From Hyphomicrobiales bacterium (lineage in GTDB: Bacteria > Pseudomonadota > Alphaproteobacteria > Rhizobiales > Methylopilaceae): a DNA stretch of 64,000 bases. Where the stretch lies: contig JALHQA010000001.1 in NCBI GenBank assembly GCA_022842205.1, positions 248,001-312,000 on the forward strand. The letters are read 5' to 3'. Under the pieces are notes generated by a model, which was not told the origin of the DNA, searched no databases, and was given only the letters and a program-made list of their open reading frames with translations. Position 1 is the stretch's first letter. Each line of letters opens with the position of its first letter. The translations under genes were made by a program, and so were the position numbers. Shown here in pieces: positions 1-64,000 of this stretch.

Positions 1-755
1 TGTTTCAGAAGGCCGCCCATCGCGCAGTCGTCGATCAGCGCATCGCGGATCGCGGCGACACCGCCGGCCTTCACCAGCGCGTCGTGGCGGACCAGCATGC
101 AGCCGCCGGCCGCGGCGGCCGTTTTGCTGCCCGGATCGTTCACCCAGGAGAACGGATACAGCTTCTGGAAGAAGTAGACGAAAGCCGGAATCAGCATTTT
201 CTCGAAGAAGCTGTCGCAGCGCAGCTTGACCATAAGGGATGTCAGTCCGGTCCCTTTGGCCTCGGCGCCGCGCACCAGCCGTTCCAGCGCCTTCGAATCG
301 CGGAAGGCGATATCGGCATCGGTGAAGAGTATGTAGTCCGGCGCGCCCTTGGCCTCGACCATGCGAACACCGGTCGCCATCGCATTGAGTTTTCCGGTCC
401 ATCCGGACGGCGGCTCGGTGCCGCGAAGGATCGTAAGGCGATTCTCGGCATCGAGCTTCACCGCCTCATTCATCGCGATATCGCCGGTGCCGTCATTCGA
501 TTGATCGTCGACGAGCACCACTGAGAATTCGCCGGCATAGCTCTGCTCAAGCAGCGACCCTATCGACCTCGCAATGACATCGGCTTCGTTGCGGGCCGGA
601 ACCACGGCAACGATGCGCGGCCAGGTCACCGGCGCCGGAAGATCGTCGGGCGCGAACCGCACGTCGCGTTCCGCCGCACGCCAATACCCCCCGCGCAAAA
701 GCAGGAGATAGAGCCACACCGAAAGCGAGATGGCGGCAAGCGCAGCGTCGATCAC
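1..755 (-). CDS. hpnB: HpnB-like hopene-associated glycosyltransferase (3' part cut by window edge)
   Basis: Family 2 glycosyltransferase resembling HpnB of hopanoid gene clusters; the acceptor cannot be told from sequence. From a GTG at 755 the protein has a hydrophobic N-terminal helix (residues 5-20), then the GT-A core: VVPARNEADVI (51-61), DDQSNDGTG (83-91) and the metal-binding TDADI (145-149). The GTG is chosen because GGGAAGG lies six bases upstream and no better in-frame ATG is seen. About 251 codons are inside the window; family members run to about 380-390 residues, so the C-terminal membrane part is missing. dxs lies 51 bases upstream on the same strand, so isoprenoid precursor supply and hopanoid modification are probably co-transcribed. 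Confidence 0.82.
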   Translation of the reverse strand, partial: MIDAALAAISLSVWLYLLLLRGGYWRAAERDVRFAPDDLPAPVTWPRIVAVVPARNEADVIARSIGSLLEQSYAGEFSVVLVDDQSNDGTGDIAMNEAVKLDAENRLTILRGTEPPSGWTGKLNAMATGVRMVEAKGAPDYILFTDADIAFRDSKALERLVRGAEAKGTGLTSLMVKLRCDSFFEKMLIPAFVYFFQKLYPFSWVNDPGSKTAAAAGGCMLVRHDALVKAGGVAAIRDALIDDCAMGGLLK

Positions 756-806
756 GCGAGACCTTCCCTGCGCGGACTGTGACAGTCGCTCATACCAGTA
801 CGGGCG

Positions 807-2720
807 TCAGGCCCGGTCCTTGGCGGCAGCCTGCGTCTTGCCCAGCGCTTCGAACACCTTGGAGACGATGCCCTTGGCGTCCATTCCGGCCTTCGAATAC
901 ATACGATCAGGCTTGTCGTGATCGGTGTATTCATCGGGCAGGACGAGCGAACGTATCTTGAGGCCTTCGTCGAACACGCCGTTCTCGGCCAGAAGATGAT
1001 GGACCATCGAACCGAAGCCGCCGACCGAACCCTCCTCGATAGTGATGAGCACATCGTGGGTACGGGCGAGATTCAGGATCATCTCCTCGTCGAGCGGCTT
1101 TGCGAAGCGCGCATCGGCGACCGTGGTCGAGAGGCCCTTGGCGTCCAGTTCGTCCGCGGCCTTGAGCGATTCCTGCAGGCGCGTGCCGAAGGACAGAAGA
1201 GCGATCTGGCTGCCCGTGCGGATGATGCGGCCTTTGCCGATCTCCAGCGGAATGCCCTCCTGCGGCATCTCTACGCCGACGCCTTCGCCGCGCGGATAGC
1301 GGAACGCGATCGGGCCGTCGTTATAGGCAACCGCCGTCGCGACCATATGGACAAGCTCGGCCTCGTCGGCCGCCGCCATGACCACCATTTCGGGCAGGCA
1401 GGCGAGATAGGCGACATCGAAGGCACCGGCATGCGTCGCGCCGTCGGCGCCGACATAACCAGCGCGATCGATGGCAAAGCGCACCGGCAGCTTCTGCAGC
1501 GCAACGTCATGGACAAGCTGGTCGTAGCCGCGCTGCAGGAAGGTCGAGTAGATCGCGCAGAACGGCTTGTAGCCCTCGGTCGCAAGGCCGGCGGCAAACG
1601 TCACCGCATGCTGCTCGGCGATGCCGACATCGAATGTGCGGTCAGGGAAGCTCTTCTCGAAGATGCCGACGCCCGTGCCGTCCGGCATGGCGGCCGTGAT
1701 GGCGACGATCTTGTCGTCCTTCATACCTTCCTTGGCGAGGCTGTCGCCAAAGACCTTGGTGTAGCTCGGGAAGTTCGCCGCGGCCTTTTTCTGCTGGCCG
1801 GTAACGGGGTCGAACTGCACGACGCCGTGATACTTGTCGTCGGACGCCTCGGCCGGGGCATAGCCCTTGCCCTTCTGCGTAATGACATGGATCAGGACCG
1901 GGCCGTCGGCATTGTCGCGGACGTTCTGCAACACCGGCAGAAGATGGTTCAGATCGTGGCCGTCGATCGGGCCGACATAATAAAGGCCGAGCTCCTCGAA
2001 CAGCGTGCCACCGCCGGCAAGGAAGCCGCGTGCGTATTCTTCCGCCTGCGCCGCGCGGTCGATGACGAATTGCGGCAGGTTCTTCGACAGCTGGCGCGCC
2101 GTCTCGCGGATCGTCTTGTAGGTCTTGCCCGACATCAGGCGCGACAGATAGGCCGACATCGCGCCGACCGGCGGCGCAATCGACATCTCGTTGTCGTTCA
2201 GAATGACGATGAGTTTCGAACGGAGCGCGCCGGCATTGTTCAGGGCCTCATAGGCCATGCCCGCCGACATGGAGCCGTCGCCGATCACCGCGATGACATT
2301 GTTGTCACCGCCGGAAAGATCGCGCGCCACGGCCATGCCGAGGCCGGCCGAAATCGAGGTCGAGGAATGCGCCGCGCCGAACGGGTCATATTCGCTCTCG
2401 GCGCGCTTGGTGAAGCCGGAAAGACCGCCGCTCTGGCGCAGCGTACGTATACGGTCGCGGCGGCCGCAGAGGATCTTGTGCGGGTAGGTCTGGTGACCGA
2501 CATCCCAGATGATCCGGTCACGCGGCGTGTCGAAGACATAGTGAAGTGCCGTCGTCAGCTCGATCACGCCAAGGCCCGCGCCGAGATGGCCGCCCGTCAC
2601 CGACACCGCGTCAATGGTCTCAAGACGAAGTTCGTCGGCAAGCTGCCTCAGCTTCTCTTCGGGAAGCTTGCGCAGGTCTTCCGGCGTGCGGATTGTGTCG
2701 AGGAGCGGTGTCTCAGGCAT
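807..2720 (-). CDS. dxs: 1-deoxy-D-xylulose-5-phosphate synthase
   Basis: Catalyses thiamine-diphosphate-dependent condensation of pyruvate and glyceraldehyde 3-phosphate, the first step of the MEP isoprenoid pathway, in the cytoplasm. The 637-residue length is normal for the family. Visible are [15 protein letters not shown], the ThDP/Mg motif [39 protein letters not shown] and the transketolase pyrimidine-domain region ending in FRYPRGEG. It is followed on the same strand by hpnB, which fits a hopanoid-producing bacterium. The upstream 520-base gap separates it from a divergent gene and should carry its promoter. A long open frame on the opposite strand is a codon-bias shadow. Confidence 0.98.
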
Positions 2721-3244
2721 AGTCCATCTTTCACAAGCAAGGGCCGGGCCCAGTTAAAACGCAGCCGCCTATATCGGAGTCTTATAAGCTACCCGATTAA
2801 GCAAAGTTTGCGGCCTTTTTGGGTGGCATAACCTTAGCGCAACCTGACCGGAAGCCGCAGGCACAAGGATTTTCGTGCCGGCTAAACCTCTGGTTATCAA
2901 TTGCAATCTGTGGCTGCCGCCCTCCTCGATCAATCTGTTTTCTGGTTGTCGGGCGCCGTTCTCGTCAGGTTCAACGCATGAACCGGCCCGCGGGTTACTC
3001 AAATATAGGGCGGACCCGTACGCCTCTTGCCCCTTGCGGAGCACGGTTTCCTATCCGCTGGCGCGAAATGTGGCAAGGCTTCGCCTTGGGTGACGGGGTG
3101 GGATACAGGCCGGGGGTGGCTAACTTTTGCTTAACTACCCCACGCAAATGCCCGGTCCTTTTGCATAAATTCAGATTTTATCTGCCTTTCAGCCGTATCA
3201 CGTCTTCCAGGGGCGCCTCCGGCGCGGGATATCCTTGGACAAAT
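2721..3244. other. Divergent intergenic region dxs / FemAB-like gene
   Basis: A 524-base gap between divergent genes. It is less GC-rich than the flanks and has no open frame with coding character. It must hold the promoters of both dxs and the acyltransferase operon, but I could not single out convincing -35/-10 pairs. No riboswitch-like conserved core was recognised. Confidence 0.5.
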
Positions 3245-4420
3245 ATGTTGCGCGTTGCCCAGCCTGAACTGAACGGACAGCTCACGTTCGCGGTGCATGC
3301 CAGCCTGGCAGGGGCCGAGGCGACATGGCGGGAGCTCGAGGCGCGCGGCGTCCTCTCGCCCTATCAGCGTTTCGACTGGGTATCGCAGTTCTGCGCCGCC
3401 GGCTTCGACGGCGATTGTGGCTCGACGGCCGTTCTGGTCATCTCCGAAGACGATGCGCCGGTCGCCATCCTGCCGCTGCGCATCACCTCTTGGCTTGGCG
3501 CGCGTGTCGGCCGCGTGATCGGCTCGGCCATCTCGAACTCCGACAGCCTCATCTACGACCCGATCTATCGCGACCGTCTGACGAAGGACGCGCTGAGCCG
3601 CGCCTTCGCGGCGCTGTCCGCACAGGGCCATCGCGTCGATCTTTTGAGTTTCCAGAACCTCGTCGGCGATGCGGGCACCAATCCGCTGCTCGCCTTCCCC
3701 CATGCGCCCGCCCCCAACAATCTCTATGTCGGCTCGCTGCTGACGCCGGGTGGCGTCGATATCGAAACCTCGCTGTCGCGCAAGCGCCGCAACAATCTGA
3801 AACGCGGCATGCGCCGGCTCTGCGAACTGTTCGGCCCGGTCGAATTGCGCCGCGCCTCGACGCCGGAAGAGATCGATGCGTTCGAGGAAGTCTTCTTCGA
3901 GCAGCGCTCGCGCCGGTTCCGCGAGATGGGCGTCAAAAACGTCTTCGGCACGCCGCAATTCCGCGCCTTTTACCGCAACGTTGCCCGCGCCTCGCTCGGC
4001 AAGAACCAGCCCGCGCTGACCATACATGCGCTGACGGCAGGCGGAGAGATCGTCGCCACCAGTTTCGGCCTATACAGCCCCGGCCACTATTCGCAGCAGA
4101 TCAATTCGACAGCCGATGGCCCCGCCGCGAAATACTCGCTGAGCGGCGTCCTCCTGCTGCTGCTGCTTGAAGAATTGCGCGTCCAGGGCTTCAGGACGTT
4201 CGACCTCGGCCTCGGCGATTTCGAATACAAGACCGAGTGGACCGAAGCCACGGTCGTTTACGACAGCATCGTGCCGGTATCGAGCTTCGGGACGGATGTC
4301 GCGCCGCTTCTGCGCGGTGCGCGGCGGATCAAGCGCACCATCAAGCAGACGCCGGCCCTCTGGCGTGTCGCGCGCGGCGTCCAGGCGCTTCTGGCGCGCT
4401 TCGGCGACCGGAGCCGGTAA
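3245..4420 (+). CDS. FemAB/BioF2-like GNAT-fold acyltransferase (CelD family)
   Basis: 391-residue cytoplasmic protein of the GNAT_acetyltransf_6 (BioF2/CelD, FemAB-like) group, members of which are linked to surface polysaccharide or lipid modification; substrate unknown. The family C-terminal pattern is clear: SFGLYSPGHYSQQI, then AKYSLSGVLLLLLLEEL, then FDLGLGDFEYKTEWT near residue 330. A basic stretch NNLKRGMRRL precedes it. I start at ATG 3245 because upstream in-frame codons read through the intergenic region without family similarity. Its stop codon overlaps the start of the flippase gene, so the three genes to 6941 form one translationally coupled operon. A second member of the same family closes that operon. 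Confidence 0.75.
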   Translation: MLRVAQPELNGQLTFAVHASLAGAEATWRELEARGVLSPYQRFDWVSQFCAAGFDGDCGSTAVLVISEDDAPVAILPLRITSWLGARVGRVIGSAISNSDSLIYDPIYRDRLTKDALSRAFAALSAQGHRVDLLSFQNLVGDAGTNPLLAFPHAPAPNNLYVGSLLTPGGVDIETSLSRKRRNNLKRGMRRLCELFGPVELRRASTPEEIDAFEEVFFEQRSRRFREMGVKNVFGTPQFRAFYRNVARASLGKNQPALTIHALTAGGEIVATSFGLYSPGHYSQQINSTADGPAAKYSLSGVLLLLLLEELRVQGFRTFDLGLGDFEYKTEWTEATVVYDSIVPVSSFGTDVAPLLRGARRIKRTIKQTPALWRVARGVQALLARFGDRSR

Positions 4421-5790
4421 TGACGATGGCGGCCGAAGGCGGGATCCCGGCGGTTGACACCGCCACCTCCGGCGCCGGCGGATTCTCCCTGTCCGGCATC
4501 ACCATCATCGCCATCCGCATCACCGGCGCGGGCCTCGGCTTTGCCGCGCAGGCGCTCGCCTCGCGTCTCATCGGCGCCGAGCAGTTCGGCTATTACGCGC
4601 TTGCCTTCGTTTGGCTGCTTCTCCTCGGCCACGGCGCGACCGCGGGCACCAACCAGCTCATCTGCCGTTTCCTTGCGACCTATCGCGAGCGGGGCGACAA
4701 GAATCCCGCCGCGGGACTCTTGCGCTTTGCGTTTCTCATGGCCGGCACGGTCGCGGCGCTGACGGCACTGATCGCGATCGCAATCGTGCATTCGGGTTTC
4801 GTCGCCGTCGATGCGGAATTCGTGGTGCTGGCATCGCTTGCATTCGCGGCGATCCCGCTGCTCGTCCTTCAGGATTTTCTCGAAGCCATCGCCCGCGGCA
4901 TGGACAGGCCCGGCCTCGGCATCGCGCCGGCCATGCTGATGCGCCATCTTGCGATCCTCGTCGGCGCCGGGAGCCTTCTTATGCTCGGCAAGGATGCGAC
5001 CGCGATGACCGTCATGACAATGACCATCGCCGGCCTTCTCGCGAGCGTCGCGATCCAGTTCGCGCTGCTCTACGGCCGGTTGCGTGTCGAACTCCGCGGC
5101 GCGAAGCCTGCCTACGAATCCGCCATGTGGTTTCGCACCGCGCTGCCCATCGCGCTGCTCGATGCCACCGATGTGCTCTTCAACAACGCGGACATCCTGA
5201 TACTCGCGCTTTTCGCCCCGCCCGAGATCATCGCCTTCTATTATGCGGCGACGCGCCTCGTGCAGCTTCTCGGCTATGTGCCCTACGGAATCTCGGCCGC
5301 CACCGCGCAAAAATACGCAATGCTCGCCGAACGCGACGACCGCACCTCGCTACAGGCACTGATCTCGGCCGCCACCGCTCTGTCCACCGCGCTTGCGCTC
5401 GCGGGCACGATCGTTCTCGCCGTCACCGGCGGCTATCTTCTTCTCGTCTTCGGCGAAGGCTTCGATGCCGCCGCGACGGTTCTTCCCGTCCTCTGCCTCG
5501 GCATCGTCCTGATCTGCGCCTTCGGGCCGGGAGAGGATGTGCTGACGATGCTCGGCCACGAACGCATCTGTTCCGCGACCTTCATCACCTTCGTCGGCGT
5601 CAACATCGCCCTGAACTTTGCGCTCATCCCGGCCTTCGGAATGATGGGCTCCGCCGCGGCGACCGCCACAGCGCTTGGACTGCGCAGTGCCGTCCTCGCC
5701 TGGTTCGCGCACCGCCGTACGGGCCTGTTCCTGCCATTGTCCATTGCACGCACGCGCGCGGCGTGGCGCCACTGGAAGGAGCAAGGCTGA
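4420..5790 (+). CDS. Wzx/MATE-type polysaccharide or lipid flippase
   Basis: 456-residue polytopic inner-membrane protein of the oligosaccharide flippase (Wzx/MurJ/MATE) superfamily, predicted to translocate a lipid-linked substrate. Around a dozen hydrophobic segments can be followed, starting near residue 22 with ITIIAIRITGAGLGFAAQA, then EQFGYYALAFVWLLLLG, and a half-way LLDATDVLFNNADILIL segment typical of these proteins. The ATG at 4420 overlaps the preceding TAA (TAATGA), and its own TGA overlaps the ATG of the next gene, so expression is coupled. Sitting between two FemAB-like acyltransferases without Wzy or other glycosyltransferases in view, it may act on a small acylated or aminoacylated lipid-linked unit; that is inference. 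Confidence 0.75.
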   Translation: MTMAAEGGIPAVDTATSGAGGFSLSGITIIAIRITGAGLGFAAQALASRLIGAEQFGYYALAFVWLLLLGHGATAGTNQLICRFLATYRERGDKNPAAGLLRFAFLMAGTVAALTALIAIAIVHSGFVAVDAEFVVLASLAFAAIPLLVLQDFLEAIARGMDRPGLGIAPAMLMRHLAILVGAGSLLMLGKDATAMTVMTMTIAGLLASVAIQFALLYGRLRVELRGAKPAYESAMWFRTALPIALLDATDVLFNNADILILALFAPPEIIAFYYAATRLVQLLGYVPYGISAATAQKYAMLAERDDRTSLQALISAATALSTALALAGTIVLAVTGGYLLLVFGEGFDAAATVLPVLCLGIVLICAFGPGEDVLTMLGHERICSATFITFVGVNIALNFALIPAFGMMGSAAATATALGLRSAVLAWFAHRRTGLFLPLSIARTRAAWRHWKEQG

Positions 5791-6941
5791 TGGGCACCGT
5801 AGTCCAGATGCAGGCCGCCGCCCGTCAGCCGCAATCGCGCACCTGCACGGCAACCGTCATATCGGGCTCGGAACTTCGCGCGCTCGATCCGCGGGAATGG
5901 GATGATCTGGCAGCCAATGAAATCGAGGAGAATCCATTTCTGGCGCGGCAGTATGTATTGGCGGGACTCAACGCGCTCGGCGATGCGCACGGCATGCGCG
6001 TCGTCGTGCTGCGTGCGGGCGATGTTCTTGCCGGGCTCATTCCATTCCGCGTGCGCGCGGCCTGCGGGTTTCTGCCTGTACGGCAGGCACAGCTGGCGCT
6101 CAATCTCTACCAGGTTCATGGCGCACCCCTGATCCGCAAGGATTGCGCCGACGCGGCTCTCGCCGCGTTCCTCGACATGCCGGGAGTTCCTTCACACTGG
6201 GCGTTTCCTCATGTCGATTTCAACGGACCGTTCGCCCACGCACTGGCGCGCGCCGCCGCGACGCGTGGTATCGATACGGTACGCACGCGCGCCTATATGC
6301 GCCCGATCCTGACGCGCATCGACGAAGGATTTCAGGGCTTCGTGCGAGACATCGCCGGCCAGAAGCGCGAGAAGGACATCAAGCGCAAGCTGCGGCGTCT
6401 GCGCGAACTGGGAGAGGTCCGCCTTGAGCGCGCGACGGAACCCGCGCTCGTCGCCGAGCGCGTGGAGGCCTTTCTGCGCATGGAAAACGAAGGCTGGAAA
6501 GGCAAGCGCCGCACCTCTTTCCTTGCCCGCGAGGATGATGCCCGCTTCGCGCGTCTCGCCTTCACCGCGGAGAACGGCTTCACCAGCGTCGACAGCCTGC
6601 TGCTGGATGGTCGCCCCATTGCGGCGGTTGTCAATATCTCGACCGGTCCGTCGCTGTTCACGGCCAAATGCGCCTTCGACGAGACCTACCGGAAATTCGG
6701 TCCCGGACTGATCCTCGATTATCTGATGATCGAATATTTCTACGACGATACGCAGTGCGTCGAGATGGACGCCGCCACATCGGTGGACGGTCATATGCTG
6801 CTCGGCCTCTGGAATGCAGCAAAGCCGATGGGCACCTTGGTCATGGGACCCGCCGGCGCCGAAACCACGCTGATCTCACGGCTGGAAGAAGCGAAATATA
6901 CGGGCTGGAACGCTCTCAAGCGGCTTCTTCGCCGGGACTGA
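5790..6941 (+). CDS. Second FemAB/BioF2-like GNAT-fold acyltransferase
   Basis: 383-residue paralogue of the protein encoded at 3245-4420. It shows the same layout: DWDDL-like N-terminal segment (REWDDLAANEIEENPFL), a central basic KREKDIKRKLRRLREL segment, and the C-terminal GNAT pattern with FTAKCAFDETYRKFGPG and GLILDYLMIEYF. Start ATG 5790 overlaps the flippase stop codon. The basic helix resembles the KxxxRxxR element of peptidoglycan FemX-type and CelD-type enzymes. Substrate and acyl donor cannot be told. Two diverged copies flanking a flippase imply two related acyl or aminoacyl transfers on the exported molecule. The 167 bases downstream to the ABC operon hold no gene. Confidence 0.72.
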   Translation: MGTVVQMQAAARQPQSRTCTATVISGSELRALDPREWDDLAANEIEENPFLARQYVLAGLNALGDAHGMRVVVLRAGDVLAGLIPFRVRAACGFLPVRQAQLALNLYQVHGAPLIRKDCADAALAAFLDMPGVPSHWAFPHVDFNGPFAHALARAAATRGIDTVRTRAYMRPILTRIDEGFQGFVRDIAGQKREKDIKRKLRRLRELGEVRLERATEPALVAERVEAFLRMENEGWKGKRRTSFLAREDDARFARLAFTAENGFTSVDSLLLDGRPIAAVVNISTGPSLFTAKCAFDETYRKFGPGLILDYLMIEYFYDDTQCVEMDAATSVDGHMLLGLWNAAKPMGTLVMGPAGAETTLISRLEEAKYTGWNALKRLLRRD

Positions 6942-7108
6942 CACCATTTTTCATCGTCTGCCTGCGAATCCGGCAAACGCCTTGGCACCTGCCGATTAAA
7001 GAAGCGCGCTCGCCGCGTCGCCGCCTCAGCGCCCCCCGGTCCCGCTCCTGAGCGGGGCTGGCACACTCATTGCATTCTTATTTGCATGCAATCTGGGTGG
7101 AGGGCTCC

Positions 7109-7873
7109 GTGACCGACAGCCTTATCGACGGGCAACACATCAGCAAAGTCTATGCGACGGCCACCGGGCCGCTGGTGGCGCTCGATAATGTCTCCTTCAA
7201 CATAGAAGAAGGAGAGTTCATCTCGCTGGTCGGTCCGTCCGGCTGCGGCAAGTCCACTTTGCTCTCCATTCTCGGCGGGCTCGAGGAGAAATCCGACGGC
7301 ACGCTGGTCCTCGCCGGCAAGCATCACGACAGTCCGCGCCCCGATCTCGGGATGATGCTCCAGACCTCGGTGCTGTTTCCGTGGCGCACGGTGCGCGAGA
7401 ATGTGCGCCTGCCCGGCATCATCCTGAAGCTCGACAAGAAGGAACAGGCCGAGCGCTGCGATGAACTGCTCGACATGGTCGGGCTCAACGGCTTCGGCGA
7501 CCGCTATCCGACCGAACTCTCCGGCGGCATGCGCCAGCGCGTCGCCCTCGCCCGCCTCCTTGCCCACAATCCGCGCGTGCTTCTGATGGACGAGCCGTTC
7601 GGCGCGCTCGACGAATTCACGCGCGAGACGATGAATGTCGAGTTGCTGCGCATCTGGGAGAAGACCGGCAAGACCGTGATCTTCGTCACACACAATATCG
7701 GCGAAGCGGTTTTCCTCTCCGACCGCATCTTTGTCATGACGCCGCGTCCCGGCCGCCTCGAGGGCATTGTCGAGGTCGATCTGCCGCGTCCGCGAACAAT
7801 GGAAGCGATGCGCGATCCGCGCTTCTCCGAACTCGTCTTTACGATCCGCCGCATGCTCGGCGTCGATCACTGA
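7109..7873 (+). CDS. ABC transporter ATP-binding protein (SsuB/TauB/NrtD type)
   Basis: 254-residue cytoplasmic ATPase of a nitrate/sulfonate/taurine-type importer. Walker A GPSGCGKST is at residues 42-50, followed by the Q-loop MMLQTSVLFPW, signature LSGGMRQRVALARLL, Walker B VLLMDEPFGALDE and switch FVTHNIGEAVFLSDR. I use GTG 7109, preceded by GGTGGAGGG, rather than the in-frame codon 39 bases upstream. Permease and binding-protein genes follow within 12 and 64 bases, giving a complete importer operon. The substrate is not evident. The orphan allophanate-hydrolase-like gene downstream hints at a nitrogenous solute, which is inference only. Confidence 0.9.
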   Translation: MTDSLIDGQHISKVYATATGPLVALDNVSFNIEEGEFISLVGPSGCGKSTLLSILGGLEEKSDGTLVLAGKHHDSPRPDLGMMLQTSVLFPWRTVRENVRLPGIILKLDKKEQAERCDELLDMVGLNGFGDRYPTELSGGMRQRVALARLLAHNPRVLLMDEPFGALDEFTRETMNVELLRIWEKTGKTVIFVTHNIGEAVFLSDRIFVMTPRPGRLEGIVEVDLPRPRTMEAMRDPRFSELVFTIRRMLGVDH

Positions 7874-7884
7874 GGTTTGCGGCC

Positions 7885-8739
7885 ATGAACATGATGCAAC
7901 CCGCCGAAGAGATTGTCGCCTCTCCCGCCACGCAGAAGGAAACGATCGAGCGTTTCGTCGAGACCGAACGCCGGCGGCAGAAGAAGAAGGTGCTGGTCAA
8001 TCGTCTGCTGGCTGCCGGCTTCGGCATTTTCGTTCTGCTGGTCTGGGGCTTCGCCACCGAAGGCGGCTTCGTTCACAGGCTCATCATTCCCTCGCCCATC
8101 GACACCTTCTGGGCGATGGGCCGCGTGATGAGTGCGGATTATTTCCTGCCGAATATCTGGGTCACGCTGCAGGAAATCCTCTGGGGTTTCGCCATCGGCC
8201 TCGCCTCCGGTGTCGTGCTCGGCGTCGGCGTTGCGATGTTCGATGCCGTACGTGCAACGATCTATCCCTATCTCGTCGCGCTGCAGGCGCCGCCGAAGAT
8301 CGTGCTGGCGCCGATCTTCGTCACCTGGTTCGGTTTCGACCAGCCGTCGAAAATCGCGATCGCGGTCGTGATGAGCTTCTTCCCGATGTTCCTCAACACG
8401 CTGACGGGCCTTTCTGCCGTCGATCAGAACGCGGTGAAATTGATGCGGTCGCTCACCGCGGGGCGTTGGAAGACCTTTCGTTATCTGCTGCTGCCGAACG
8501 CGCTGCCGATCATGATGGCGGGCGTCAAGCTGTGCTGGACGCTCGCCGTGCTCGGCGTGATCGTCGGCGAGTTTGTCGGCGCATCGGCCGGCATCGGCTA
8601 TCTCATCTACGCGATGAACTTCCAGCTCGATATCGCCGGCGTCTTCGCACTCATCATCATCCTCTCGCTGTTCACGCTGGTCGTCTACCAGCTCATCGAA
8701 TGGCTCGAGAGCCGCATCATCTTCTGGAAACAGCTTTGA
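7885..8739 (+). CDS. ABC transporter permease (SsuC/TauC/NrtB type)
   Basis: 284-residue inner-membrane permease with six predicted helices; after a charged cytoplasmic N-terminus the first is LLAAGFGIFVLLVWGFAT. The EAA loop that docks the ATPase is visible in LTAGRWKTFRYLLLPNALP, followed by GVIVGEFVGASAGIGYLIY, as in BPD_transp_1 proteins of the taurine/sulfonate group. It begins 12 bases after the ATPase gene. A short stem-loop (8748-8763) lies in the gap before the binding-protein gene and may adjust relative mRNA levels. Confidence 0.9.
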   Translation: MNMMQPAEEIVASPATQKETIERFVETERRRQKKKVLVNRLLAAGFGIFVLLVWGFATEGGFVHRLIIPSPIDTFWAMGRVMSADYFLPNIWVTLQEILWGFAIGLASGVVLGVGVAMFDAVRATIYPYLVALQAPPKIVLAPIFVTWFGFDQPSKIAIAVVMSFFPMFLNTLTGLSAVDQNAVKLMRSLTAGRWKTFRYLLLPNALPIMMAGVKLCWTLAVLGVIVGEFVGASAGIGYLIYAMNFQLDIAGVFALIIILSLFTLVVYQLIEWLESRIIFWKQL

Positions 8740-8747
8740 GTTCACCC

Positions 8748-8763
8748 GCGCGAAAAGTCGCGC
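8748..8763 (+). other. Intercistronic stem-loop before solute-binding protein gene
   Basis: GCGCGA, four-base loop AAAG, TCGCGC. It has no T-run, so it is more likely an mRNA stability or processing element than a terminator. It separates the permease from the binding-protein gene, the usual site for differential expression in importer operons. Confidence 0.4.
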
Positions 8764-8803
8764 ATGCGTACCGGGGTCCCGGCCCAAAAAAGGAGACAAG
8801 AAA

Positions 8804-9856
8804 ATGCTGACAGGTGGCTTGAAAAAAGGAACGGCGGCACTTGCCGTTCTCATCGCGCTCGGCGCTTCGGCCGGTGCGCAGGATCTCGTGAAATTCAACG
8901 GCGTCACCGCGCAGGGCGGCCCGACGGCGCAGATGTTCCCGGTCTTCATGGCGCTCGAAAAGGGCTTCTATAAAGACGAGGGCCTCGACGTCACGCTGAA
9001 CTACTCCAAGGGCTCGTCCGACGCCGCGCGCCAGCTGGCGTCAGGCAATGTCGACTGGGGCATCTTCTCGTCGGCGGCCACGATGCAGGCGGTCCAGCGC
9101 GGCTTTCCGCTGAAGACCATCATGCAGATCTATTATCCGGACACGTTCGACATCGTCGTGCCGGAGGACAGCCCGGTAAAGACGATGGCCGACATGAAGG
9201 GCAAGACGATCGGCGTCTCCGATCTCGCCGGCGGCGAAGTGCCGATGACACGTGCCTCGATCGTATCGAGCAAGCTGAAGGAAGGCTCGGACGTCAAGCT
9301 CGTCATCGCCGGCGAAGGCGACCCCACGACGATCCGCTCCTTCAAGGAAGACCGCATCCAGGCCTATGCCGGCGCCAAGCGCGATCTCCTGCTGATCCCC
9401 GCGCAGGGCATCCCGACCCGTTCGATCACGCCCGAGGTCATCGCCACATTCCCGGGCGACGGCCTGTCGGTACGCGAGGAGACGTTCGAAAAGGACAAGG
9501 AACTGCTCGTCAAGTTCGTGCGTGCCACGATCAAGGGCTGGGCCTGGGGCATGGCGAACTCCGATGAAGCCTTCGAGCTGCTGAAGACCAAATACGCCGC
9601 CGCCTCGCTCGGCGACAACCCGGTCGCCAAGCCGTTCTGGGAGCTCGTCAAGACCTACTACACCGCCCCGGCGAGCGTGACCAAGCACGGCACGAGCATC
9701 CCGGCCGCCTGGAATACCTACATGGAGTATCTCCAGCTTGGCGAAGGCGAGCAGAAGGCGCTCGCGGGTCCGGTCGATCTCAGCAAGGTCCTGACGGACG
9801 AGATCGTGCTCAAGGCCTGGGAAGGCCTCGATATCAAGTCGGCGTCGGCCAAGTAA
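8804..9856 (+). CDS. ABC transporter substrate-binding protein (NMT1/THI5-like)
   Basis: 350-residue periplasmic binding protein with a Sec signal peptide (positive MLTGGLKKG, hydrophobic core, cleavage after ASAGA near residue 24). The mature part follows the SsuA/TauA/THI5 layout: FPVFMALEKGFYKDEGLDV, ASGNVDWGIFSSAATMQA, and a PEDSPVKTMADMKGKTIGV segment. An AAAGGAGACA ribosome-binding site precedes the ATG. It supplies the ligand to the upstream permease and ATPase. The ligand class cannot be assigned: relatives bind sulfonates, pyrimidine precursors, nitrate or aromatic acids. Confidence 0.88.
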   Translation: MLTGGLKKGTAALAVLIALGASAGAQDLVKFNGVTAQGGPTAQMFPVFMALEKGFYKDEGLDVTLNYSKGSSDAARQLASGNVDWGIFSSAATMQAVQRGFPLKTIMQIYYPDTFDIVVPEDSPVKTMADMKGKTIGVSDLAGGEVPMTRASIVSSKLKEGSDVKLVIAGEGDPTTIRSFKEDRIQAYAGAKRDLLLIPAQGIPTRSITPEVIATFPGDGLSVREETFEKDKELLVKFVRATIKGWAWGMANSDEAFELLKTKYAAASLGDNPVAKPFWELVKTYYTAPASVTKHGTSIPAAWNTYMEYLQLGEGEQKALAGPVDLSKVLTDEIVLKAWEGLDIKSASAK

Positions 9857-9879
9857 CGGGCGGCACGTTCAGAAAATGC

Positions 9880-9901
9880 GGCGGAGCCCTCCGGCTCCGC
9901 C
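9880..9901 (+). other. Stem-loop after importer operon
   Basis: GGCGGAGCC, four-base loop, GGCTCCGCC, without a T-run. It lies 23 bases after the binding-protein stop and 22 bases before the next ATG; it may be a weak terminator or an mRNA 3' end stabiliser that still allows read-through into the following gene. Confidence 0.45.
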
Positions 9902-9923
9902 GTCCCCTCCAGAACCGGACATC

Positions 9924-10349
9924 ATGGCAAACTTGGCTGACGTGAACTTTGACCTTCGCATTGAGATCGCCGTTGTCGGCGCCCATCTCAGCGGAATGCC
10001 CCTCAATCATGAACTCACAGGCCTGCGCGCACGCTTCGTGCGCGCCGCCCGCACCGCTCCGGCCTATCGTATGTACGAGCTTCCGGGCGCCGTTCCACGC
10101 AAGCCGGGCATGCTGCGCGTCGCCGAAAACGGCGCCTCGATCGATATCGAAGTCTGGTCGATGGATGCGGCGGCGTTCGGCATCTTTACCGCGCGCATTC
10201 CCGCTCCGCTGTCGATCGGCACGGTTTTTCTTGAAGACGGCAATCAGGTGAAGGGCTTCCTCGCCGAAGCCATTGCGCTCAAGGGCGCGCGCGACATCAC
10301 CGAATTCGGCGGCTGGCGCGCCTTCCAGGCCCAGCGCCAGAGCGCCTGA
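9924..10349 (+). CDS. Stand-alone allophanate hydrolase C-terminal domain-like protein
   Basis: 141-residue protein resembling the C-terminal domain of allophanate hydrolase (AtzF/DUR1,2 C-domain, gamma-glutamylcyclotransferase-like fold): IEIAVVGAHLSGMPLNHEL, a YRMYELPGAVPRKPGMLR loop, IDIEVWSMD, and a final GARDITEFGGWRAF. The amidase half that hydrolyses allophanate is absent here, so it is not a complete hydrolase. ATG 9924 starts the family similarity. It follows the ABC importer on the same strand and its TGA directly abuts the converging GntR gene with no base between. Its role with the importer, perhaps handling a urea- or carbamate-like compound, is inference. Confidence 0.7.
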   Translation: MANLADVNFDLRIEIAVVGAHLSGMPLNHELTGLRARFVRAARTAPAYRMYELPGAVPRKPGMLRVAENGASIDIEVWSMDAAAFGIFTARIPAPLSIGTVFLEDGNQVKGFLAEAIALKGARDITEFGGWRAFQAQRQSA

Positions 10350-11003
10350 TCAGCGCAGCGCGGGCGACACCTCGCCGACGGAGCTGCGCACTTCCAGCAT
10401 GTGATCGCGCATGTTGCGGGCCGCGGCGTCGGCGTCGCCCTCGATGATCGCGTTCACGACGCGCTCGTGTTCTTCCACCGACAGCTTCAGCCGGCCGAAG
10501 GACCGGAATTGCGCCTTGCGGAACGGCGCGACGCGCTGGCGCACGCCGAGCGTCACTTCGGCCAGGAATTCGTTGCGGCCGATCTCGTAGACCGTCTCGT
10601 GGAAACGGAAATTCGCTGGATAATAGAGTTCGATATCTCCCGCTTCCGCCGCATCCCGGCAGATTTCATGCGCGGTCTTCAGCTTGGCCTTGCCCTCCGG
10701 CACCGCATACAGAGCGGCGTAGCGGGCGCACAGCGCCTCCATCTCCGCCATCACGAGGAACATTTCGGTCAGCTTGTCCGGCGTGAACAACGGCACGACC
10801 GCGCCACGATGCGGGCGCGCCGTGGCGAAGCCGATCACTTCAAGCTGGCGGATCGCCTCGCGCACCGGCGTGCGCGACACCTGAAAGCGCTGCGCGAGGC
10901 TTGCCTCGTCGAGCAGGACACCCGGCCCGATAACGCCATGCACGATCTCGTCGGCGAGCGTGGTGCGGATTCGGTCGGTTGCGGTCTGCTTCTGCGTGGC
11001 CAT
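10350..11003 (-). CDS. GntR/FCD-family transcriptional regulator
   Basis: 217-residue FadR-type repressor-like protein. The winged helix is N-terminal: SLAQRFQVSRTPVREAIRQL followed by a wing in the sequence TARPHRGAVVPLF. The C-terminal FCD ligand-binding domain shows FRFHETVYEIGRNEFL, including the conserved His. I start at ATG 11003 (MATQK); longer in-frame starts add only non-conserved residues. It is the last gene of the leftward run that contains the TRAP transporter, CoA-transferase and crotonase, so it probably senses the imported acid or its CoA-linked product and controls that operon. Confidence 0.85.
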   Translation of the reverse strand: MATQKQTATDRIRTTLADEIVHGVIGPGVLLDEASLAQRFQVSRTPVREAIRQLEVIGFATARPHRGAVVPLFTPDKLTEMFLVMAEMEALCARYAALYAVPEGKAKLKTAHEICRDAAEAGDIELYYPANFRFHETVYEIGRNEFLAEVTLGVRQRVAPFRKAQFRSFGRLKLSVEEHERVVNAIIEGDADAAARNMRDHMLEVRSSVGEVSPALR

Positions 11004-11102
11004 CGCGATTCCGGCATGGATTGCATGCATGTGATAGCCCGGCGCAGACGCCGATAAAACCAAAAATTGTTCCGGGGCTCATGCGGTTGCCGATACCGCG
11101 GA

Positions 11103-11879
11103 TCAGCTGCCCTTCCAGTCGGCGGGGCGTTTCGCGGTGAACGCCGCCACGCCCTCGCGGAAATCGCCGCTGCCATAGACCTGGCGCACCACATCGTCGT
11201 CCACGACGGCGGAATCGTTGCCCAGCCGCAGCAGAAGCTCCTTGGCCGCGCGCATGGTCAGCGGCGCATGACGCCGCAGCTTCTCGCACAGCGCCTCGAC
11301 ATGAGCGTCGAGCTCCGCGGGATCGACGATCGCGGCGACATATCCCGCCGGCGAAAGATCCTCCGCCGTCGGCATTTCGGCGAGGATGAGCATGCGCTTC
11401 ACCCAGCTCTCGCCGAGCGTCGCGGTCAGGCGCCGGATATTCGCCGCCGAGAGGCAATTGCCAAGCGTCGCGGCGATCGGCACGCCGAACCGCGCTCCCG
11501 GCGTCGCGATGCGCACATCGCAGGCATTGGCGATGGCGAGGCCGCCGCCGACCGCCCAGCCCTCGACCACCGCGATCGTCGGCACCGGCAGCGTCTCTAC
11601 CGCCTCGACATACTGATTGACCTTCGCCTCATAGGCCACGCCGTCCTCGCCGGACCCGAAGCTCTTGAATTGCTCGATGTCGGTTCCGGCGACGAACGCC
11701 TTGCCGCCGGCGCCGCGCAAGACGGCTACCCGGATCTCGGGCTGCGCGTCGATCGTCGCGCAGGCTTCCGCAAGATCGTCATACATACGCCAGGTCATGG
11801 CATTGCGCGCCTGCGGACGCTCGAAACTGATGCGCGCGATCGGCCCTTCCACCGACAGATGCGTACGCCCGTCGCTCAT
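11103..11879 (-). CDS. Crotonase-superfamily (enoyl-CoA hydratase/isomerase-like) protein
   Basis: 258-residue crotonase-fold enzyme acting on acyl-CoA. The oxyanion-hole segments AGGKAFVAGTDIEQF and GWAVGGGLAIANACDVRIA are present. However, where classical enoyl-CoA hydratase has two catalytic glutamates (GGGCE and the QPE before the glycine-rich loop), this protein has GGGLA and GVPI, so simple hydration is doubtful. CaiD-like racemase/dehydratase, decarboxylase or lyase chemistry are alternatives. Its ATG region overlaps the end of the CoA-transferase gene by four bases, so the two are translationally coupled and probably act in sequence on the TRAP-imported acid. Confidence 0.85.
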   Translation of the reverse strand: MSDGRTHLSVEGPIARISFERPQARNAMTWRMYDDLAEACATIDAQPEIRVAVLRGAGGKAFVAGTDIEQFKSFGSGEDGVAYEAKVNQYVEAVETLPVPTIAVVEGWAVGGGLAIANACDVRIATPGARFGVPIAATLGNCLSAANIRRLTATLGESWVKRMLILAEMPTAEDLSPAGYVAAIVDPAELDAHVEALCEKLRRHAPLTMRAAKELLLRLGNDSAVVDDDVVRQVYGSGDFREGVAAFTAKRPADWKGS

Positions 11880-13096
11880 GGTGCGAACGCGCCCCCGGCG
11901 TCGAGCGATTTCAGTTCGTTTTCATCGAGCCCGGCCTCGGCCAGAACTTCCTTCGTGTGCTCGCCAAGCAGCGGCGGATGACGCCGGACGCGCTGCGGCG
12001 TTTCCGACAGCTTCACCGGGAAACCGATATTCGGCACCGTGCCTTCGAGCGGGTGATCTATGTCCATACGCATCTGGCGGTGCTTGCCGTGCTCGCTGTC
12101 AAAGGCCTCGGGATAGGTCGACATCTTGCCGGCCGGAATGCCGATGGCGAGCAGTTCCTCGACCCACTGATCCGACGTCTTGGTGACGAAGGTTTTTTCC
12201 AGCTCCTCGATCAGCACTTCGCGGTTCTTCAACCGCGCCGGATTGTCCTTGAAGCGTTCGTCGTCCATCAGCTCCTTGCGGCCGATGGCTTCGCAGAGCT
12301 GGGCCCAGAGCCGCTGATTGGTCGCGCCCATGACGAAATAGCCGTCTTTCGAGCGCACCGCCTGGTAGGGCGCACTCATCTTGTTGGAGGTACCGACAGG
12401 GCCCGGCACGACGCCGGTGCCCCAGTACTCCGACGTATCCCAGATCGAGAACGCCAGCGCCGCGTCGAACAACGCGGCGTCGATGAACTGGCCCTCGCCG
12501 CTTTTTTGCCGGCCGATATAGGCCGACAGGATCGCGTAAGTGGTGAACAGCGCGCAGCCGATATCCGCCACCGGCACGCCGGCCTTCACCGGCGGTGAGC
12601 CGGGATGCCCGGTCACGCTCATGACGCCGGACATCGCCTGCGCCATGAGGTCGAAGCCCGGACGCTGCGCCCACGGGCCGGTCTGGCCGAAACCCGAGAT
12701 CGAGGCGTAGATCAGGCGCGGATTGATCTTCCTGAGCGTCTCGTAATCGATCTTCAGCTTGCCGACGACGCCGGGCCGGTAGTTCTCGACCAGAATGTCC
12801 GCCGTCTCGACGAGCTTGTAGAACGCCTGCCGCCCCGCATCGCTCTTAAGATTGAGCGTCACGCTGCGCTTGTTGCGGTTCATGTTGAGGAAGCCCATCG
12901 AGTCGGGCCCCTTCATCTTGAAGCCCATCGCGCCGCGCGTCTGGTCTCCGGTTCCCGGCGGCTCGATCTTGATGACGTCGGCACCGAGATCGCCGAGCAG
13001 CATCGTGCAGAACGGCCCGGCCATCACCTGGCTGACATCGAGTACACGCACCCCCTCGAGCGGGAGGGGTTTGGCAGTCTTGCTGTTGTCGTTCAT
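11876..13096 (-). CDS. Class III CoA-transferase (CaiB/BaiF family)
   Basis: 406-residue family III CoA-transferase, which moves CoA between carboxylic acids through a covalent aspartyl intermediate. Visible are the N-terminal PLEGVRVLDVSQVMAGPF, the ADVIKIEPPGTGD CoA-binding segment, the NLKSDAGRQ region, and the catalytic Asp in VPVADIGCALFTTYAIL, followed by RQKSGEGQFIDAALFDA. Start is set at ATG 13096 (MNDNSK); a start four codons earlier is possible. Donor and acceptor acids are unknown. In the operon it would activate the acid taken up by the TRAP system before the crotonase acts. A strong hairpin lies between it and the upstream dctM. Confidence 0.92.
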   Translation of the reverse strand: MNDNSKTAKPLPLEGVRVLDVSQVMAGPFCTMLLGDLGADVIKIEPPGTGDQTRGAMGFKMKGPDSMGFLNMNRNKRSVTLNLKSDAGRQAFYKLVETADILVENYRPGVVGKLKIDYETLRKINPRLIYASISGFGQTGPWAQRPGFDLMAQAMSGVMSVTGHPGSPPVKAGVPVADIGCALFTTYAILSAYIGRQKSGEGQFIDAALFDAALAFSIWDTSEYWGTGVVPGPVGTSNKMSAPYQAVRSKDGYFVMGATNQRLWAQLCEAIGRKELMDDERFKDNPARLKNREVLIEELEKTFVTKTSDQWVEELLAIGIPAGKMSTYPEAFDSEHGKHRQMRMDIDHPLEGTVPNIGFPVKLSETPQRVRRHPPLLGEHTKEVLAEAGLDENELKSLDAGGAFAP

Positions 13097-13121
13097 GTCG
13101 TTACACACACGAGAGAAAAGT

Positions 13122-13147
13122 GAGGTCCCGGGCAGGCCCGGGACCTC
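13122..13147 (-). terminator. Hairpin between dctM and CoA-transferase gene
   Basis: Perfect 11-base stem (GAGGTCCCGGG paired to CCCGGGACCTC) with a four-base loop. Read leftward it is followed by ACTTTTCTC, a poor T-tract. It probably attenuates the TRAP transcript, leaving partial read-through into the CoA-transferase, crotonase and GntR genes, or stabilises the dctPQM message. Confidence 0.55.
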
Positions 13148-13178
13148 GATGTCGGCGTCGGGGGTCAGCCTTTCGCCG

Positions 13179-14492
13179 TTATCCGCCAGCAGGCAGCGCC
13201 ACGTCTCCGTAGAACCAGTTGGTCGGCGCCAGCGCCAGCCACGGTACGTAGGTGCAGATCATCAGCACCGTGAGAAGGACGATGATGTAGCCAATATTGG
13301 CCTTCGTCGTTTCCCAGATGTCCGACTTGGCGATGGCGCAGGCCGCGATCAGCACGCTCGCCACCGGGGGCGTCTGCTGGCCGATCGCGAGATTCAGCGT
13401 CAGCACGAGCCCGAAATGCACCGGATCGATGCCGACCTGCTGGATCAGCGGCAGGACGATCGGAACCGTGAGGATGATCGCAGCCGCCGAATGCAGGAAC
13501 ATGCCCAGGATCAGGAAGAAGAAGTTCAACAGCAGCAGAACCATATACGGGTTCGTGGTGTAGTTGAGGATCGATCCCGCGAGCGCCTGCGGCACCTGCG
13601 CTTCCGTCAGGAACACGCCGATCAGCGCGGACGCCGCGACGAGCAGCATCACGACCGAGGTCTGCAGCGCCGAGTCGACGAGAGCCTTGTACAGTTCCCG
13701 AAGGGAAAGCTCGCGATAGATCACCATCGAGATGAACAGCGCCGCGACCACGGCAACCGCCGCGCCTTCGGTGGCGGTAACAAAGCCGCCGAAAATGCCG
13801 CCGAGGATGATGACGGGCAGCATCAGCGCCCAGAGCGATTCCTTGAACGCCGTTCCGAGTCTTGACAGCGAGAAGCGCTGCTCGACCGGGAAGTTGTACT
13901 TGCGGGCATAGAAATAGCTCGCCAGTGCAAGACCGAAGCCGCCAAGCAGTCCCGGCAGAAGGCCGGCGATGAACATCTTCACCACCGACACCTGCGCCAT
14001 GACGGCGTAGAGAATCATCGGGATCGACGGCGGCAGGATGATCGCCAAACTTGCCGCCGACGACGATACGGCGGCGGCGAACTCCTTCGAATATCCCTTC
14101 GCCTTCATCGCCGGAATGAGCAGCGTGCCGAGCGCCGCGACGCCCGCCACGGCCGAGCCGGAGATTTCGGCAAAGAACATCGACGCGCCGACCGTCACCA
14201 TCGCAAGACCGCCGCGGATGAATCCGAGCAGCGCCGAAGCGAGGTTCACGAGCCGCCGCGAGATCGACGACGAGTTCATGATGCCGCCCGCCAGGATGAA
14301 CAGTGGAATGGCGAGAAGCGGGAAGCTCGTCGCGCCTTCGTACATCACGAGCGCGGCATTCGGCAGCATGTAGCTGCCCTGCGTGATCCAGATCGCCAGC
14401 GTCGCAACGACGGCAAGCGCGACCGCGATCGGCACGTTCAGCAGCACCATCGCGAACAGGCCGACAAACATATATCCAAGCGTGCCGGTCAT
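13179..14492 (-). CDS. dctM: TRAP transporter large permease (DctM)
   Basis: 437-residue inner-membrane protein with about twelve hydrophobic helices, the sodium-coupled transport subunit of a tripartite ATP-independent periplasmic transporter. Diagnostic segments are the LLAIPLFILAGGIMNSSSIS region, SASMFFAEISGSAVA-like SGSAVAGVAALGTLLIP, and LNLAIGQQTPPVASVL. It overlaps dctQ by four bases and dctP lies upstream, so all three components are present. TRAP systems import carboxylates, which fits a CoA-transferase downstream. Confidence 0.93.
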   Translation of the reverse strand: MTGTLGYMFVGLFAMVLLNVPIAVALAVVATLAIWITQGSYMLPNAALVMYEGATSFPLLAIPLFILAGGIMNSSSISRRLVNLASALLGFIRGGLAMVTVGASMFFAEISGSAVAGVAALGTLLIPAMKAKGYSKEFAAAVSSSAASLAIILPPSIPMILYAVMAQVSVVKMFIAGLLPGLLGGFGLALASYFYARKYNFPVEQRFSLSRLGTAFKESLWALMLPVIILGGIFGGFVTATEGAAVAVVAALFISMVIYRELSLRELYKALVDSALQTSVVMLLVAASALIGVFLTEAQVPQALAGSILNYTTNPYMVLLLLNFFFLILGMFLHSAAAIILTVPIVLPLIQQVGIDPVHFGLVLTLNLAIGQQTPPVASVLIAACAIAKSDIWETTKANIGYIIVLLTVLMICTYVPWLALAPTNWFYGDVALPAGG

Positions 14493-15037
14493 TTCGCGGG
14501 GCTCCCCTTGATGGCGTCGGGATCGATTCCTTCGAGCGCTTCCTTGAGTTCGTGATCCTCGAAGCCGTGGCTGCGCGCGGCCTCGATGACCTCAGGCAGC
14601 CTCAGGAGCTCGGCGATGATGAACAGGACCGCGGCGATCGGGATGACCGATTGCGTGAAAGCCTGGGAGACGTTCGGCAGCGAGACCAGCGTCGAGCCCT
14701 GCAGGATCATGACGACCTGCGTGCCGTAGATCGCGAGCAGAACAAAGAACCCGAGAACGATGATTTCCGACAAGATCGTTGCCGCAACTCGCAGGGTAGG
14801 CGGAAACGCATTGACGATGCCGGGAAAGCCGATATGCGCGCCGCGGTGGGCGGCAAGCGCGCTGCCGTAATAGGTCAGCCATGCAAGCCCGATGGAGGCG
14901 ATCTCGTCGTACCAGACGAGCGACATGCCGAAGAAGCGATAAACGAAGCCCATGACGAGGATCACGGCGAGGCCGGCCATCAGCGCGGCCGCGATCACTT
15001 CGAGAAAGCGGTCATACCAGATACGTACGGTTTTCAT
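14489..15037 (-). CDS. dctQ: TRAP transporter small permease (DctQ)
   Basis: 182-residue inner-membrane protein with four predicted helices, among them VIAAALMAGLAVILVMGFVYRFF-type helix 1 (about residues 14-34), and the DctQ-typical LVWYDEIASIGLAWLTYYG and RGAHIGFPGIVNAF. The charged C-terminal tail is cytoplasmic. It overlaps dctM by four bases. A 12-base stem hairpin separates it from dctP upstream, as is common where the binding protein is needed in excess. Confidence 0.9.
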   Translation of the reverse strand: MKTVRIWYDRFLEVIAAALMAGLAVILVMGFVYRFFGMSLVWYDEIASIGLAWLTYYGSALAAHRGAHIGFPGIVNAFPPTLRVAATILSEIIVLGFFVLLAIYGTQVVMILQGSTLVSLPNVSQAFTQSVIPIAAVLFIIAELLRLPEVIEAARSHGFEDHELKEALEGIDPDAIKGSPAK

Positions 15038-15068
15038 CAGCGCGCCAGAAAGATGAGGAGAGACGAGT

Positions 15069-15096
15069 GGTGGCGCGCGGTTGCCCGCGCGCCACC
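15069..15096 (-). other. Strong intercistronic hairpin dctP-dctQ
   Basis: Perfect 12-base stem GGTGGCGCGCGG / CCGCGCGCCACC with a four-base loop and no T-run, placed between the dctP stop and the dctQ start. Most likely an mRNA 3'-end stabiliser or partial terminator that raises dctP over dctQM. Confidence 0.5.
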
Positions 15097-15110
15097 GGAT
15101 TCAAGAACTT

Positions 15111-16085
15111 TTACGAGCCGCCGAGCGACAGAGCCTTGTCGATCAGATCCTGGCCGCCCGACACTTCCTTGGCGAATTCGGCATAGATCGGCTTGGACGC
15201 CTCGATGAACGCCGGCTTGTCGGCCTCGTTCACTTCCATGCCGGCCTCCTTGAGCTTGCCGAGCAGTTCGTCGTCAAGACGCGCGGCGATCTCGAGCGCG
15301 ACCGGCTCCATCTCCGTCGCTGTCGCCTCAAGCGCCGTGCGGACATCTTCCGGCAGGCGGTTCCAGCTCGCCCCGGCCGTCAGATAGGCCGGCGTGTACA
15401 CATGGCCGGTGAGCGAGAGATATTTCTGCACTTCCTGGAAGCGCGACGGATAGATCTGCGCGAACGGATTTTCCTGACCGTCCATCACGCCGGTCTGCAG
15501 CGCCACGAACACTTCGGACAGCGCCATCGGGCTCGGCGTCGCGCCATAAGCCTGGAACATCTTCACGCGCCAGACGCCCTTCGGCGTGCGGAGCTTGATG
15601 CCCTTCAGGTCTTCCGGCTTCACGATCGGCCGCTTGCTGTTGGTGATGTGGCGAATGCCGTTTTCCCACACAGAGATGATCTTGTAGCCCTGCTTGGCCG
15701 CGATGGGCGCCAGCGTCGGCTTGATGACCTCGTCGCGGATTTTCGCCGCGTGGCCGCGATCCTTCACGAGATACGGCATTTCGAACACGCCGAACTCGGG
15801 CGCCACGGTCGTCATGACAGTGGACGGCAGCGCCAGATCGAGCGTGCCGAGTTTCAGCTTCTTCAGCATCTCGTCGTCGCTGCCGAGCTGGCTCGATCCG
15901 TACACGACGACCTTTGCCTTGTCGCCGAGTTTCTCATTGGCGCGCTTGGCGAATTCCTGGCTGGTCTGGTCGAACAGCGAACCCGGCTCGCCGACATGGC
16001 CAAGCTTGATTTCGGTCTGCGCCCAGGCGCCCGTTGCAATGACAGCGCCCACGGCAGCGCACAGCAATGTCTTGAAACTAGTCAT
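15111..16085 (-). CDS. dctP: TRAP transporter substrate-binding protein (DctP)
   Basis: 324-residue periplasmic protein with a Sec signal peptide (FKTLLCAAVGAVIATGAWA, cleavage before QTEIK). The DctP/SiaP fold is marked by GIKLRTPKGVWRVKMF, whose Arg is the residue that pairs with the ligand carboxylate in the family, then GATPSPMALSEVFVALQTG and VMDGQENPFAQIY. I choose ATG 16085: GGGAGGGAGG ends nine bases upstream, whereas the two earlier ATGs sit directly on it. First gene of the leftward operon; its ligand should be an organic acid that is then CoA-activated. Confidence 0.92.
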   Translation of the reverse strand: MTSFKTLLCAAVGAVIATGAWAQTEIKLGHVGEPGSLFDQTSQEFAKRANEKLGDKAKVVVYGSSQLGSDDEMLKKLKLGTLDLALPSTVMTTVAPEFGVFEMPYLVKDRGHAAKIRDEVIKPTLAPIAAKQGYKIISVWENGIRHITNSKRPIVKPEDLKGIKLRTPKGVWRVKMFQAYGATPSPMALSEVFVALQTGVMDGQENPFAQIYPSRFQEVQKYLSLTGHVYTPAYLTAGASWNRLPEDVRTALEATATEMEPVALEIAARLDDELLGKLKEAGMEVNEADKPAFIEASKPIYAEFAKEVSGGQDLIDKALSLGGS

Positions 16086-16389
16086 CGGCATCATCCTCCC
16101 TCCCCTGCTTGCTTCGCCGCTCTAAGGCGGAATGCAGGTGGACGTTGAATAATGAATGCAGTTTTGCTCGAAGCGCAACCCCGAAATGCTACGACCGTAG
16201 GGAAAGACCGGGTTTCGAGCGGCGCTGCACCGCAGGATCCGCGCAAGCAACCGTAGTGCCGCGTAAAATGCGGCAAAACGCCCCCGACAATCGGAATGTC
16301 ACAAGCCGATGGGAAGGTTTGCGGGCTTCACCATAAAATTGCCCGCAGCCGCGCGCCTTGCTCGGCGCGTGTCGGCTGAGGAGCCCTCA
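16086..16389. other. Divergent intergenic region dctP / GT29 gene
   Basis: A 304-base gap that must carry the promoter of the TRAP operon and of the rightward GT29 gene. A small perfect hairpin (TGCCGC, seven-base loop, GCGGCA) lies at 16257-16275. No clear operator for the GntR regulator could be singled out by eye. Confidence 0.4.
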
Positions 16390-17769
16390 ATGTTCAATGC
16401 CCATGGGCGGACGGATGTGTCCCTGACCGGCGATCTCTGGCTGGTGGCGGTGTTCTTGGCGCCACTTGCCGTGGTCGCGCTCATGATGTCCGGCGCCGAA
16501 TTCGAGCTCTTTTTTGGCACCGGGGCCGAAGACTGGCTGGAGGGCGCCAGCATCGGTATCGCGCTTCTTGGCGTGTTGCTGCGTGTCGTCGCCGGCGGCT
16601 TCAGCTATCCTGCGGGCGACACCGCTCTCGGTAATGACGCCATAAGACGCATCCTGCGCACGCCCGTCGCCGTCAGCGATGCGCTGATCATGGCCGGCAT
16701 CGCGATCGGCACGCAGGTCTGGTGGTTCGCGTGCCTCGCGCTCTGCGTGACCGTATGGAGCTACCGGCGCGCCCAGGCCTCGGCCGAGCGCCTCACCGTG
16801 TCCACGATCCTGACGGCGCCGCGCGGTGCGGGGGATGTCGTGCCGCTCGGTGCCATTTTCCGGATGGCTCCGCCCGCCTTTTCGCTGAAGCTTGGAATCC
16901 GGCGCGCATATCCCAGCCTTCTCCTTGTCGTCACGTTCGCGACGCTGATGGAAGTCGCGCACGATTTTGAGGTCGGAGCCGCGACGCTCACCAGTTGGCC
17001 ATCTGACTGGCCCTACTACTTTGCGACGCTCGCGGCTGGCTGCGCCGGCTGGCTGTTCGCGCGCGGCGCAGCGAACGACGATGCTGCGGCGGCTGGCCAT
17101 GCGCCCGTGCGTCCCGCGCGGCGAATTATGTCGTCCGCCCTGCTTCATAACGCTGGCACCATCGCGCTCGTCGGCAATGGCCGCGTCGCGAAAAGCGATG
17201 CACCGCGCATCGACGACCATGATTGCGTCATCCGCATAAACCGCGCCCAGCTGTGCGGCAGCGCCGGTGATCGTACAGACATTCTGGCGGTCCTCGGCGT
17301 CGAGGCAATTCTGGAAGTCACAGCCCGCGGACTGCCGATTAACCTGCTTGCCTTGCACAGCACCCGCGAAATCTGGAGCGTCGACGAACTGCCCGCCGAC
17401 GACGGCGTCATCACCGCATTGTGCGGTGCCCGGCCCATCCTCCGCATCGAAACCGACGCCAGATCGGATGCACGGACGTCTCTGCTCGGCCACGCGAACG
17501 CCGCCAGCGTGAAACCGACCACGGGCGCGGTCGTTCTCGCTTATCTTCTGAAGAACAGCACCGCCTGCATCACGCTGTTCGGCTTCAGCCACGAGGGATC
17601 GAAGGTTCACAACTGGGACGCCGAACGCGCATGGATGGACGCGCTTGCGGCAACGCCGCGTGTCACACGCGCCAAAAGTGATGGCCCGGCCGTCCAGCTG
17701 CCCGCGCCGGACCGTGCCGCCGCCCAGATCCAGCGCCTCCTGAATCATTTTGCGGCTGGCCGATTCTAG
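16390..17769 (+). CDS. Membrane-fused GT29 (sialyltransferase-like) glycosyltransferase
   Basis: 459-residue protein in two parts. Residues 1 to about 240 are a multi-helix membrane region (helices near 16-36, 50-70, 95-118, 175-195 and 210-230) that I do not recognise. Residues about 245-459 match glycosyltransferase family 29: TIALVGNGRVAKSDAPRI then DDHDCVIRINRAQ (sialylmotif L), KPTTGAVVLAYLL followed by ITLFGFSHEGS (motif S), and HNWDAERAW (H...E, motifs III/VS). GT29 is best known from eukaryotic Golgi sialyltransferases using CMP-sialic acid. No CMP-sialate synthesis gene is in the window, although kdsB (CMP-Kdo) is at 59 kb, so the donor is uncertain. ATG 16390 has TGAGGAG upstream. 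Confidence 0.75.
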   Translation: MFNAHGRTDVSLTGDLWLVAVFLAPLAVVALMMSGAEFELFFGTGAEDWLEGASIGIALLGVLLRVVAGGFSYPAGDTALGNDAIRRILRTPVAVSDALIMAGIAIGTQVWWFACLALCVTVWSYRRAQASAERLTVSTILTAPRGAGDVVPLGAIFRMAPPAFSLKLGIRRAYPSLLLVVTFATLMEVAHDFEVGAATLTSWPSDWPYYFATLAAGCAGWLFARGAANDDAAAAGHAPVRPARRIMSSALLHNAGTIALVGNGRVAKSDAPRIDDHDCVIRINRAQLCGSAGDRTDILAVLGVEAILEVTARGLPINLLALHSTREIWSVDELPADDGVITALCGARPILRIETDARSDARTSLLGHANAASVKPTTGAVVLAYLLKNSTACITLFGFSHEGSKVHNWDAERAWMDALAATPRVTRAKSDGPAVQLPAPDRAAAQIQRLLNHFAAGRF

Positions 17770-17996
17770 GACAGGCTGGTCGCAATCGCCGCTCGCGATC
17801 ATTGGACTCAAGGCTACATGATGTTGCGGCACGATTGGAACGATCGATCACAATGTGACGCGAATGGAGCGCGCGCGCCCCTTCATTTTCCATATCTCGC
17901 CAATTGCTCGCCCCGATCTCCCGTCAGTTGAAAGCCCGCCAAGGGGGAGCGGGCCGCGCGGTCCGTTCCGGCTGAGAACAGGGGACCATCAACATC

Positions 17997-18488
17997 GTGA
18001 AAACTCCCGTTTCGCACGCTGCGAAAATGCTCGCGCTCGTCTGTACGTCACTACTGCCGGAAGCCGCTTTTGCCAAAGGCCCGATGTCGAAGTCGGATTC
18101 GCTGACCTGCCTCGCCACCGCGATCTATTTTGAAGCGCGGGGCGAACCGGAATCCGGGCAGATCGCCGTCGGTCAGGTCATTCTCAATCGCGTGGAGCAC
18201 CGCGCTTTTCCATCGACGGTGTGCAGCGTCGTCTATCAGAACGCCCGCCGCAGGAACGCATGCCAGTTTTCGTTCGCGTGCGACGGCGTCGCGGACAAGA
18301 TCACGGATCGGAAACTATATCGGGAGATCAAGGAGCGCGCCGCAAAGCTTCTGAGCGGTCAGGCCCCCGGCGGCCATGTCTCGGATTCGACGCACTATCA
18401 CGCAGCGTATGTCAGTCCCGACTGGGCGCGGCGGTTGCTCCAGACGGGCCGCGTCGGCGCGCACATCTTCTATGTCATACCGGCTTGA
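17997..18488 (+). CDS. SleB-family cell wall hydrolase
   Basis: 163-residue secreted protein with a signal peptide (cleavage after AAFAK, about residue 25) and a single Hydrolase_2/SleB domain, predicted to cleave peptidoglycan in the periplasm. The catalytic Glu lies in ATAIYFEARGEPESGQ; further landmarks are VGQVILNRVEHRAFP, NACQFSFACDG and THYHAAYVSPDW. Non-spore-forming alphaproteobacteria commonly carry several such enzymes. It is transcribed away from the GT29 gene across a 227-base gap and converges with the kai-operon kinase. Confidence 0.88.
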   Translation: MKTPVSHAAKMLALVCTSLLPEAAFAKGPMSKSDSLTCLATAIYFEARGEPESGQIAVGQVILNRVEHRAFPSTVCSVVYQNARRRNACQFSFACDGVADKITDRKLYREIKERAAKLLSGQAPGGHVSDSTHYHAAYVSPDWARRLLQTGRVGAHIFYVIPA

Positions 18489-18639
18489 GGAAGCACTTCG
18501 CGCATCGCAGGGCGAAGGTAAGGACAGCGCGCGCAAAACGAAAGCGTCTCGCCGTTCCGCTTCGCTGCCGCGCGCGAGCGCAGATCGCGTCCTGCGTCAC
18601 GGCGGCGATCTGCGGCCGAACGGCACGATCGCGCGGCAG

Positions 18640-19743
18640 CTAGGTGCGGGCGCGCGGAAGAAAAAGATGCACGCTGGTGCCCATGCCGATCTCGCTGTCG
18701 ATCCGCACATGCCCGCCGGACTGGTGAACAAAGCCGTAGATCTGGCTAAGACCCAGTCCGGTTCCCTGGCCTTCGGGCTTGGTGGTGAAGAACGGCTCGA
18801 ACACCTGCGCCAGGGTTTCCCGGCTCATGCCGCAGCCGGTGTCGCGCACGGTCACGCAGACGAACCCGGCGAGGTCGGACGAAGCACCGAAAACGCCGGA
18901 GACGCTGCTCGTCTCGATCGTCAGTATCCCCCGGCCTTCCATGGCGTCCCGCGCGTTGACCGCGAGGTTGAGAAGGGCGACATCGAACTGGTTGGGGTCG
19001 ATCTCGACGGGTTCGAGTTGCGGGGCGAGGAGAGTTTTCAGCTCGATGTCACGGCCCAGAGTTCCCTCGAAGAGATGGGTCAGCGACTCGATCCGGGCGT
19101 TGAGGTCGATGATTTCGGGGGAGAGCGTCTGGCGCCTGGAAAAGGCCAGCAATTGCTGGGTAAGCGCACCGCCGTTCGCAGCGCGAGCGCGCACTTCATC
19201 GATCAGCATGCCGACCCTCGGATTCGTGGGATCGGCGGCGATCTGCTTCTCAAGCAGCTTCAGTCCCGATTCGAATACCGCGAGCAGATTGTTGAAATCG
19301 TGCACGATCCCGGCGGCCAGCCTCCCGACCGCTTCCATCTTCTGCGACTGGCGCTGGCGTTCGTCCGCCGCTCGCTGCGCCGAGACGTCGCGCAGGCTCG
19401 CCAGCAGGGCCGAGTCGCCGTTCCAGCCGATCTCGACCACACGCATTTCAACTTCGGCCGGAGGTTTGTCCGGTCGCCGCACCCGGATTTCCGCAATGTC
19501 GCCTGTAACTACCGGGCGACCCAGCGGGACTTGGAGAAGATTTTCGGTCGGTTGCCCGAAGATCTCGGCAGCCGCGGGGTTGGCATAGAGCACGCTGCCC
19601 GCGAGATCGACGACCAGTATGCCGTCGGCGATGTTCTCGACCAGGCGCTGGAACGAGAGCTGGCTGAATCCCGCAAGCGGTTCATCCTCGCCCGCCCGGG
19701 CGATCTCCGAGGCCGTGCGTGGCCTCTCCCGGGCCGCGGTCAC
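18640..19743 (-). CDS. PAS-domain sensor histidine kinase of the kaiBC operon
   Basis: 367-residue soluble histidine kinase. A PAS domain spans about residues 30-125 (LVENIADGILVVDLAGSVLYANPAA in part), then a HisKA segment with phospho-acceptor His148 in AAGIVHDFNNLLA, an N-box LLNLAVNARDAM, and ATP-lid motifs DTGCGM and GTGLGLSQIYGF. No receiver domain and no transmembrane helix. It overlaps the end of kaiC by four bases, so the kinase is translationally coupled to KaiC and is the likely output partner of the KaiB-KaiC pair. No response-regulator gene is adjacent; the target could be elsewhere. Confidence 0.88.
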   Translation of the reverse strand: MTAARERPRTASEIARAGEDEPLAGFSQLSFQRLVENIADGILVVDLAGSVLYANPAAAEIFGQPTENLLQVPLGRPVVTGDIAEIRVRRPDKPPAEVEMRVVEIGWNGDSALLASLRDVSAQRAADERQRQSQKMEAVGRLAAGIVHDFNNLLAVFESGLKLLEKQIAADPTNPRVGMLIDEVRARAANGGALTQQLLAFSRRQTLSPEIIDLNARIESLTHLFEGTLGRDIELKTLLAPQLEPVEIDPNQFDVALLNLAVNARDAMEGRGILTIETSSVSGVFGASSDLAGFVCVTVRDTGCGMSRETLAQVFEPFFTTKPEGQGTGLGLSQIYGFVHQSGGHVRIDSEIGMGTSVHLFLPRART

Positions 19744-21233
19744 GTTGCGGGGCCCGCTATTGCTGCGTCACCGAATACGTCGGGCGCGCCGCCGAAGGGT
19801 TCTCCCAGATGCATGCCCTTGCTGTCGATCGTGAAGCGGCGGATCTGCTTGTCATGCTCGCTGCCTCGCATCTTCAGCACCATGAGCCCCCGATTCATCA
19901 TGTCGCCTTCCTGGATGTAGCGCAGCAGGATGATCGAGTCGGTCAGCGTGGAGATGTGTTGCTCGCTGGCGCTTTGGCCACCGATCAAGGATTTGTTGGT
20001 TGCCGTGCAGAGTCCCGCGATCTCGCGCTGCTTGATGAATGAGGTCAGGCTGATGAGAAATTCGCGGAATCCCGTCTCGGGCGCGATGCGTTCCAGCGCC
20101 GACAGGCTGTCGATCGCCAGTCGGTCGGGTTTGAACTCCTCGACCAGTTCCCGGATCGTCAGAAGATGGTCCGGCAGACTCTGCGCCTCGGGATAGAGTG
20201 AAATGACCTTGAGCTGTCCATCGGCTTCCATGGCCTCGAAATCGACGCCCCAGCCGCGGGCATTGCGGAATAACTGGCCTCGGCTTTCCTCATAGCCGAC
20301 AAGCAGCGCCCGTTCACCAGCGGCCACGCCACCAGCCAGGAAGTTCGTCACCAGCAGGGTCTTGCCTGTGCCGGTGGCGCCGCTCACCAGGGTGACGCTG
20401 TCGCGGAACAGGCCGCCGCTCGTCATGCGGTCGAGTTCGGCATTGCCGCTGGTCACGCGCTTGGTGCTCGACTGCTGTTCGAGCCGCAGGGACGAAAGAG
20501 GTACCGCGACGAGCCCGTGGTTCTCGACCAGCGTGATCGGCACCTCGCCTTCGACGTGGCGGCTGCCGCGCATTTTCAAGACCTCGATGGTCCGGCGTCG
20601 ACGCTCCTTGTCGAGCGCGTTGCGCAGGATGACCACGTTGTCGGCAACAAACTCCTCAATGCGATGGCGGGAAATCTCGCCATATTCGCTGTTGCGCTCG
20701 GCCGTCATCAAGACTGTCAGGCCCTCCTTCTTGAGCGCCGCGGCGATGCGCAACAGCTCACGGCGCACCGTCGTCGGATCGGCGACAAAATGATCGAAAA
20801 GCTGCGTCAACGAATCCAGCACGAGGCGTTTGGCCTTGGCGGCCTTTACCGCATGGAGAATGCGGGCAAGAAGCCCGGCAAGATCGAAATCGCCAACCAC
20901 CAGTTCGTCGCGATCTTTCGGGCTCGCGTCCACGAAGACGAGCTGGTTCTGCTCGCGCCAGCGCCGGATGTTCCAACCAAAGCTCGCCATGTTGACTTCG
21001 ATCTCGTCGGGAGACTCCTCGAACGTGACGAATACGCCGGACTCCCCGAGATCGGTGATGCCGTGGGCCAGAAATTGCGTCGCGAACACGGTCTTGCCGC
21101 TGCCGGGCGTTCCGCCAACGATCGTCGTGCGCCCGCGCGGCAGTCCACCCATCACGAGGTCGTCGAATGCCTCGATGCCCGTCTTCACTCGTTCGAGTAC
21201 AGGATCGACGGCGCTTTCCTCTGTTGCGATCAT
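19740..21233 (-). CDS. kaiC: KaiC-family double-domain RecA-like ATPase
   Basis: 497-residue protein with two KaiC (RecA-like) domains. CI has Walker A GTPGSGKT (41-48) and the catalytic EE pair at 72-73; CII has GATGTGKT (285-292) and EE at 315-316. The autophosphorylation pair of cyanobacterial KaiC (Ser431/Thr432) is matched by Ser428/Thr429 in EQHISTLTDS, so an autokinase cycle is plausible. The C-terminal tail differs from the cyanobacterial KaiA-binding tail and no kaiA is present. Overlaps kaiB upstream and the PAS kinase downstream by four bases each. Such loci in alphaproteobacteria have been linked to timing or stress adaptation; the function here is inferred. Confidence 0.95.
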   Translation of the reverse strand: MIATEESAVDPVLERVKTGIEAFDDLVMGGLPRGRTTIVGGTPGSGKTVFATQFLAHGITDLGESGVFVTFEESPDEIEVNMASFGWNIRRWREQNQLVFVDASPKDRDELVVGDFDLAGLLARILHAVKAAKAKRLVLDSLTQLFDHFVADPTTVRRELLRIAAALKKEGLTVLMTAERNSEYGEISRHRIEEFVADNVVILRNALDKERRRRTIEVLKMRGSRHVEGEVPITLVENHGLVAVPLSSLRLEQQSSTKRVTSGNAELDRMTSGGLFRDSVTLVSGATGTGKTLLVTNFLAGGVAAGERALLVGYEESRGQLFRNARGWGVDFEAMEADGQLKVISLYPEAQSLPDHLLTIRELVEEFKPDRLAIDSLSALERIAPETGFREFLISLTSFIKQREIAGLCTATNKSLIGGQSASEQHISTLTDSIILLRYIQEGDMMNRGLMVLKMRGSEHDKQIRRFTIDSKGMHLGEPFGGAPDVFGDAAIAGPAT

Positions 21234-21541
21234 GCGGTTGTGTCCTTGTTGCTGCAGCCGAAATATTCGAGAACGTGAGCCGTGTTGCTGATGTCGCCGA
21301 TCAGACGGCGTGGCGGCGTCACGGTCTCGTCGGAAAGCGTGGGCGTGGCGAGAATTCCCGCAGCCTCCGCCTCGGCCGGCCGCTCCAGGATGTCGATGAT
21401 TTCGATGTTGATCGGCTCAGCCGCCGCTTCGATGATGCGCTTGCGGGCGTCGAGCGCCCGGCGTGCCGCCGACGCATCGCCGGCTATGTACAGCCGCAGC
21501 ACGAGGAGAGGTTTTCCTTGGGTCCGATCACTCGTCCTCAT
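21230..21541 (-). CDS. kaiB: KaiB-family protein
   Basis: 103-residue thioredoxin-like/fold-switching protein that binds the KaiC CI ring in clock systems. Conserved elements are VLRLYIAGDASAARRAL, INIEIIDILERPAEAE and the hallmark ILATPTL followed by PPRRLIGDISNT. First gene of the kaiB-kaiC-kinase operon, overlapping kaiC by four bases; the 261-base upstream gap is shared with a divergent Crp/Fnr regulator gene that may control it. Confidence 0.93.
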   Translation of the reverse strand: MRTSDRTQGKPLLVLRLYIAGDASAARRALDARKRIIEAAAEPINIEIIDILERPAEAEAAGILATPTLSDETVTPPRRLIGDISNTAHVLEYFGCSNKDTTA

Positions 21542-21802
21542 GCGTCACGCCCACCTTCCGAAAAACTTGGGGTGGCGTGCTTGGAGCGCCCCGCCAGGAA
21601 ATCAGTGTCGGCAGTGCCGGCATTGCTTGTCTCTCAAGGCGGCAAGTGTCTTCGCCCGGGAGTCGATGCCATCGCTCGCGCTCGATGAGGCTGATCAGCC
21701 CCTGTGTTGCCTTGTAGACAGAGATGCGGGATCGGTCTGCCCACTAGTGACCATTTCTCCGCCTCGCGCGTTATAAAGCGCGAATAAATACGAGGTATGT
21801 GA

Positions 21803-22585
21803 ATGGATGCCCGAAGCCCCAATGGAGATCTTGTCGGCAATAATCTTTTGCGCGCGTTGCGAACCGAAGACTGGGCGATCCTGCAACCGATGCTGGAGGA
21901 TTGGTCGGCGCCGACGGGAACGCTGCTCCACGATCCGGGCGACACGGTCCGCCACGCCTATTTCCCGTGCGGATCGAGCCTGATTTCCTATCTGGTCGTG
22001 CTGGGGGACGGGCGGGCGATCGAGACCGCGCTCATCGGGCGCGAGGGCGCCATCGGCGGCATCGTCAGCCACGGACGGCTCCCGGCCTTTTCCCGGGCCG
22101 AGGTGCAACTGGGCGGCTCTTTCTGGCGGATCGATCTGCACGATCTCGAAGCAGCGAAGTCGCGCTCGATCACACTGCGTTTTTTGTTCGCACGCTATGC
22201 CGATTGCCTGATGGCGCAGGTCTTCCAGTCCGTCGCCTGCAACGCCGCCCATTCAATCGAGCAGCGGACGGCGAAATGGCTGCTCGCCGCACTTGAAAGA
22301 ACCGGCGCGACCGATGTCGCGCTCACGCAGGAGCAATTGTCGGCGATGCTGGGCGTGGGACGCAGCTATCTCAGTCGAGTGATCCAGGACCTGAAAACGA
22401 AAGGGGTCATCGAGACGCGGCGCGGACGCATTGCCGTCAGCCATGTCGAGGGCCTTCGCTCGCTCGCCTGCGAATGCAATCCCTGTGTCAGCCGCCATTT
22501 CGACGACGTTCTGAAAGGCGTTTACCCCGCCGAGGAAAACGGGGTGGCGGCCAAGGAAAGCACGCCGCGCCGATCGTCGGATTGA
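21803..22585 (+). CDS. Crp/Fnr-family transcriptional regulator
   Basis: 260-residue regulator: cyclic-nucleotide-binding-like beta barrel at residues about 25-140 (HDPGDTVRHAYFPCGSSLIS, the effector pocket GREGAIGGIVSHGR) and a C-terminal winged helix with LTQEQLSAMLGVGRSYLSRV and KTKGVIETRRGRIAV. There is no Fnr-type N-terminal cysteine cluster, but the C-terminal tail has CECNPC near residue 219. The effector is unknown. Divergent from kaiB, so it may regulate the kai operon, itself, or both. Its downstream flank begins the possible metal island. Confidence 0.88.
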   Translation: MDARSPNGDLVGNNLLRALRTEDWAILQPMLEDWSAPTGTLLHDPGDTVRHAYFPCGSSLISYLVVLGDGRAIETALIGREGAIGGIVSHGRLPAFSRAEVQLGGSFWRIDLHDLEAAKSRSITLRFLFARYADCLMAQVFQSVACNAAHSIEQRTAKWLLAALERTGATDVALTQEQLSAMLGVGRSYLSRVIQDLKTKGVIETRRGRIAVSHVEGLRSLACECNPCVSRHFDDVLKGVYPAEENGVAAKESTPRRSSD

Positions 22586-22759
22586 GCGGACCAGATTTCA
22601 TCCGAAGGCGGAGAATCTAGATCAGGCCGCGGCGCGAGAGCGAGAGCGGCAAGGCAGGTTGCGGCGTGCCAAGGCGGTGCGCTGCGCATGCACGCGACCG
22701 ACGATGCCGTGCAAGGCACGGCTTCTCAGTCCCATCGGACTGGGGCGGGCTATTAGGGA

Positions 22760-22773
22760 AAAATGGCGCGCCC
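22760..22773. repeat. Candidate attachment-site repeat (left)
   Basis: AAAATGGCGCGCCC, identical to 32841-32854, where it spans the CCA end and acceptor stem of the tRNA-Arg(ACG) gene plus four downstream A residues. Direct repeats of a tRNA 3' end commonly bound integrated elements. At 14 bases it is shorter than a usual att core, and no integrase gene is present, so the element would be old or decayed. Confidence 0.45.
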
Positions 22774-22794
22774 TAGCAGATGAAGATGAGAACT

Positions 22795-22817
22795 GGAGCA
22801 TCAGCTTCCCAAGCTGA
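22795..22817 (+). other. tRNA-like D/anticodon-arm fragment
   Basis: GGAGCA followed by TCAGC, seven-base loop TTCCCAA, GCTGA: this reads like the end of a D-arm and the complete anticodon arm of a tRNA-Gly(CCC). No matching T-arm or acceptor stem follows, so it is not a functional tRNA gene as read. It may be a tRNA remnant next to the candidate att repeat. Confidence 0.35.
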
Positions 22818-23089
22818 CTATCCGCAGATCCAGCGCCTTCAACCCGTAGAGGCAGGTGTGCTGGCGTCGCCATCCGATAAAAGAGTGGCGGACTGCTGCC
22901 GACTGCAGTGGTTCGGCGGGCGTAGAGCCTTCTGGAACTAGGTTTTCGGCTTGGTAGGACATCAGGGTGAGGTCAAGAATCAGTCCTGCTTAACTGTGAT
23001 GGTACGATTCGACACAATTTGGCCGTTTCTCCTACCTAAGCGCGACTTTCGAGGATACGCTGCAACCTGAATATGGGTGTCTTGTCGGC

Positions 23090-23497
23090 ATGCGCTTGTC
23101 TGTGTTCCTGGCCCGCGTCGTTCCCATCGTGATCGTGATGATCGCGGTGTACGCGATGCCGTCGGCGGCTTTGGCGCACCCTGGGCACGAGAGCAGCGGC
23201 ACGGCGGATGCGTACCGAGCCAGCACCGAAACAGAAGTTTCGCTCTCCGGCGCGTCCGCCAAAGAACCGGCTTTAGAAGAAACCGGCGAACGGGCCTCTG
23301 CCAAGTCGACCGAGAAGGTCCCCTGCAATGGGGGTTGTTGTTCGGCGGGCTCGTCCTGTTGCGCGCCTGCGGTCGAAAATCCTACCGCCTATCTCACTAT
23401 TGCAGACCGCCGCACCGCTATTGTAAGGGCACCTACTAGCGTTTTCAGTGGCGTCGATCCGAACCTCTTCCGCCGCCCGCCCAAATTCTTCGTCTGA
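23090..23497 (+). CDS. Small secreted Cys/His-bearing protein of metal cluster
   Basis: 135-residue protein of unknown function. Residues 1-29 form a signal peptide (MRLSVFLARVVPIVIVMIAV core, cleavage after ALA); the mature N-terminus begins HPGHESSG. A five-cysteine cluster CNGGCCSAGSSCC is at residues 79-91, a plausible soft-metal site, and the C-terminus VDPNLFRRPPKFFV is positively charged. It precedes the RND adaptor gene by 66 bases on the same strand, so a periplasmic metal-sensing or metal-chaperone role is likely but inferred. I do not recognise a named family. Confidence 0.6.
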   Translation: MRLSVFLARVVPIVIVMIAVYAMPSAALAHPGHESSGTADAYRASTETEVSLSGASAKEPALEETGERASAKSTEKVPCNGGCCSAGSSCCAPAVENPTAYLTIADRRTAIVRAPTSVFSGVDPNLFRRPPKFFV

Positions 23498-23563
23498 TCC
23501 GGCGCGCCCGCGCGCGCTCCAGCGGCCGCATGGCCGTCCGAGACCAGTTCGAAGGATTACTCA

Positions 23564-25255
23564 ATGCATCCGGTTTTCAGATCCGCGCTCTACGCGGTGC
23601 TCTTCACGATATCCGTTCCCGCGGCTATCGAGGCACATGAGGGGCATGTTCACAGCGGCGACGCCCCTCCGCCGGTCACCGAGGTCGCGAGTGCCTCGCC
23701 CCGGGTCGAAGCGACTTCGTCAGCCCTTGAAATGGTCGCGCTTCCGCAGAACGGCGCTATCCAGATATTCCTGGACCGGTTCGAAACAAACGAACCGGTA
23801 AGCGGTGCCTCGATCATCGCCGACACCGCGGCTGGTTCTCTTGAGGCCAAGCCCTTCGAAGAAGGCACCTACCTTCTGCAAGGAGACTGGACAGCTTCGG
23901 CCGGCACACACGACGTGATACTGACTGTGACTGTCGGCGATCTCGTTGAAATCTTTCCGGTCCAGATTGCCGTTCCGACCGCGGCCGTTCCCGAAGCTGC
24001 GCCAACCGCCGGCTTGACCTTGGCAAGCATCGGCGGCCAGTTGCCTGACAAGCGTTCCTGGCTGTTCGTACTCCTCGGTGCCATTACGGGCGTAGCGATC
24101 ATGATGCTGCGGAGCCGCCCGAGGGCGGTTATTGCCGTCCTTCTGGCAGGCTCCATGCTTTTCTTCGTCAGCTACGCGTCCGCACACGAGGGGCACGTCC
24201 ATGCCGACGATAAGCCGGCGGCCGATGCCAAGGCTCCCTCACCGGCTGGTCGTGCCCGCGATATCGCACAGCGGCTTCCGGATGGGACGTTGTTCGTTCC
24301 CAAGCCTACCCAGCGCATTCTTGCGATCCGCACCTTAATTGCCGAACCGCGAGCTCACAGCAGAAGTATTGAACTCCCCGGGCGCGTCATCCCTGATCCG
24401 AATGCCAGCGGCTACGTGCAGGCCTCCGTCGGTGGCCGCCTGTCGCCGCCGGCGCAGGGATTCCCACGCCTCGGCTCGGTGGTAAAGGCGGGCGACATTC
24501 TTGCTTACGTGACACCGCCTGTGGGCTCCAAGGATGCGTCTGACATGCGCCAGAGCCTCGGCGAGCTCGACCAGCAAATCAGCATTGTCGAGCGGCGCGT
24601 CGGACGCTTCGAAAAACTTGCGGCATCGGGGGCGGTCACACAGACCCAGTTGACCGAAGCCCGCCTCGAACTCGAAGGACTGAAGGAACGCCGCGTCGCA
24701 CTGCAAACCGCCCGGGTAGAGCAGGAACCACTCGTTGCGCCGGTCGATGGGATCATCGCGGATGCCAGCGCGGTCGCAGGGCAAATGGCCGAGCCAAGTG
24801 CGATTGTATTCCACATCGTCAATCCGGACCGGCTTTGGGTTGAGGCGCTTAGCTTTGAAGCGGTTTCAGAAACCCAATCCGCTTCTGCCTCTTTTGCGGA
24901 CGGCCAAAGCATCGAGCTCGCATATCAAGGGGCCGGGCTTGCGGACCGGAACCAGTCGGTGCCGGTACACTTCGAAATCCGCGGCGAGCCCCCCCGCGCG
25001 CGCATCGGTCAGTTCGTCACGGTTCTTGCCTCGACGGATACAATAACCGAGGGCGTTGCCTTGCCGCGCACGAGCGTGGTTCGCGCGGCAAATGGGCAGG
25101 ACTTCGTTTTCGAGCACACATCGCCGGAACGGTTCGTCGCGCGAGAGGTACGTGTCGAGCCGCTCGACGGACAGAATGTTCTTGTCGCTGCCGGCGTGAC
25201 GAAATCCAGCCGGATCGTGACGCAAGGCGCTGAACTCCTCAACCAGGTCCGCTGA
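23564..25255 (+). CDS. Heavy-metal RND efflux adaptor with extra N-terminal membrane/metal domain
   Basis: 563-residue periplasmic adaptor (membrane fusion protein, CusB/CzcB group) linking the RND pump to an outer-membrane channel. The adaptor proper occupies about residues 230-563, with RSIELPGRVIPDPN, a lipoyl/hairpin segment GSVVKAGDILAYV and PVDGIIADASAVAGQMAE. Before it is an unusual module: a signal peptide, HEGHVH (25-30), an Ig/YtkA-like beta domain (about 58-137), two hydrophobic helices (166-182, 188-206) and a second HEGHVH (208-213). Typical relatives start near the second HEGHVH at about 380-420 residues. It may be a fusion of a YtkA-like metal protein with the adaptor. Stop lies 12 bases before the pump gene. 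Confidence 0.85.
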   Translation: MHPVFRSALYAVLFTISVPAAIEAHEGHVHSGDAPPPVTEVASASPRVEATSSALEMVALPQNGAIQIFLDRFETNEPVSGASIIADTAAGSLEAKPFEEGTYLLQGDWTASAGTHDVILTVTVGDLVEIFPVQIAVPTAAVPEAAPTAGLTLASIGGQLPDKRSWLFVLLGAITGVAIMMLRSRPRAVIAVLLAGSMLFFVSYASAHEGHVHADDKPAADAKAPSPAGRARDIAQRLPDGTLFVPKPTQRILAIRTLIAEPRAHSRSIELPGRVIPDPNASGYVQASVGGRLSPPAQGFPRLGSVVKAGDILAYVTPPVGSKDASDMRQSLGELDQQISIVERRVGRFEKLAASGAVTQTQLTEARLELEGLKERRVALQTARVEQEPLVAPVDGIIADASAVAGQMAEPSAIVFHIVNPDRLWVEALSFEAVSETQSASASFADGQSIELAYQGAGLADRNQSVPVHFEIRGEPPRARIGQFVTVLASTDTITEGVALPRTSVVRAANGQDFVFEHTSPERFVAREVRVEPLDGQNVLVAAGVTKSSRIVTQGAELLNQVR

Positions 25256-25267
25256 GGAGAGCCGCCG

Positions 25268-28200
25268 ATGTTTACTTTCCTCGTCACGCAATCCCTGAAG
25301 AACCGCCTGCTCGTTCTCGCGCTCGCCGGGGTGCTTGTCGTCTACGGCGCATATACGGCGACCAAGCTCCCGGTCGATGTGTTTCCGGATCTCAACCGCC
25401 CAACCGTGACAATCATGACGGAGTCCGAGGGCCTTGCGCCGCCCGAGGTCGAACAACTGGTCAGCTATCCGATCGAAACTCAGATGAATGGTCTGCCCGG
25501 CGTCAGTCGGGTCAGATCGGTGTCGGGCGTCGGGCTTTCGATCGTGTACGTCGAGTTCGACTGGAATACCGACATTTACAGGAACCGCCAGCAGGTTGCG
25601 GAGCGGCTGACGCTGGTGCGCGAACAGCTTCCTCCCAACACGTCGCCGCAGATGGGCCCGATCAGTTCGATCATGGGCCAGATCATGCTGATTGCGGTTT
25701 CCGGAGAAAACGCAACTCCGATGGAATTGCGCGAACTCGCTGACTTCACTATCCGGCCGCGTCTGCTCACGATTCCCGGCGTGGCGCAAGTTATCCCGAT
25801 CGGTGGCGAAGTTCGTCAGTTCCGCATTGCGCCTCAGCCGCCGGCGCTGCGTGCGCTGGGCCTCACCTATGACCAGATCGAAAAATCGCTGGCGCAGTTC
25901 GGCGTCAATACGGGCGGAGGCTTCACGGACCAGTATTCGCGGGAATACCTCATCCGCAATATCGGCCGCACTACGAGTCTCGACGATCTGCGCAGCCTCG
26001 CCGTCGCCACTGTCGACGGGAAGCCGGTATACCTACACCAGGTCGCGGTGGTCGAATTCGGCCCCAAGACCAAGCGCGGCGATGCCGGCTATATGGGCAA
26101 GCCCGCCGTCGTGGTGTCCATCGAAAAGCAGCCGAACGTCGATACCGTCGCGCTGACGGGCCTCATCGAATCCGCCTTGACCGATCTGGCACCGAGCTTG
26201 CCGCAAGGCGTGAAGGCCGATCAAATTTTGTTTCGTCAGGCCGATTTCATCGAGAACTCGATCTCCAACGTCCAGACGGTTTTGCTGGAGGCGATCGTCG
26301 TCGTCGCGATCGTTTTGTTCGCCTTCCTGCTGAACGTTCGGACAACTGCGATATCGCTGACGGCGATCCCTGTCTCAATCCTGGCGACAGCGATCATCTT
26401 TCACTTCGCTGGGCTTGGCATAAACACAATGACGCTCGGCGGCCTTGCGATTGCTATCGGCGAACTCGTCGACGATGCCGTCGTCGACGTCGAAAACATC
26501 TTCCGAAGGCTCAGGGAGAACCGCGAACTCGGCAATCCACGCCCAATCTTCGATGTCGTCGTTTCGGCTTCCCAGGAAGTGCGTTCCGGCATCGTCTACG
26601 CGACGATGATCATCGTGCTGGTCTTCGTGCCTCTGTTCGCGCTGTCGGGAATTGAAGGCAGGCTCTTTGCGCCACTCGGCCAAGCCTACATCATTTCGAT
26701 CCTCGCCAGCCTGCTCGTTTCGATCACGCTGACTCCCGTCATGGCCTATTACATGTTGCCGGGCCTGAAGCGCCTGAGCGAGCACGAGAGCGGCCTTGTG
26801 CGCATTCTGAAGCGCGGCAACCGGAAGCTCCTCGATCGCGCCTTCGCCCGGCCGCGGCTCTTGATGACGTCTGTCGCTCTTGCCGTCGTGGTCGCCGGCA
26901 TCGCCGCGCTGTTTCTGCCGCGCGCGTTCCTGCCGCCTTTCAACGAAGGCACTTTCACGATCAACATGCTGTTCAACCCGGGCATCTCGCTGGCAGAATC
27001 CAACCGCGTAGGCGCCATCGCCGAGCGCATGATCCTCGATGTTCCGGAGGTCACAACGGTCGGACGGCGCACCGGCCGCGCTGAGCTCGATGAGCATGCC
27101 GAAGGGGTTCATTCGTCGGAGATCGAGGTCGACCTTAAGCCGGACGGCCGGCCGAAAGCAGAAATCATCGCCGACATCCGCTCACGTCTCGCTGTACTGC
27201 CGATATCTGCAAATGTCGGCCAGCCGATCTCTCACCGCCTGGATCATATGCTGTCCGGCGTGCGGGCCGAGATCGCGCTGAAGATTTTCGGCGAAGACCT
27301 CGACACGCTGCGGACCCTGGCCGAGGACATGCGGGCGCGTCTGGCGAAGATCCCGGGCATTGCCGATCTGCAAATCGAAAAGCAGGTGCGCATCCCGCAG
27401 CTTGAAATCCAGATCGATTATACGCGCGCGGCTCTCTACGGCGTCCAGCCCGCGGCGATCGTCGAGCAACTCAGTCGCCTCTCCAATGGCCAGGTGGTTT
27501 CGCGCGTGGCCGACGGGAACCGGCGCTTCGATGTTGTCATGCGTCTGCCGGAACACATGCGCACGACGCAGCGCCTGGGGGACCTTCTAATCGAAACGCC
27601 CAGCGGCTGGATACCGGCGCGGCAGGTCGCCAACATTACTGAGACGGACGGTCCCAATCAGATCCTGCGCGAGAACTCGCGCCGCCGCGTCGTTGTTCTT
27701 GCGAACAGTGACGGCCAAACGGACATGGCCGAGATCATCGCCGCTATTCGCCGTGAAATCGCGGCCACACCGCTGCCAGCGGGCTTCTTTGCAAGCCTCG
27801 AAGGCACATTCCAGGCCCAGGAAGAAGCGAGCCGCACGATCGGCGGATTGTCACTGCTTTCGCTATCGATGATTTTCATGATCCTCTACAGCCGCTACCG
27901 CTCGTCGGTTCTGGCGCTGATCATCATGGGCAGCGTGCCGCTTGCGCTGATAGGTTCGGTCGCTGCGCTTGCCTTGGCCGGGCAGCCGCTCTCGGTCGCC
28001 TCGATGATCGGCTTCATAACACTGACCGGTATTTCGGCTCGAAACGGCATCCTGAAAATCAGTCACTACATCAACCTGTCTCTGAATGAAGGCATGCCCT
28101 TCGGCAAAGAATTGGTCGTCCGCGGGAGTCTTGAGCGGCTCACGCCGGTTCTGATGACAGCGCTTTCCGCGGGGGTTGCCCTCGTGCCGCTGCTGATCGG

Positions 28201-28396
28201 CGCCGACGCGCCCGGCAAGGAGATCCTGCACCCGGTCGCTGTCACGATTTTCGGCGGACTGATCAGCGCCACGCTGCTCGATACGTTTCTGACCCCGGTT
28301 CTCTTCCTGCGCTACGGGCAAGCACCTCTCGAACGCCTGCGTGCCGCACGTTTGGCGGAGCGGACACCCGACACCGCCCCCGCGGAAGCCTTCTGA
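25268..28396 (+). CDS. Heavy-metal efflux RND transporter (CusA/CzcA family)
   Basis: 1042-residue proton-driven inner-membrane pump of the HME-RND group, exporting metal ions with the upstream adaptor. N-terminal [40 protein letters not shown] and [18 protein letters not shown] are family hallmarks. The helix 4 proton-relay region reads [20 protein letters not shown] with paired Asp. Twelve helices in two halves are apparent and the length matches the family. The metal cannot be fixed from these residues; neighbours (DUF305, DUF411, HupE, His-rich proteins) point to copper/silver or nickel/cobalt. No outer-membrane TolC-like gene is adjacent. Confidence 0.92.
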
Positions 28397-28413
28397 TCAA
28401 GATGGAGTACCCC

Positions 28414-28779
28414 ATGAGAAAGTTTCTGGCCTTTGCCCTCCTCGCCTTCGTTACGTCGACAGCCGTCGACGCGCATGAAAGCGCAGCAGGGCCGAACGGA
28501 GGTCCGTCAATCGATACCGGCGACTTCCACATCGAAGCAGTAGCGAATGGCACCGAGCTGGCCGTATACATACGGGACGCCGCAGACAAACCTGTGCCGA
28601 CAGAAGGCTTCAAAGGTACGGCGATCTTCGTGGTCGACGGCAAGCCGCAGAGGATTGTACTGGCGCCCGCCGGAGAGAACCGCCTTTCAGGCACATCCGC
28701 CACGCCGCTCGCGGCTCCAAAAGGCGCCGTCCAGATTTCCACGTCGGACGGCAAATCCATCCAGGGCAAGTTCCAGTGA
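28414..28779 (+). CDS. Small secreted protein, FixH/YtkA-like
   Basis: 121-residue exported protein: signal peptide (MRKFLAFALLAFVTSTAVDA), then mature HESAAGPNGGPSIDTGDFHIE and a beta-rich domain with LAVYIRDAADKPVPTEGF. The layout is that of small YtkA/FixH-like periplasmic proteins often found with metal efflux genes, and it resembles the beta module fused to the RND adaptor. ATG 28414 is preferred over an ATG 12 bases earlier because that one overlaps the GGAG that serves as ribosome-binding site. Eighteen bases after the pump gene, so the same transcript. Confidence 0.7.
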   Translation: MRKFLAFALLAFVTSTAVDAHESAAGPNGGPSIDTGDFHIEAVANGTELAVYIRDAADKPVPTEGFKGTAIFVVDGKPQRIVLAPAGENRLSGTSATPLAAPKGAVQISTSDGKSIQGKFQ

Positions 28780-28854
28780 GGACGGGCCCGGAAGCGGCCG
28801 CTCCGGAGCGAGCCGCATTAATGCAAGCGTCAACAACACACAGAGGATACCCTA

Positions 28855-29205
28855 ATGACCAATCTCAGAACCGGACTGGCTATTGTGACGCTGGCGGCGG
28901 CCATCGCCTCGACTTCCGCCTTGGCGCAAATGCACAAAAGCGATGGCGAGATGAATGCCGGGAAAGCCTACATGGGCGCTCACCAAAAGATGATGACCGA
29001 CATGAATGGCATGAAACCAACCGGCGATGCCGACAAGGATTTCGCAATGATGATGATCCCCCATCATCAGGGCGCGATCGACATGGCCGAGGTCGAGCTC
29101 AAACACGGCAAGGATCCGGAGCTCAGGAAGATGGCCCAGAAAATCATCGACGATCAGAAGAAGGAAATCGCTGATTTCAAGAAATGGCTGTCTCAGAACA
29201 AGTAA
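28855..29205 (+). CDS. DUF305-family periplasmic protein
   Basis: 116-residue exported helical protein of the DUF305/ferritin-like group. After a signal peptide (cleavage after ALA, residue 24) it carries Met/His-rich MHKSDGEMNAGKAYMG and the hallmark DFAMMMIPHHQGAIDMAEV, whose paired His and Met residues are candidate metal ligands. DUF305 proteins are common in copper-resistance loci. It follows the RND genes on the same strand with a 75-base gap; probably binds metal in the periplasm. No enzymatic function is implied. Confidence 0.88.
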   Translation: MTNLRTGLAIVTLAAAIASTSALAQMHKSDGEMNAGKAYMGAHQKMMTDMNGMKPTGDADKDFAMMMIPHHQGAIDMAEVELKHGKDPELRKMAQKIIDDQKKEIADFKKWLSQNK

Positions 29206-29369
29206 TGACAGCGAAAAACGTTGGCTCCGGCGGAGTTGACGATTGGCACCGACCGGCGTAGCGCGGGCGCGATAAGCTGCGCTCGTGATCTGCCGGCCGG
29301 GAGATCAGGAAAGGCTCGTAAGGTTCACTGCGGGAGGCGCGTACGCCTCCGCCTCTTACGGAGAAAGAC

Positions 29370-29855
29370 ATGTCCGAATTCCATCTCACAAGGCGTTCGG
29401 TGCTGACACTGGTCAGCATGGCGTCGCTGGCTCCTGCTCTCCCGGCGCTTGCGCAGAGTCGCCCGCTGGTGACTGTCTACAAGGATCCTTCTTGCGGCTG
29501 CTGCGGCGCATGGGTCAAACACATCGCAGCTGCCGGGTTTCCCACGGCGGTTCAGGAAACGGCTGATATGACCGCTCTCAAGGCAAGGCTCGGCGTGCCG
29601 ATGACACTTGCCTCGTGCCATACCGCCAAGGTCGGAAGCTACCTGTTGGAGGGGCACGTGCCGGCGGCGGCCTTGGAGAAGCTGCTGACTGAGAACCCCG
29701 ATGCAATGGGCCTCGCAGTTCCAGGCATGCCCGTTGGATCACCCGGGATGGAAGTCGCAGGAACGCCGCCCGAAAGATACGACGTGTTGCTGTTCGCCAA
29801 GGACAGGCCTCCTAGGCCGTACATGCGCTTCAATGGGGGCGCTGAAATCCAATAG
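29370..29855 (+). CDS. DUF411-family metal-binding protein
   Basis: 161-residue exported protein with a Tat-like signal (TRRSVLTLVSMASLAPALPA) and a thioredoxin-like DUF411 domain. The metal/redox motif is VYKDPSCGCCGAWVKH, followed by TLASCHTAKVGSYLLEGHVP. DUF411 proteins occur with copper and silver resistance genes. It ends the rightward part of the cluster; the 206-base gap to the converging 30062 gene holds a long inverted repeat at about 30022-30053 (GTGCGGCCC / GGGCCGCAC) that can end transcription from either side. Confidence 0.87.
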   Translation: MSEFHLTRRSVLTLVSMASLAPALPALAQSRPLVTVYKDPSCGCCGAWVKHIAAAGFPTAVQETADMTALKARLGVPMTLASCHTAKVGSYLLEGHVPAAALEKLLTENPDAMGLAVPGMPVGSPGMEVAGTPPERYDVLLFAKDRPPRPYMRFNGGAEIQ

Positions 29856-30021
29856 CTGCCGATCGCGCGCCGTTGTCGAGATAAGGCACCACGAAGGCGA
29901 AGAGCCGCGGTGAAGCCGGCCGGTACGGAAATTCGCTGACTTTTGCCGCGCGCACCCTTGCACAGCCAACTTCAGGGCCCTACGCGACCACCTTCCGGAG
30001 AGGGTCTTCCATGCGGGATGG

Positions 30022-30053
30022 CGTGCGGCCCTACCATGAGAGGTGGGCCGCAC
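30022..30053. terminator. Inverted repeat between converging metal-cluster genes
   Basis: GTGCGGCCC ... GGGCCGCAC with a short internal loop lies between the DUF411 gene (+) and the membrane-anchor gene (-). No T-run follows on either strand, so efficiency is uncertain; position suggests a bidirectional transcript end. Confidence 0.4.
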
Positions 30054-30061
30054 ACCACGAC

Positions 30062-30712
30062 TCACATCACACGTTTTACTTCTGCGTAGTCGCCGTTTGT
30101 CTTGAGGGTCACAGTCACGTCAGCTTTCCCACGATTGCGCCAGAACCAGCCATGCGCCCCCGTGAACGCGGCTTCCAGAACGCCTTCGGCACCCGGCACC
30201 GCACGCCCCTTCTTGTAACTCTTCGACTCGCCCGCATCGCCGTCGGCATGGAGGTCGAAGTTGACAACGCCGCCGTCCACTGCCCAGGAGAAGTTGGCCT
30301 TGGCGCCCTTCGTCATTACGAGTTTGATCTCGGCGCCTTCACCAGGTTTCAGAGTTACCTTTACCTCGTCTGCCCGGCCAGCAGGCTGAGCATGTGCCGG
30401 ACTGACGAAAAGTTCGGCCAAAATGCGCCCAGCGATGCTGGACTGCCGATCCGCCGGCGCCGATGCCGGAGCCGTCTTCTGTTCATCCAGAAGCCGGTCC
30501 CGTTCGGCCTCCTCGGCGAGCTGAGACTTGATCTCCCCCATCTCCGTCAGGCCGATGGCGCGTCCTATTCCGGTGGGGTCGATGGCATACTCGGCGGGCA
30601 GAACCACGGTCACGAGAATCGCTGTTGCCGCGATGATCGCGATCACCGTGGATCGGATAAGCTGTCCCGAGGTCGGCAGTTCCGCGCGGGAAGGAATGTC
30701 GGAATTGTACAT
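30062..30712 (-). CDS. Membrane-anchored periplasmic protein of metal cluster
   Basis: 216-residue protein with one transmembrane helix (LIRSTVIAIIAATAILVTVVLPAEY, about residues 19-40, read in two parts), a charged helical linker, a second weakly hydrophobic segment ending AHAQPAG, and a C-terminal beta domain with VKVTLKPGEGAEIKLVMTKG. Proteins of this shape, often called transmembrane anchor proteins, accompany HupE and RND metal genes in alphaproteobacteria. Function unknown. It follows the HupE gene by 15 bases on the same strand, so they are co-transcribed. Confidence 0.65.
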   Translation of the reverse strand: MYNSDIPSRAELPTSGQLIRSTVIAIIAATAILVTVVLPAEYAIDPTGIGRAIGLTEMGEIKSQLAEEAERDRLLDEQKTAPASAPADRQSSIAGRILAELFVSPAHAQPAGRADEVKVTLKPGEGAEIKLVMTKGAKANFSWAVDGGVVNFDLHADGDAGESKSYKKGRAVPGAEGVLEAAFTGAHGWFWRNRGKADVTVTLKTNGDYAEVKRVM

Positions 30713-30727
30713 TGGAATTCTCCTTTG

Positions 30728-31459
30728 TTACGACACGAAATAGCCGGTCAGCTGATACCCGATCAGCACGAATCCAGCTGTCATGACAATTGCGTTAGCT
30801 GTGTATGCGTGGCGCCAGAAGCTGGCGGTACGCCGCCAATAGCTCATGACGATAAGGATCGCGGCCAATGCCAGGAGCTGGCCGATCTCCACGCCTACGT
30901 TGAAGGCCAGAAGATTTGGCACAAGCCCGTCTGGCGAAATATCGTATTCGATGATTTTCGTGGACAGGCCGAAGCCGTGGAAGAACCCGAATATCAAAGT
31001 CGCTGCTTTGGTATTCGGCTGGAAGCCAAACCACCGCTGGAAAGCGCCCATATTGTCGAGCGCTTTGTAAACGACCGACAGGCCGATTATCGCATCGATG
31101 ATGTAGCTGTTGATCCCGACGTTGAAATACACGCCCAGAAGCATCGTCGTGGAATGCCCGAGGGCGAAGAGACTCACATAAAGCCCGATGTGCTTCAGCC
31201 GGTACAGGAAGAAGATCACACCGAAAAGGAACAGTATGTGGTCGTATCCCGTCACCATGTGTTTGGCGCCGAGATAGATGAAGGGAAAAATATTTACGCC
31301 CGTAATCTCCTGGATGTAGCCCTTGTCGCCCTCGGCAACGGCGTGTGCCATTGCCTCAATGCCGAGAAGGATTAGACCCAGGCTTGTCGCAAGCGCCAAA
31401 AGAAGCACCCGCGTACATGCGGAAGCGGACGCCCCCTTTTGAAGGGAGACTCGTTTCAT
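30728..31459 (-). CDS. HupE/UreJ-family membrane protein
   Basis: 243-residue inner-membrane protein of the HupE/UreJ_2 group with about six or seven helices. The family motif region is FIYLGAKHMVTGYDHILFLFG, with conserved His/Asp in HMVTGYDH, followed by LFALGHSTTMLLGVYF and FGFFHGFGLSTKII. HupE/UreJ proteins are implicated in nickel or cobalt uptake, but this longer type is frequent in heavy-metal clusters. Co-transcribed with the anchor protein downstream. Metal specificity is not settled by the sequence. Confidence 0.82.
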   Translation of the reverse strand: MKRVSLQKGASASACTRVLLLALATSLGLILLGIEAMAHAVAEGDKGYIQEITGVNIFPFIYLGAKHMVTGYDHILFLFGVIFFLYRLKHIGLYVSLFALGHSTTMLLGVYFNVGINSYIIDAIIGLSVVYKALDNMGAFQRWFGFQPNTKAATLIFGFFHGFGLSTKIIEYDISPDGLVPNLLAFNVGVEIGQLLALAAILIVMSYWRRTASFWRHAYTANAIVMTAGFVLIGYQLTGYFVS

Positions 31460-31509
31460 GGAAGTTCCAATCTTCGCTGATGGAAATAAGCCGCCGGAAG
31501 CGGCTCGGC

Positions 31510-31851
31510 TCAGGCAACGAAGCAGAACCGTGGGGGGCGGTGGATGCGCGAGGGAGCGTTACGTATCTGACCGACGGCCAGCGCTGAAATCCAGTTGCGG
31601 ACCACTACGACGCCTGCGCTCTCATATGATGCGGGCATGCATGGAATCTCGTGCGAATGGTCGGCGAACTTCTGATCGTGACCGGAGGTTCCATCATGGT
31701 CATCGTGGTCGTGGCCATGTGCGTGATTGTGATCGTGGATCAGTTGGCCTTGGCCTTCAATGGAGCTGGTGATGTGGTCGTGAGCCCGCCCAGCGCCGAT
31801 GGGCGCCAGCAGCGTTCCCAATATCATGACGACGGCGATGATGACTCGCAT
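31510..31851 (-). CDS. Small His/Asp-rich secreted protein
   Basis: 113-residue predicted protein: signal peptide (MRVIIAVVMILGTLLAPIGAG), then a histidine/aspartate-rich stretch HDHNHAHGHDHDDHDG and HSHEIPCMPASYES, likely to chelate divalent metal in the periplasm. No named family recognised. It lies 50 bases upstream of the HupE gene on the same strand, so it probably opens that leftward operon. Composition bias makes homology calls unreliable, but the signal peptide plus context support a real gene. Confidence 0.6.
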   Translation of the reverse strand: MRVIIAVVMILGTLLAPIGAGRAHDHITSSIEGQGQLIHDHNHAHGHDHDDHDGTSGHDQKFADHSHEIPCMPASYESAGVVVVRNWISALAVGQIRNAPSRIHRPPRFCFVA

Positions 31852-31936
31852 GGCTGCTAGCCGACCTTAGTTCGCCGCGATCCGGCGGCACATTAGTCGA
31901 AAGGGGCTGGCCTGTCCCGGTGGATCTCAATGAGCG

Positions 31937-32776
31937 TTAACGGGGGGCCAGGCTGCGCACTGTTGACGAGGCTTTCTTCTGCAAAGCTTCGAGCATTCCA
32001 CTTTTGCTGAATTGTGCCGGATAGGTGACGGTATAGGGCTCCAGAAAGTCCGCGAGACGCCGAAAAATCCCCTTGGCCGTATTTGCCCGCGACTTCGAAA
32101 TAGCGCGGCCGATGTGCACCAGGAATGTGCCGTCATCACGACGGATGGTTACGACAGGAAGCAGAGCCGCACTGTTTGCCTGCGAAAGCTCGATCGCGTC
32201 GGCACCCAATGGTTTGTCCCTGCTTTCCCGGGACATCAGGATGATCCCGTTGGCGCGGAGTATTTCGGCCGCCTTTCGCAAGGCCGATGAACCCGCGAAT
32301 CGGCCGGCAAGATAGCGATCCTCGATCTCGTTCCGGAGCGCTTCTGTCTTGGCCGTATGCCACGGCTTTTCGAAGTTGTTCTTATCCTCTCCCGGCAGGA
32401 GATTTCCACGAATCCCCTTGTCGGCCAATGCCGCCAAGGGGATCGTCGGTGCGTATGACGTAGGCACAATCCACAGAACGGCGCCCGTACCGTTCTTCAA
32501 CTCGTCTTTCACCAGATCATGCCCGACGACGACGATGTTCAGATTCCCGGCAAACGGCCCTGCCATGGCCCTGAGGATCAAAGCTTCGTGAAAGCAGCAC
32601 GCGTCGCCTTCGGCCGTGACGCCATCCTGGGACCGGTCGTCGGCCAGAGCGCTTGTAACTGCACGGCTTAGACGCAACCGCGTTTGGTCATGAAGCTGCC
32701 ATCCGAGCGAAATGATCGCAGGGAGACAGCGGGTGATTGCACGATGGATCAGTTGCCCGCGTTTGCTTGCCGACAA
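31937..32776 (-). CDS. Diverged LpxL-like acyltransferase family protein
   Basis: 279-residue protein from a TTG start at 32776 with GGAGG seven bases upstream. The middle and C-terminal parts follow the lysophospholipid/lipid A acyltransferase (LpxL/HtrB) plan: AVLWIVPTSYAPTIPLAALA in place of the usual acyltransferase block, then a LRKAAEILRANGIILMS segment and ANSAALLPVVTIRRDDGTFLVHIG. The canonical catalytic HxxxxD/E is not evident, so activity is doubtful. No membrane helix is convincing. It lies between the metal genes and the tRNA-Arg gene, and may be part of the same inserted segment. Confidence 0.5.
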   Translation of the reverse strand: MSASKRGQLIHRAITRCLPAIISLGWQLHDQTRLRLSRAVTSALADDRSQDGVTAEGDACCFHEALILRAMAGPFAGNLNIVVVGHDLVKDELKNGTGAVLWIVPTSYAPTIPLAALADKGIRGNLLPGEDKNNFEKPWHTAKTEALRNEIEDRYLAGRFAGSSALRKAAEILRANGIILMSRESRDKPLGADAIELSQANSAALLPVVTIRRDDGTFLVHIGRAISKSRANTAKGIFRRLADFLEPYTVTYPAQFSKSGMLEALQKKASSTVRSLAPR

Positions 32777-32840
32777 AACCGGCCTCCGATTTTCGGAAGA
32801 ACTGCTGCCGCTTCGGACGCTGGCGCCGGTTTAAGAAAGG

Positions 32841-32854
32841 AAAATGGCGCGCCC
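32841..32854. repeat. Candidate attachment-site repeat (right, in tRNA-Arg)
   Basis: AAAATGGCGCGCCC, overlapping the CCA end and acceptor strand of tRNA-Arg(ACG); identical to 22760-22773 in the same orientation. Together they bracket about 10.1 kb of metal-related genes. Confidence 0.45.
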
Positions 32855-32921
32855 GAAAGGATTCGAACCTCTGACCCTCAGATTCGTAGTCTGATGCTCT
32901 ATCCAGCTGAGCTACGGGCGC
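32845..32921 (-). tRNA. tRNA-Arg (anticodon ACG)
   Basis: 77-base gene including an encoded CCA. The acceptor stem is GCGCCCG (32921-32915) paired to CGGGCGC, then discriminator G and CCA. The D-arm GCTCAGCTGGATAGAGC, anticodon stem TCAGA / TCTGA around loop CTACGAA, and T-arm with GGTTCGAATCC are all canonical. ACG is edited to ICG by TadA to read most CGN Arg codons. Its 3' end faces the metal region, and a 14-base copy of that end lies at 22760. Confidence 0.97.
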
Positions 32922-33012
32922 GCAGGGCGGAACGCTGTTCCGTCCGGAGCGGTGTGAATAATGTTTCGAACCGGCCAATGCAAGCCGTCCGGCCGATCTT
33001 TCAGACCTCCGA

Positions 33013-34467
33013 TCAGGCGATGGATTTCTGGGCCGCCCGCTCGCGCAGGTCGATGACCCGGTCCGGGATCGTGAAACGGAAGGCCGCGCCGATCGACCCC
33101 TCCACAAGCTGGATCTCGCCGCCATGGGCGCGGACCAGCTCGGACGCGATGGCGAGGCCAAGGCCCGTGCCGCCCGGCTTGGTCGAGCCCTGGAAGGCGG
33201 CGAACAGATGCTCCCTCGCCTTGTCGGAGACGCCCGGACCGGTGTCGGACACTTCCAGCATGACGACTGCCCCCTCGCGCCGCCCGACGATGCGGATCTG
33301 GTCGCGGGCCGGGTCGAGTTCGCGGCCCTGCCCTTCGAGCGCCTGTTTGGCGTTGCGGCCGAGATTGAGCAGCACGCGGAACAGCTGATCGGGGTCGGCA
33401 TCCACCGTCAGCCCGCGTTCGACCGCCTCGGTCCAGCCGATTCCGGTATTTTGCCTGAGACCCAGGGCATCGCGCATTTCGTGGATCAGGTCGGCTACTT
33501 CGACCGGCCTGCGCTGCGGAGCGGCTTCGCGAGCCGCGCCATAGTTCAGCGTCGTCGTGCAATAGGCCACCGCGCGTTCCAGCGTGGACACGAGCTTGCC
33601 CGACAGCCGCTTCACCGCCGGATCGGGCGAATCCGCGAGCCTTTCAGAGGCAAGCTGCGCCGCGGCCAGAAGATTGCGCAGGTCGTGGTTGATCTTAGAC
33701 ACCGCGAGGCCGAGCGCCGCGAGATGCCCCTTGCTCTGCAACTGGCCGTGCAGCTCGGTCTGCATCGCCGCGAGCTCTTCCTCCGCGACCCCGATTTCAT
33801 CATTACTGCCCGAGGGGACGATGATGCCTTCGGCGTTTTCCGGGTCGCGGCCGAAGGCCACCATCCGGCCCGTGAGGCGGCGCACGGGGCGCACGATCAT
33901 ATGGTCCATGAGCACATAGAGAAGGACGCCCGCCAGCGCCGCGACGGCGAGCGACATGCCGAGCATGTTTCGCGAGAACCGCAGCAGCGATGCGCGGAGC
34001 GGTTTTTCCTCGACCAGGACTTCGATGAACTCGCCCCCTCTCGGCGCGTCGCCGACAAGGCGCATCACGCCCCCGCCGTCCGAGAATATCACCCCGAAGG
34101 CGTTGCGGACCGCTGTGGTGCCGAGCGGCTCGCGCAGGTCGACGTCGCGGGCAATCGCCGGCGGCGTATCGGAAGCGGCCAGCAGGCGCCGGGCCTCGCC
34201 GGTCTTCAGCACGATCATCCGGGCGCCGACGCTGTCCAGCAGCCGCCGGGCCAGCGTTTCCGGCACCATGCCTTGGGGAGCGGCGTCGAGCACGAGGGCC
34301 ACCGAATGGGCACGGCCGATGCGATCGTTCAGCCAGCGCTCGTAAAATGTAGCAAGTGCAGGCACATAGACGAGCACAACCGCCAGCATGACGAAAAGGC
34401 TCGTCAGCTTCAGCAGCTTCGCCGAAAGCCCCCGGCGCACCGCGGGGCGCATGCCGCCCTGGTCCAT
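33013..34467 (-). CDS. Membrane-bound sensor histidine kinase (orphan)
   Basis: 484-residue sensor kinase: transmembrane helix 1 at about residues 20-42, periplasmic sensor of about 130 residues, helix 2 at about 172-190, a HAMP-like MIVRPVRRLTGRMVAFGRDP segment, dimerisation helix with phospho-acceptor His in SKINHDLRNLLAAAQ, N-box RVLLNLGRNAKQAL, DTGPGV and GTGLGLAIASELV. No receiver domain and no response-regulator gene adjacent. The signal is unknown. It is divergent from rpmH, whose promoter lies in the 217-base gap. Confidence 0.88.
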   Translation of the reverse strand: MDQGGMRPAVRRGLSAKLLKLTSLFVMLAVVLVYVPALATFYERWLNDRIGRAHSVALVLDAAPQGMVPETLARRLLDSVGARMIVLKTGEARRLLAASDTPPAIARDVDLREPLGTTAVRNAFGVIFSDGGGVMRLVGDAPRGGEFIEVLVEEKPLRASLLRFSRNMLGMSLAVAALAGVLLYVLMDHMIVRPVRRLTGRMVAFGRDPENAEGIIVPSGSNDEIGVAEEELAAMQTELHGQLQSKGHLAALGLAVSKINHDLRNLLAAAQLASERLADSPDPAVKRLSGKLVSTLERAVAYCTTTLNYGAAREAAPQRRPVEVADLIHEMRDALGLRQNTGIGWTEAVERGLTVDADPDQLFRVLLNLGRNAKQALEGQGRELDPARDQIRIVGRREGAVVMLEVSDTGPGVSDKAREHLFAAFQGSTKPGGTGLGLAIASELVRAHGGEIQLVEGSIGAAFRFTIPDRVIDLRERAAQKSIA

Positions 34468-34548
34468 GCTCCTGGCCCTTCCCGTGCCAGCGCGACAAAG
34501 ATGGGGTTTCGCGACCGGCCCGTCAAACCGGCATGCCCCGGCTTTGCG

Positions 34549-34578
34549 TTGACTTTACGGCCCCTCATTCCCTATAAG
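34549..34578 (+). promoter_or_regulatory. Sigma-70-type promoter of rpmH-rnpA-yidC
   Basis: TTGACT (34549-34554) and TATAAG (34573-34578) with an 18-base spacer, or 17 bases if CTATAA is used. It is the only good match in the kinase-rpmH gap and would start a transcript near 34585, about 100 bases before rpmH. Confidence 0.65.
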
Positions 34579-34589
34579 CGCGGCCAACA

Positions 34590-34619
34590 AGGCGTCCGTG
34601 CCCGCGCGGGCGCCTTTTT
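34590..34619 (+). terminator. Terminator-like hairpin in rpmH leader
   Basis: AAGGCG...GCCTTTTT enclosing the palindrome GCCCGCGCGGGC, ending in a five-T run. It stands between the promoter at 34549-34578 and rpmH at 34685, the position of an attenuator or a short-leader terminator. Confidence 0.5.
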
Positions 34620-34684
34620 AGCCTGAAAACCGGGCCTTTGGCCCCCGATTTCCCCGCGGCCCCGGGCCGCGATTGAGGTGAACC

Positions 34685-34819
34685 GTGAAACGGACCTATC
34701 AGCCCTCGAAGCTGGTGCGCAAACGCCGCCATGGCTTCCGCGCCCGCATGGCCACCGCCGGCGGCCGCAAGGTTCTGGCCAACCGCCGCAGGCACGGCCG
34801 CAAGAAGCTGTCGGCCTGA
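34685..34819 (+). CDS. rpmH: 50S ribosomal protein L34
   Basis: 44-residue highly basic ribosomal protein L34 from a GTG start at 34685. The whole protein is recognisable: [35 protein letters not shown] and HGRKKLSA. It opens the conserved rpmH-rnpA-yidC block that often sits near the chromosome origin. A ribosome-binding sequence GAGGTG lies just upstream. It is too short for most open-frame cut-offs. Confidence 0.97.
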
Positions 34820-34868
34820 GTTTTTGACCAAAGCCCGCCTGCCCAGTGAGCCGGCCCAGGATCAGACC

Positions 34869-35213
34869 GTGGGCCGCCTTCTCCGGCGGGGCGATTTTCT
34901 CGCCGCCGCCAAGGGCAAGCGCGCCTCGACGGGTCTGTTAACCCTGCAATGCGTCCGCGGCCCTGCGCCGTCCGCGCGCCTTGGCCTCACCGTCACCAAG
35001 AAGGCTGGCGGCGCGGTCGAGCGCAATCGCATGCGCCGGCGCCTGCGCCAGGCGGTGCGACAGATCGCGCCCGTGTCGGCCCGGCCCGGTCATGACTATG
35101 TGATCGTCGCGCGCCATCAGGTGCTCAACGCCAAGTACGAACATCTCCTCGCCGATCTCGAAGCCGCCTTCCGGCGGGTTCACGCGGCGATGCCCGGCCC
35201 AGACAAACTCTGA
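34869..35213 (+). CDS. rnpA: Ribonuclease P protein component
   Basis: 114-residue protein subunit of RNase P, which binds the 5' leader of pre-tRNA. It begins VGRLLRRGDFLAAAKG and carries the RNR signature AVERNRMRRRLRQAVRQ and DYVIVARHQVLNA. I use GTG 34869 with AGGA nine bases upstream; a TTG at 34824, five bases after rpmH, would add 15 non-conserved residues and is the alternative. yidC follows 21 bases later; yidD, which often lies between, is absent. Confidence 0.93.
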   Translation: MGRLLRRGDFLAAAKGKRASTGLLTLQCVRGPAPSARLGLTVTKKAGGAVERNRMRRRLRQAVRQIAPVSARPGHDYVIVARHQVLNAKYEHLLADLEAAFRRVHAAMPGPDKL

Positions 35214-35234
35214 CCGGCTAACAAGGGTCCGGCC

Positions 35235-37061
35235 ATGTCCGACAATCGCAATCTTCTGTTCGCCATCCTGATGTCCATCGGCGTGCTCGGCCTGTGGGAG
35301 TATATGTACGCCCAGCCGCAGCGCGAGGCGCAGCAGAAGGCCGCCCAGGCGCAGCAGACCGTGCAGACGCAGCAGCCGGCCGCGCCCTCGGCATCCGGCG
35401 CGCCGCAGGCACCCGGTACCCCCGCGCCCACCGGCGCGCCGGCGGACAGCACCGCCGCGGCGTCGAATCTGACGCGCGAGCAGGCCATCGCCGCCAGCCA
35501 GCGCATCGCCATCGACACGCCGAGCATCTCCGGCTCGATCAACCTCACCGGCGCGCGCATCGACGACATCTCGCTGAAGAACTACCGCGAGACGGTCGAT
35601 CCGAATTCGCCGAACATCGTCCTGCTGTCGCCGCAGGGCGGCCCCAAACCGTTCTATGCCGAATACGGATATGTCGCCGGCGGCGGCGCAAGCGCCGCCC
35701 TCCCCGACGAACGCACCGTATGGACGCAGACTGGCACCGGCGCGCTGACGCCCTCGACGCCGGTCGAACTGCGCTGGGACAACGGCCAGGGCCTCGTCTT
35801 CATCCGTACCGTCTCGGTCGACAACGATTTCCTCTTCACCGTCACCGACAAGGTCGAGAACGCCGGCACCGCGCCGGTCAGCCTGCATCCCTACGCGCTC
35901 GTCTCGCGCCACGGCCGCCCGAAGGTCGAGGGTTTTTACATTCTCCACGAAGGTCTGCTCGGCTATTTCGGCGAGCACGGGCTCCAGGAAATCACCTACG
36001 ACGACATCACGGACGATCCGGTCCGCACGTTCCAGTCCAACGCAGGCTGGCTCGGCATCACCGACAAATACTGGGCGACGGCGCTCGTGCCGCCGCGCCA
36101 GGAGGCGTTCACCGCGCGCTTCGTCAATACGCAATCGGCTGTCCCGACCTTCCAGACCGACTACATGCTCGCCGCGCGCAACATCGCGCCGGGCGCGTCC
36201 GTCGAGGTCAAGAACCAGCTCTTTGCCGGCGCCAAGGTCGTCAGCGTCATCGACGGCTACGAGAGCGAGCAGAACATCCCCCGCTTCGAACTGATGATCG
36301 ACTGGGGCTGGTTCTATTTCATTACCAAGCCGCTGTTCTGGGTGCTGGAATTCTTCTTCCACCTCGTCGGCAATTTCGGCGTGTCGATCCTCATCACCAC
36401 CGTGCTCATCAAGCTCGTCTTCTATCCGCTCGCCAACAAGAGCTACGAGTCGATGTCGAAGATGAAGAAGATCCAGCCCGAGCTGGTCACGATGCGCGAC
36501 CGCTTCAAGGACGACAAGCTCGCCCAGCAGAAGGCGATGATGGAGCTGTACAAGAAGGAGAAGATCAATCCGGCCGCCGGCTGCCTGCCGATCCTGATCC
36601 AGATCCCGGTCTTCTTCGCGCTCTACAAGGTGCTGTTCGTCACCATCGAAATGCGCCACGCGCCGTTCTTCGGTTGGATCCGCGACCTTTCGGCGCCCGA
36701 TCCGACCTCGATCTTCAACCTGTTCGGCCTCATCCCGTGGGATCCGTCGTCCGTACCGGTTATCGGCGCGTTCCTCATGCTCGGCATCTGGCCGATCATC
36801 ATGGGCATCACGATGTTCCTGCAGATGCGCCTCAACCCGATTCCGCCGGATCCGACGCAGGCGATGATCTTCACCTGGATGCCGCTGTTCTTCACCTTCC
36901 TTCTGGCATCGTTCCCCGCAGGCCTCGTCATCTACTGGTCGTGGAACAACCTGCTCTCGATCCTTCAGCAGGCGACGATCATGAAGCGGCAGGGCGTGAA
37001 GATAGAGCTCTGGGACAATCTCAAGGACCTGTTCCGGAGAAAGCCGAAACCGCAGGAATAA
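35235..37061 (+). CDS. yidC: Membrane protein insertase YidC
   Basis: 608-residue inner-membrane insertase/chaperone working alone or with SecYEG. N-terminal helix LLFAILMSIGVLGLWEYMY (about 6-24), a Gln/Ala/Pro-rich linker (about 30-75), a large periplasmic beta domain, then the conserved C-terminal helices with NFGVSILITTVLIKLVFYPL, the charged cytoplasmic loop MSKMKKIQPELVTMRDRF, and GCLPILIQIPVFFALYKVLF. Length fits the Gram-negative form. A bidirectional terminator at 37076-37103 ends the rpmH-rnpA-yidC transcript. Confidence 0.98.
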   Translation: MSDNRNLLFAILMSIGVLGLWEYMYAQPQREAQQKAAQAQQTVQTQQPAAPSASGAPQAPGTPAPTGAPADSTAAASNLTREQAIAASQRIAIDTPSISGSINLTGARIDDISLKNYRETVDPNSPNIVLLSPQGGPKPFYAEYGYVAGGGASAALPDERTVWTQTGTGALTPSTPVELRWDNGQGLVFIRTVSVDNDFLFTVTDKVENAGTAPVSLHPYALVSRHGRPKVEGFYILHEGLLGYFGEHGLQEITYDDITDDPVRTFQSNAGWLGITDKYWATALVPPRQEAFTARFVNTQSAVPTFQTDYMLAARNIAPGASVEVKNQLFAGAKVVSVIDGYESEQNIPRFELMIDWGWFYFITKPLFWVLEFFFHLVGNFGVSILITTVLIKLVFYPLANKSYESMSKMKKIQPELVTMRDRFKDDKLAQQKAMMELYKKEKINPAAGCLPILIQIPVFFALYKVLFVTIEMRHAPFFGWIRDLSAPDPTSIFNLFGLIPWDPSSVPVIGAFLMLGIWPIIMGITMFLQMRLNPIPPDPTQAMIFTWMPLFFTFLLASFPAGLVIYWSWNNLLSILQQATIMKRQGVKIELWDNLKDLFRRKPKPQE

Positions 37062-37075
37062 CGTACGTATATTGC

Positions 37076-37103
37076 AAAAAGGCCGCCTCTAGGCGGCCTT
37101 TTT
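37076..37103. terminator. Bidirectional rho-independent terminator
   Basis: Five A, stem GGCCGCC, loop TCTA, stem GGCGGCC, five T. Serves yidC (+) and the converging 37122 gene (-). Confidence 0.9.
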
Positions 37104-37121
37104 CTTATCCGTCGCCGACCG

Positions 37122-37898
37122 TCAGAAGCCAACCAGCGAGAGACCCACCTCGATATTGAAATCGTAAGGACGGTCGTTGCCGACGCCCACACCCGGCCTG
37201 ATATAGCCGTTCAAGGCAGCGCCGTTCTCCAGCGTGGCGAGATTGCGTCCGAACGCAACCTCCCAGGACAGCGGCGTGGCATCCGCCTCGAAGTCATGGC
37301 TGATTGTGAGGTCGGAGGTGATCCACCACTTCTGTCCATGGGGCTTGTAAACCGTGTAGAGATCGAAATCGGAGCGGTTCACGTCGGCCCGGCTCTCGTC
37401 GCCGGCAAATGAGAGGTTGTGTACAAACGACGGTGCAATGATGATCTCCGGGTGCGGAAAGAGCACCCATGTCAGGCCCGGCGCAGCGACCCATTTTCCG
37501 GTGCCGAAATAATCTTCGTTTGCCGTCGGCGCATAGATTTCTGTACTGAGCACCAAAGCCTGTTCCGGGCTCTTGTGGGCAATCCAGATGCCCCTGACCG
37601 CGACGTCGCCAATGCCGGCATCGTCGAAGCTCGGCAAATCGGTCGCTTCGAGCGGAACGGTCAGCCGGAGCGCCACCCTTCCGTCGAGCATGGGCTCCAC
37701 GTAGCGGAAGTTGGCGACGTCGTAAAAATAGTCGTCCGGAAGCGCGCGATACTCGTTCGAAACCGACGCGGTGCGGTGCAGAACCGACGGATTGGTGCCG
37801 GATTTATCATCGGACTGCTGTGCGTGCACGACGCAGGGTGCGCACAGGCCGGCAAATGCCACGATGCACCTGAAGGTCATTTGGAGCGAGACGTTCAT
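37122..37898 (-). CDS. Putative outer-membrane beta-barrel protein
   Basis: 258-residue exported protein: signal peptide (MTFRCIVAFAGLCAPCVVHA, cleavage before QQSDD), then alternating beta-strand sequence with aromatic girdles such as VALRLTVPLEATDL and KWWITSDLTISHDF, and a C-terminal Phe (VGLSLVGF) typical of outer-membrane barrels. The pattern recalls the MetA-pathway-of-phenol-degradation or transporter-like barrel proteins, but I cannot name the family firmly. GAGGAGG eight bases upstream supports ATG 37898; a longer reading frame upstream is not credible. Divergent from the CDF transporter. Confidence 0.6.
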   Translation of the reverse strand: MNVSLQMTFRCIVAFAGLCAPCVVHAQQSDDKSGTNPSVLHRTASVSNEYRALPDDYFYDVANFRYVEPMLDGRVALRLTVPLEATDLPSFDDAGIGDVAVRGIWIAHKSPEQALVLSTEIYAPTANEDYFGTGKWVAAPGLTWVLFPHPEIIIAPSFVHNLSFAGDESRADVNRSDFDLYTVYKPHGQKWWITSDLTISHDFEADATPLSWEVAFGRNLATLENGAALNGYIRPGVGVGNDRPYDFNIEVGLSLVGF

Positions 37899-38049
37899 CA
37901 CGGAAGCCTCCTCATCCGTTTCTATAGCGAGTCGCTCTCGTTGTTCATGGCTGGATATCCGATCGCAGGCGCCATCCCGCCACCTCTTGAACCTGTCGCT
38001 TCTACGGGTTTTATACAGATCGCCGGCGGCCATTGCGAAGGGAAGTTTC

Positions 38050-38757
38050 ATGGCGGATTCATGCTGCGGCCAGGGCTCGCGGACACAGAGGCAGAACCAC
38101 GCGCACGGCGCGGAGCGGGGCCAGACGGCTGTGGGCGGGTGCTGCGGGGCAAATGTCCGCTTCGACGGCATGGACGCGCGCTACAAGACGATTCTCTGGA
38201 TCGTCATCGCCATCAACGGCGCGATGTTCCTGACCGAGATGATCGCCGGCCGCATCGCCGGTTCGCAGGCGCTGCAGGCCGACGCGCTGGATTTTCTCGG
38301 CGACACGCTGACCTATGGCATCAGCCTCGCCGTTATCGGCATGTCCATACGCGTAAGGTCGATGGCCGCATTGGCCAAGGGCTTCAGCCTCAGCGTGATG
38401 GGCCTGTGGGTACTCGGCTCGACGGCCTGGCAGGTTCTCGTGCTCGGCGTGCCGCGCGCCGAGATCATGGGCGTGATCGGCGTGATGGCGCTGGCGGCAA
38501 ATCTGGCAAGCGTCGCGCTGCTCGCGCCCTATAAGGATGGAGACGCCAATGTACGCTCGGTGTGGCTGTGTTCGCGAAATGACGCCATCGGCAATGTCGT
38601 CGTCATGTTTGCCGCGCTCGGCGTCTGGGGTACGGCGTCCGCGTGGCCGGACCTCGCCGTCGCGGCGCTGATGGCGGCGCTTTTCCTCAACTCCTCGTTC
38701 CTGATCCTGCGGCAGGCCCTCGCGGAATACCGCGAGCCGCAGCCGGAACGGGCGTAA
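38050..38757 (+). CDS. Cation diffusion facilitator-like transporter
   Basis: 235-residue inner-membrane protein with six hydrophobic helices, resembling the transmembrane part of CDF/CzcD metal exporters. Helix 2 carries ADALDFLGDTLTYG and helix 5 SRNDAIGNVVVM, in the positions of the metal-site D/H residues of the family. The N-terminus has two Cys-Cys pairs and His (DSCCGQG, QNHAHG, GGCCGANV), likely a cytoplasmic metal-binding tail. The C-terminal cytoplasmic domain of longer CDF proteins is missing. Metal probably zinc, cobalt or cadmium, not determined. Divergent from the barrel protein gene. Confidence 0.78.
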   Translation: MADSCCGQGSRTQRQNHAHGAERGQTAVGGCCGANVRFDGMDARYKTILWIVIAINGAMFLTEMIAGRIAGSQALQADALDFLGDTLTYGISLAVIGMSIRVRSMAALAKGFSLSVMGLWVLGSTAWQVLVLGVPRAEIMGVIGVMALAANLASVALLAPYKDGDANVRSVWLCSRNDAIGNVVVMFAALGVWGTASAWPDLAVAALMAALFLNSSFLILRQALAEYREPQPERA

Positions 38758-38864
38758 ATGCCGAAGTCCTTCCAAATCTCCGCTGTGACTATCCCTGTCG
38801 CACCCATCGACAGCGCGCGGCGTCGCGGCCCACTCTACCCTCCCCTAATGGAGGGACTAAACTC

Positions 38865-39116
38865 ATGGGCGTTGAAAGTCTGCTTGTATTCCTGATCGTC
38901 GGCGCCATCGCCGGCTGGCTGGCTGGCGTTCTGGTCAAGGGGTTCGGCTTCGGCCTGCTCGGCAACATCGTCGTCGGCATCGTCGGCGCGCTCATCGCGG
39001 GCTGGCTGTTCCCGTTCCTTGGCGTCTCGCTCGGCGCCGGCATCGTTGCCGCCATCATTCACGCCACGATCGGCGCGGTGATCCTTCTCGTGCTTCTGCG
39101 TCTCATCAGATCCTGA
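38865..39116 (+). CDS. GlsB/YeaQ/YmgE-family membrane protein
   Basis: 83-residue inner-membrane protein of the transglycosylase-associated/GlsB family, associated with stress responses; biochemical role unknown. Three helices with the glycine-rich FLIVGAIAGWLAG and LGNIVVGIVGALIAGWLFPF pattern. ATG 38865 follows GGAGGG. A strong terminator at 39134-39165 ends it. Confidence 0.88.
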   Translation: MGVESLLVFLIVGAIAGWLAGVLVKGFGFGLLGNIVVGIVGALIAGWLFPFLGVSLGAGIVAAIIHATIGAVILLVLLRLIRS

Positions 39117-39133
39117 ATTTTCAACGCATCGTA

Positions 39134-39165
39134 CAGGCCGGGCACCGCACGCCCGGCCTGTTTTT
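39134..39165 (+). terminator. Rho-independent terminator after GlsB-family gene
   Basis: CAGGCCGGGC, seven-base loop, GCCCGGCCTG, TTTTT. Eighteen bases after the stop codon; also just downstream of the converging 39173 gene. Confidence 0.9.
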
Positions 39166-39172
39166 CTGAAGA

Positions 39173-39517
39173 CTATGCGGAAAGCTGCGGCCCGCCTCCG
39201 GGCTTCCTCTTCGGAGGATACCGTTTCCAGAGCGGCTTGCGTGGTGGACGGTCGTCGTGCGTATCGAGTTCCTTCAGCGCTTCCATGATGTCGTCGAAGG
39301 CAATCGGAGCCGGAGTTTCCAGCGGTTGCCGCAAGTCCGGATGAGATTCGACGGCGCAGCAATCCGATGCCCACGATGAGAGGATTGCGCGTTTTTCGAT
39401 GATCGAAAGCGCGGGATCGTCCAGGACGTCGCGAGGACGAGAATAAAAGCTGGCGGGGTTCAGCAGGCGTTCGATCTCCAGCGAAAGCGTGGCCCCGGGT
39501 GTGGCGATCGCGGTCAT
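39173..39517 (-). CDS. Small conserved-type hypothetical protein
   Basis: 114-residue cytoplasmic protein without recognised domain. Features seen: IERLLNPASFYSRPRDVL, DPALSIIEKRAILSSWASD and a basic Pro-rich tail KPLWKRYPPKRKPGGG. The pattern of a predicted ribosome-binding site GGAGACTACA before ATG 39517 supports this start; an ATG four codons earlier is possible. Similar short proteins with the FYxxPxDVLxDxxLSxxEKRAIL theme occur in Hyphomicrobiales; function unknown. Confidence 0.65.
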   Translation of the reverse strand: MTAIATPGATLSLEIERLLNPASFYSRPRDVLDDPALSIIEKRAILSSWASDCCAVESHPDLRQPLETPAPIAFDDIMEALKELDTHDDRPPRKPLWKRYPPKRKPGGGPQLSA

Positions 39518-39652
39518 TGTAGTCTCCATATCGCCCTGTCTCTCCTTTCGTCGGCGCCCCGGCCGGGCGGCTGCCGGGACGCTTGCGATGTGGTTGAAGG
39601 ATTTCGGCCTTTCAAGACCGGGACATCGGCCTCGGCCCCAGGAATTACTGTC

Positions 39653-39681
39653 TTGACTTTATTCCTATGATCTGCTACACA
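39653..39681 (+). promoter_or_regulatory. Sigma-70-type promoter of RNA element copy A
   Basis: TTGACT (39653-39658), 17-base spacer, TACACA (39676-39681). The matching promoter of copy B (TTGACA-17-TACACC at 53450-53422) shares spacer bases ATTCCTAT, so the promoter belongs to the repeated unit. Predicted transcript start near 39688. Confidence 0.75.
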
Positions 39682-39687
39682 GGGCGT

Positions 39688-40162
39688 GCTTTCGGTCACG
39701 GAGGGCGCGGTCATGAGGCGTTCTGGTTGCGGATCGGAAGTGCGGTGTTCGGCGAGGGGGTCGCTCCCTGAACCGAACGGCCCAAGGCGTGCGGTCCCGG
39801 CGGGCTCAGTACACCCGCCACAGGAGACCCCTGCGGTCGGCCGGTCCGTTAACCTCCAAACCGGGAGGCCAGAGGCCGGCACGGGGTCCCGTTAGTGGAG
39901 GCTACAAAGCTAAGCCTCCAGGGGCGAGCACGCAGCAAGCCGAAAAGACACCGTGCGCGGGACGCCGGCGCAATCAAGTGTTCGCGGATTGCGAAACTTG
40001 AGAGAGCGGCTTCCCCGAGGTGAATGACAAACTGGTGCTGGTGTTCTCAAACACTGCCAGCGCCGCCGCGGGAGCGGTCAATCTCCCGGCGTCCCGCGCG
40101 CCCCTCCAGGGGCTGTCAGTTGGGCCGTTCAGCTCTCAAACACGGGAGCGGATTTCGCGCGC
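39688..40162 (+). ncRNA. Putative structured RNA element, copy A
   Basis: No credible gene here, but many stems: GTTCGG/CCGAAC (39747-39778 region), GGCGGG/CCCGCC, GACCCC/GGGGTC long-range, TGGAGGCT (39896-39903)/AGCCTCCA (39913-39920), TGCGC/GCGCA, and CAAGT-TTCGC/GCGAA-ACTTG near 39976-40000. Blocks shared with copy B in order: 39696-39712, 39779-39788, hairpin 39896-39925, 39932-39944, 39955-39967, and the tail 40061-40104 and 40144-40162. It is not RNase P RNA, tmRNA or 6S RNA as far as I can recognise. Where the transcript ends is unclear; it may stop before the tail repeat. It precedes the SRP RNA gene. Confidence 0.6.
40061..40162 (+). repeat. Tail repeat, copy A
   Basis: About 100 bases shared with 52978-53082 in inverted orientation: 44 identical bases (40061-40104 against 53082-53039), a diverged middle, and 19 identical bases (40144-40162 against 52996-52978). 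GC-rich with internal palindromes (GGGAG...CTCCC). Each copy directly follows an RNA element copy. Confidence 0.9.
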
Positions 40163-40357
40163 GTGCATCTCGCGTGTCCCGGACAAGCAAGGCGCAGCCG
40201 AGCGCCGATCCGGGACCCAGGAGTGACTCGCGCCGAAGGCGCGCTCAATGAGCGGCTGCGCCGCTCATGCTGGACCCCGGATCGCGCCGCGCTGTGCGCG
40301 GCTTGTCCGGGGAACGATGAGGGTTGCATGAGCCGCCGGAACCCCCGATATAGGGCG

Positions 40358-40454
40358 CGGGAGGTTGGCGATGGACGAGCCACTCGCCAACCGGGTCAGA
40401 TCCGGAAGGAAGCAGCCCTAACGAGCCCGTCTCGGGTCGTTGTCCGACCTCCCA
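40358..40454 (+). ncRNA. ffs: Signal recognition particle 4.5S RNA
   Basis: Small bacterial SRP RNA recognised by its universally conserved apical part: GGTCAGATCCGGAAGGAAGCAGCC (read as GGTCAGATCC and GGAAGGAAGCAGCC, about 40396-40419), flanked by long pairing arms GGGAGGTTGG near the 5' end and CCGACCTCCC at the 3' end. It binds Ffh for co-translational targeting. Location immediately upstream of dnaX is the usual arrangement in alphaproteobacteria. Ends are set by the terminal pairing and may be off by a few bases. Confidence 0.93.
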
Positions 40455-40498
40455 CTCCGCGCCTTGCGCACCCTCTCCGAGACCTGTCAAATCAGCCG

Positions 40499-42229
40499 AT
40501 GGCAGAGCACGATTCCGGTCCGGGCGCGTATCGCGTTCTCGCCCGAAAATACCGCCCCTGGAACTTTGCCGATCTGATCGGCCAGGACGCGATGGTGAAA
40601 ACCCTCACCAACGCGTTTACAACCGGCCGCGTCGCCCAAGCCTGGATGCTGACCGGCGTCCGCGGCGTCGGCAAGACGACGACCGCGCGCATTCTCGCCC
40701 GCGCCCTCAATTTCGAACGCGCCGACGGTTCCGGCGGACCGACAGTGGATCTCACGGAAACCGGCGTCCACTGCCAGGCGATCATGGAATCGCGCCATGT
40801 CGACGTCCTCGAAATGGACGCCGCCTCCCATACCGGCATCGACGATGTCCGCGAAATTCTCGACGGCGTGCGCTACGCCCCCGCCTCGGCGCGCTACAAG
40901 GTCTACATCATCGACGAAGTCCACATGCTGTCGGACAAGGCGTTCAACGCCTTTCTCAAAACGCTCGAAGAGCCGCCGCCGCATGTGAAATTCATCTTCG
41001 CCACGACCGAAGTGCGAAAAGTACCGGTGACGGTGCTGTCGCGCTGCCAGCGCTTTTCGCTGCGCCGCGTCGATTCCGCGCTTCTCGCCGACCACCTCAA
41101 GAACATCATCGCGAAGGAAGGCCTCACCGCCGACGACGAGGCGCTGGCGCTGATCGCCCGCGCCGCCGAAGGCTCGGTGCGCGACTCGCTGTCCATACTC
41201 GATCAGGCGATCGCGCATGGCGGCTCGAAGGTCGAAGCTGGAGCCGTCAGCCAGATGCTCGGCCTGTCCGATCGCGGCCGCATCGTCGATCTGTTCGAAG
41301 CGGTGATGAACGGCGAGGCCAAATCCTCGCTCGACATTTTTCGCGAACTTTATGACGGCGGCGCGGATGCGGCCGTCGTTCTCGCCGATCTCGGCGAGTT
41401 CGTGCATTTCGTCACGCGCGTGAAGCTGTCTCCCGCGGCTCTCGACGATCCCTCGATCACCGAAGTCGAACGCCTGCGCGGCAAGGATTTCGCGGCGCGG
41501 CTTTCCCAGAAAATTCTGGCGCGTGCCTGGCAGGTGCTTACCAAGGGAATCACCGAAGTCCAGGCATCGCCCAAGCCTGCCCAGGCTGCCGACATGGTTC
41601 TGGTGCGCCTGGCCTATGCCGCCGATCTGCCGACGCCGGACGAGGCGCTCCGTGCCTTGAAAGATGGAGCGCCCCTACAGAGCCCTCCTCCCCCGCCTCC
41701 GCGTGGTGGCGGCGCACCGTCGTCGCAGGGTTCGGCGGCCTTTGCGGTGGCAACGCGCACCAACGATCCTGTTCCCTCGGCGGCGCCACGCGCGTCCGCC
41801 GAAACGCAGTCCATCATCCGGCTGGAAACGCTGCAGGACGCAATCGCCCTTGCCGAGAAGAACCGCGACATCACGCTGAAGATCGCGCTTGAGCGCGATG
41901 TACGTCTTGTCTCCTTCGAGGACGGCCGCATGGAATTTGCACCTTCCGCCGGCGCCCCTGCGGGCCTTGCCGCGGATATCGGTCGCAAGCTGACGGCATG
42001 GACCGGCAAGCGCTGGGTCGTTGCTATCTCTTCGCAAGAGGGCGATCCCACCCTGCGCGAGCGTGCGGATGAGGAACGCGACTCCAAACGGCGCGGCGTT
42101 GCCGCTCATCCGGATGTGCAGAAGGTTCTGGAACGGTTTCCCGGCGCCGAGATCATCAATGTACGCACCGCCGAAACACCCGACACATCCGCGACGGAGC
42201 CGCCGCCGGAGCCGGAGGATGAGGATTAG
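40499..42229 (+). CDS. dnaX: DNA polymerase III subunits gamma/tau
   Basis: 576-residue clamp-loader ATPase. Walker A GVRGVGKT (53-60), Walker B/DEAD-like YIIDEVHMLS, sensor FIFATTEVRKVPVTVLSRC, and tau-type C-terminal region. The four-cysteine zinc module of enterobacterial DnaX is replaced by LTETGVHCQAIMESRHVDV with a single Cys, a form usual in Rhizobiales. Start ATG 40499 begins MAEHDSGPGAYRVLARKYRP; upstream in-frame codons run through the SRP RNA and are not coding. A Pro-rich linker PPPPPPRGGG near residue 400 separates the domains. ybaB and recR follow within 3 and 1 bases. Confidence 0.96.
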   Translation: MAEHDSGPGAYRVLARKYRPWNFADLIGQDAMVKTLTNAFTTGRVAQAWMLTGVRGVGKTTTARILARALNFERADGSGGPTVDLTETGVHCQAIMESRHVDVLEMDAASHTGIDDVREILDGVRYAPASARYKVYIIDEVHMLSDKAFNAFLKTLEEPPPHVKFIFATTEVRKVPVTVLSRCQRFSLRRVDSALLADHLKNIIAKEGLTADDEALALIARAAEGSVRDSLSILDQAIAHGGSKVEAGAVSQMLGLSDRGRIVDLFEAVMNGEAKSSLDIFRELYDGGADAAVVLADLGEFVHFVTRVKLSPAALDDPSITEVERLRGKDFAARLSQKILARAWQVLTKGITEVQASPKPAQAADMVLVRLAYAADLPTPDEALRALKDGAPLQSPPPPPPRGGGAPSSQGSAAFAVATRTNDPVPSAAPRASAETQSIIRLETLQDAIALAEKNRDITLKIALERDVRLVSFEDGRMEFAPSAGAPAGLAADIGRKLTAWTGKRWVVAISSQEGDPTLRERADEERDSKRRGVAAHPDVQKVLERFPGAEIINVRTAETPDTSATEPPPEPEDED

Positions 42230-42232
42230 CTG

Positions 42233-42553
42233 ATGGACATTCTTGGCATGATGAAGAAGGCGCAGGCGCTGCAGGCCGCCATGGCGGAGATGCAGACGGC
42301 GCTGGAAAATACGCTGGTGGAAGGCGAGGCCGGCGACGGCGCCGTGCGCATTCAGCTCACCGCGAAGGGTGACCTCACCAATATCGAGATCGCCGAAGAC
42401 CTGCTCACGCCGGAAGAGAAGGAAATGGTGCAGGACCTCATCCTCACCGCGCATGCCGATGCACGAAAAAAGGCGGCCGATATCGCAGCCTCGATGATGC
42501 AGGACGCGACGGCCGGCCTGCCCATTCCGCCGGGGATGAAGCTGCCGTTCTGA
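42233..42553 (+). CDS. ybaB: YbaB/EbfC-family nucleoid-associated protein
   Basis: 106-residue DNA-binding protein forming tweezers-like dimers. [40 protein letters not shown] and [20 protein letters not shown] with GMKLPF at the C-terminus are typical. It sits between dnaX and recR, the conserved recombination/replication block, and is one base from recR. Confidence 0.96.
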
Positions 42554-42554
42554 C

Positions 42555-43160
42555 ATGCCCCGCTCCGTCGCCGGACCCGAGATCGAACGGCTGATCCAGC
42601 TGCTTGCCCGCCTTCCGGGGCTGGGGCCGCGCTCTGCGCGGCGCGCGGCGCTGCATCTTATCCGCAAGAAGGAGGCTCTGCTCGCACCGCTCGCCGATGC
42701 TTTCGCCGAGGCGCGCGACAGCGTGAAGGTCTGCTCGAATTGCGGAAGTGTCGATACGTCCGATCCCTGCGCCATCTGCGCCGACGCGACGCGCGATCCG
42801 TCCGTGCTCGTGGTCGTGGAAGACGTCGCGGATCTCTGGGCGCTTGAGCGTGCCGGAGCCGTGAACGCGCGCTACCACGTACTGGGCGGCACACTGTCCG
42901 CACTCGACGGACGCGGACCTGAAGATCTCAATCTTGCCAAGCTCGTGGAACGTGCGTCGGATGGGCTGATCACCGAAGTCATCCTCGCCCTCAACGCAAC
43001 CGTCGACGGACAGACGACGGCTCACTACATCACTGACACCCTTGCGAAGTCCGGCGTCAAGGTAACACGCCTTGCGCACGGCGTTCCCGTCGGCGGTGAA
43101 CTCGATTATCTCGACGAAGGCACCCTTTCCGCCGCCATCCGGAGCCGGACGCCCTTCTAA
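42555..43160 (+). CDS. recR: Recombination protein RecR
   Basis: 201-residue member of the RecFOR pathway that loads RecA on gapped DNA. Helix-hairpin-helix segment [21 protein letters not shown]4 zinc finger [16 protein letters not shown], and Toprim region [18 protein letters not shown], followed by [17 protein letters not shown]. Full length. Last gene of the ffs-dnaX-ybaB-recR block. Confidence 0.97.
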
Positions 43161-43271
43161 AGCAGCATGACGTTACGAGGAAGGTGGAACGTGTAATTTG
43201 TTCGCACGTTGAATCCTCGGACCGTCCGCGAGTATCTCCGGCGGTCATGTAATGACGCAGGGAGAGACACA

Positions 43272-44024
43272 ATGAAATCCATTCTTCTGAACACTGCGGC
43301 TGCGGCCGCACTTGCCGTCGGTATATCGGCCGCCTATGCCCAGGCGCCTGCTGGCGGTGGCGGCGCCATGCAGCCTCCGGCGGCTTCGGGTGGCGCATCC
43401 GGAGGCGCATCGGGCGGCATGTCCGCGCCCTCGGGCGAATCGCTGCCGAATCGTGCGGGTGCCGGCGCCCAGGGCGGCGTTGGTGCCGAATGTCCTCCGG
43501 GCGCCCCAAACTGCGGCGCGGGAGCCGGCGGTGGAGCGAGCGCACAGGGCGAGAAGTTGAAGGGCGAAAAGTCCGGAACGTCCGCGCAGGGTGAAAAGAT
43601 GAAGGACGAAAGGTCCGGCACGAGCGCCCAAGGCGAAAAAATGAAGGATGAGAAATCCGGCACGAGCGCCCAGGGTCAGAAGTCCGATACCAAGTCCGGA
43701 TCGACCGCGGAGAAGGACGGCAAGGACGGGAAGATGACCGAAGGCCGCGCTGCGGCTTCTGTCGAACTCAAGTCGGAGCAGAGAACCCGCATCCGCGAAA
43801 GGATTCGGTCGGCTGACGTCGAGCGCGTCAATATCGACATCGATATCAACGTCGGTGCGAGGCTGCCCGTCGACCGGGTCCGCACATATATCCGCCCAGT
43901 ACCAGTCTGGCTGGTCGAGATCGTGCCTGCCTATCGCGGGTTCTCGTTCATCGTTCTCGCGGACGGCCGCGTCGTGATCATCGAGCCGGATAGCTACGAG
44001 GTCGTCACGATCATTACGGTCTGA
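43272..44024 (+). CDS. DUF1236-domain secreted protein with internal repeats
   Basis: 250-residue exported protein. Signal peptide of about 23 residues (cleavage after AYA), a Gly/Ala-rich region, then about three and a half copies of a 14-residue repeat of the type SAQGEKMKDEKSGT (about residues 95-140), and a C-terminal DUF1236 domain: ELKSEQRTRIRERIRSADV, INVGARLPVDRV, VPVWLVEIVPAYRGF. DUF1236 proteins are characteristic of Rhizobiales; function unknown, perhaps envelope related. ATG 43272 has GGGAG upstream. Followed by a terminator. Confidence 0.85.
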   Translation: MKSILLNTAAAAALAVGISAAYAQAPAGGGGAMQPPAASGGASGGASGGMSAPSGESLPNRAGAGAQGGVGAECPPGAPNCGAGAGGGASAQGEKLKGEKSGTSAQGEKMKDERSGTSAQGEKMKDEKSGTSAQGQKSDTKSGSTAEKDGKDGKMTEGRAAASVELKSEQRTRIRERIRSADVERVNIDIDINVGARLPVDRVRTYIRPVPVWLVEIVPAYRGFSFIVLADGRVVIIEPDSYEVVTIITV

Positions 44025-44045
44025 CGCGATTTGAACTTATGGAAA

Positions 44046-44068
44046 GGGCGGCCTCCGGCCGCCCTTTT
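44046..44068 (+). terminator. Rho-independent terminator after DUF1236 gene
   Basis: GGGCGGCC, three-base loop, GGCCGCCC, TTTT; 22 bases after the stop codon. Confidence 0.85.
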
Positions 44069-44116
44069 CATTTGCGTCCGGGACAGCCAAGGTCTGCGTC
44101 GGATTCGGGGGCGCGA

Positions 44117-45793
44117 ATGACGCAGGTTGAAACCACGGAACAGCCGACGGGAATCGGTGCGTTCCTTCAGCGGCGCGTGCTGGTCATGCTGGCACTGGGC
44201 TTCTCGGCCGGTTTACCCAATCTTCTGATCTTCGACACGCTCTCGGCCTGGCTGCGCGACGGCGGCGTATCGCTCGCGGTCATCGGTTTCTTCAGCCTTG
44301 CGACACTTGCCTATTCCGCGAAGTTCGTCTGGGCACCGCTTGTCGATCGCACCCGCATACCGGGACTGACGCTTTGGGTCGGCCACCGCCGGTCGTGGAT
44401 GCTGGTTGCCCAGATCGCCGTGATGGCCGGTCTCTGGCTGATCTCGGGACAAGACCCGGCGACGAGCCTCGGCGCGATGGCGGCATTCGCCGTCTTTGTC
44501 GGCTTCGCCGGCGCCACACAGGACATCGTCATCGATGCATGGCGCATCGAAGTGGCGGACGACCGCCAGCAGGGCGTGATGGCGGCGGCCTATCAGTGGG
44601 GTTACCGCGTCGCGATGATTGTCGCCGGCGCGCTGCCGCTGATCCTCGCCCAGAGCTTCAACTGGAACTTCTCCTACGCGACGATGGCCGGGCTTATGGC
44701 CATTGGCATTCTTGCCGTGCTGTTTGCGCCGCGTGAGAGAAGCCACGCTGTACGGCCGATTCATGCGGAAGACGTGCCGTCGCGGCCGCTCGCCGAAATT
44801 CTGGAATGGATCGCGCGCGGCGCGGTTCTGGTGCTTGGCGCGCTGATCGCGGGCGCCGGCTTGTCCGGAAACGCCGCACCCCTCGCGCTTATCGCGGGAG
44901 AGAGTGTGTTCGGCCTCGGCCCGCTTTGGCGTGGAACGTCCTACAGCGTCTTCCTTCAAGTGGGCGCGGTCGTGCTCGGGCTTGGAATCGTAGCCCTCGC
45001 CTGCTCTCCAATTCCGGGAATGCGCACGCGGCCCGGCATTTATCTGGCGGCATCCTTTGGAGATCCGCTGCGCGATTTTTTTGAACGTTATGCCGGAACC
45101 GCGAGCCTGATCCTCGCGCTCATCTGTCTGTACCGCGTGTCGGATTTCGTGCTTAACGTGATGAACCCGTTCTATCTCGATCTCGGATTCTCGCTGGTCG
45201 AAATTGCCGAAGTGCGAAAGGTCTTTGGCGTCGTCGCCTCGATGGCAGGGGTGTTCGTCGGCGGATGGGCCGTTGTGAAGCTGGGACTTATGCGGGCGTT
45301 GGTTATCGGCGCTCTTGCGGGGCCAATCTCAAATCTTGTTTTCATTGCGCTGGCAGGCGTCGGGCATTCCATGCCGGCGCTGTATACCGCCATCGGGATC
45401 GACAATGTCGCCAGCGGTTTTGCAGGCACCTGCCTCATCGCCTACATGTCCAGCCTGACGTCTGCTGGCTTCACGGCGACGCAATATGCGCTGTTCTCGT
45501 CGTTGTATGCGCTGCCAGGTAAACTGATCGCTTCGCAGTCGGGGCGCATCATCGAAGGCGCCGCCATATCCGCAAACGAGGGGGGGCTTTTTTCCCTGTT
45601 CATGCCGTTGCTGTCGGCAACGACACCGGATGCATACGTTACAGGCGCGCAGAAAACCGGCGTTGCACCGGCGGCACTCGGCGCCGGCTACGTGACGTTC
45701 TTTGTCTATTCGACGCTAATCGGCATTGCCGCCATTGTACTTACGCTGATGGTGGCGCAGAGAACGCCTACTCAGCCGCCTCGCGCGACGTGA
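44117..45793 (+). CDS. ampG: AmpG-like muropeptide MFS permease
   Basis: 558-residue inner-membrane major-facilitator protein. N-terminal pattern VLVMLALGFSAGLPNLLIF, LRDGGVSLAVIGFFSLATL and FVWAPLVDR is typical of AmpG, which imports anhydro-muropeptides for cell-wall recycling; FAGATQDIVIDAWRIE follows. About 14 helices, with an insertion between the halves making it longer than the 490-residue E. coli protein. ATG 44117 follows the terminator of the upstream gene. Its 3' end overlaps the converging rmuC by 26 bases. Transporters of this group with other solutes exist, so substrate is inferred. Confidence 0.83.
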   Translation: MTQVETTEQPTGIGAFLQRRVLVMLALGFSAGLPNLLIFDTLSAWLRDGGVSLAVIGFFSLATLAYSAKFVWAPLVDRTRIPGLTLWVGHRRSWMLVAQIAVMAGLWLISGQDPATSLGAMAAFAVFVGFAGATQDIVIDAWRIEVADDRQQGVMAAAYQWGYRVAMIVAGALPLILAQSFNWNFSYATMAGLMAIGILAVLFAPRERSHAVRPIHAEDVPSRPLAEILEWIARGAVLVLGALIAGAGLSGNAAPLALIAGESVFGLGPLWRGTSYSVFLQVGAVVLGLGIVALACSPIPGMRTRPGIYLAASFGDPLRDFFERYAGTASLILALICLYRVSDFVLNVMNPFYLDLGFSLVEIAEVRKVFGVVASMAGVFVGGWAVVKLGLMRALVIGALAGPISNLVFIALAGVGHSMPALYTAIGIDNVASGFAGTCLIAYMSSLTSAGFTATQYALFSSLYALPGKLIASQSGRIIEGAAISANEGGLFSLFMPLLSATTPDAYVTGAQKTGVAPAALGAGYVTFFVYSTLIGIAAIVLTLMVAQRTPTQPPRAT

Positions 45794-46976
45794 TCGGATT
45801 GGGCAATACGATTTCGCCTTGTGCTTGCGATACAAGCCCCTGCCCTTGTGGGGTCGGGCCGTCGAAATCCATCTTGTCGATGGCGGTGCCGCGCCGGGCG
45901 ATTTTTTCTGCCGATGTCTCTATCTCGCGCAGATCCTTTTCGGTGAGCGCCATATGGCGCTTGAGGTTGCCGGCGCGATCCACAAGCCGTCCGACATCTT
46001 CCAGAAGAAAGCCGACCTCTCTCTGAATGACATGCGCCTGCTCGCGCATCGCGGCGTCGCGCATCAATCCTTTCACCACATGGATCGACAGCATCAGGAG
46101 AGAAGGCGAAACGATCAGAACCCGCGCCTTGTGGGCACGCTGCACGATATCCTCAAACCGTTCGTGCAGTTCGGCATGCAACGCCTCCGACGGCACAAAC
46201 AGCAGCGCCATCTCCTGCGTTTCCTCGGGGATCAGATACTGCCGCACGGCCTGGATGTGCGTGATCATGTCCGCCCGCATCTTCTGAGCGGCGGCGCGCT
46301 CGGCAGCTTCGTCCTCGGCCCGCCGAAGCTCCTCGAACGCCTCGAGCGGAAACTTGGCATCGACGACAAGACCGCGAGTGTCTCCCGGGAGCCAGATCAG
46401 GCAGTCGGGCCGCGCGCGTGTCGAAAGCGTGGCCTGAAAGGTGTAAGCATTGGCTGGCAGGGCATCCTTGATGATGGCTTCCATCTGCCCCTGGCCGAAC
46501 GCACCGCGCGCCTGCTTGTTCGAAAGAATGCTGGTGAGGTTCGTCACCTGATCCGAGAGAGAGCCGATATTCTGCTGCGCGGCGTCGATAACGGCGAGGC
46601 GCGCTTCCAGCTTGCTGAGCTGCTCGGCTGTGGCCTTTGCACCCGTCACAAGATTTTCGCCAACGCGCTGCGTGACATTGTCCAGCCGTTCGGACACGGC
46701 CTTGGCCAGCTCCGACTGCTTGTTGGACAGAACCTCGCCTACGCCCTGAAGCCGTCCGAACAACTCCATCTGGGAGCGGAGCAAGGCGTCGACCTGCTCT
46801 TCCGTCCGCGATTGGCGTTCAAGCTGAGCCCGTGCCTCGAGTCCACGCTCGCTGCTCTGCCGGAAAAGAAGAATCGAGAGAAAAAGAAGAAGGGCAACGA
46901 CGAGGGCGGAGACGGCGGCCCCGGTCTGCAACAGGGAAACGGGATAATCGCCGAGATTGAAGAGAATCGCATCCAT
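45768..46976 (-). CDS. rmuC: DNA recombination protein RmuC
   Basis: 402-residue protein with an N-terminal membrane anchor (AVSALVVALLLFLSILLF), a long coiled coil (about residues 45-160) and a C-terminal nuclease-like domain: LIWLPGDTRGLVVDAKFPL, then EAFEELRRAEDEAAERAA and ALLFVPSEALHAELHERF. RmuC limits inversions between short repeats and is related to PD-(D/E)XK nucleases. Length is usual. Its end overlaps ampG by 26 bases, and its start faces def across an 84-base gap. Confidence 0.93.
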   Translation of the reverse strand: MDAILFNLGDYPVSLLQTGAAVSALVVALLLFLSILLFRQSSERGLEARAQLERQSRTEEQVDALLRSQMELFGRLQGVGEVLSNKQSELAKAVSERLDNVTQRVGENLVTGAKATAEQLSKLEARLAVIDAAQQNIGSLSDQVTNLTSILSNKQARGAFGQGQMEAIIKDALPANAYTFQATLSTRARPDCLIWLPGDTRGLVVDAKFPLEAFEELRRAEDEAAERAAAQKMRADMITHIQAVRQYLIPEETQEMALLFVPSEALHAELHERFEDIVQRAHKARVLIVSPSLLMLSIHVVKGLMRDAAMREQAHVIQREVGFLLEDVGRLVDRAGNLKRHMALTEKDLREIETSAEKIARRGTAIDKMDFDGPTPQGQGLVSQAQGEIVLPNPITSREAAE

Positions 46977-47060
46977 CGAGCTCTTATATCAGAATCCGAC
47001 GGCAGGAACAGAGCATGAACGTTTGACGCCTTCCGACAGGCGTCTTATCTCGCGCACGAC

Positions 47061-47654
47061 ATGACCATCCGCCCCATCCTTGTGATTCCCGACGAGAAGC
47101 TCCGGCAGAAGACTGAGCGCATCGAGACGATAGACGCCGAGCTTCAGACGCTGATCGACGACATGTTCGAGACCATGTATGCCGCGCCGGGAATCGGCCT
47201 CGCGGCGCCGCAGATCGGCGTCATGAAGCGGCTTGCGGTCGTGGACGTGTCGAAGCGTGACGACGAACAAGTGCCGCTCGCGCTCATCAATCCCGAGATC
47301 ACCTGGGAATCGGAAGACCTGTCCGTCTATGAGGAAGGCTGTCTTTCCATCCCCGATTACTACGAAGAGGTTGAGCGGCCGGCCAAAGTGCGGGTGAGTT
47401 TCACCACCCGCGAAGGCGAGGCGCGGGAAATCGAGGCGGAAGGGGTGCTGGCTACCTGCATCCAGCACGAGATCGACCATCTCGACGGCGTGCTCTTTAT
47501 CGACCACATCTCGAAACTGAAACGCGACATGGTTTGGAAAAAGGCCGTGAAGCTTTTCAAGCGCGAAGGCCCGCAGACCTATACGCCCACGCCCGGGCCA
47601 AAAACCCCGCCACCGGACGACGGCGACGACATCGAGAATGTAGGCGAGCTGTGA
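47061..47654 (+). CDS. def: Peptide deformylase
   Basis: 197-residue metalloenzyme that removes the N-formyl group from nascent proteins. All three motifs are present: GIGLAAPQIG, EEGCLSIP and the metal ligands in CIQHEIDHLDG. A C-terminal extension of about 25 residues is Pro-rich (TPTPGPKTPPPDDG). The TGA overlaps the GTG of fmt, so deformylase and formyltransferase are coupled, followed by truA. Confidence 0.97.
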   Translation: MTIRPILVIPDEKLRQKTERIETIDAELQTLIDDMFETMYAAPGIGLAAPQIGVMKRLAVVDVSKRDDEQVPLALINPEITWESEDLSVYEEGCLSIPDYYEEVERPAKVRVSFTTREGEAREIEAEGVLATCIQHEIDHLDGVLFIDHISKLKRDMVWKKAVKLFKREGPQTYTPTPGPKTPPPDDGDDIENVGEL

Positions 47655-48583
47655 GCCTGCGCATCGTCTTCATGGGGACTCCGGATTTCGCCGTGCCGAC
47701 GCTGGCAGCGATCAAGGAGGCGGGCCATGAGGTGGTTGCGGTCTATACTCGCGCACCCAAGCGCGCCGGACGCGGCATGGCCGAAACCCGCACGCCCGTC
47801 CATACGGCCGCCGATCTGTTCGACCTTCCAGTTCTGACACCGGCCTCGCTCAAGAGCGAGGATGCGACGGAGACATTCCGCGGCCATCGCGCCGACGCCG
47901 CCGTGGTGGTCGCTTACGGCCTGCTGCTGCCGAAAGCCGTTCTCGAAGCGCCGCGCGAAGGCTGCTTCAATCTTCACGCATCTCTGCTGCCGCGCTGGCG
48001 TGGCGCGGCACCGATCAACCGTGCCATCATGGCGGGCGATTCCGAGACCGGCGTTGCCGTCATGAAGATGGACGAGGGGCTGGACACGGGTCCGGTGGCG
48101 TTGGTCGAACGCACCGCCATCTCACAAAACGAAACTGCCGGTGAGCTGCACGGAAGGCTGTCCCGCCTTGGCGCGCCCCTGATGGTCAAAGCGCTGCTTG
48201 CGCTGGAGTCCGGCCAACTGACTTTCACGCCTCAGCCTAGTGCTGGCGTCGAATACGCATCCAAGCTTAGCAATGCCGAAACCCGCGTGGACTGGTCCAG
48301 GTCCGCCGCCGAGGTTCACAATCATATTCGTGGTCTGTCGCCTTTTCCGGGTGCATGGACGGAGTTTGAAACCGCCAAGGGACCGGAGCGCCTGAAGCTC
48401 CTGCGCAGCGAAGTTGCGGACGGCAACGGGACAGCCGGAGTGCTGCTCGACCACATGGGACTGATCGCATGCGGAGCGAACGCGGTACGGCTCGTGACCG
48501 TACAGCGTGCCGGCAAAGGGCCGATGGCGTTCAGCGATTTTGCGCGCGGCGCGCGGCTGGAACGCGGCGCAGCATTCACCTGA
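47651..48583 (+). CDS. fmt: Methionyl-tRNA formyltransferase
   Basis: 310-residue enzyme that formylates initiator Met-tRNA using 10-formyl-tetrahydrofolate. Start GTG 47651 overlaps the def stop codon. Motifs: [18 protein letters not shown], catalytic [16 protein letters not shown] and [13 protein letters not shown]-terminal tRNA-binding OB-like domain follows from about residue 205. Its TGA overlaps the ATG of truA. Confidence 0.97.
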
Positions 48584-49323
48584 TGCCACGCTACAAACTC
48601 ACCATCGAATATGATGGCACATCCTTCGTCGGCTGGCAGCGGCAGGACAACGGACTGTCGGTCCAGCAGGTTCTGGAAGATGCCGTGTTTGCCTTCTCCG
48701 GCGAAGAGGTGCGCGTCGGCGGCGCGGGACGCACCGACGCCGGCGTCCATGCACGCGGACAGGTGGCGCATGTCGAACTGTCCAGGGATTGGCCAATCGA
48801 TACCGTGCGCGACGCAATCAACGCGCAGGCGCGCCCGCATCCAGTCGCCGTGCTGATGGCGGAGCGCGTGTCGGCGGAATTCGACGCACGTTTCTCCGCG
48901 ATGAAGCGTCATTACGAGTATGTCATTATCGACCGGCGGCCGCCGCTTACGCTGGAGTTCGCCCGTGCGTGGCAGGTGCCACGGCGGCTCGACGTCGAGA
49001 CAATGCACATCGCGGCGCAGCATCTTGTCGGCAAGCATGACTTCACGACGTTCCGCGCTACGGAATGCCAGGCAAAGTCACCTGAGAAAACGCTCGACCG
49101 GCTGGATGTGTCGCGCGCGGGAGAAGCGGTCGTGATCCGCGCGTCCGCGCGGAGCTTCCTGCACCATCAGGTGCGCTCGATGGCCGGCTCGCTGAAACTC
49201 GTCGGCGAAGGCAAATGGACACCGGACGCCCTGCAAGCCGCGCTCGACGCGAAGGAACGCACCCGCTGCGGCGCACTGGCGCCATCTTGCGGCCTTTATC
49301 TGGTGCGCGTTGATTATCCCTGA
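48583..49323 (+). CDS. truA: tRNA pseudouridine(38-40) synthase TruA
   Basis: 246-residue enzyme converting uridines 38-40 of the anticodon arm to pseudouridine. Catalytic Asp lies in [18 protein letters not shown]; other marks are [15 protein letters not shown] and [16 protein letters not shown] 48583 overlaps the fmt stop, completing a coupled def-fmt-truA operon. Confidence 0.97.
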
Positions 49324-49334
49324 CCGGGGGAGAC

Positions 49335-49958
49335 ATGAGCGAGCAAGCGACCAACCTGAATCTCGGCCAAATCCAGCGCCTGCGGAAGGCCGCGCTTCTG
49401 GCGCTAGGCATTACGGCCGTCTGCGTGCTCGCATTCGTACATTCGGCATGGCCGAAGGGCGCTCACGAAATTATCGAGAGCGCCGGAATCTGGGTTCTGA
49501 TCGTTGCGATCGCGGGACGGGCATGGTGCACGCTGTATATCGGCGGGCGGAAGCTGGCATCGCTCGTCACCACCGGCCCCTACTCGGTCAGCCGGAACCC
49601 GCTTTATCTTTTTACGTTCCTTGGCGTCGCCGGCATCGGCCTGCAGACAGGCGCGGTAACGCCCGGCCTCTTTCTGGCGGCAGCGACGATCATGGTCTTC
49701 CGGCCGGTCGTGATCCGCGAAGAGCGTGTGCTGCTTGGAATATTCGGAGAGGATTACGCCCGCTATTGCACGCATGTGCCACGCTTCGGACCGAGCTTTG
49801 CCAATTGGCAGGACAGCGAAAGCCTAGAGATCAGTCCACGCCGTCTGATGCGAACGGTTGCTGATGCACTACCGCTGCTTCTGGCCTATCCCGTAATGGA
49901 GGGGATCGAATATCTGCAGCAGTCGGGCTTCATCACCGCCTTTGTTCCGGTGTATTGA
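49335..49958 (+). CDS. Isoprenylcysteine methyltransferase-like membrane protein
   Basis: 207-residue integral membrane protein of the ICMT/PEMT family with about five helices. The SAM/substrate motif appears as TTGPYSVSRNPLYLFTFLG and the C-terminal pattern as EERVLLGIFGEDYARYCTHV then PRFGPSF. Bacterial members are poorly characterised lipid or small-molecule methyltransferases. It begins 12 bases after truA with GGGGGAG upstream and may be co-transcribed. Its 3' end overlaps the converging dapE by 26 bases. Confidence 0.82.
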   Translation: MSEQATNLNLGQIQRLRKAALLALGITAVCVLAFVHSAWPKGAHEIIESAGIWVLIVAIAGRAWCTLYIGGRKLASLVTTGPYSVSRNPLYLFTFLGVAGIGLQTGAVTPGLFLAAATIMVFRPVVIREERVLLGIFGEDYARYCTHVPRFGPSFANWQDSESLEISPRRLMRTVADALPLLLAYPVMEGIEYLQQSGFITAFVPVY

Positions 49959-51369
49959 CCAGATCGCCTGCCGGCTCCTCAACGTCGGCTGTTTTTGAGT
50001 CGGACGCCGCTTCTTCCTGGGCTTCAGTTCCCGTCAGATTGAGCTCCGCCTCGAGCAACGCCTCAAGATCGCTTTCGACGCTGATGGCGTTGGCGGGAGG
50101 TTCGGGAAAATCCGCCTGCAATGATTCGAGTTGCGCGGGCTCCTGTACCGGAGGCTCGACCACCGCGCCGCTGACCGCCGCCATCAGATCCGCGGGTTCG
50201 AGTTTTATCTGCGCGCCGAAATAGCGGGCGAGAAGGCGCTGGTAAATACGCGTCGCGGTTTCAAGATCAGAAAGAGAAACCCGCTCGTCCACCTGATGCA
50301 TGGTGGCGTTGCGCAGGCCGAACTCCACGACCGGGCACGCGTCCTTGATATAGCGCGCGTCGGAGGTGCCGCCGCCGGTGGAAAGTTTCGGCCGCGCGCC
50401 GGTTTCCTCGCGAATGACAGAAACCACCATGTCGACGAACGGCCCCGGCTCGGCAACGAAGCTCGACGACGCGCCGGGCAGAAACTCCAGATCGTAACGG
50501 GTATCGCCGGCGGCGCGCTCCAGGCGCTCGGCAATCAGGGTCTTGAGACTGTCGAGCGTATGCGCGTCGCTGTAGCGGACATTGAACCGCGCCGTGACCT
50601 TGGACGGGATGATGTTCACCGTCTCGTTGCCGGTATCGACGCTGGTGATCTCGAGATTGGTGCGCTCGAAATTCGCCGTGCCGTAGTCGAGCGGCTGGCC
50701 GAGCGCGTTGAGCAGCGGCAGCAGGCGGCGGATCGGATTGTCGGCCTGCTTCGGATAGGCGACATGGCCCTGCGTGCCGTGGACCGTGAGAATGCCGGAA
50801 ACGGAGCCGCGGCGGCCGATCTTGATCTCGTCGCCGACGCGCTCGACGCTCGACGGCTCGGCGAGCAGGCAGTGGTCGAACGTCTCGCCGCGCGCGAGCG
50901 CCCATTTCAGGATCTTCGGCGTGCCGTTGACCGACGGTCCCTCCTCGTCGCCGGTGACGAGAAAGGCGATGGAGCCCTTCGTGGTGCCGCCGCCCTCGGA
51001 CAGATAGCGCACCGCGGCGGAAATCATGGCGGCGAGGCCGCCCTTCATATCGACCGCGCCGCGTCCGTACAGGCTGTCGCCCTTCACCTCGCCGGCGAAC
51101 GGCGGAACGCTCCACGCCGCGACATCGCCGGGCGGCACGACATCGGTATGCCCGGCCAGCAGCAGAACCGGGCCGGTAGTGCCGATGCGCGCGTAAAGAT
51201 TGGCGACGTCGGGCGTGCCGGGCTCGGAGAAGGTCTCGATGAAGGTCTCGAAGCCCGCTTCCTTCAGCACATCGCGCAGCAGCGTGAGCGCCCCGCCCTC
51301 TTCGGGCGTGATGCTCTTGCAGCGGATGAGCGCCTGCGCCAGTTCGACGGGATTCTTGGGATCGGTCAC
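49933..51369 (-). CDS. dapE: Succinyl-diaminopimelate desuccinylase with acidic C-terminal tail
   Basis: 478-residue zinc metallopeptidase of the lysine/meso-diaminopimelate pathway. Metal-site motifs are LLLAGHTDVVPPGDV, GRGAVDMKGGLAAMI and FLVTGDEEGPSVNGT; FNVRYSDAHT and GGTSDARYI follow. The catalytic protein ends near residue 385 (YQRLLARYFG), the usual length. An additional tail of about 93 residues, rich in Glu, Ala and Pro and without recognised domain, follows. dapD is 49 bases upstream on the same strand. The tail's last codons overlap the converging methyltransferase-like gene. Confidence 0.95.
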   Translation of the reverse strand: MTDPKNPVELAQALIRCKSITPEEGGALTLLRDVLKEAGFETFIETFSEPGTPDVANLYARIGTTGPVLLLAGHTDVVPPGDVAAWSVPPFAGEVKGDSLYGRGAVDMKGGLAAMISAAVRYLSEGGGTTKGSIAFLVTGDEEGPSVNGTPKILKWALARGETFDHCLLAEPSSVERVGDEIKIGRRGSVSGILTVHGTQGHVAYPKQADNPIRRLLPLLNALGQPLDYGTANFERTNLEITSVDTGNETVNIIPSKVTARFNVRYSDAHTLDSLKTLIAERLERAAGDTRYDLEFLPGASSSFVAEPGPFVDMVVSVIREETGARPKLSTGGGTSDARYIKDACPVVEFGLRNATMHQVDERVSLSDLETATRIYQRLLARYFGAQIKLEPADLMAAVSGAVVEPPVQEPAQLESLQADFPEPPANAISVESDLEALLEAELNLTGTEAQEEAASDSKTADVEEPAGDLVNTPEQRR

Positions 51370-51418
51370 TTATGGCCTCAGATGTCGCGGCGCAGGGTGG
51401 AATCCCCTCCCCGGCGCG

Positions 51419-52261
<843 letters not shown>

Positions 52262-52508
52262 CGGTTTCCTCAATGTGTCCAAATTATTTGGTGGCGTCTC
52301 TCGCCCGGCATGGCAGCCCTGTCAACGCCCGAGCTTGCCCGATGCGGGAATCGCGCTAGCCTTCGCCTCGGGAGGACCCGCGCAGACGGGCCCCTGGGGA
52401 ATTGCGCGATGTCGAACGATTTCGAAGTCTGCATGCTGGTGTCGGCCCCTCGGCCTGTCGCTCTGCTGCGCCTTCGCCGGACTGGTGACGGCGTTTATTT
52501 GAGATGAC

Positions 52509-52849
52509 ATGCGTGAAGAGCAGAAGCTCGGCGCGGCACGGAACCTCCGGCGGAATCAGACCGACGCGGAACAAGGCTGTGGCGGCTCTTGCGCGCCAAG
52601 CGCCTTGCCGGCGTGAAGTTCAAGCGGCAGGTGCCTGTCGGGCCGTATGTCGCGGATTTCGCATGCGTCCAGCAGAGGCTCATCATCGAGCTCGACGGCA
52701 GCCAGCATCTCGACAGCGACTATGATCGAGTTCGCACGCAATATCTGAACGAACGGGGCTGGCGCGTGCTGCGCTTCTGGAACAGCCATCTCAGCCAGAA
52801 CCGCGAAGGCGTGCTGACCGTTATCGCCGATGCTCTCGGCAAGCTCTGA
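52509..52849 (+). pseudogene. Frameshifted DUF559 (Vsr-like endonuclease) gene
   Basis: The DUF559 family (restriction-endonuclease-like fold, Vsr relatives) normally runs without break from an ARxLRRxxTDAE motif to the DG and end motifs. Here ATG 52509 gives ARNLRRNQTDAEQG in one frame, while LWRLLRAKRLAGVKF, VGPYVADFACVQQRLIIELDGSQH and VLRFWNSHLSQNREGV continue in another, from about 52568. One base appears missing near GAACAAGGCTGTGG (about 52569-52582). The protein would be about 113 residues. Either a true pseudogene or a sequencing error. It opens the repeat-rich accessory stretch. Confidence 0.75.
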
Positions 52850-52852
52850 TCC

Positions 52853-52975
52853 CACCTCTCCCGCTTGCGGGAGAGGTCGAGTGCGCGAAGCGCACCGGGA
52901 GAGGGGAATGTGCGGCCCCCTCTCTCCGCTCGCCTTCGGCGAGTCGGCTCTCTCCCGCAGGCGGGAGAGAGGGGC
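52853..52975. repeat. Palindromic GC-rich intergenic repeats
   Basis: Two adjacent palindromic units built on CTCTCCCGC...GCGGGAGAG: 52853-52886 and 52917-52975, the second with an inner CTCGCC-TTCG-GGCGAG hairpin. Related units lie at about 55433-55490, 55796-55857 and 57087-57151. Confidence 0.8.
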
Positions 52976-52977
52976 AG

Positions 52978-53082
52978 GCGCGCGAAATCCGCTCCCGTCT
53001 TTGGAAGCTCTGCGATCCAACGTGACACCCCTCTGGAGGGGGCGCGCGGGACGCCGGGAGATTGACCGCTCCCGCGGCGGCG
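52978..53082 (-). repeat. Tail repeat, copy B
   Basis: Inverted counterpart of 40061-40162, with 44- and 19-base identical blocks at its ends. It directly follows RNA element copy B in the direction of its predicted transcription. Confidence 0.9.
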
Positions 53083-53415
53083 TTGGCGAAAGATAAAGCC
53101 AACACCTTGTGTACTTACCTCGGGGACGGCGCTCTCGCGGCGTCCCGCGCGCGGTGGTTCTTCGGCTTGCTGCCGAGGGCCCCTGGAGGACATTGGCTTG
53201 TTCTCCTCCATTGGCGGCCTCATCGACCTGCGTGTCCCGTTGGTACGGGTCCCACATCAGGTCACCAAGGGAGGCCTCGCGCCCCCGCAGGGGGGAGCAG
53301 GACCATCGGCCTTGGGCCTCCGAAGGATCAGGGAACGTTACTCCCCGGCCCTCCGGCCACCGCACCCTTCCCCGCGATCTGGACGGTCCGGACCGCCCCC
53401 TCCGTGAGAAAGAGT
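52978..53415 (-). ncRNA. Putative structured RNA element, copy B
   Basis: Leftward counterpart of the element at 39688-40162. Shared blocks at matching order: 53407-53391 (16 of 17 bases as in A), 53318-53309, hairpin TGGAGGA/TCCTCCA (53210-53204 / 53190-53184), 53173-53161, 53150-53138 and the tail repeat. Promoter-to-first-block distance (14 bases) and the 10-base gap between the last two internal blocks equal copy A. Further stems: CCCCC/GGGGG near 53284-53296 and CCCGT/ACGGG near 53237-53250. Reading frames across it lack coding signatures. Confidence 0.6.
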
Positions 53416-53421
53416 GTTGTG

Positions 53422-53450
53422 GGTGTAGCACAGAATAGGAATATTGTCAA
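53422..53450 (-). promoter_or_regulatory. Sigma-70-type promoter of RNA element copy B
   Basis: Read on the minus strand: TTGACA (53450-53445), 17-base spacer, TACACC (53427-53422). Predicted start near 53415. The perfect -35 and 17-base spacer make it one of the best promoter matches in the window. Confidence 0.78.
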
Positions 53451-53509
53451 GAGGCCAAAGCTGAAGCCGCCAGTTTCAAACTGAGACACGACCGCATAAG
53501 CTCCCTACA

Positions 53510-54481
53510 ATGTTCGACCATCCTGACATTCAGAAGTACCCGATAGATCAGATTCCAAAAGACCGTGATCTGTACCTGATGGGCGAGAAGTGGATGGAGG
53601 AATACGAAGCGGCCCTCAAAAGGGGGCTCGCAGGCGAACCATGGGAATATCCCGGCTATATTTCTCACGCTGCCGTTCGCGAAGCCTCTGCGACAGGACT
53701 AGAAATTTCTTGGTTCCCGAATATTTTCGACCGCTTCCACGAGGTGAGAGTGTTTCTCCCGGCGGCGGATTTCATCAAATGCGTCGGATGCAGAGATTAT
53801 GATGAGAAACCTCACATATTCGTAAGTACCAATTGGCTTGAGGATCTTCACCGCCGAACGCATTCTGTCTTCGCTCTCGTTGATGCAATCGGCGTGAAAA
53901 CGGCGATACTCGCAGGCACTCTTACAGCTGACAAAATTCAGATTCTTTCTCAGAAAGTGGACGAGATCGCGTCACGATATCCCGATATCGCTTTCTTCTC
54001 CTTCGCCGACAGTTTGCTTCTGAAGATGAACTGGATTTTTGGTGATGTTGAGTACCCCGTTGATCGTCAATACGATCCAGAACGTATCATCCGAGTGCTG
54101 CCGGAAATTGCGGCTGCATACTCTGAAGTTCTTGGGCTTGGCGTGTATACCGTCATCACACAGGGCCAAAACCACCTATATCCAGATGAACTCCTACGAG
54201 TTTCCGCTTCAGCGAACCACGTTTCGCTAAATAGTCTAGGCTTGCCATTCGCCCAATTGCTCGCCCTTGACGCCGCCGCCCGAGCAAACATCAAACTTGG
54301 CGAGCACGGTCCGGAAGAATTGTATATGGACGAAAGTTTCTTTCGTTCGCTTAAGCTCAAATTTGACTTCGACAAGAATGCCGAACCTCACTTCCCGTAC
54401 TTGTCTCCCATGGCCCTGTCTCCATTCGACTATTTCGTTGGATCAATCGAACGCATCCTGCAGAATCTGGAATCAAAATGA
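53510..54481 (+). CDS. Unknown protein with cyclase-like D..G / FADS pattern
   Basis: 323-residue cytoplasmic protein, not firmly assigned. The middle carries VFALVDAIGVKTAIL followed about 30 residues later by IAFFSFADSLLLKMNW, then YSEVLGLGVYTVITQGQNH. A D..G strand followed by an F(S/A)DS strand resembles the palm arrangement of class III nucleotidyl-cyclase-like proteins, but the match is weak and the usual second metal Asp context is uncertain. The gene is visibly richer in A/T and in codons such as ATA and AGA than its neighbours, suggesting transfer. Its TGA is followed one base later by the next ATG, so the two form a cassette. Confidence 0.65.
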   Translation: MFDHPDIQKYPIDQIPKDRDLYLMGEKWMEEYEAALKRGLAGEPWEYPGYISHAAVREASATGLEISWFPNIFDRFHEVRVFLPAADFIKCVGCRDYDEKPHIFVSTNWLEDLHRRTHSVFALVDAIGVKTAILAGTLTADKIQILSQKVDEIASRYPDIAFFSFADSLLLKMNWIFGDVEYPVDRQYDPERIIRVLPEIAAAYSEVLGLGVYTVITQGQNHLYPDELLRVSASANHVSLNSLGLPFAQLLALDAAARANIKLGEHGPEELYMDESFFRSLKLKFDFDKNAEPHFPYLSPMALSPFDYFVGSIERILQNLESK

Positions 54482-54482
54482 G

Positions 54483-55346
54483 ATGCTTGAAATCCAGGCG
54501 ATAGTATCGAAGTACGACTTGTCGTACGTGCGAGACGGCCTCACCTCGCTCGAGGCGGTCAATAAATTCGCTCTGACCTTTTACAAAGATACCGCCGAAA
54601 TTTACGACTGCATCACGCGCGTGAAGAATACAGAGCGAAACCCCACGGGTTTTGCATTGAATGACGCAGCGATTCTCGGATTGCTGGTCCGCACATGGAA
54701 GCTTTTGAAAGAGGTAATATCATACTACGAAAGGGGCAATGCAGAGATAATCGGGATTTTGGAACGCCCGCTACTCGAAGCAGCCGTCGTCGCAAGATAT
54801 CTAATGACCAAAGATGACAGCATAATCCTCGACTATCGGAAGTGCTCTTACAAAGATCGCCTGCGTATTCTCCGTGATTTAGAAAGTGGCTCGGCGTTTT
54901 TTGAGACGAAGGCAGGAAAGCGTTTAATAACGTCTGTACGCGAAAAGATGGCGTTTGAGGGATTCACCAAAAGCGACTTTAGCGACCAGAAGAACAATCG
55001 TTGGCGAGTTCAAGGAAAGAGCTTTTATGATATTTTTTCTGAAGTTGAGCACGAGGATTTTTATGCCTGCACCTACGGTATGATGTCCGAGTCTATTCAT
55101 GGGTCATGGAATGAATCTATGGACTGGTGCCTATTTAAGAATGAAGATGGCACATTCAGTACTAACCCCTTTTCTGCGCCAGCCGATGTCCGCTACGTAA
55201 CGCCGATACTGGGATTTACGAACAAGGCGTTCGTACTTTGGCTAAAAAGGATAGATGCTCATGACGAGAACTTTGAGAGATTATTGCGCTGGGTGGAGCG
55301 CGTAAACTTCGCTTTATATGAGAAGTTCGATGCACTCTATGACTAG
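54483..55346 (+). CDS. DUF5677-like helical protein
   Basis: 287-residue predicted helical cytoplasmic protein. The central ILERPLLEAAVVARYLMTKD and YRKCSYKDRLRILRDL resemble the R..lE......yl layout of DUF5677 proteins, and MMSESIHGSWNESMDW follows with conserved-looking His and Trp. Function unknown; such proteins occur in accessory regions and near defence genes. It starts one base after the stop of the preceding gene and shares its AT-rich codon use. Flanked by repeat clusters on both sides. Confidence 0.65.
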   Translation: MLEIQAIVSKYDLSYVRDGLTSLEAVNKFALTFYKDTAEIYDCITRVKNTERNPTGFALNDAAILGLLVRTWKLLKEVISYYERGNAEIIGILERPLLEAAVVARYLMTKDDSIILDYRKCSYKDRLRILRDLESGSAFFETKAGKRLITSVREKMAFEGFTKSDFSDQKNNRWRVQGKSFYDIFSEVEHEDFYACTYGMMSESIHGSWNESMDWCLFKNEDGTFSTNPFSAPADVRYVTPILGFTNKAFVLWLKRIDAHDENFERLLRWVERVNFALYEKFDALYD

Positions 55347-55911
55347 TTCTCTCTTCGCGGACTATGGCGTGGTCCGTAATGACGACATCGACTTGTCGGC
55401 CAGCGGTTCCAGTGCGTCTCGCCCATACCCCTCACCCCGCTCGCGCCTGAGGGCGCGAGTCGACCCTCTCCCTCAAGGGGAGAGGAGGGGCACCGTGTCT
55501 GCGGCCATCCTTCGAGACGGCGCTGCGCGCCTCCTCAGGAACAGGTTTGAGGCCGTGGTGACGGCGCCGGGCGACCTCCCTCCCCTTGATGGGGCGGTGG
55601 ACGCGGAGAGCGGAGCGAACCGCGGCCGGGTGGGGTGAAGCCCGGTACGTACGGGTAGCCCCCACCCGACCCTTGCTTTGCTCGGGCCACCCCCACAAGG
55701 AGGAGGGAGGGGACCGGCCTGCCGACTATCCTTCGACGCGGCTCGCCCAAACGCGCGAGTCCGGCTCAGGATGAGGACACGGGGTGTAATTCCCCCTCAC
55801 CTCGCTCGACGCCTCCCGGCGTCGAGTCGTCCTCTCCCGCAAGCGGGAGAGGGGAACGGTTGAACCTCCCGCCCCTTCGCGCGTTTATCCGCGCCGGAGG
55901 TGTGGATTTTC
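55347..55911. repeat. Repeat-rich intergenic region
   Basis: No gene seen. It contains palindromic units at about 55433-55490 (CTCGCGCC/GGCGCGAG plus CTCTCCCTCAAGGGGAGAG) and 55796-55857 (CTCGACGCC/GGCGTCGAG plus CTCTCCCGCAAGCGGGAGAG), and between them low-complexity GGGG/CCCC runs with partial copies such as CCTCCCTCCCC. The units match those at 57087-57151 with compensatory stem changes. Confidence 0.75.
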
Positions 55912-57009
55912 ATGGATCAGGCGCTCCTAAAACCCGACGACGATGCGTGCCCGGCGCACGACCCGATGCTGTCGGCGGAGAACGCCGGTCTCGTCTATGT
56001 GACCGACGACGAGCCGGGCATTTCGCGCGAGAAAGACGGCGCGGGCTTCGGCTATGCGAGGCGCGGCCAGCCCGTGCGCGACGAGAAGGTGCTGGCGCGC
56101 ATAAGGAGCCTCGCCATTCCGCCGGCCTGGACCGATGTCTGGATCTGCGCCAGGGCGAACGGCCATATCCAGGCCACCGGCCGCGACGTCAAAGGGCGCA
56201 AGCAATACCGCTACCATCCGAAATGGAACGAGGTGCGCGACGAGACGAAGTATGAGCGCCTGCTCGAATTCGCCGAACGGCTGCCGCACATACGCCGGCG
56301 GATCGAGAAGGACCTTTCGGCGCGCGGCCTGACGCGCGAGAAGGTTCTGGCGACCGTGGTGTATCTGCTCGACACCACGCTGATCCGCATCGGCAACGAA
56401 AAGTACACGCGCGACAACAAGAGCTTCGGCCTGACCACGCTGCGCAACAAGCATGTCGAGGCCGGGTCGGAGCGGCTGCGCTTCGCCTTCAAGGGCAAGA
56501 GCGGCAAGAGCTGGAAGCTGACGGTCTATGACCGCCGCATCGCGCGCATCGTGCGCCAGTGTCAGGACATTCCGGGGCAGAACCTCTTCCAGTACTGGAA
56601 CGGCGACGGCAACCCGCACCCCATCACCAGCGAGGATGTGAACGACTATATCCGCGCCATCGCGGGCAACGGCTTCAGCGCCAAGCATTTCCGCACCTGG
56701 GCCGGGACCGTGACCGCCGCGCACGCGCTGAACGAGGCGGGCGCCTTCGCCTCGAAGACCGAGGCGACGCGCAAGCTGAACGCCGCCATCGACACCGTGG
56801 CGGAACGGCTCGTCAATACGCGGGCGATCTCGCGGCGCTGCTATGTGCATCCGTCCGTGGTCGAGAGCTTTCTCGACGGCTCGCTGCCGCGCGCCTTCGA
56901 GCGGGCCGAGCAGAACGCCGCGCGGCGGCGCGGCCTGAAGCCGGAGGAGCGCCCCGTGCTGGCCTTCCTGCGCGCGGGCGCGAAGCGGAGCCGCAACCGC
57001 GCCGCCTGA
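55912..57009 (+). CDS. Type IB DNA topoisomerase
   Basis: 365-residue poxvirus-like bacterial topoisomerase IB, which relaxes supercoils through a 3'-phosphotyrosyl link. N-terminal domain includes RIRSLAIPPAWTDVWIC and GRKQYRYHPKWNEVRDE; the catalytic domain has ALLDTTLIRIGNEKYT-like LLDTTLIRIGNEKYTRDN, FRTWAGTVTAAHALNE with catalytic Arg context, and the active Tyr in ISRRCYVHPSVVESFLDG. ATG 55912 is preferred over a GTG four codons earlier that overlaps the GGAGG. Common in Rhizobiales as an accessory topoisomerase. Confidence 0.93.
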   Translation: MDQALLKPDDDACPAHDPMLSAENAGLVYVTDDEPGISREKDGAGFGYARRGQPVRDEKVLARIRSLAIPPAWTDVWICARANGHIQATGRDVKGRKQYRYHPKWNEVRDETKYERLLEFAERLPHIRRRIEKDLSARGLTREKVLATVVYLLDTTLIRIGNEKYTRDNKSFGLTTLRNKHVEAGSERLRFAFKGKSGKSWKLTVYDRRIARIVRQCQDIPGQNLFQYWNGDGNPHPITSEDVNDYIRAIAGNGFSAKHFRTWAGTVTAAHALNEAGAFASKTEATRKLNAAIDTVAERLVNTRAISRRCYVHPSVVESFLDGSLPRAFERAEQNAARRRGLKPEERPVLAFLRAGAKRSRNRAA

Positions 57010-57086
57010 GGCGCCTCTTCCCTTGCGTGAGAGGCCGGCAAGCGCTGAAGCCGCCGCCGGGTGAGGGGTCCGACTTATCCGGCCAT

Positions 57087-57151
57087 GTCCGTACCCCTCA
57101 CCTCGCTCATGGCCTCCGGCCATGAGTCGTCCTCTCCCACAAGGGGAGAGG
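57087..57151. repeat. Palindromic intergenic repeat unit
   Basis: CCCCTCACCTCGCTC, stem CATGGCC/GGCCATG, then GAGTCGTCCTCTCCC with a closing GGGGAGAGG. Same architecture as 55433-55490 and 55796-55857 but a different first stem sequence that still pairs. Confidence 0.8.
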
Positions 57152-57193
57152 AGAGCCGCTTTCCGACCGAACGGCGCTGTGCTAACCGCAAGC

Positions 57194-57598
57194 ATGGGTT
57201 TCAGCCTTCACCCCCGCCTCGCCGCCGACACCGCGCCGGTGTGCGATCTCGATCTCTGCACCGTGCGGCTGATGAACGACGCGCGGTTTGCGTGGCTCGT
57301 TCTGGTGCCGATGCGCGAGGGCGCGGTCGAGATTACGGATCTCATCCAAGCCGACCGTACGCTGTTGATGGCGGAGACCTGCCGCGCGGCGGATGCGCTC
57401 AGGGCCGTGGCGCCGTGCGACAAGCTGAACGTGGGCGCGCTCGGCAATCTCGTGCCGCAGCTGCATGTACATGTCGTGGCGCGCGTCGAGGGCGACGCCG
57501 CCTGGCCGGGGCCGGTGTGGGGCTCCGGCGCGGCGAAGCCTTACGATGATGGGTGGATGGACAGTCTCGCCGCCGCGATCCGCGAAAAACTGGCCTAG
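57194..57598 (+). CDS. HIT-family nucleotide-binding protein
   Basis: 134-residue histidine-triad hydrolase/transferase, probably acting on dinucleoside polyphosphates or AMP-lysine type substrates. The triad reads QLHVHVVAR, with Gln in the first His position as in this proteobacterial subgroup, preceded by NVGALGNLVPQ. ATG 57194 gives a domain-only protein; an upstream frame passes through the repeat unit and is not coding. Confidence 0.88.
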   Translation: MGFSLHPRLAADTAPVCDLDLCTVRLMNDARFAWLVLVPMREGAVEITDLIQADRTLLMAETCRAADALRAVAPCDKLNVGALGNLVPQLHVHVVARVEGDAAWPGPVWGSGAAKPYDDGWMDSLAAAIREKLA

Positions 57599-57599
57599 G

Positions 57600-58076
57600 T
57601 CAGCAGCGTCTGCGGAATTCCGGCGCGACACGCAGGGAATGCGAGAGTTTCTCGACCACGCGGTCGTAGATGGCGCGTTCGCCGCGCGGATAGCGGATCA
57701 GGAACGAATGGGCGTAGCGCCGGCCGCAGGACAGATGGGTGCGGCCATAGACGATGTAGTCCCCGGCATAGCCGGAATACGCCATCCAGTTCTTCTTGCG
57801 GCGCTCATAGGTGACGTCGATGTCCTTGAGGAGTGAGCGGCGCAGGAAGGATTCAAGATCAGCGCCGCCAAGCTCGTCGAGGCTCAGCAGCAGCACGCCG
57901 TCGTTCTTCAGCGCGAAATGGCCTTCCGCCGCCCGCGACATGTCGCCGACATAGGCATCGGGATACGCAATCTGGAGCCCGAACTGCTTGGAGGTGAAGG
58001 TCGGCCAGTCCCCTTGCTGCGCGAATGCCGCACCGGACGCCAGAACCAGAACCGCAGCCAAACATGTCGCGCGCAT
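57600..58076 (-). CDS. Secreted hypothetical protein
   Basis: 158-residue exported protein without recognised family. Signal peptide MRATCLAAVLVLASGAAFA with cleavage before QQGDW; mature part starts WPTFTSKQFGLQIAYPDAY, has LSLDELGGADLESFLRR and ends with RVAPEFRRRC. The YVGDMSRAAEGHFALKNDG region looks like a PsbP- or DUF-type fold, not assigned. It converges with the HIT gene with one base between stops and lies 44 bases downstream of pheA on the same strand. Confidence 0.65.
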   Translation of the reverse strand: MRATCLAAVLVLASGAAFAQQGDWPTFTSKQFGLQIAYPDAYVGDMSRAAEGHFALKNDGVLLLSLDELGGADLESFLRRSLLKDIDVTYERRKKNWMAYSGYAGDYIVYGRTHLSCGRRYAHSFLIRYPRGERAIYDRVVEKLSHSLRVAPEFRRRC

Positions 58077-58120
58077 GGACGCCTCCCGCAGTTCAACCGC
58101 GGGACGGCGCAAGGGTTCCG

Positions 58121-58975
58121 CTAGGCCTGCTTCTGCCGCTCTTCGAACCGGAACGGATGGGCCGGATAGACGCCGAGGATTTTCAGCTCGGCGGAGAAGA
58201 AGGCGAGTTCTTCCAGCGCCAGCGTGACGTTCGGGTCTTCCGGGTGGCCCTCGATGTCGGCGTAGAACTGTGTCGCGACGAATTCGCCCTCGAGCTGATA
58301 GCTTTCCAGCTTCGTCATGTTGACCGAGTTCGTCGCGAAGCCGCCCATCGCCTTGTAGAGCGCGGCCGGCACGTTGCGGACCTTGAACACGAATGTCGTG
58401 ACAACCGGGCCGTTGCCGGCCTGCGCCCAGTCCGGCTCCTTGGCCAGAACGATGAAGCGCGTGGTGTTGTGCAGCTCGTCGGCGATGTCCTCGGCGATGA
58501 TGTCGAGGCCGTAGATTTCGGCGGCGAGACGCGAGGCGATGGCGGCGCGCGTCTTGTCCGTGGTCTCGGCCAGGCGGCGGGCGGCGCCTGCGGTGTCGGC
58601 GGCGACGCGCGGCTCGAGCATCAGCTTGCGCAGCGTGTTGCGGCACTGGCCGAGCGCCTGCGGATGCGAATAGGCCGTCTTTACGGTGGCGAGCGTCGCG
58701 CCCTTGACGGCCATCAATTGATGTTGAAGCGGCAGGAAGAACTCGCCGACGATGTGCAGGCCCGAGGTCGGCATCAGATGATGGATGTCCGCGACGCGGC
58801 CGGCGACCGAATTCTCGACCGGGATCATGGCAAGGCCGGCCTCGCCGCTTTCGACCGCGGCGAACGCGTCCTCGAAGGTCGGCTTGGCGAGCGGCTCCCA
58901 TTTCGGATAGGCCTCGACACAGGCGATGTGGGAATTCGCGCCCGGCTCGCCCTGGTAAACGATCTTCTTCGACAC
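58121..58975 (-). CDS. pheA: Prephenate dehydratase
   Basis: 284-residue monofunctional enzyme converting prephenate to phenylpyruvate in phenylalanine synthesis, with feedback control. Catalytic domain starts IVYQGEPGANSHIACVEAYP, has VENSVAGRVADIHHLM and the TRF motif in NTTRFIVLAKEP; the C-terminal ACT domain reads VPAALYKAMGGFATNSVN then KLESYQLEGEFVATQFY. No chorismate mutase domain. 14 bases downstream of kdsB, so co-transcribed. Confidence 0.95.
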   Translation of the reverse strand: MSKKIVYQGEPGANSHIACVEAYPKWEPLAKPTFEDAFAAVESGEAGLAMIPVENSVAGRVADIHHLMPTSGLHIVGEFFLPLQHQLMAVKGATLATVKTAYSHPQALGQCRNTLRKLMLEPRVAADTAGAARRLAETTDKTRAAIASRLAAEIYGLDIIAEDIADELHNTTRFIVLAKEPDWAQAGNGPVVTTFVFKVRNVPAALYKAMGGFATNSVNMTKLESYQLEGEFVATQFYADIEGHPEDPNVTLALEELAFFSAELKILGVYPAHPFRFEERQKQA

Positions 58976-58989
58976 TCAATCCACTCCGG

Positions 58990-59724
58990 TCACAGCGGGC
59001 GCGCGGACAGCATCTCGCGCGCACGTTCCAGATCATGCCCGGTGTCGACACCGAGCGGCACATCCTCGATCAGAGCCGCATCAATACGCATTCCGGCTTC
59101 AAGAGCCCTTAACTGCTCCAGCCGCTCGCGAACCTCAAGCGGCGATGGTCGCAGGCGGACAAAACGCGCGAGCGCGGCGCGGCGCCAGGCATAGAGCCCG
59201 ATGTGGTGAATGAGCTCGCCCTCGCCGTGAGGGGCCGTGGCGCGGGTGAAATAAAGGCAGCGGCGGCGCGCGCCCTCGCCCGAGGCGACCATCTTGACGA
59301 CATTGGGGTCGGTGCGCTCGGCGGCGCGGGTGATGACGGCACCGAGGGTGCCGATATCGACGGCGGAATCGTCGAGCAGCGCATTCGCGGCCCTGATGGC
59401 GGCGGGATCGATGGTCGGCAGGTCGCCCTGCACGTTGACGACGCGTTCGTGCAGATGATCGGGATCGAGGATGTTCAGCGCCTCGAAGATGCGGTCGGAG
59501 CCGGAAGGATGCTCCGGCCGGGTGAGCACGGCGCGGCCGCCGGCCTTCTCCACCGCGTCAACGATCTGCTGCGAATCAGCCGCCACCGCGACCTCGCCGA
59601 GCCCCGATTCGACCGCGCGGCGCCAGACATGGACGATCATCGGCTCCCCGGCGATGTCCGCGAGGACCTTGCCGGGCAGCCGTGTCGAGCCGAGACGGGC
59701 CGGGATAAGTATCAGGGTGCTCAT
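58990..59724 (-). CDS. kdsB: 3-deoxy-manno-octulosonate cytidylyltransferase (CMP-Kdo synthetase)
   Basis: 244-residue nucleotidyltransferase activating Kdo with CTP for lipopolysaccharide inner core. Motifs: [43 protein letters not shown] and [17 protein letters not shown]. Length normal. First gene of the kdsB-pheA-58076 leftward run; faces the cytochrome gene across 170 bases. Confidence 0.96.
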
Positions 59725-59894
59725 TTATATCTGTAATCGTTCTATTCGGCGGCAATAAGTAGCAGTGGGCCGCCTCTATACGAGTTGTCAGCCAAGCGCG
59801 AAAGCGGCTAGGTTCCGCCCGGCTTGGCGGGTCGGTTTTCCGGCCTGTTTGGCGTGTCTGCTCGCGTTGGAAAAAACCGCTTCCGGAGACCGGA

Positions 59895-60611
59895 ATGGAC
59901 TCGTTTGAGGTCAACAAGATCCTCGGCGCCGTACTCGGCACCCTGACATTCGTCCTGGCGCTGTCGATCGGCACCGGCATTCTCTTCAGCGCCCATGCCC
60001 CGGAAAAGCCGGGCTATGAGCTGCCTTCCCCGGCGGAAGACGCGGGCGCCGGCGGCGCCGTCGCCGAAGCGCCCAAGGACGAGCCCATCGCGGTCCGTCT
60101 CGCCTCCGCCGATCCGGCCAAGGGCGAGGCCCTGACCAAGCAGTGCGTCTCCTGCCACAGCTTCGAAAAGGGCGGCCCGAACAAGGTCGGCCCGAATCTC
60201 TACGGCGTCATCGGCAGCAAGCACGCCCATATCGACGGCTTCGGCTATTCGGCGGCAATGAAGGAAAAGCACGGCGAGGACTGGACCTTCGAGGCCATCG
60301 ACGACTTCCTGGCCAACCCGAAAACCGCCATTCCCGGCACCGCGATGTCGTTCCTCGGCATCAAGAAGGCCGACCAGCGCGCCAGCCTGATCGCCTGGAT
60401 GAACCAGAATTCCGACAATCCGCTGCCGCTGCCGGCTGCGCCCGCGCCGGGCGATGCCGCGGCTCCCGCGGATGGTGCAGCGCCCGCAGGCGGAGCCCCG
60501 GCCGAAACGCCGCCGGCTCCCGGCGAAGGCGCGGCTCCCGCGCCGGGTACGCCGGACCAGCCCGCTCCGGCGGCGCCTCCTGCTCCGGCCGCGCCCGCCG
60601 CACCGCAATAG
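59895..60611 (+). CDS. cycM: CycM-type membrane-anchored cytochrome c
   Basis: 238-residue cytochrome c of the class I, cytochrome c552/CycM type carrying electrons towards cytochrome oxidase. An uncleaved N-terminal helix (VLGTLTFVLALSIGTGILF) anchors it; heme motif CVSCHSF is near residue 83-89 and the axial Met lies in GTAMSFLGI. After the heme domain (about residue 175) a Pro/Ala-rich tail of about 60 residues extends to the C-terminus, longer than in relatives I know. Strong terminator follows at 60633-60667. Confidence 0.9.
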   Translation: MDSFEVNKILGAVLGTLTFVLALSIGTGILFSAHAPEKPGYELPSPAEDAGAGGAVAEAPKDEPIAVRLASADPAKGEALTKQCVSCHSFEKGGPNKVGPNLYGVIGSKHAHIDGFGYSAAMKEKHGEDWTFEAIDDFLANPKTAIPGTAMSFLGIKKADQRASLIAWMNQNSDNPLPLPAAPAPGDAAAPADGAAPAGGAPAETPPAPGEGAAPAPGTPDQPAPAAPPAPAAPAAPQ

Positions 60612-60632
60612 GCCCGGTCACAACCCGTTCAG

Positions 60633-60667
60633 AACGCCGGCTTTCCAACTGGAAGGCCGGCGTTTTT
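60633..60667 (+). terminator. Rho-independent terminator after cytochrome gene
   Basis: AACGCCGGCTTTCC, four-base loop AACT, GGAAGGCCGGCGTT with one G-T pair, then a five-T run. It ends 17 bases before the next ATG. Confidence 0.9.
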
Positions 60668-60683
60668 GTTACATAATCGGCGG

Positions 60684-62528
60684 ATGACCTTTTTCCGGCT
60701 TCCGGCCGCGCGCGCCGCGCTTGTTCTCCTCAGCCTCTGCTTCCTTCCGCAGCCCTCGACGGCCCAGGACGCCGCCGACACCTGGCTGCACGGCCAGTCG
60801 CTGACCGGGGACATCAAATACCCGAAGGACTTTGCGCATTTCGACTATGTGAACCCCGACGCGCCGAAGGGCGGGACGGTGCGGCTCGGCGTCGTCGGCG
60901 GCTATGACAGCTTCAACATCTTCATTCCGCGCGGATCGCCGGCCGCCGGCATGGGCGCGCTTTACGAGACGCTGATGACGCCCGCCTCCGACGAGATCTC
61001 GGGCGAATACGGCCTCCTCGCCGAAGCGGTGAAGCATCCGGCGGACTTCTCTTCGGTGACGTACAGACTGCGCGAGGGCGCGCGCTGGCACGACGGAAAG
61101 CCCGTCACGCCGGAAGACGTGATCTTTTCGCTGAACGCGCTGAAGCAGAACCATCCGCGCTATGCCGGCTATTACCGCAACGTCGTGAAAGCCGAGAAGA
61201 CCGGCGAGCGCGAGGTGACCTTCACCTTCGACCAGGCCGGCAACCGCGAACTGCCGCACATTGTCGGCCAGCTGTTCGTGCTGCCGAAGCATTACTGGGA
61301 AGGCAAGGACGCCAATGGCATCCAGCGCGACTTCGCGAAGACGACGCTCGAGCCGCCGCTCGGCTCCGGCCCCTACCGCATCAAGCCCGGCTTCCAGCCC
61401 GGCCGCGCCATTACCTATGAGCGCGTGAAGGACTATTGGGGCGCGGACCTGCCGGTGCGCAAAGGGACGAACAATTTCGACGAGATGCAGTACATCTATT
61501 ACCGCGACACCGATGTGGCGCTCGAAGCGTTCAAGGCCGGTCAGTACGATTACCGGATGGAGAACATCGCGAAGAACTGGGCGACGGCCTATGATTTTCC
61601 GGCAAAGCGCGACGGTCGCGTGAAGCAGGAGACGCATCCGATCCGCGATCTCGGTATCATGCAGGCTTTCGCCTTCAACACGCGGCGGGCGAAGTTCGGC
61701 GATCCTCGGGTCCGGCAGGCGTTCAACCTCGCCATGAATTTCGAGGACATGAACCGCACGCTGTTCTACGGCCAGTACCAGCGAATCCAGAGCTATTTCC
61801 AGAATACCGAACTGGCATCGAGCGGCCTGCCGCAAGGGCGCGAACTCGAAATCCTGGAGACCGTGCGCGACGAGGTGCCGCCGGAAGTCTTTACGACACC
61901 CTACACCAATCCCGTGGCGGACACGCCGCAGCAGTTTCGCGCGAACCTGATGGAAGCCACGCGCCTCCTCGCGGAGGCGGGCTGGACGGTGCAGGAGACC
62001 GGCGGACGGCGCGTGCTGGCAAACGCGGAAGGCGAGCCGATGGTCGTCGAATTCCTGCTCGCCTCGCCGACCTTCGAACGCGTCGTGCTGTCCTATGTAC
62101 AAAATCTCAAGCGGCTCGGCATCGAAACGCGCATCCGCACCGTCGACAGCGCGCAGTATGAAAACCGCATGAACGTGTTCGACTTCGACATCGCCGTCGA
62201 CAGCTGGGGCCAATCGCTCTCGCCGGGCAACGAACAGCGCGATTACTGGGGCTCGGCATCGGCGGACCGCGACGGTTCGCAGAACACGATCGGCATCAAG
62301 AATCCCGCGATCGACAAGCTGATCGACCGCGTGATCTACACCAAGGATCGCGACGACCTTGTCGCCGCGACGCGCGCGCTCGACCGCGTGCTGCTCTGGA
62401 ATCACTATGTCGTGCCGCAATGGACCGCGGGCGACATACGTTACGCCTACTGGACGCGGCTCGCGCATCCGGAAAAACTGCCGGAATACGGCAACGGCTT
62501 TCCGACGATCTGGTGGGCGGCGCAATGA
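60684..62528 (+). CDS. YejA-like peptide ABC transporter substrate-binding protein
   Basis: 614-residue periplasmic binding protein of the SBP_bac_5 (OppA/YejA) family. Signal peptide (FRLPAARAALVLLSLCFLP, cleavage after TAQ region), then GDIKYPKDFAHFDYVNPDAP, GGYDSFNIFIPRG, VTYRLREGARWHDGKPVTPE and LGSGPYRIKPGFQPGR, the YejA-type signature. Such proteins deliver oligopeptides or microcin-type peptides to a YejBEF permease. ATG 60684 follows the terminator of the cytochrome gene. Overlaps the next gene by four bases. Confidence 0.9.
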   Translation: MTFFRLPAARAALVLLSLCFLPQPSTAQDAADTWLHGQSLTGDIKYPKDFAHFDYVNPDAPKGGTVRLGVVGGYDSFNIFIPRGSPAAGMGALYETLMTPASDEISGEYGLLAEAVKHPADFSSVTYRLREGARWHDGKPVTPEDVIFSLNALKQNHPRYAGYYRNVVKAEKTGEREVTFTFDQAGNRELPHIVGQLFVLPKHYWEGKDANGIQRDFAKTTLEPPLGSGPYRIKPGFQPGRAITYERVKDYWGADLPVRKGTNNFDEMQYIYYRDTDVALEAFKAGQYDYRMENIAKNWATAYDFPAKRDGRVKQETHPIRDLGIMQAFAFNTRRAKFGDPRVRQAFNLAMNFEDMNRTLFYGQYQRIQSYFQNTELASSGLPQGRELEILETVRDEVPPEVFTTPYTNPVADTPQQFRANLMEATRLLAEAGWTVQETGGRRVLANAEGEPMVVEFLLASPTFERVVLSYVQNLKRLGIETRIRTVDSAQYENRMNVFDFDIAVDSWGQSLSPGNEQRDYWGSASADRDGSQNTIGIKNPAIDKLIDRVIYTKDRDDLVAATRALDRVLLWNHYVVPQWTAGDIRYAYWTRLAHPEKLPEYGNGFPTIWWAAQ

Positions 62529-64000
62529 CAATGGACGCCAGCCGGCGCGAGGTGCTGACACTCGGCGCGGGCGCGGCGGCGGCGATTCTCGTACCACGCC
62601 CGGCGACCGCGCAGCCTGTGGCGCGCCACGGCATGTCGGTGTTCGGCGACCTGAAATATCCGCCGGATTTTCGTCACTTCGATTACGTCAATCCCGCAGC
62701 GCCCAAAGGTGGCCGGCTCTCCTATTCTCCCACGACCTGGCTGTTCAACCAGAACCCCAGCACGTTCAACACGCTGAACACGCTCGTTCTGAAGGGCGAC
62801 GCGCCGGTCGGCATGCTGGTGATCTTCGACAGCCTGATGGCGCGGGCGCTCGACGAGCCCGATGCGATGTACGGACTTGTTGCCGAGAGCGTGACGGTGG
62901 AGAAGGAGAATGTGCTGTTCCGTTTCGTGCTGCGCGAACAGGCGCGCTGGCATGACGGCACGCCGCTCACGGCCGATGATGTCGTGTTCTCCATCCTGAC
63001 ACTGAAGAAGGACGGCCACCCTGCCCTGACTCAATCGCTTCGCGAGGTGGTGACGGCCGAGGCGCATGGCCCGCACGAGGTGACCGTGACCTTCACCGGC
63101 AAGCAGGCGCGCGATGTGCCGCTTGGCGTCGCGGGACTGCCGATCATTTCGAAGGCCTATTATGCGCAGCACGCATTTACCGAGAGCACGCTCGACAAAC
63201 CGCTCGGTTCCGGTCCCTACAAGATCGGCAATCTCGCACCGGGCCGCTTCATCGAGTATGAGCGGGTCGCCGATTACTGGGGTAAGGACCTTCCCGTCGC
63301 CACCGGGCGCAACAATTTCGATATCATCCGCGTCGAGTTTTTCCGCGACCGGCAGAGCTCTTTCGAGGCGTTCAAAAGCGGTGCCTACTGGTTCCGCGAG
63401 GAATTCACATCGCGCGTCTGGGCGCGCGGCTACGACAATTTCCCGGCGCTACGGGACAACAAGGTGGTCCGCTTCGAGCTGCCGGACGAGCGCGCCTCGG
63501 GCGCGCAGGGCTGGTGGATCAACTGCCGCCGCCGGAAATTTTCCGATCCGCGCATACGCGAGGCGCTGATCCTGGCGTTCGACTTCGAATGGACGAACGC
63601 GAAACTGATGTTCGATTCCTACCGGCGGACATCCTCGGTGTTCGAGCAATCCGACATGAAGGCGCGCGTGACCGCGCCGCCGGACGAAATGGCGCTGCTC
63701 GAACCCTACCGCGACAGGCTGCCGGTCGAGGTGTTCGTCGATCCGTTCGTTCCGCCCAAGAGCGATGGCTCGGGCAAGGACAGGCATCTTTTGCTGAGCG
63801 CGCAGGCGCTGCTGAAGAAGGCCGGCTGTACGGTCGAGGGCGGCCGGCTGCGCGACATGGACGGCAATGCATTCACCGTCGAGATTCTCGACGACGATCC
63901 GACCTTCATGCCGCACGCGCTGGCCTATATCCGCAACCTCAAATTTCTCGGCATCGACGCCAATTTCCGCATGGTGGATGCGGCGCAGTTCAACGCGCGG
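62525..64000 (+). CDS. Second YejA-like substrate-binding protein (cut by window edge)
   Basis: Paralogue of the preceding gene, open to the window end (492 codons seen; family about 600). Start ATG 62525 overlaps the upstream stop (ATGA). N-terminus SRREVLTLGAGAAAAILVP is a Tat-like signal; then GDLKYPPDFRHFDYVNPAAP, VLREQARWHDGTPLTADDVV and KPLGSGPYKIGNLAPGRF repeat the YejA layout. Tandem YejA-like proteins usually precede yejB/yejE/yejF permease and ATPase genes, which would lie beyond the window. Confidence 0.9.
   Translation, partial: MTMDASRREVLTLGAGAAAAILVPRPATAQPVARHGMSVFGDLKYPPDFRHFDYVNPAAPKGGRLSYSPTTWLFNQNPSTFNTLNTLVLKGDAPVGMLVIFDSLMARALDEPDAMYGLVAESVTVEKENVLFRFVLREQARWHDGTPLTADDVVFSILTLKKDGHPALTQSLREVVTAEAHGPHEVTVTFTGKQARDVPLGVAGLPIISKAYYAQHAFTESTLDKPLGSGPYKIGNLAPGRFIEYERVADYWGKDLPVATGRNNFDIIRVEFFRDRQSSFEAFKSGAYWFREEFTSRVWARGYDNFPALRDNKVVRFELPDERASGAQGWWINCRRRKFSDPRIREALILAFDFEWTNAKLMFDSYRRTSSVFEQSDMKARVTAPPDEMALLEPYRDRLPVEVFVDPFVPPKSDGSGKDRHLLLSAQALLKKAGCTVEGGRLRDMDGNAFTVEILDDDPTFMPHALAYIRNLKFLGIDANFRMVDAAQFNAR

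Follow-up and report, generated by a model that had tools for sequence, protein, structure and literature searches.

Gene content of the locus

The window analysed here, a 64-kb stretch of DNA taken as a whole, contained tRNA-Arg(ACG) as its sole tRNA gene identified by ARAGORN. The tRNA gene adjoined a histidine kinase gene on one side and a group of metal-related genes (hereinafter referred to as the metal block, 22774-32840) on the other. An exact 14-mer, AAAATGGCGCGCCC, was present in two copies on the forward strand, one at the distal end of the metal block and one over the 3' end of the tRNA gene, including its last 10 nt, as the original prediction had described. All features are listed in Table 1.

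Table 1. Features identified in the window (positions are those of the whole stretch)
Feature	Position	Strand	Evidence
dxs (1-deoxy-D-xylulose-5-phosphate synthase), left conserved flank	807..2720	-	PF13292 399.8 bits
Variable interval, dxs to tRNA-Arg, ~30.1 kb	2746..32827	.	blastn collinearity breaks with G001-G003
GNAT-type acyltransferase and polysaccharide flippase genes (two overlapping ORF calls)	2819..5790	+	PF13480, PF01943
ABC transporter, allophanate-hydrolase C domain, GntR block	7070..11063	.	PF00005, PF09084, PF21986, FCD/GntR
TRAP transporter, CoA-transferase, enoyl-CoA hydratase block	11103..16094	-	PF06808, PF03480, PF02515, PF00378
Histidine kinase, KaiC, KaiB (-), Crp-like regulator (+)	18640..22585	.	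PF02518, PF06745, PF07689, PF13545
Distal 14-mer copy	22760..22773	+	exact match; intergenic stretch with predicted good fold
CopL-like small protein (weak)	23090..23497	+	NF033807 18.9 bits, under cut-off 40
RND periplasmic adaptor (CzcB-like)	23564..25255	+	PF16576, PF13437 over cut-off; TIGR01730 81.9 bits, under 94.9
CusA/CzcA heavy-metal RND pump	25268..28396	+	TIGR00914 759.3 bits, over cut-off 701.45
Small protein of RND operon	28402..28779	+	same-place homologues in G180, G036, G279
CopM-type metallochaperone (DUF305)	28855..29205	+	NF049983 102 bits, over cut-off 90; PF03713
DUF411 protein	29370..29855	+	PF04214 88.3 bits
HupE-module partner protein	30062..30712	-	adjoins HupE in G180, G015, G206, G017 (two ORF pieces)
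HupE/UreJ-type metal transporter	30728..31459	-	PF13795 181.5 bits, cut-off 24.5
His-rich small protein of HupE module	31510..31851	-	28-29% relatives beside HupE in G180, G002
Diverged Lip_A_acyltrans-like gene nearest tRNA	31937..32776	-	homologue evidence (PF03279)
Proximal 14-mer copy	32841..32854	+	tRNA's last 10 nt plus 4 spacer bases
tRNA-Arg(ACG)	32845..32921	-	ARAGORN
Histidine kinase, right conserved flank	33013..34467	-	PF02518; adjoins tRNA in relatives

Family profiles bore out the earlier description of the DNA between the repeats as metal-related genes plus one acyltransferase-like gene. The CopL-like protein had a relative (29%) at the same position in the operon of another genome of the order (G279). 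The small protein of the RND operon had no family in the Pfam/NCBIfam profile scans, the HupE partner protein had none over cut-off, and the His-rich small protein had no Pfam match. No outer-membrane channel family, as a complete tripartite RND operon would include, was found among the scanned proteins of the block. From general family knowledge, the RND operon is presumed to function in the efflux of copper- or silver-type ions, and HupE in the movement of nickel or cobalt. A literature search on DUF411 together with DUF305 and copper yielded nothing relevant. The metal genes are packed into a single compact block with its left end near the distal repeat, an arrangement that counts against viewing the wider interval as a mosaic hotspot. 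By simple ORF calls, the block was almost entirely coding.

The acyltransferase-like gene nearest to the tRNA was rare, with matches in 5 of the 397 order genomes, including its own, and no plasmid homologue was found. The gene product itself had no Pfam match; three homologues were scanned, of which that from the congener G001 scored above the PF03279 cut-off, one fell just below it and one had no match. The possibility that this gene is a diverged integrase was considered and rejected, as one homologue passes the Lip_A_acyltrans profile and another falls just short of it.

The metal block was less GC-rich than its flanks, as predicted from the sequence: its GC content was 0.603, compared with 0.634 on the left (2746-22600) and 0.641 on the right (32922-53000). 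Pooled GC3, calculated from simple ORF calls of which some are possibly wrong, was 0.716 in the block (10 ORFs) versus 0.797 on the left (19 ORFs) and 0.774 on the right (18 ORFs). The GC3 difference had a Mann-Whitney p value of 0.0003 against the left ORFs and of 0.007 against the right ORFs pooled with those of 55700-64000. The metal block looks acquired.

Comparison of the dxs to tRNA-Arg interval with related genomes

The genus was represented by the genome containing the window and three congeners (G001, G002, and G003). Collinearity with all three congeners, as determined by blastn, ended at window positions 2743-2747, just upstream of dxs, and restarted at 32828 (G003) or 32842 (G001 and G002). 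Each of them encoded an 88-94% identical dxs protein on the corresponding side of its tRNA, and the 20 kb preceding the window was also collinear with all three. On the other side, the region from the kinase gene through yidC, to approximately 37.1 kb, was collinear in the three congeners, and the right flank was inverted relative to G001 and G003 from approximately 40.3 kb. Because collinearity extends up to dxs in 3/3 congeners, the interval that varies measures 30.1 kb rather than 10.1 kb, and position 22760 lies inside it.

The length of the interval was 30,096 bases in this genome, 6,050 in G001, 2,879 in G002, and 13,613 in G003. Pairwise blastn between the four intervals gave no match with E < 0.02. 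The only tblastn match between intervals (E up to 0.001) was the flippase/GNAT pair of the present genome and G001, which showed 24-27% identity and was encoded on opposite strands; in G001, this distant pair is likewise located beside dxs. Conserved flanks with unrelated contents in the congeners, the defining features of a hotspot, were thus found here. The sample comprises only three congeners, whose conserved flanks share approximately 70-88% DNA identity with those of the window, and recent changes within the interval therefore fall below its resolution.

Adjacency of tRNA-Arg and the histidine kinase was found in 16 of the 17 family relatives; in G006, the two are 144 kb apart. In 17 of the 18 family genomes (all except G006), the first 10 kb on the downstream side of the tRNA was compared. 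Same-strand alignments of >500 bases were restricted to one trio (G013, G009, and G008), one pair (G011 and G016), and G001 with G002; the 3.9 kb aligned between the last two is consistent with the dxs side. Ten of the 17 genomes, including the present one, had at most 500 aligned bases with any other.

Most of the modules in the interval had relatives elsewhere in other genomes. A flippase relative (62%) was found at another place in G002; the ABC-transporter block (7.07-11.06 kb) had relatives elsewhere in all three congeners, and the TRAP block (11.1-16.1 kb) had one on a different contig in G002. The neighbours of the ABC block in the three congeners were unrelated and did not align with one another. 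For the kai-crp DNA (19740-22759), a match was detected in 12 of 61 genomes, including its own, and in none of the three congeners; within the family, the only long match was in G011 (77%), on a contig other than that of its tRNA-Arg. At E of 1e-40 or better, the Crp protein had matches in 60 of the 397 order genomes, including its own, none of them a congener. Besides the window's own crp locus, 11 loci from these 60 genomes were examined (L180-L190, approximately 1.5 kb on each side), and no tRNA of any kind was present beside crp; nor was a tRNA found in the 18 kb of the G011 kai locus.

The original prediction had anticipated an empty site, in which the DNA at 22.7 kb would be joined directly to the tRNA, and had taken the lack of any such strain as refuting it. 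Kai-crp joined to tRNA-Arg was seen in none of the genomes checked, and on this point the prediction fails within the genomes searched.

Relatives of the metal genes in other genomes and plasmids

DNA matches to the metal block were found in 238 of the 397 order genomes, including its own, the best non-self match being 74% over 4.1 kb of the RND genes. In G279, the genes for CopL-like protein, CzcB, CzcA, the small protein, and DUF305 were arranged in identical order, with a DUF411 gene nearby. The RND and HupE modules of G180 were located within approximately 10 kb of each other in a different arrangement, and in G017, G015, and G206 the HupE module was present without the RND operon in the 15-18 kb stretches read. 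In the congeners, one or two candidate places of which were scored per genome, there were matches to CopM, the small protein, and HupE, and none to the RND pump.

In G180, as in the window, HupE, its partner, and the His-rich small protein are encoded side by side. The HupE/UreJ modules of G180, G017, G015, and G206 differ in having an additional, transporter-like neighbouring gene, whereas no such gene was called beside the module in the window. Since the RND and HupE modules occur apart in other genomes, the metal block is two separable known modules and not one recognised element.

A plasmid search returned 623 records matching the block, 19 of them at ≥80% identity in their best place. None of the 623 covered 80% of the query, and the top-ranking record covered 57% of it at 71.4% identity. 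CusA/CzcA-type RND operons were similar in content: the Methylobacterium plasmid records H2 and H3 had pump, adaptor, small protein, and DUF305 annotated together. However, DNA identity to the window reached approximately 71-74% in the longest matches, and a close donor was therefore not found.

The 14-mer repeat and integrases at tRNA-Arg

The two copies of the 14-mer were the only exact ones in the genome (2,781,792 bases in 17 contigs), with four further places carrying one mismatch and 48 carrying two. The 10-base core, TGGCGCGCCC, occurred 25 times. Of the 36 positions that follow the 10 tRNA bases, only 6 agreed between the distal copy and the tRNA. Around the distal copy (22640-22790, 151 bases), predicted folding was better than in 200/200 shuffles (z = -3.78).

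Under a dinucleotide model, 0.0007 copies of AAAATGGCGCGCCC are expected per 30 kb on one strand. When window positions were treated as mock tRNA ends, 241 of 31,980 (0.75%) had a repeat of this kind no more than 30 kb downstream. The window contained 57 maximal same-strand direct repeats of at least 14 nt (the longest being 20 nt), among them another 14-mer repeat (32915/63498) located at the 5' end of this tRNA. Given these values, the pair is unusual for one tRNA chosen beforehand, but far less so after many tRNAs and windows have been read; it stands only weakly above chance. Most likely, it is a chance match involving the palindrome GGCGCGCC.

A repeat scan of the tRNA was also performed at the loci of 16 relatives (13.5-20 kb each). 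A 46-nt tail repeat was detected in G015 and a 12-nt match in G017. G013, G009, and G008 had 17-nt matches between the other end of the tRNA and a second tRNA-Arg, and no match of at least 12 nt was present in the remaining 11. In a study of Sinorhizobium meliloti, 37 prophages and 51 islands were located at tRNA genes with repeats of 12-98 bp, the att sites at one hotspot consisted of 17-18 tRNA bases plus 10 spacer bases, and every island studied there had an integrase gene (PMC11476347). With published repeats down to 12 bp, 14 bp is short, yet compatible with an att site.

If an element had inserted at the 14-mer, the native flank of the tRNA would be expected to follow the distal copy. 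The 20 bases beyond each copy were therefore scored against the congener flanks with 5000 shuffles. Against G003, the proximal copy scored 7 (12/5000 shuffles as good) and the distal copy 1 (349/5000); against G001, the scores were 2 (134/5000) and -1 (524/5000); against G002, they were -3 (1139/5000) and -2 (840/5000), slightly favouring the distal copy. With 20 T-rich bases and six comparisons, the test does no more than lean against insertion at the 14-mer.

Tyrosine-recombinase matches (PF00589) were found in 18/18 family genomes, with five at E <= 0.001 in the present one. A six-frame PF00589 search of the window for an integrase or a decayed remnant gave no match, in line with the earlier observation that no integrase remains. 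In G015, an exact 46-nt copy of the tRNA end was located 10,200 bases away; the integrase gene reaches the tRNA, and the DNA between the repeats includes prohead protease and capsid genes. In G027, which belongs to another family, a 54-nt partial tRNA copy was found 58.5 kb away with an integrase between. These islands and prophages of tyrosine recombinases resemble the window in being on the 3' side of the tRNA and in having variable content, lower GC, and a distant repeat of the tRNA end. In contrast to their 46- and 54-nt repeats and integrases, the window has a 14-nt repeat without an integrase match, and the conserved neighbour on its left is found a further 20 kb past that repeat.

Inverted repeats were searched for in 22400-33100. 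Among the 25 longest of 96 pairs, two were near the ends of the block: 22796/32878 (22 nt, 77%) and 22731/31783 (21 nt, 81%). Pairs of equal quality were common among these 25, and we gave no weight to the idea of transposon-flanking repeats.

Origin of the interval

The collinear flanks, the unrelated contents, the recurrence of modules in other genomes, and the lower GC of the metal block, all directly observed, are best accommodated by a hotspot of acquired or relocated DNA that is shared across the genus and situated between dxs and tRNA-Arg(ACG), which we consider likely; here it would be a multi-module mosaic of approximately 30 kb, with the metal block as its tRNA-side third. Hotspots of horizontal transfer that are flanked by conserved core genes and lack recognisable mobility genes are a known kind. 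The interval shares with them the conserved flanks (dxs on one side, the tRNA and the kinase on the other) and the contents that are unrelated in each congener, and no difference from them was found in the four genomes of the genus compared. Acquired or relocated DNA would collect between dxs and tRNA-Arg(ACG), and the interval is composed of several modules, most with relatives elsewhere in other genomes. Its tRNA-side third is an ordinary metal-handling cargo that comprises an RND efflux operon (CopL-like, CzcB, CzcA, small protein, CopM/DUF305, and DUF411) and a HupE-type transporter unit. The modules may have arrived separately, most probably by recombination between the conserved flanks or by insertions with machinery since lost.

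The original prediction, that the 10.1-kb metal block is a single element inserted at the tRNA 3' end by a tyrosine integrase, is retained in part. In its fuller form, the block would have entered an older island with a 14-bp att repeat, and the integrase would have been lost. The acquired appearance of the block, the variable 3' side of the tRNA, and the islands of G015 and G027 bear it out, and a hotspot at this tRNA is real; ends at the two 14-mers are not supported, since 3/3 congeners are collinear to dxs. An exact 14-mer in the correct orientation at both ends and nowhere else in the genome, the use of tRNA-Arg by integrase-bearing elements in G015 and G027, the lower GC, and the S. meliloti repeats of 12-98 bp, some of which span the tRNA end and spacer (PMC11476347), all speak for this model. 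Against it, the window has no integrase match and the block is nearly all coding; no empty site was found, and the left neighbour was present at the DNA level in 0/3 congeners. The distal copy diverges beyond the tRNA bases (6/36), whereas G015 and G027 keep 46 and 54 nt, and the usual att repeat is 16-20 bp according to a review (PMC2704930). The native-like flank is at the tRNA rather than beside the distal copy, opposite to the expectation under insertion, although this evidence is weak. It is hence unlikely that an element ends at the two 14-mers, and we regard the model as a whole as improbable. A variant in which the metal block was cargo without a recombinase of its own, nested in an older island, and in which an integrase supplied in trans used a very short 14-base core (10 tRNA and 4 spacer bases) to insert it at the tRNA, appears very improbable.

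Alternatively, the interval may have grown by intrachromosomal rearrangement, with blocks sited elsewhere in the congeners moving in and little recent horizontal transfer. The ABC and TRAP blocks at other places in the congeners are consistent with this, as is the right-flank inversion relative to G001 and G003. Yet the neighbours of the ABC block are unrelated in each of the three congeners, so that this block is itself mobile; the candidate places in the congeners included no match to the RND pump, only to CopM, the small protein, and HupE; and the GC3 of the metal block is lower. Rearrangement as the main source seems quite unlikely to us, and a hotspot between dxs and tRNA-Arg(ACG) remains the preferred reading.

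Comparison with congeners thus reshaped what was a plausible tRNA-bounded island into an interval three times longer with another left edge. At one tRNA gene, integrase islands with repeats of 46-54 nt can be contrasted with a short look-alike repeat, and the interval between dxs and tRNA-Arg can serve as a marker hotspot within the genus.

Surroundings of the metal-handling block

One gene of the window, similar to lipid A acyltransferase genes, is very rare, and the same genome encoded a paralogue of it (33%) at C4:86884. A second CopM-like stretch, located upstream of the window in a region collinear with the congeners, showed 74% DNA identity to the CopM-type metallochaperone gene of the block. 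For the cluster encoding KaiC, KaiB, histidine kinase, and Crp-like proteins, a long DNA match was identified in only one family member (G011).

In another genome of the family (G015), the tRNA-Arg(ACG) corresponding to that of the window contained a 10.2 kb prophage-like island (contig C10, locus L055) with a 46-nt repeat and integrase, prohead protease, and capsid genes. In G006, 144 kb separated the histidine kinase gene from tRNA-Arg(ACG) (contig C10, loci L172 and L173), which was in reversed orientation, and an integrase match was detected ~4 kb away from the kinase gene; unlike in G006, the two adjoined each other in the remaining 16 family relatives.

Beyond the collinear kinase-yidC segment, alignments of two congeners (G001 and G003) to the window ran in reversed order, which marks an inversion between congeners. 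The order was read against these two genomes; the contig of the third congener, G002, stops too early there. Further to the right, a strongly AT-richer patch (GC 0.514, GC3 0.57) is a second region that was likely acquired.

Coordinates of the features (window positions unless a contig is given)
Feature	Position	Remark
CopM-like stretch	G000:C1:228847-229080	source genome
kai-crp cluster	18640-22585	
Lipid A acyltransferase-like gene	31937-32776	
Inverted segment	~40300-52300	
DUF559 gene	52589-52849	close to AT-richer patch
AT-richer patch	53400-55700	
Unnamed gene	53510-54481	inside AT-richer patch
DUF5677 gene	54267-55346	inside AT-richer patch
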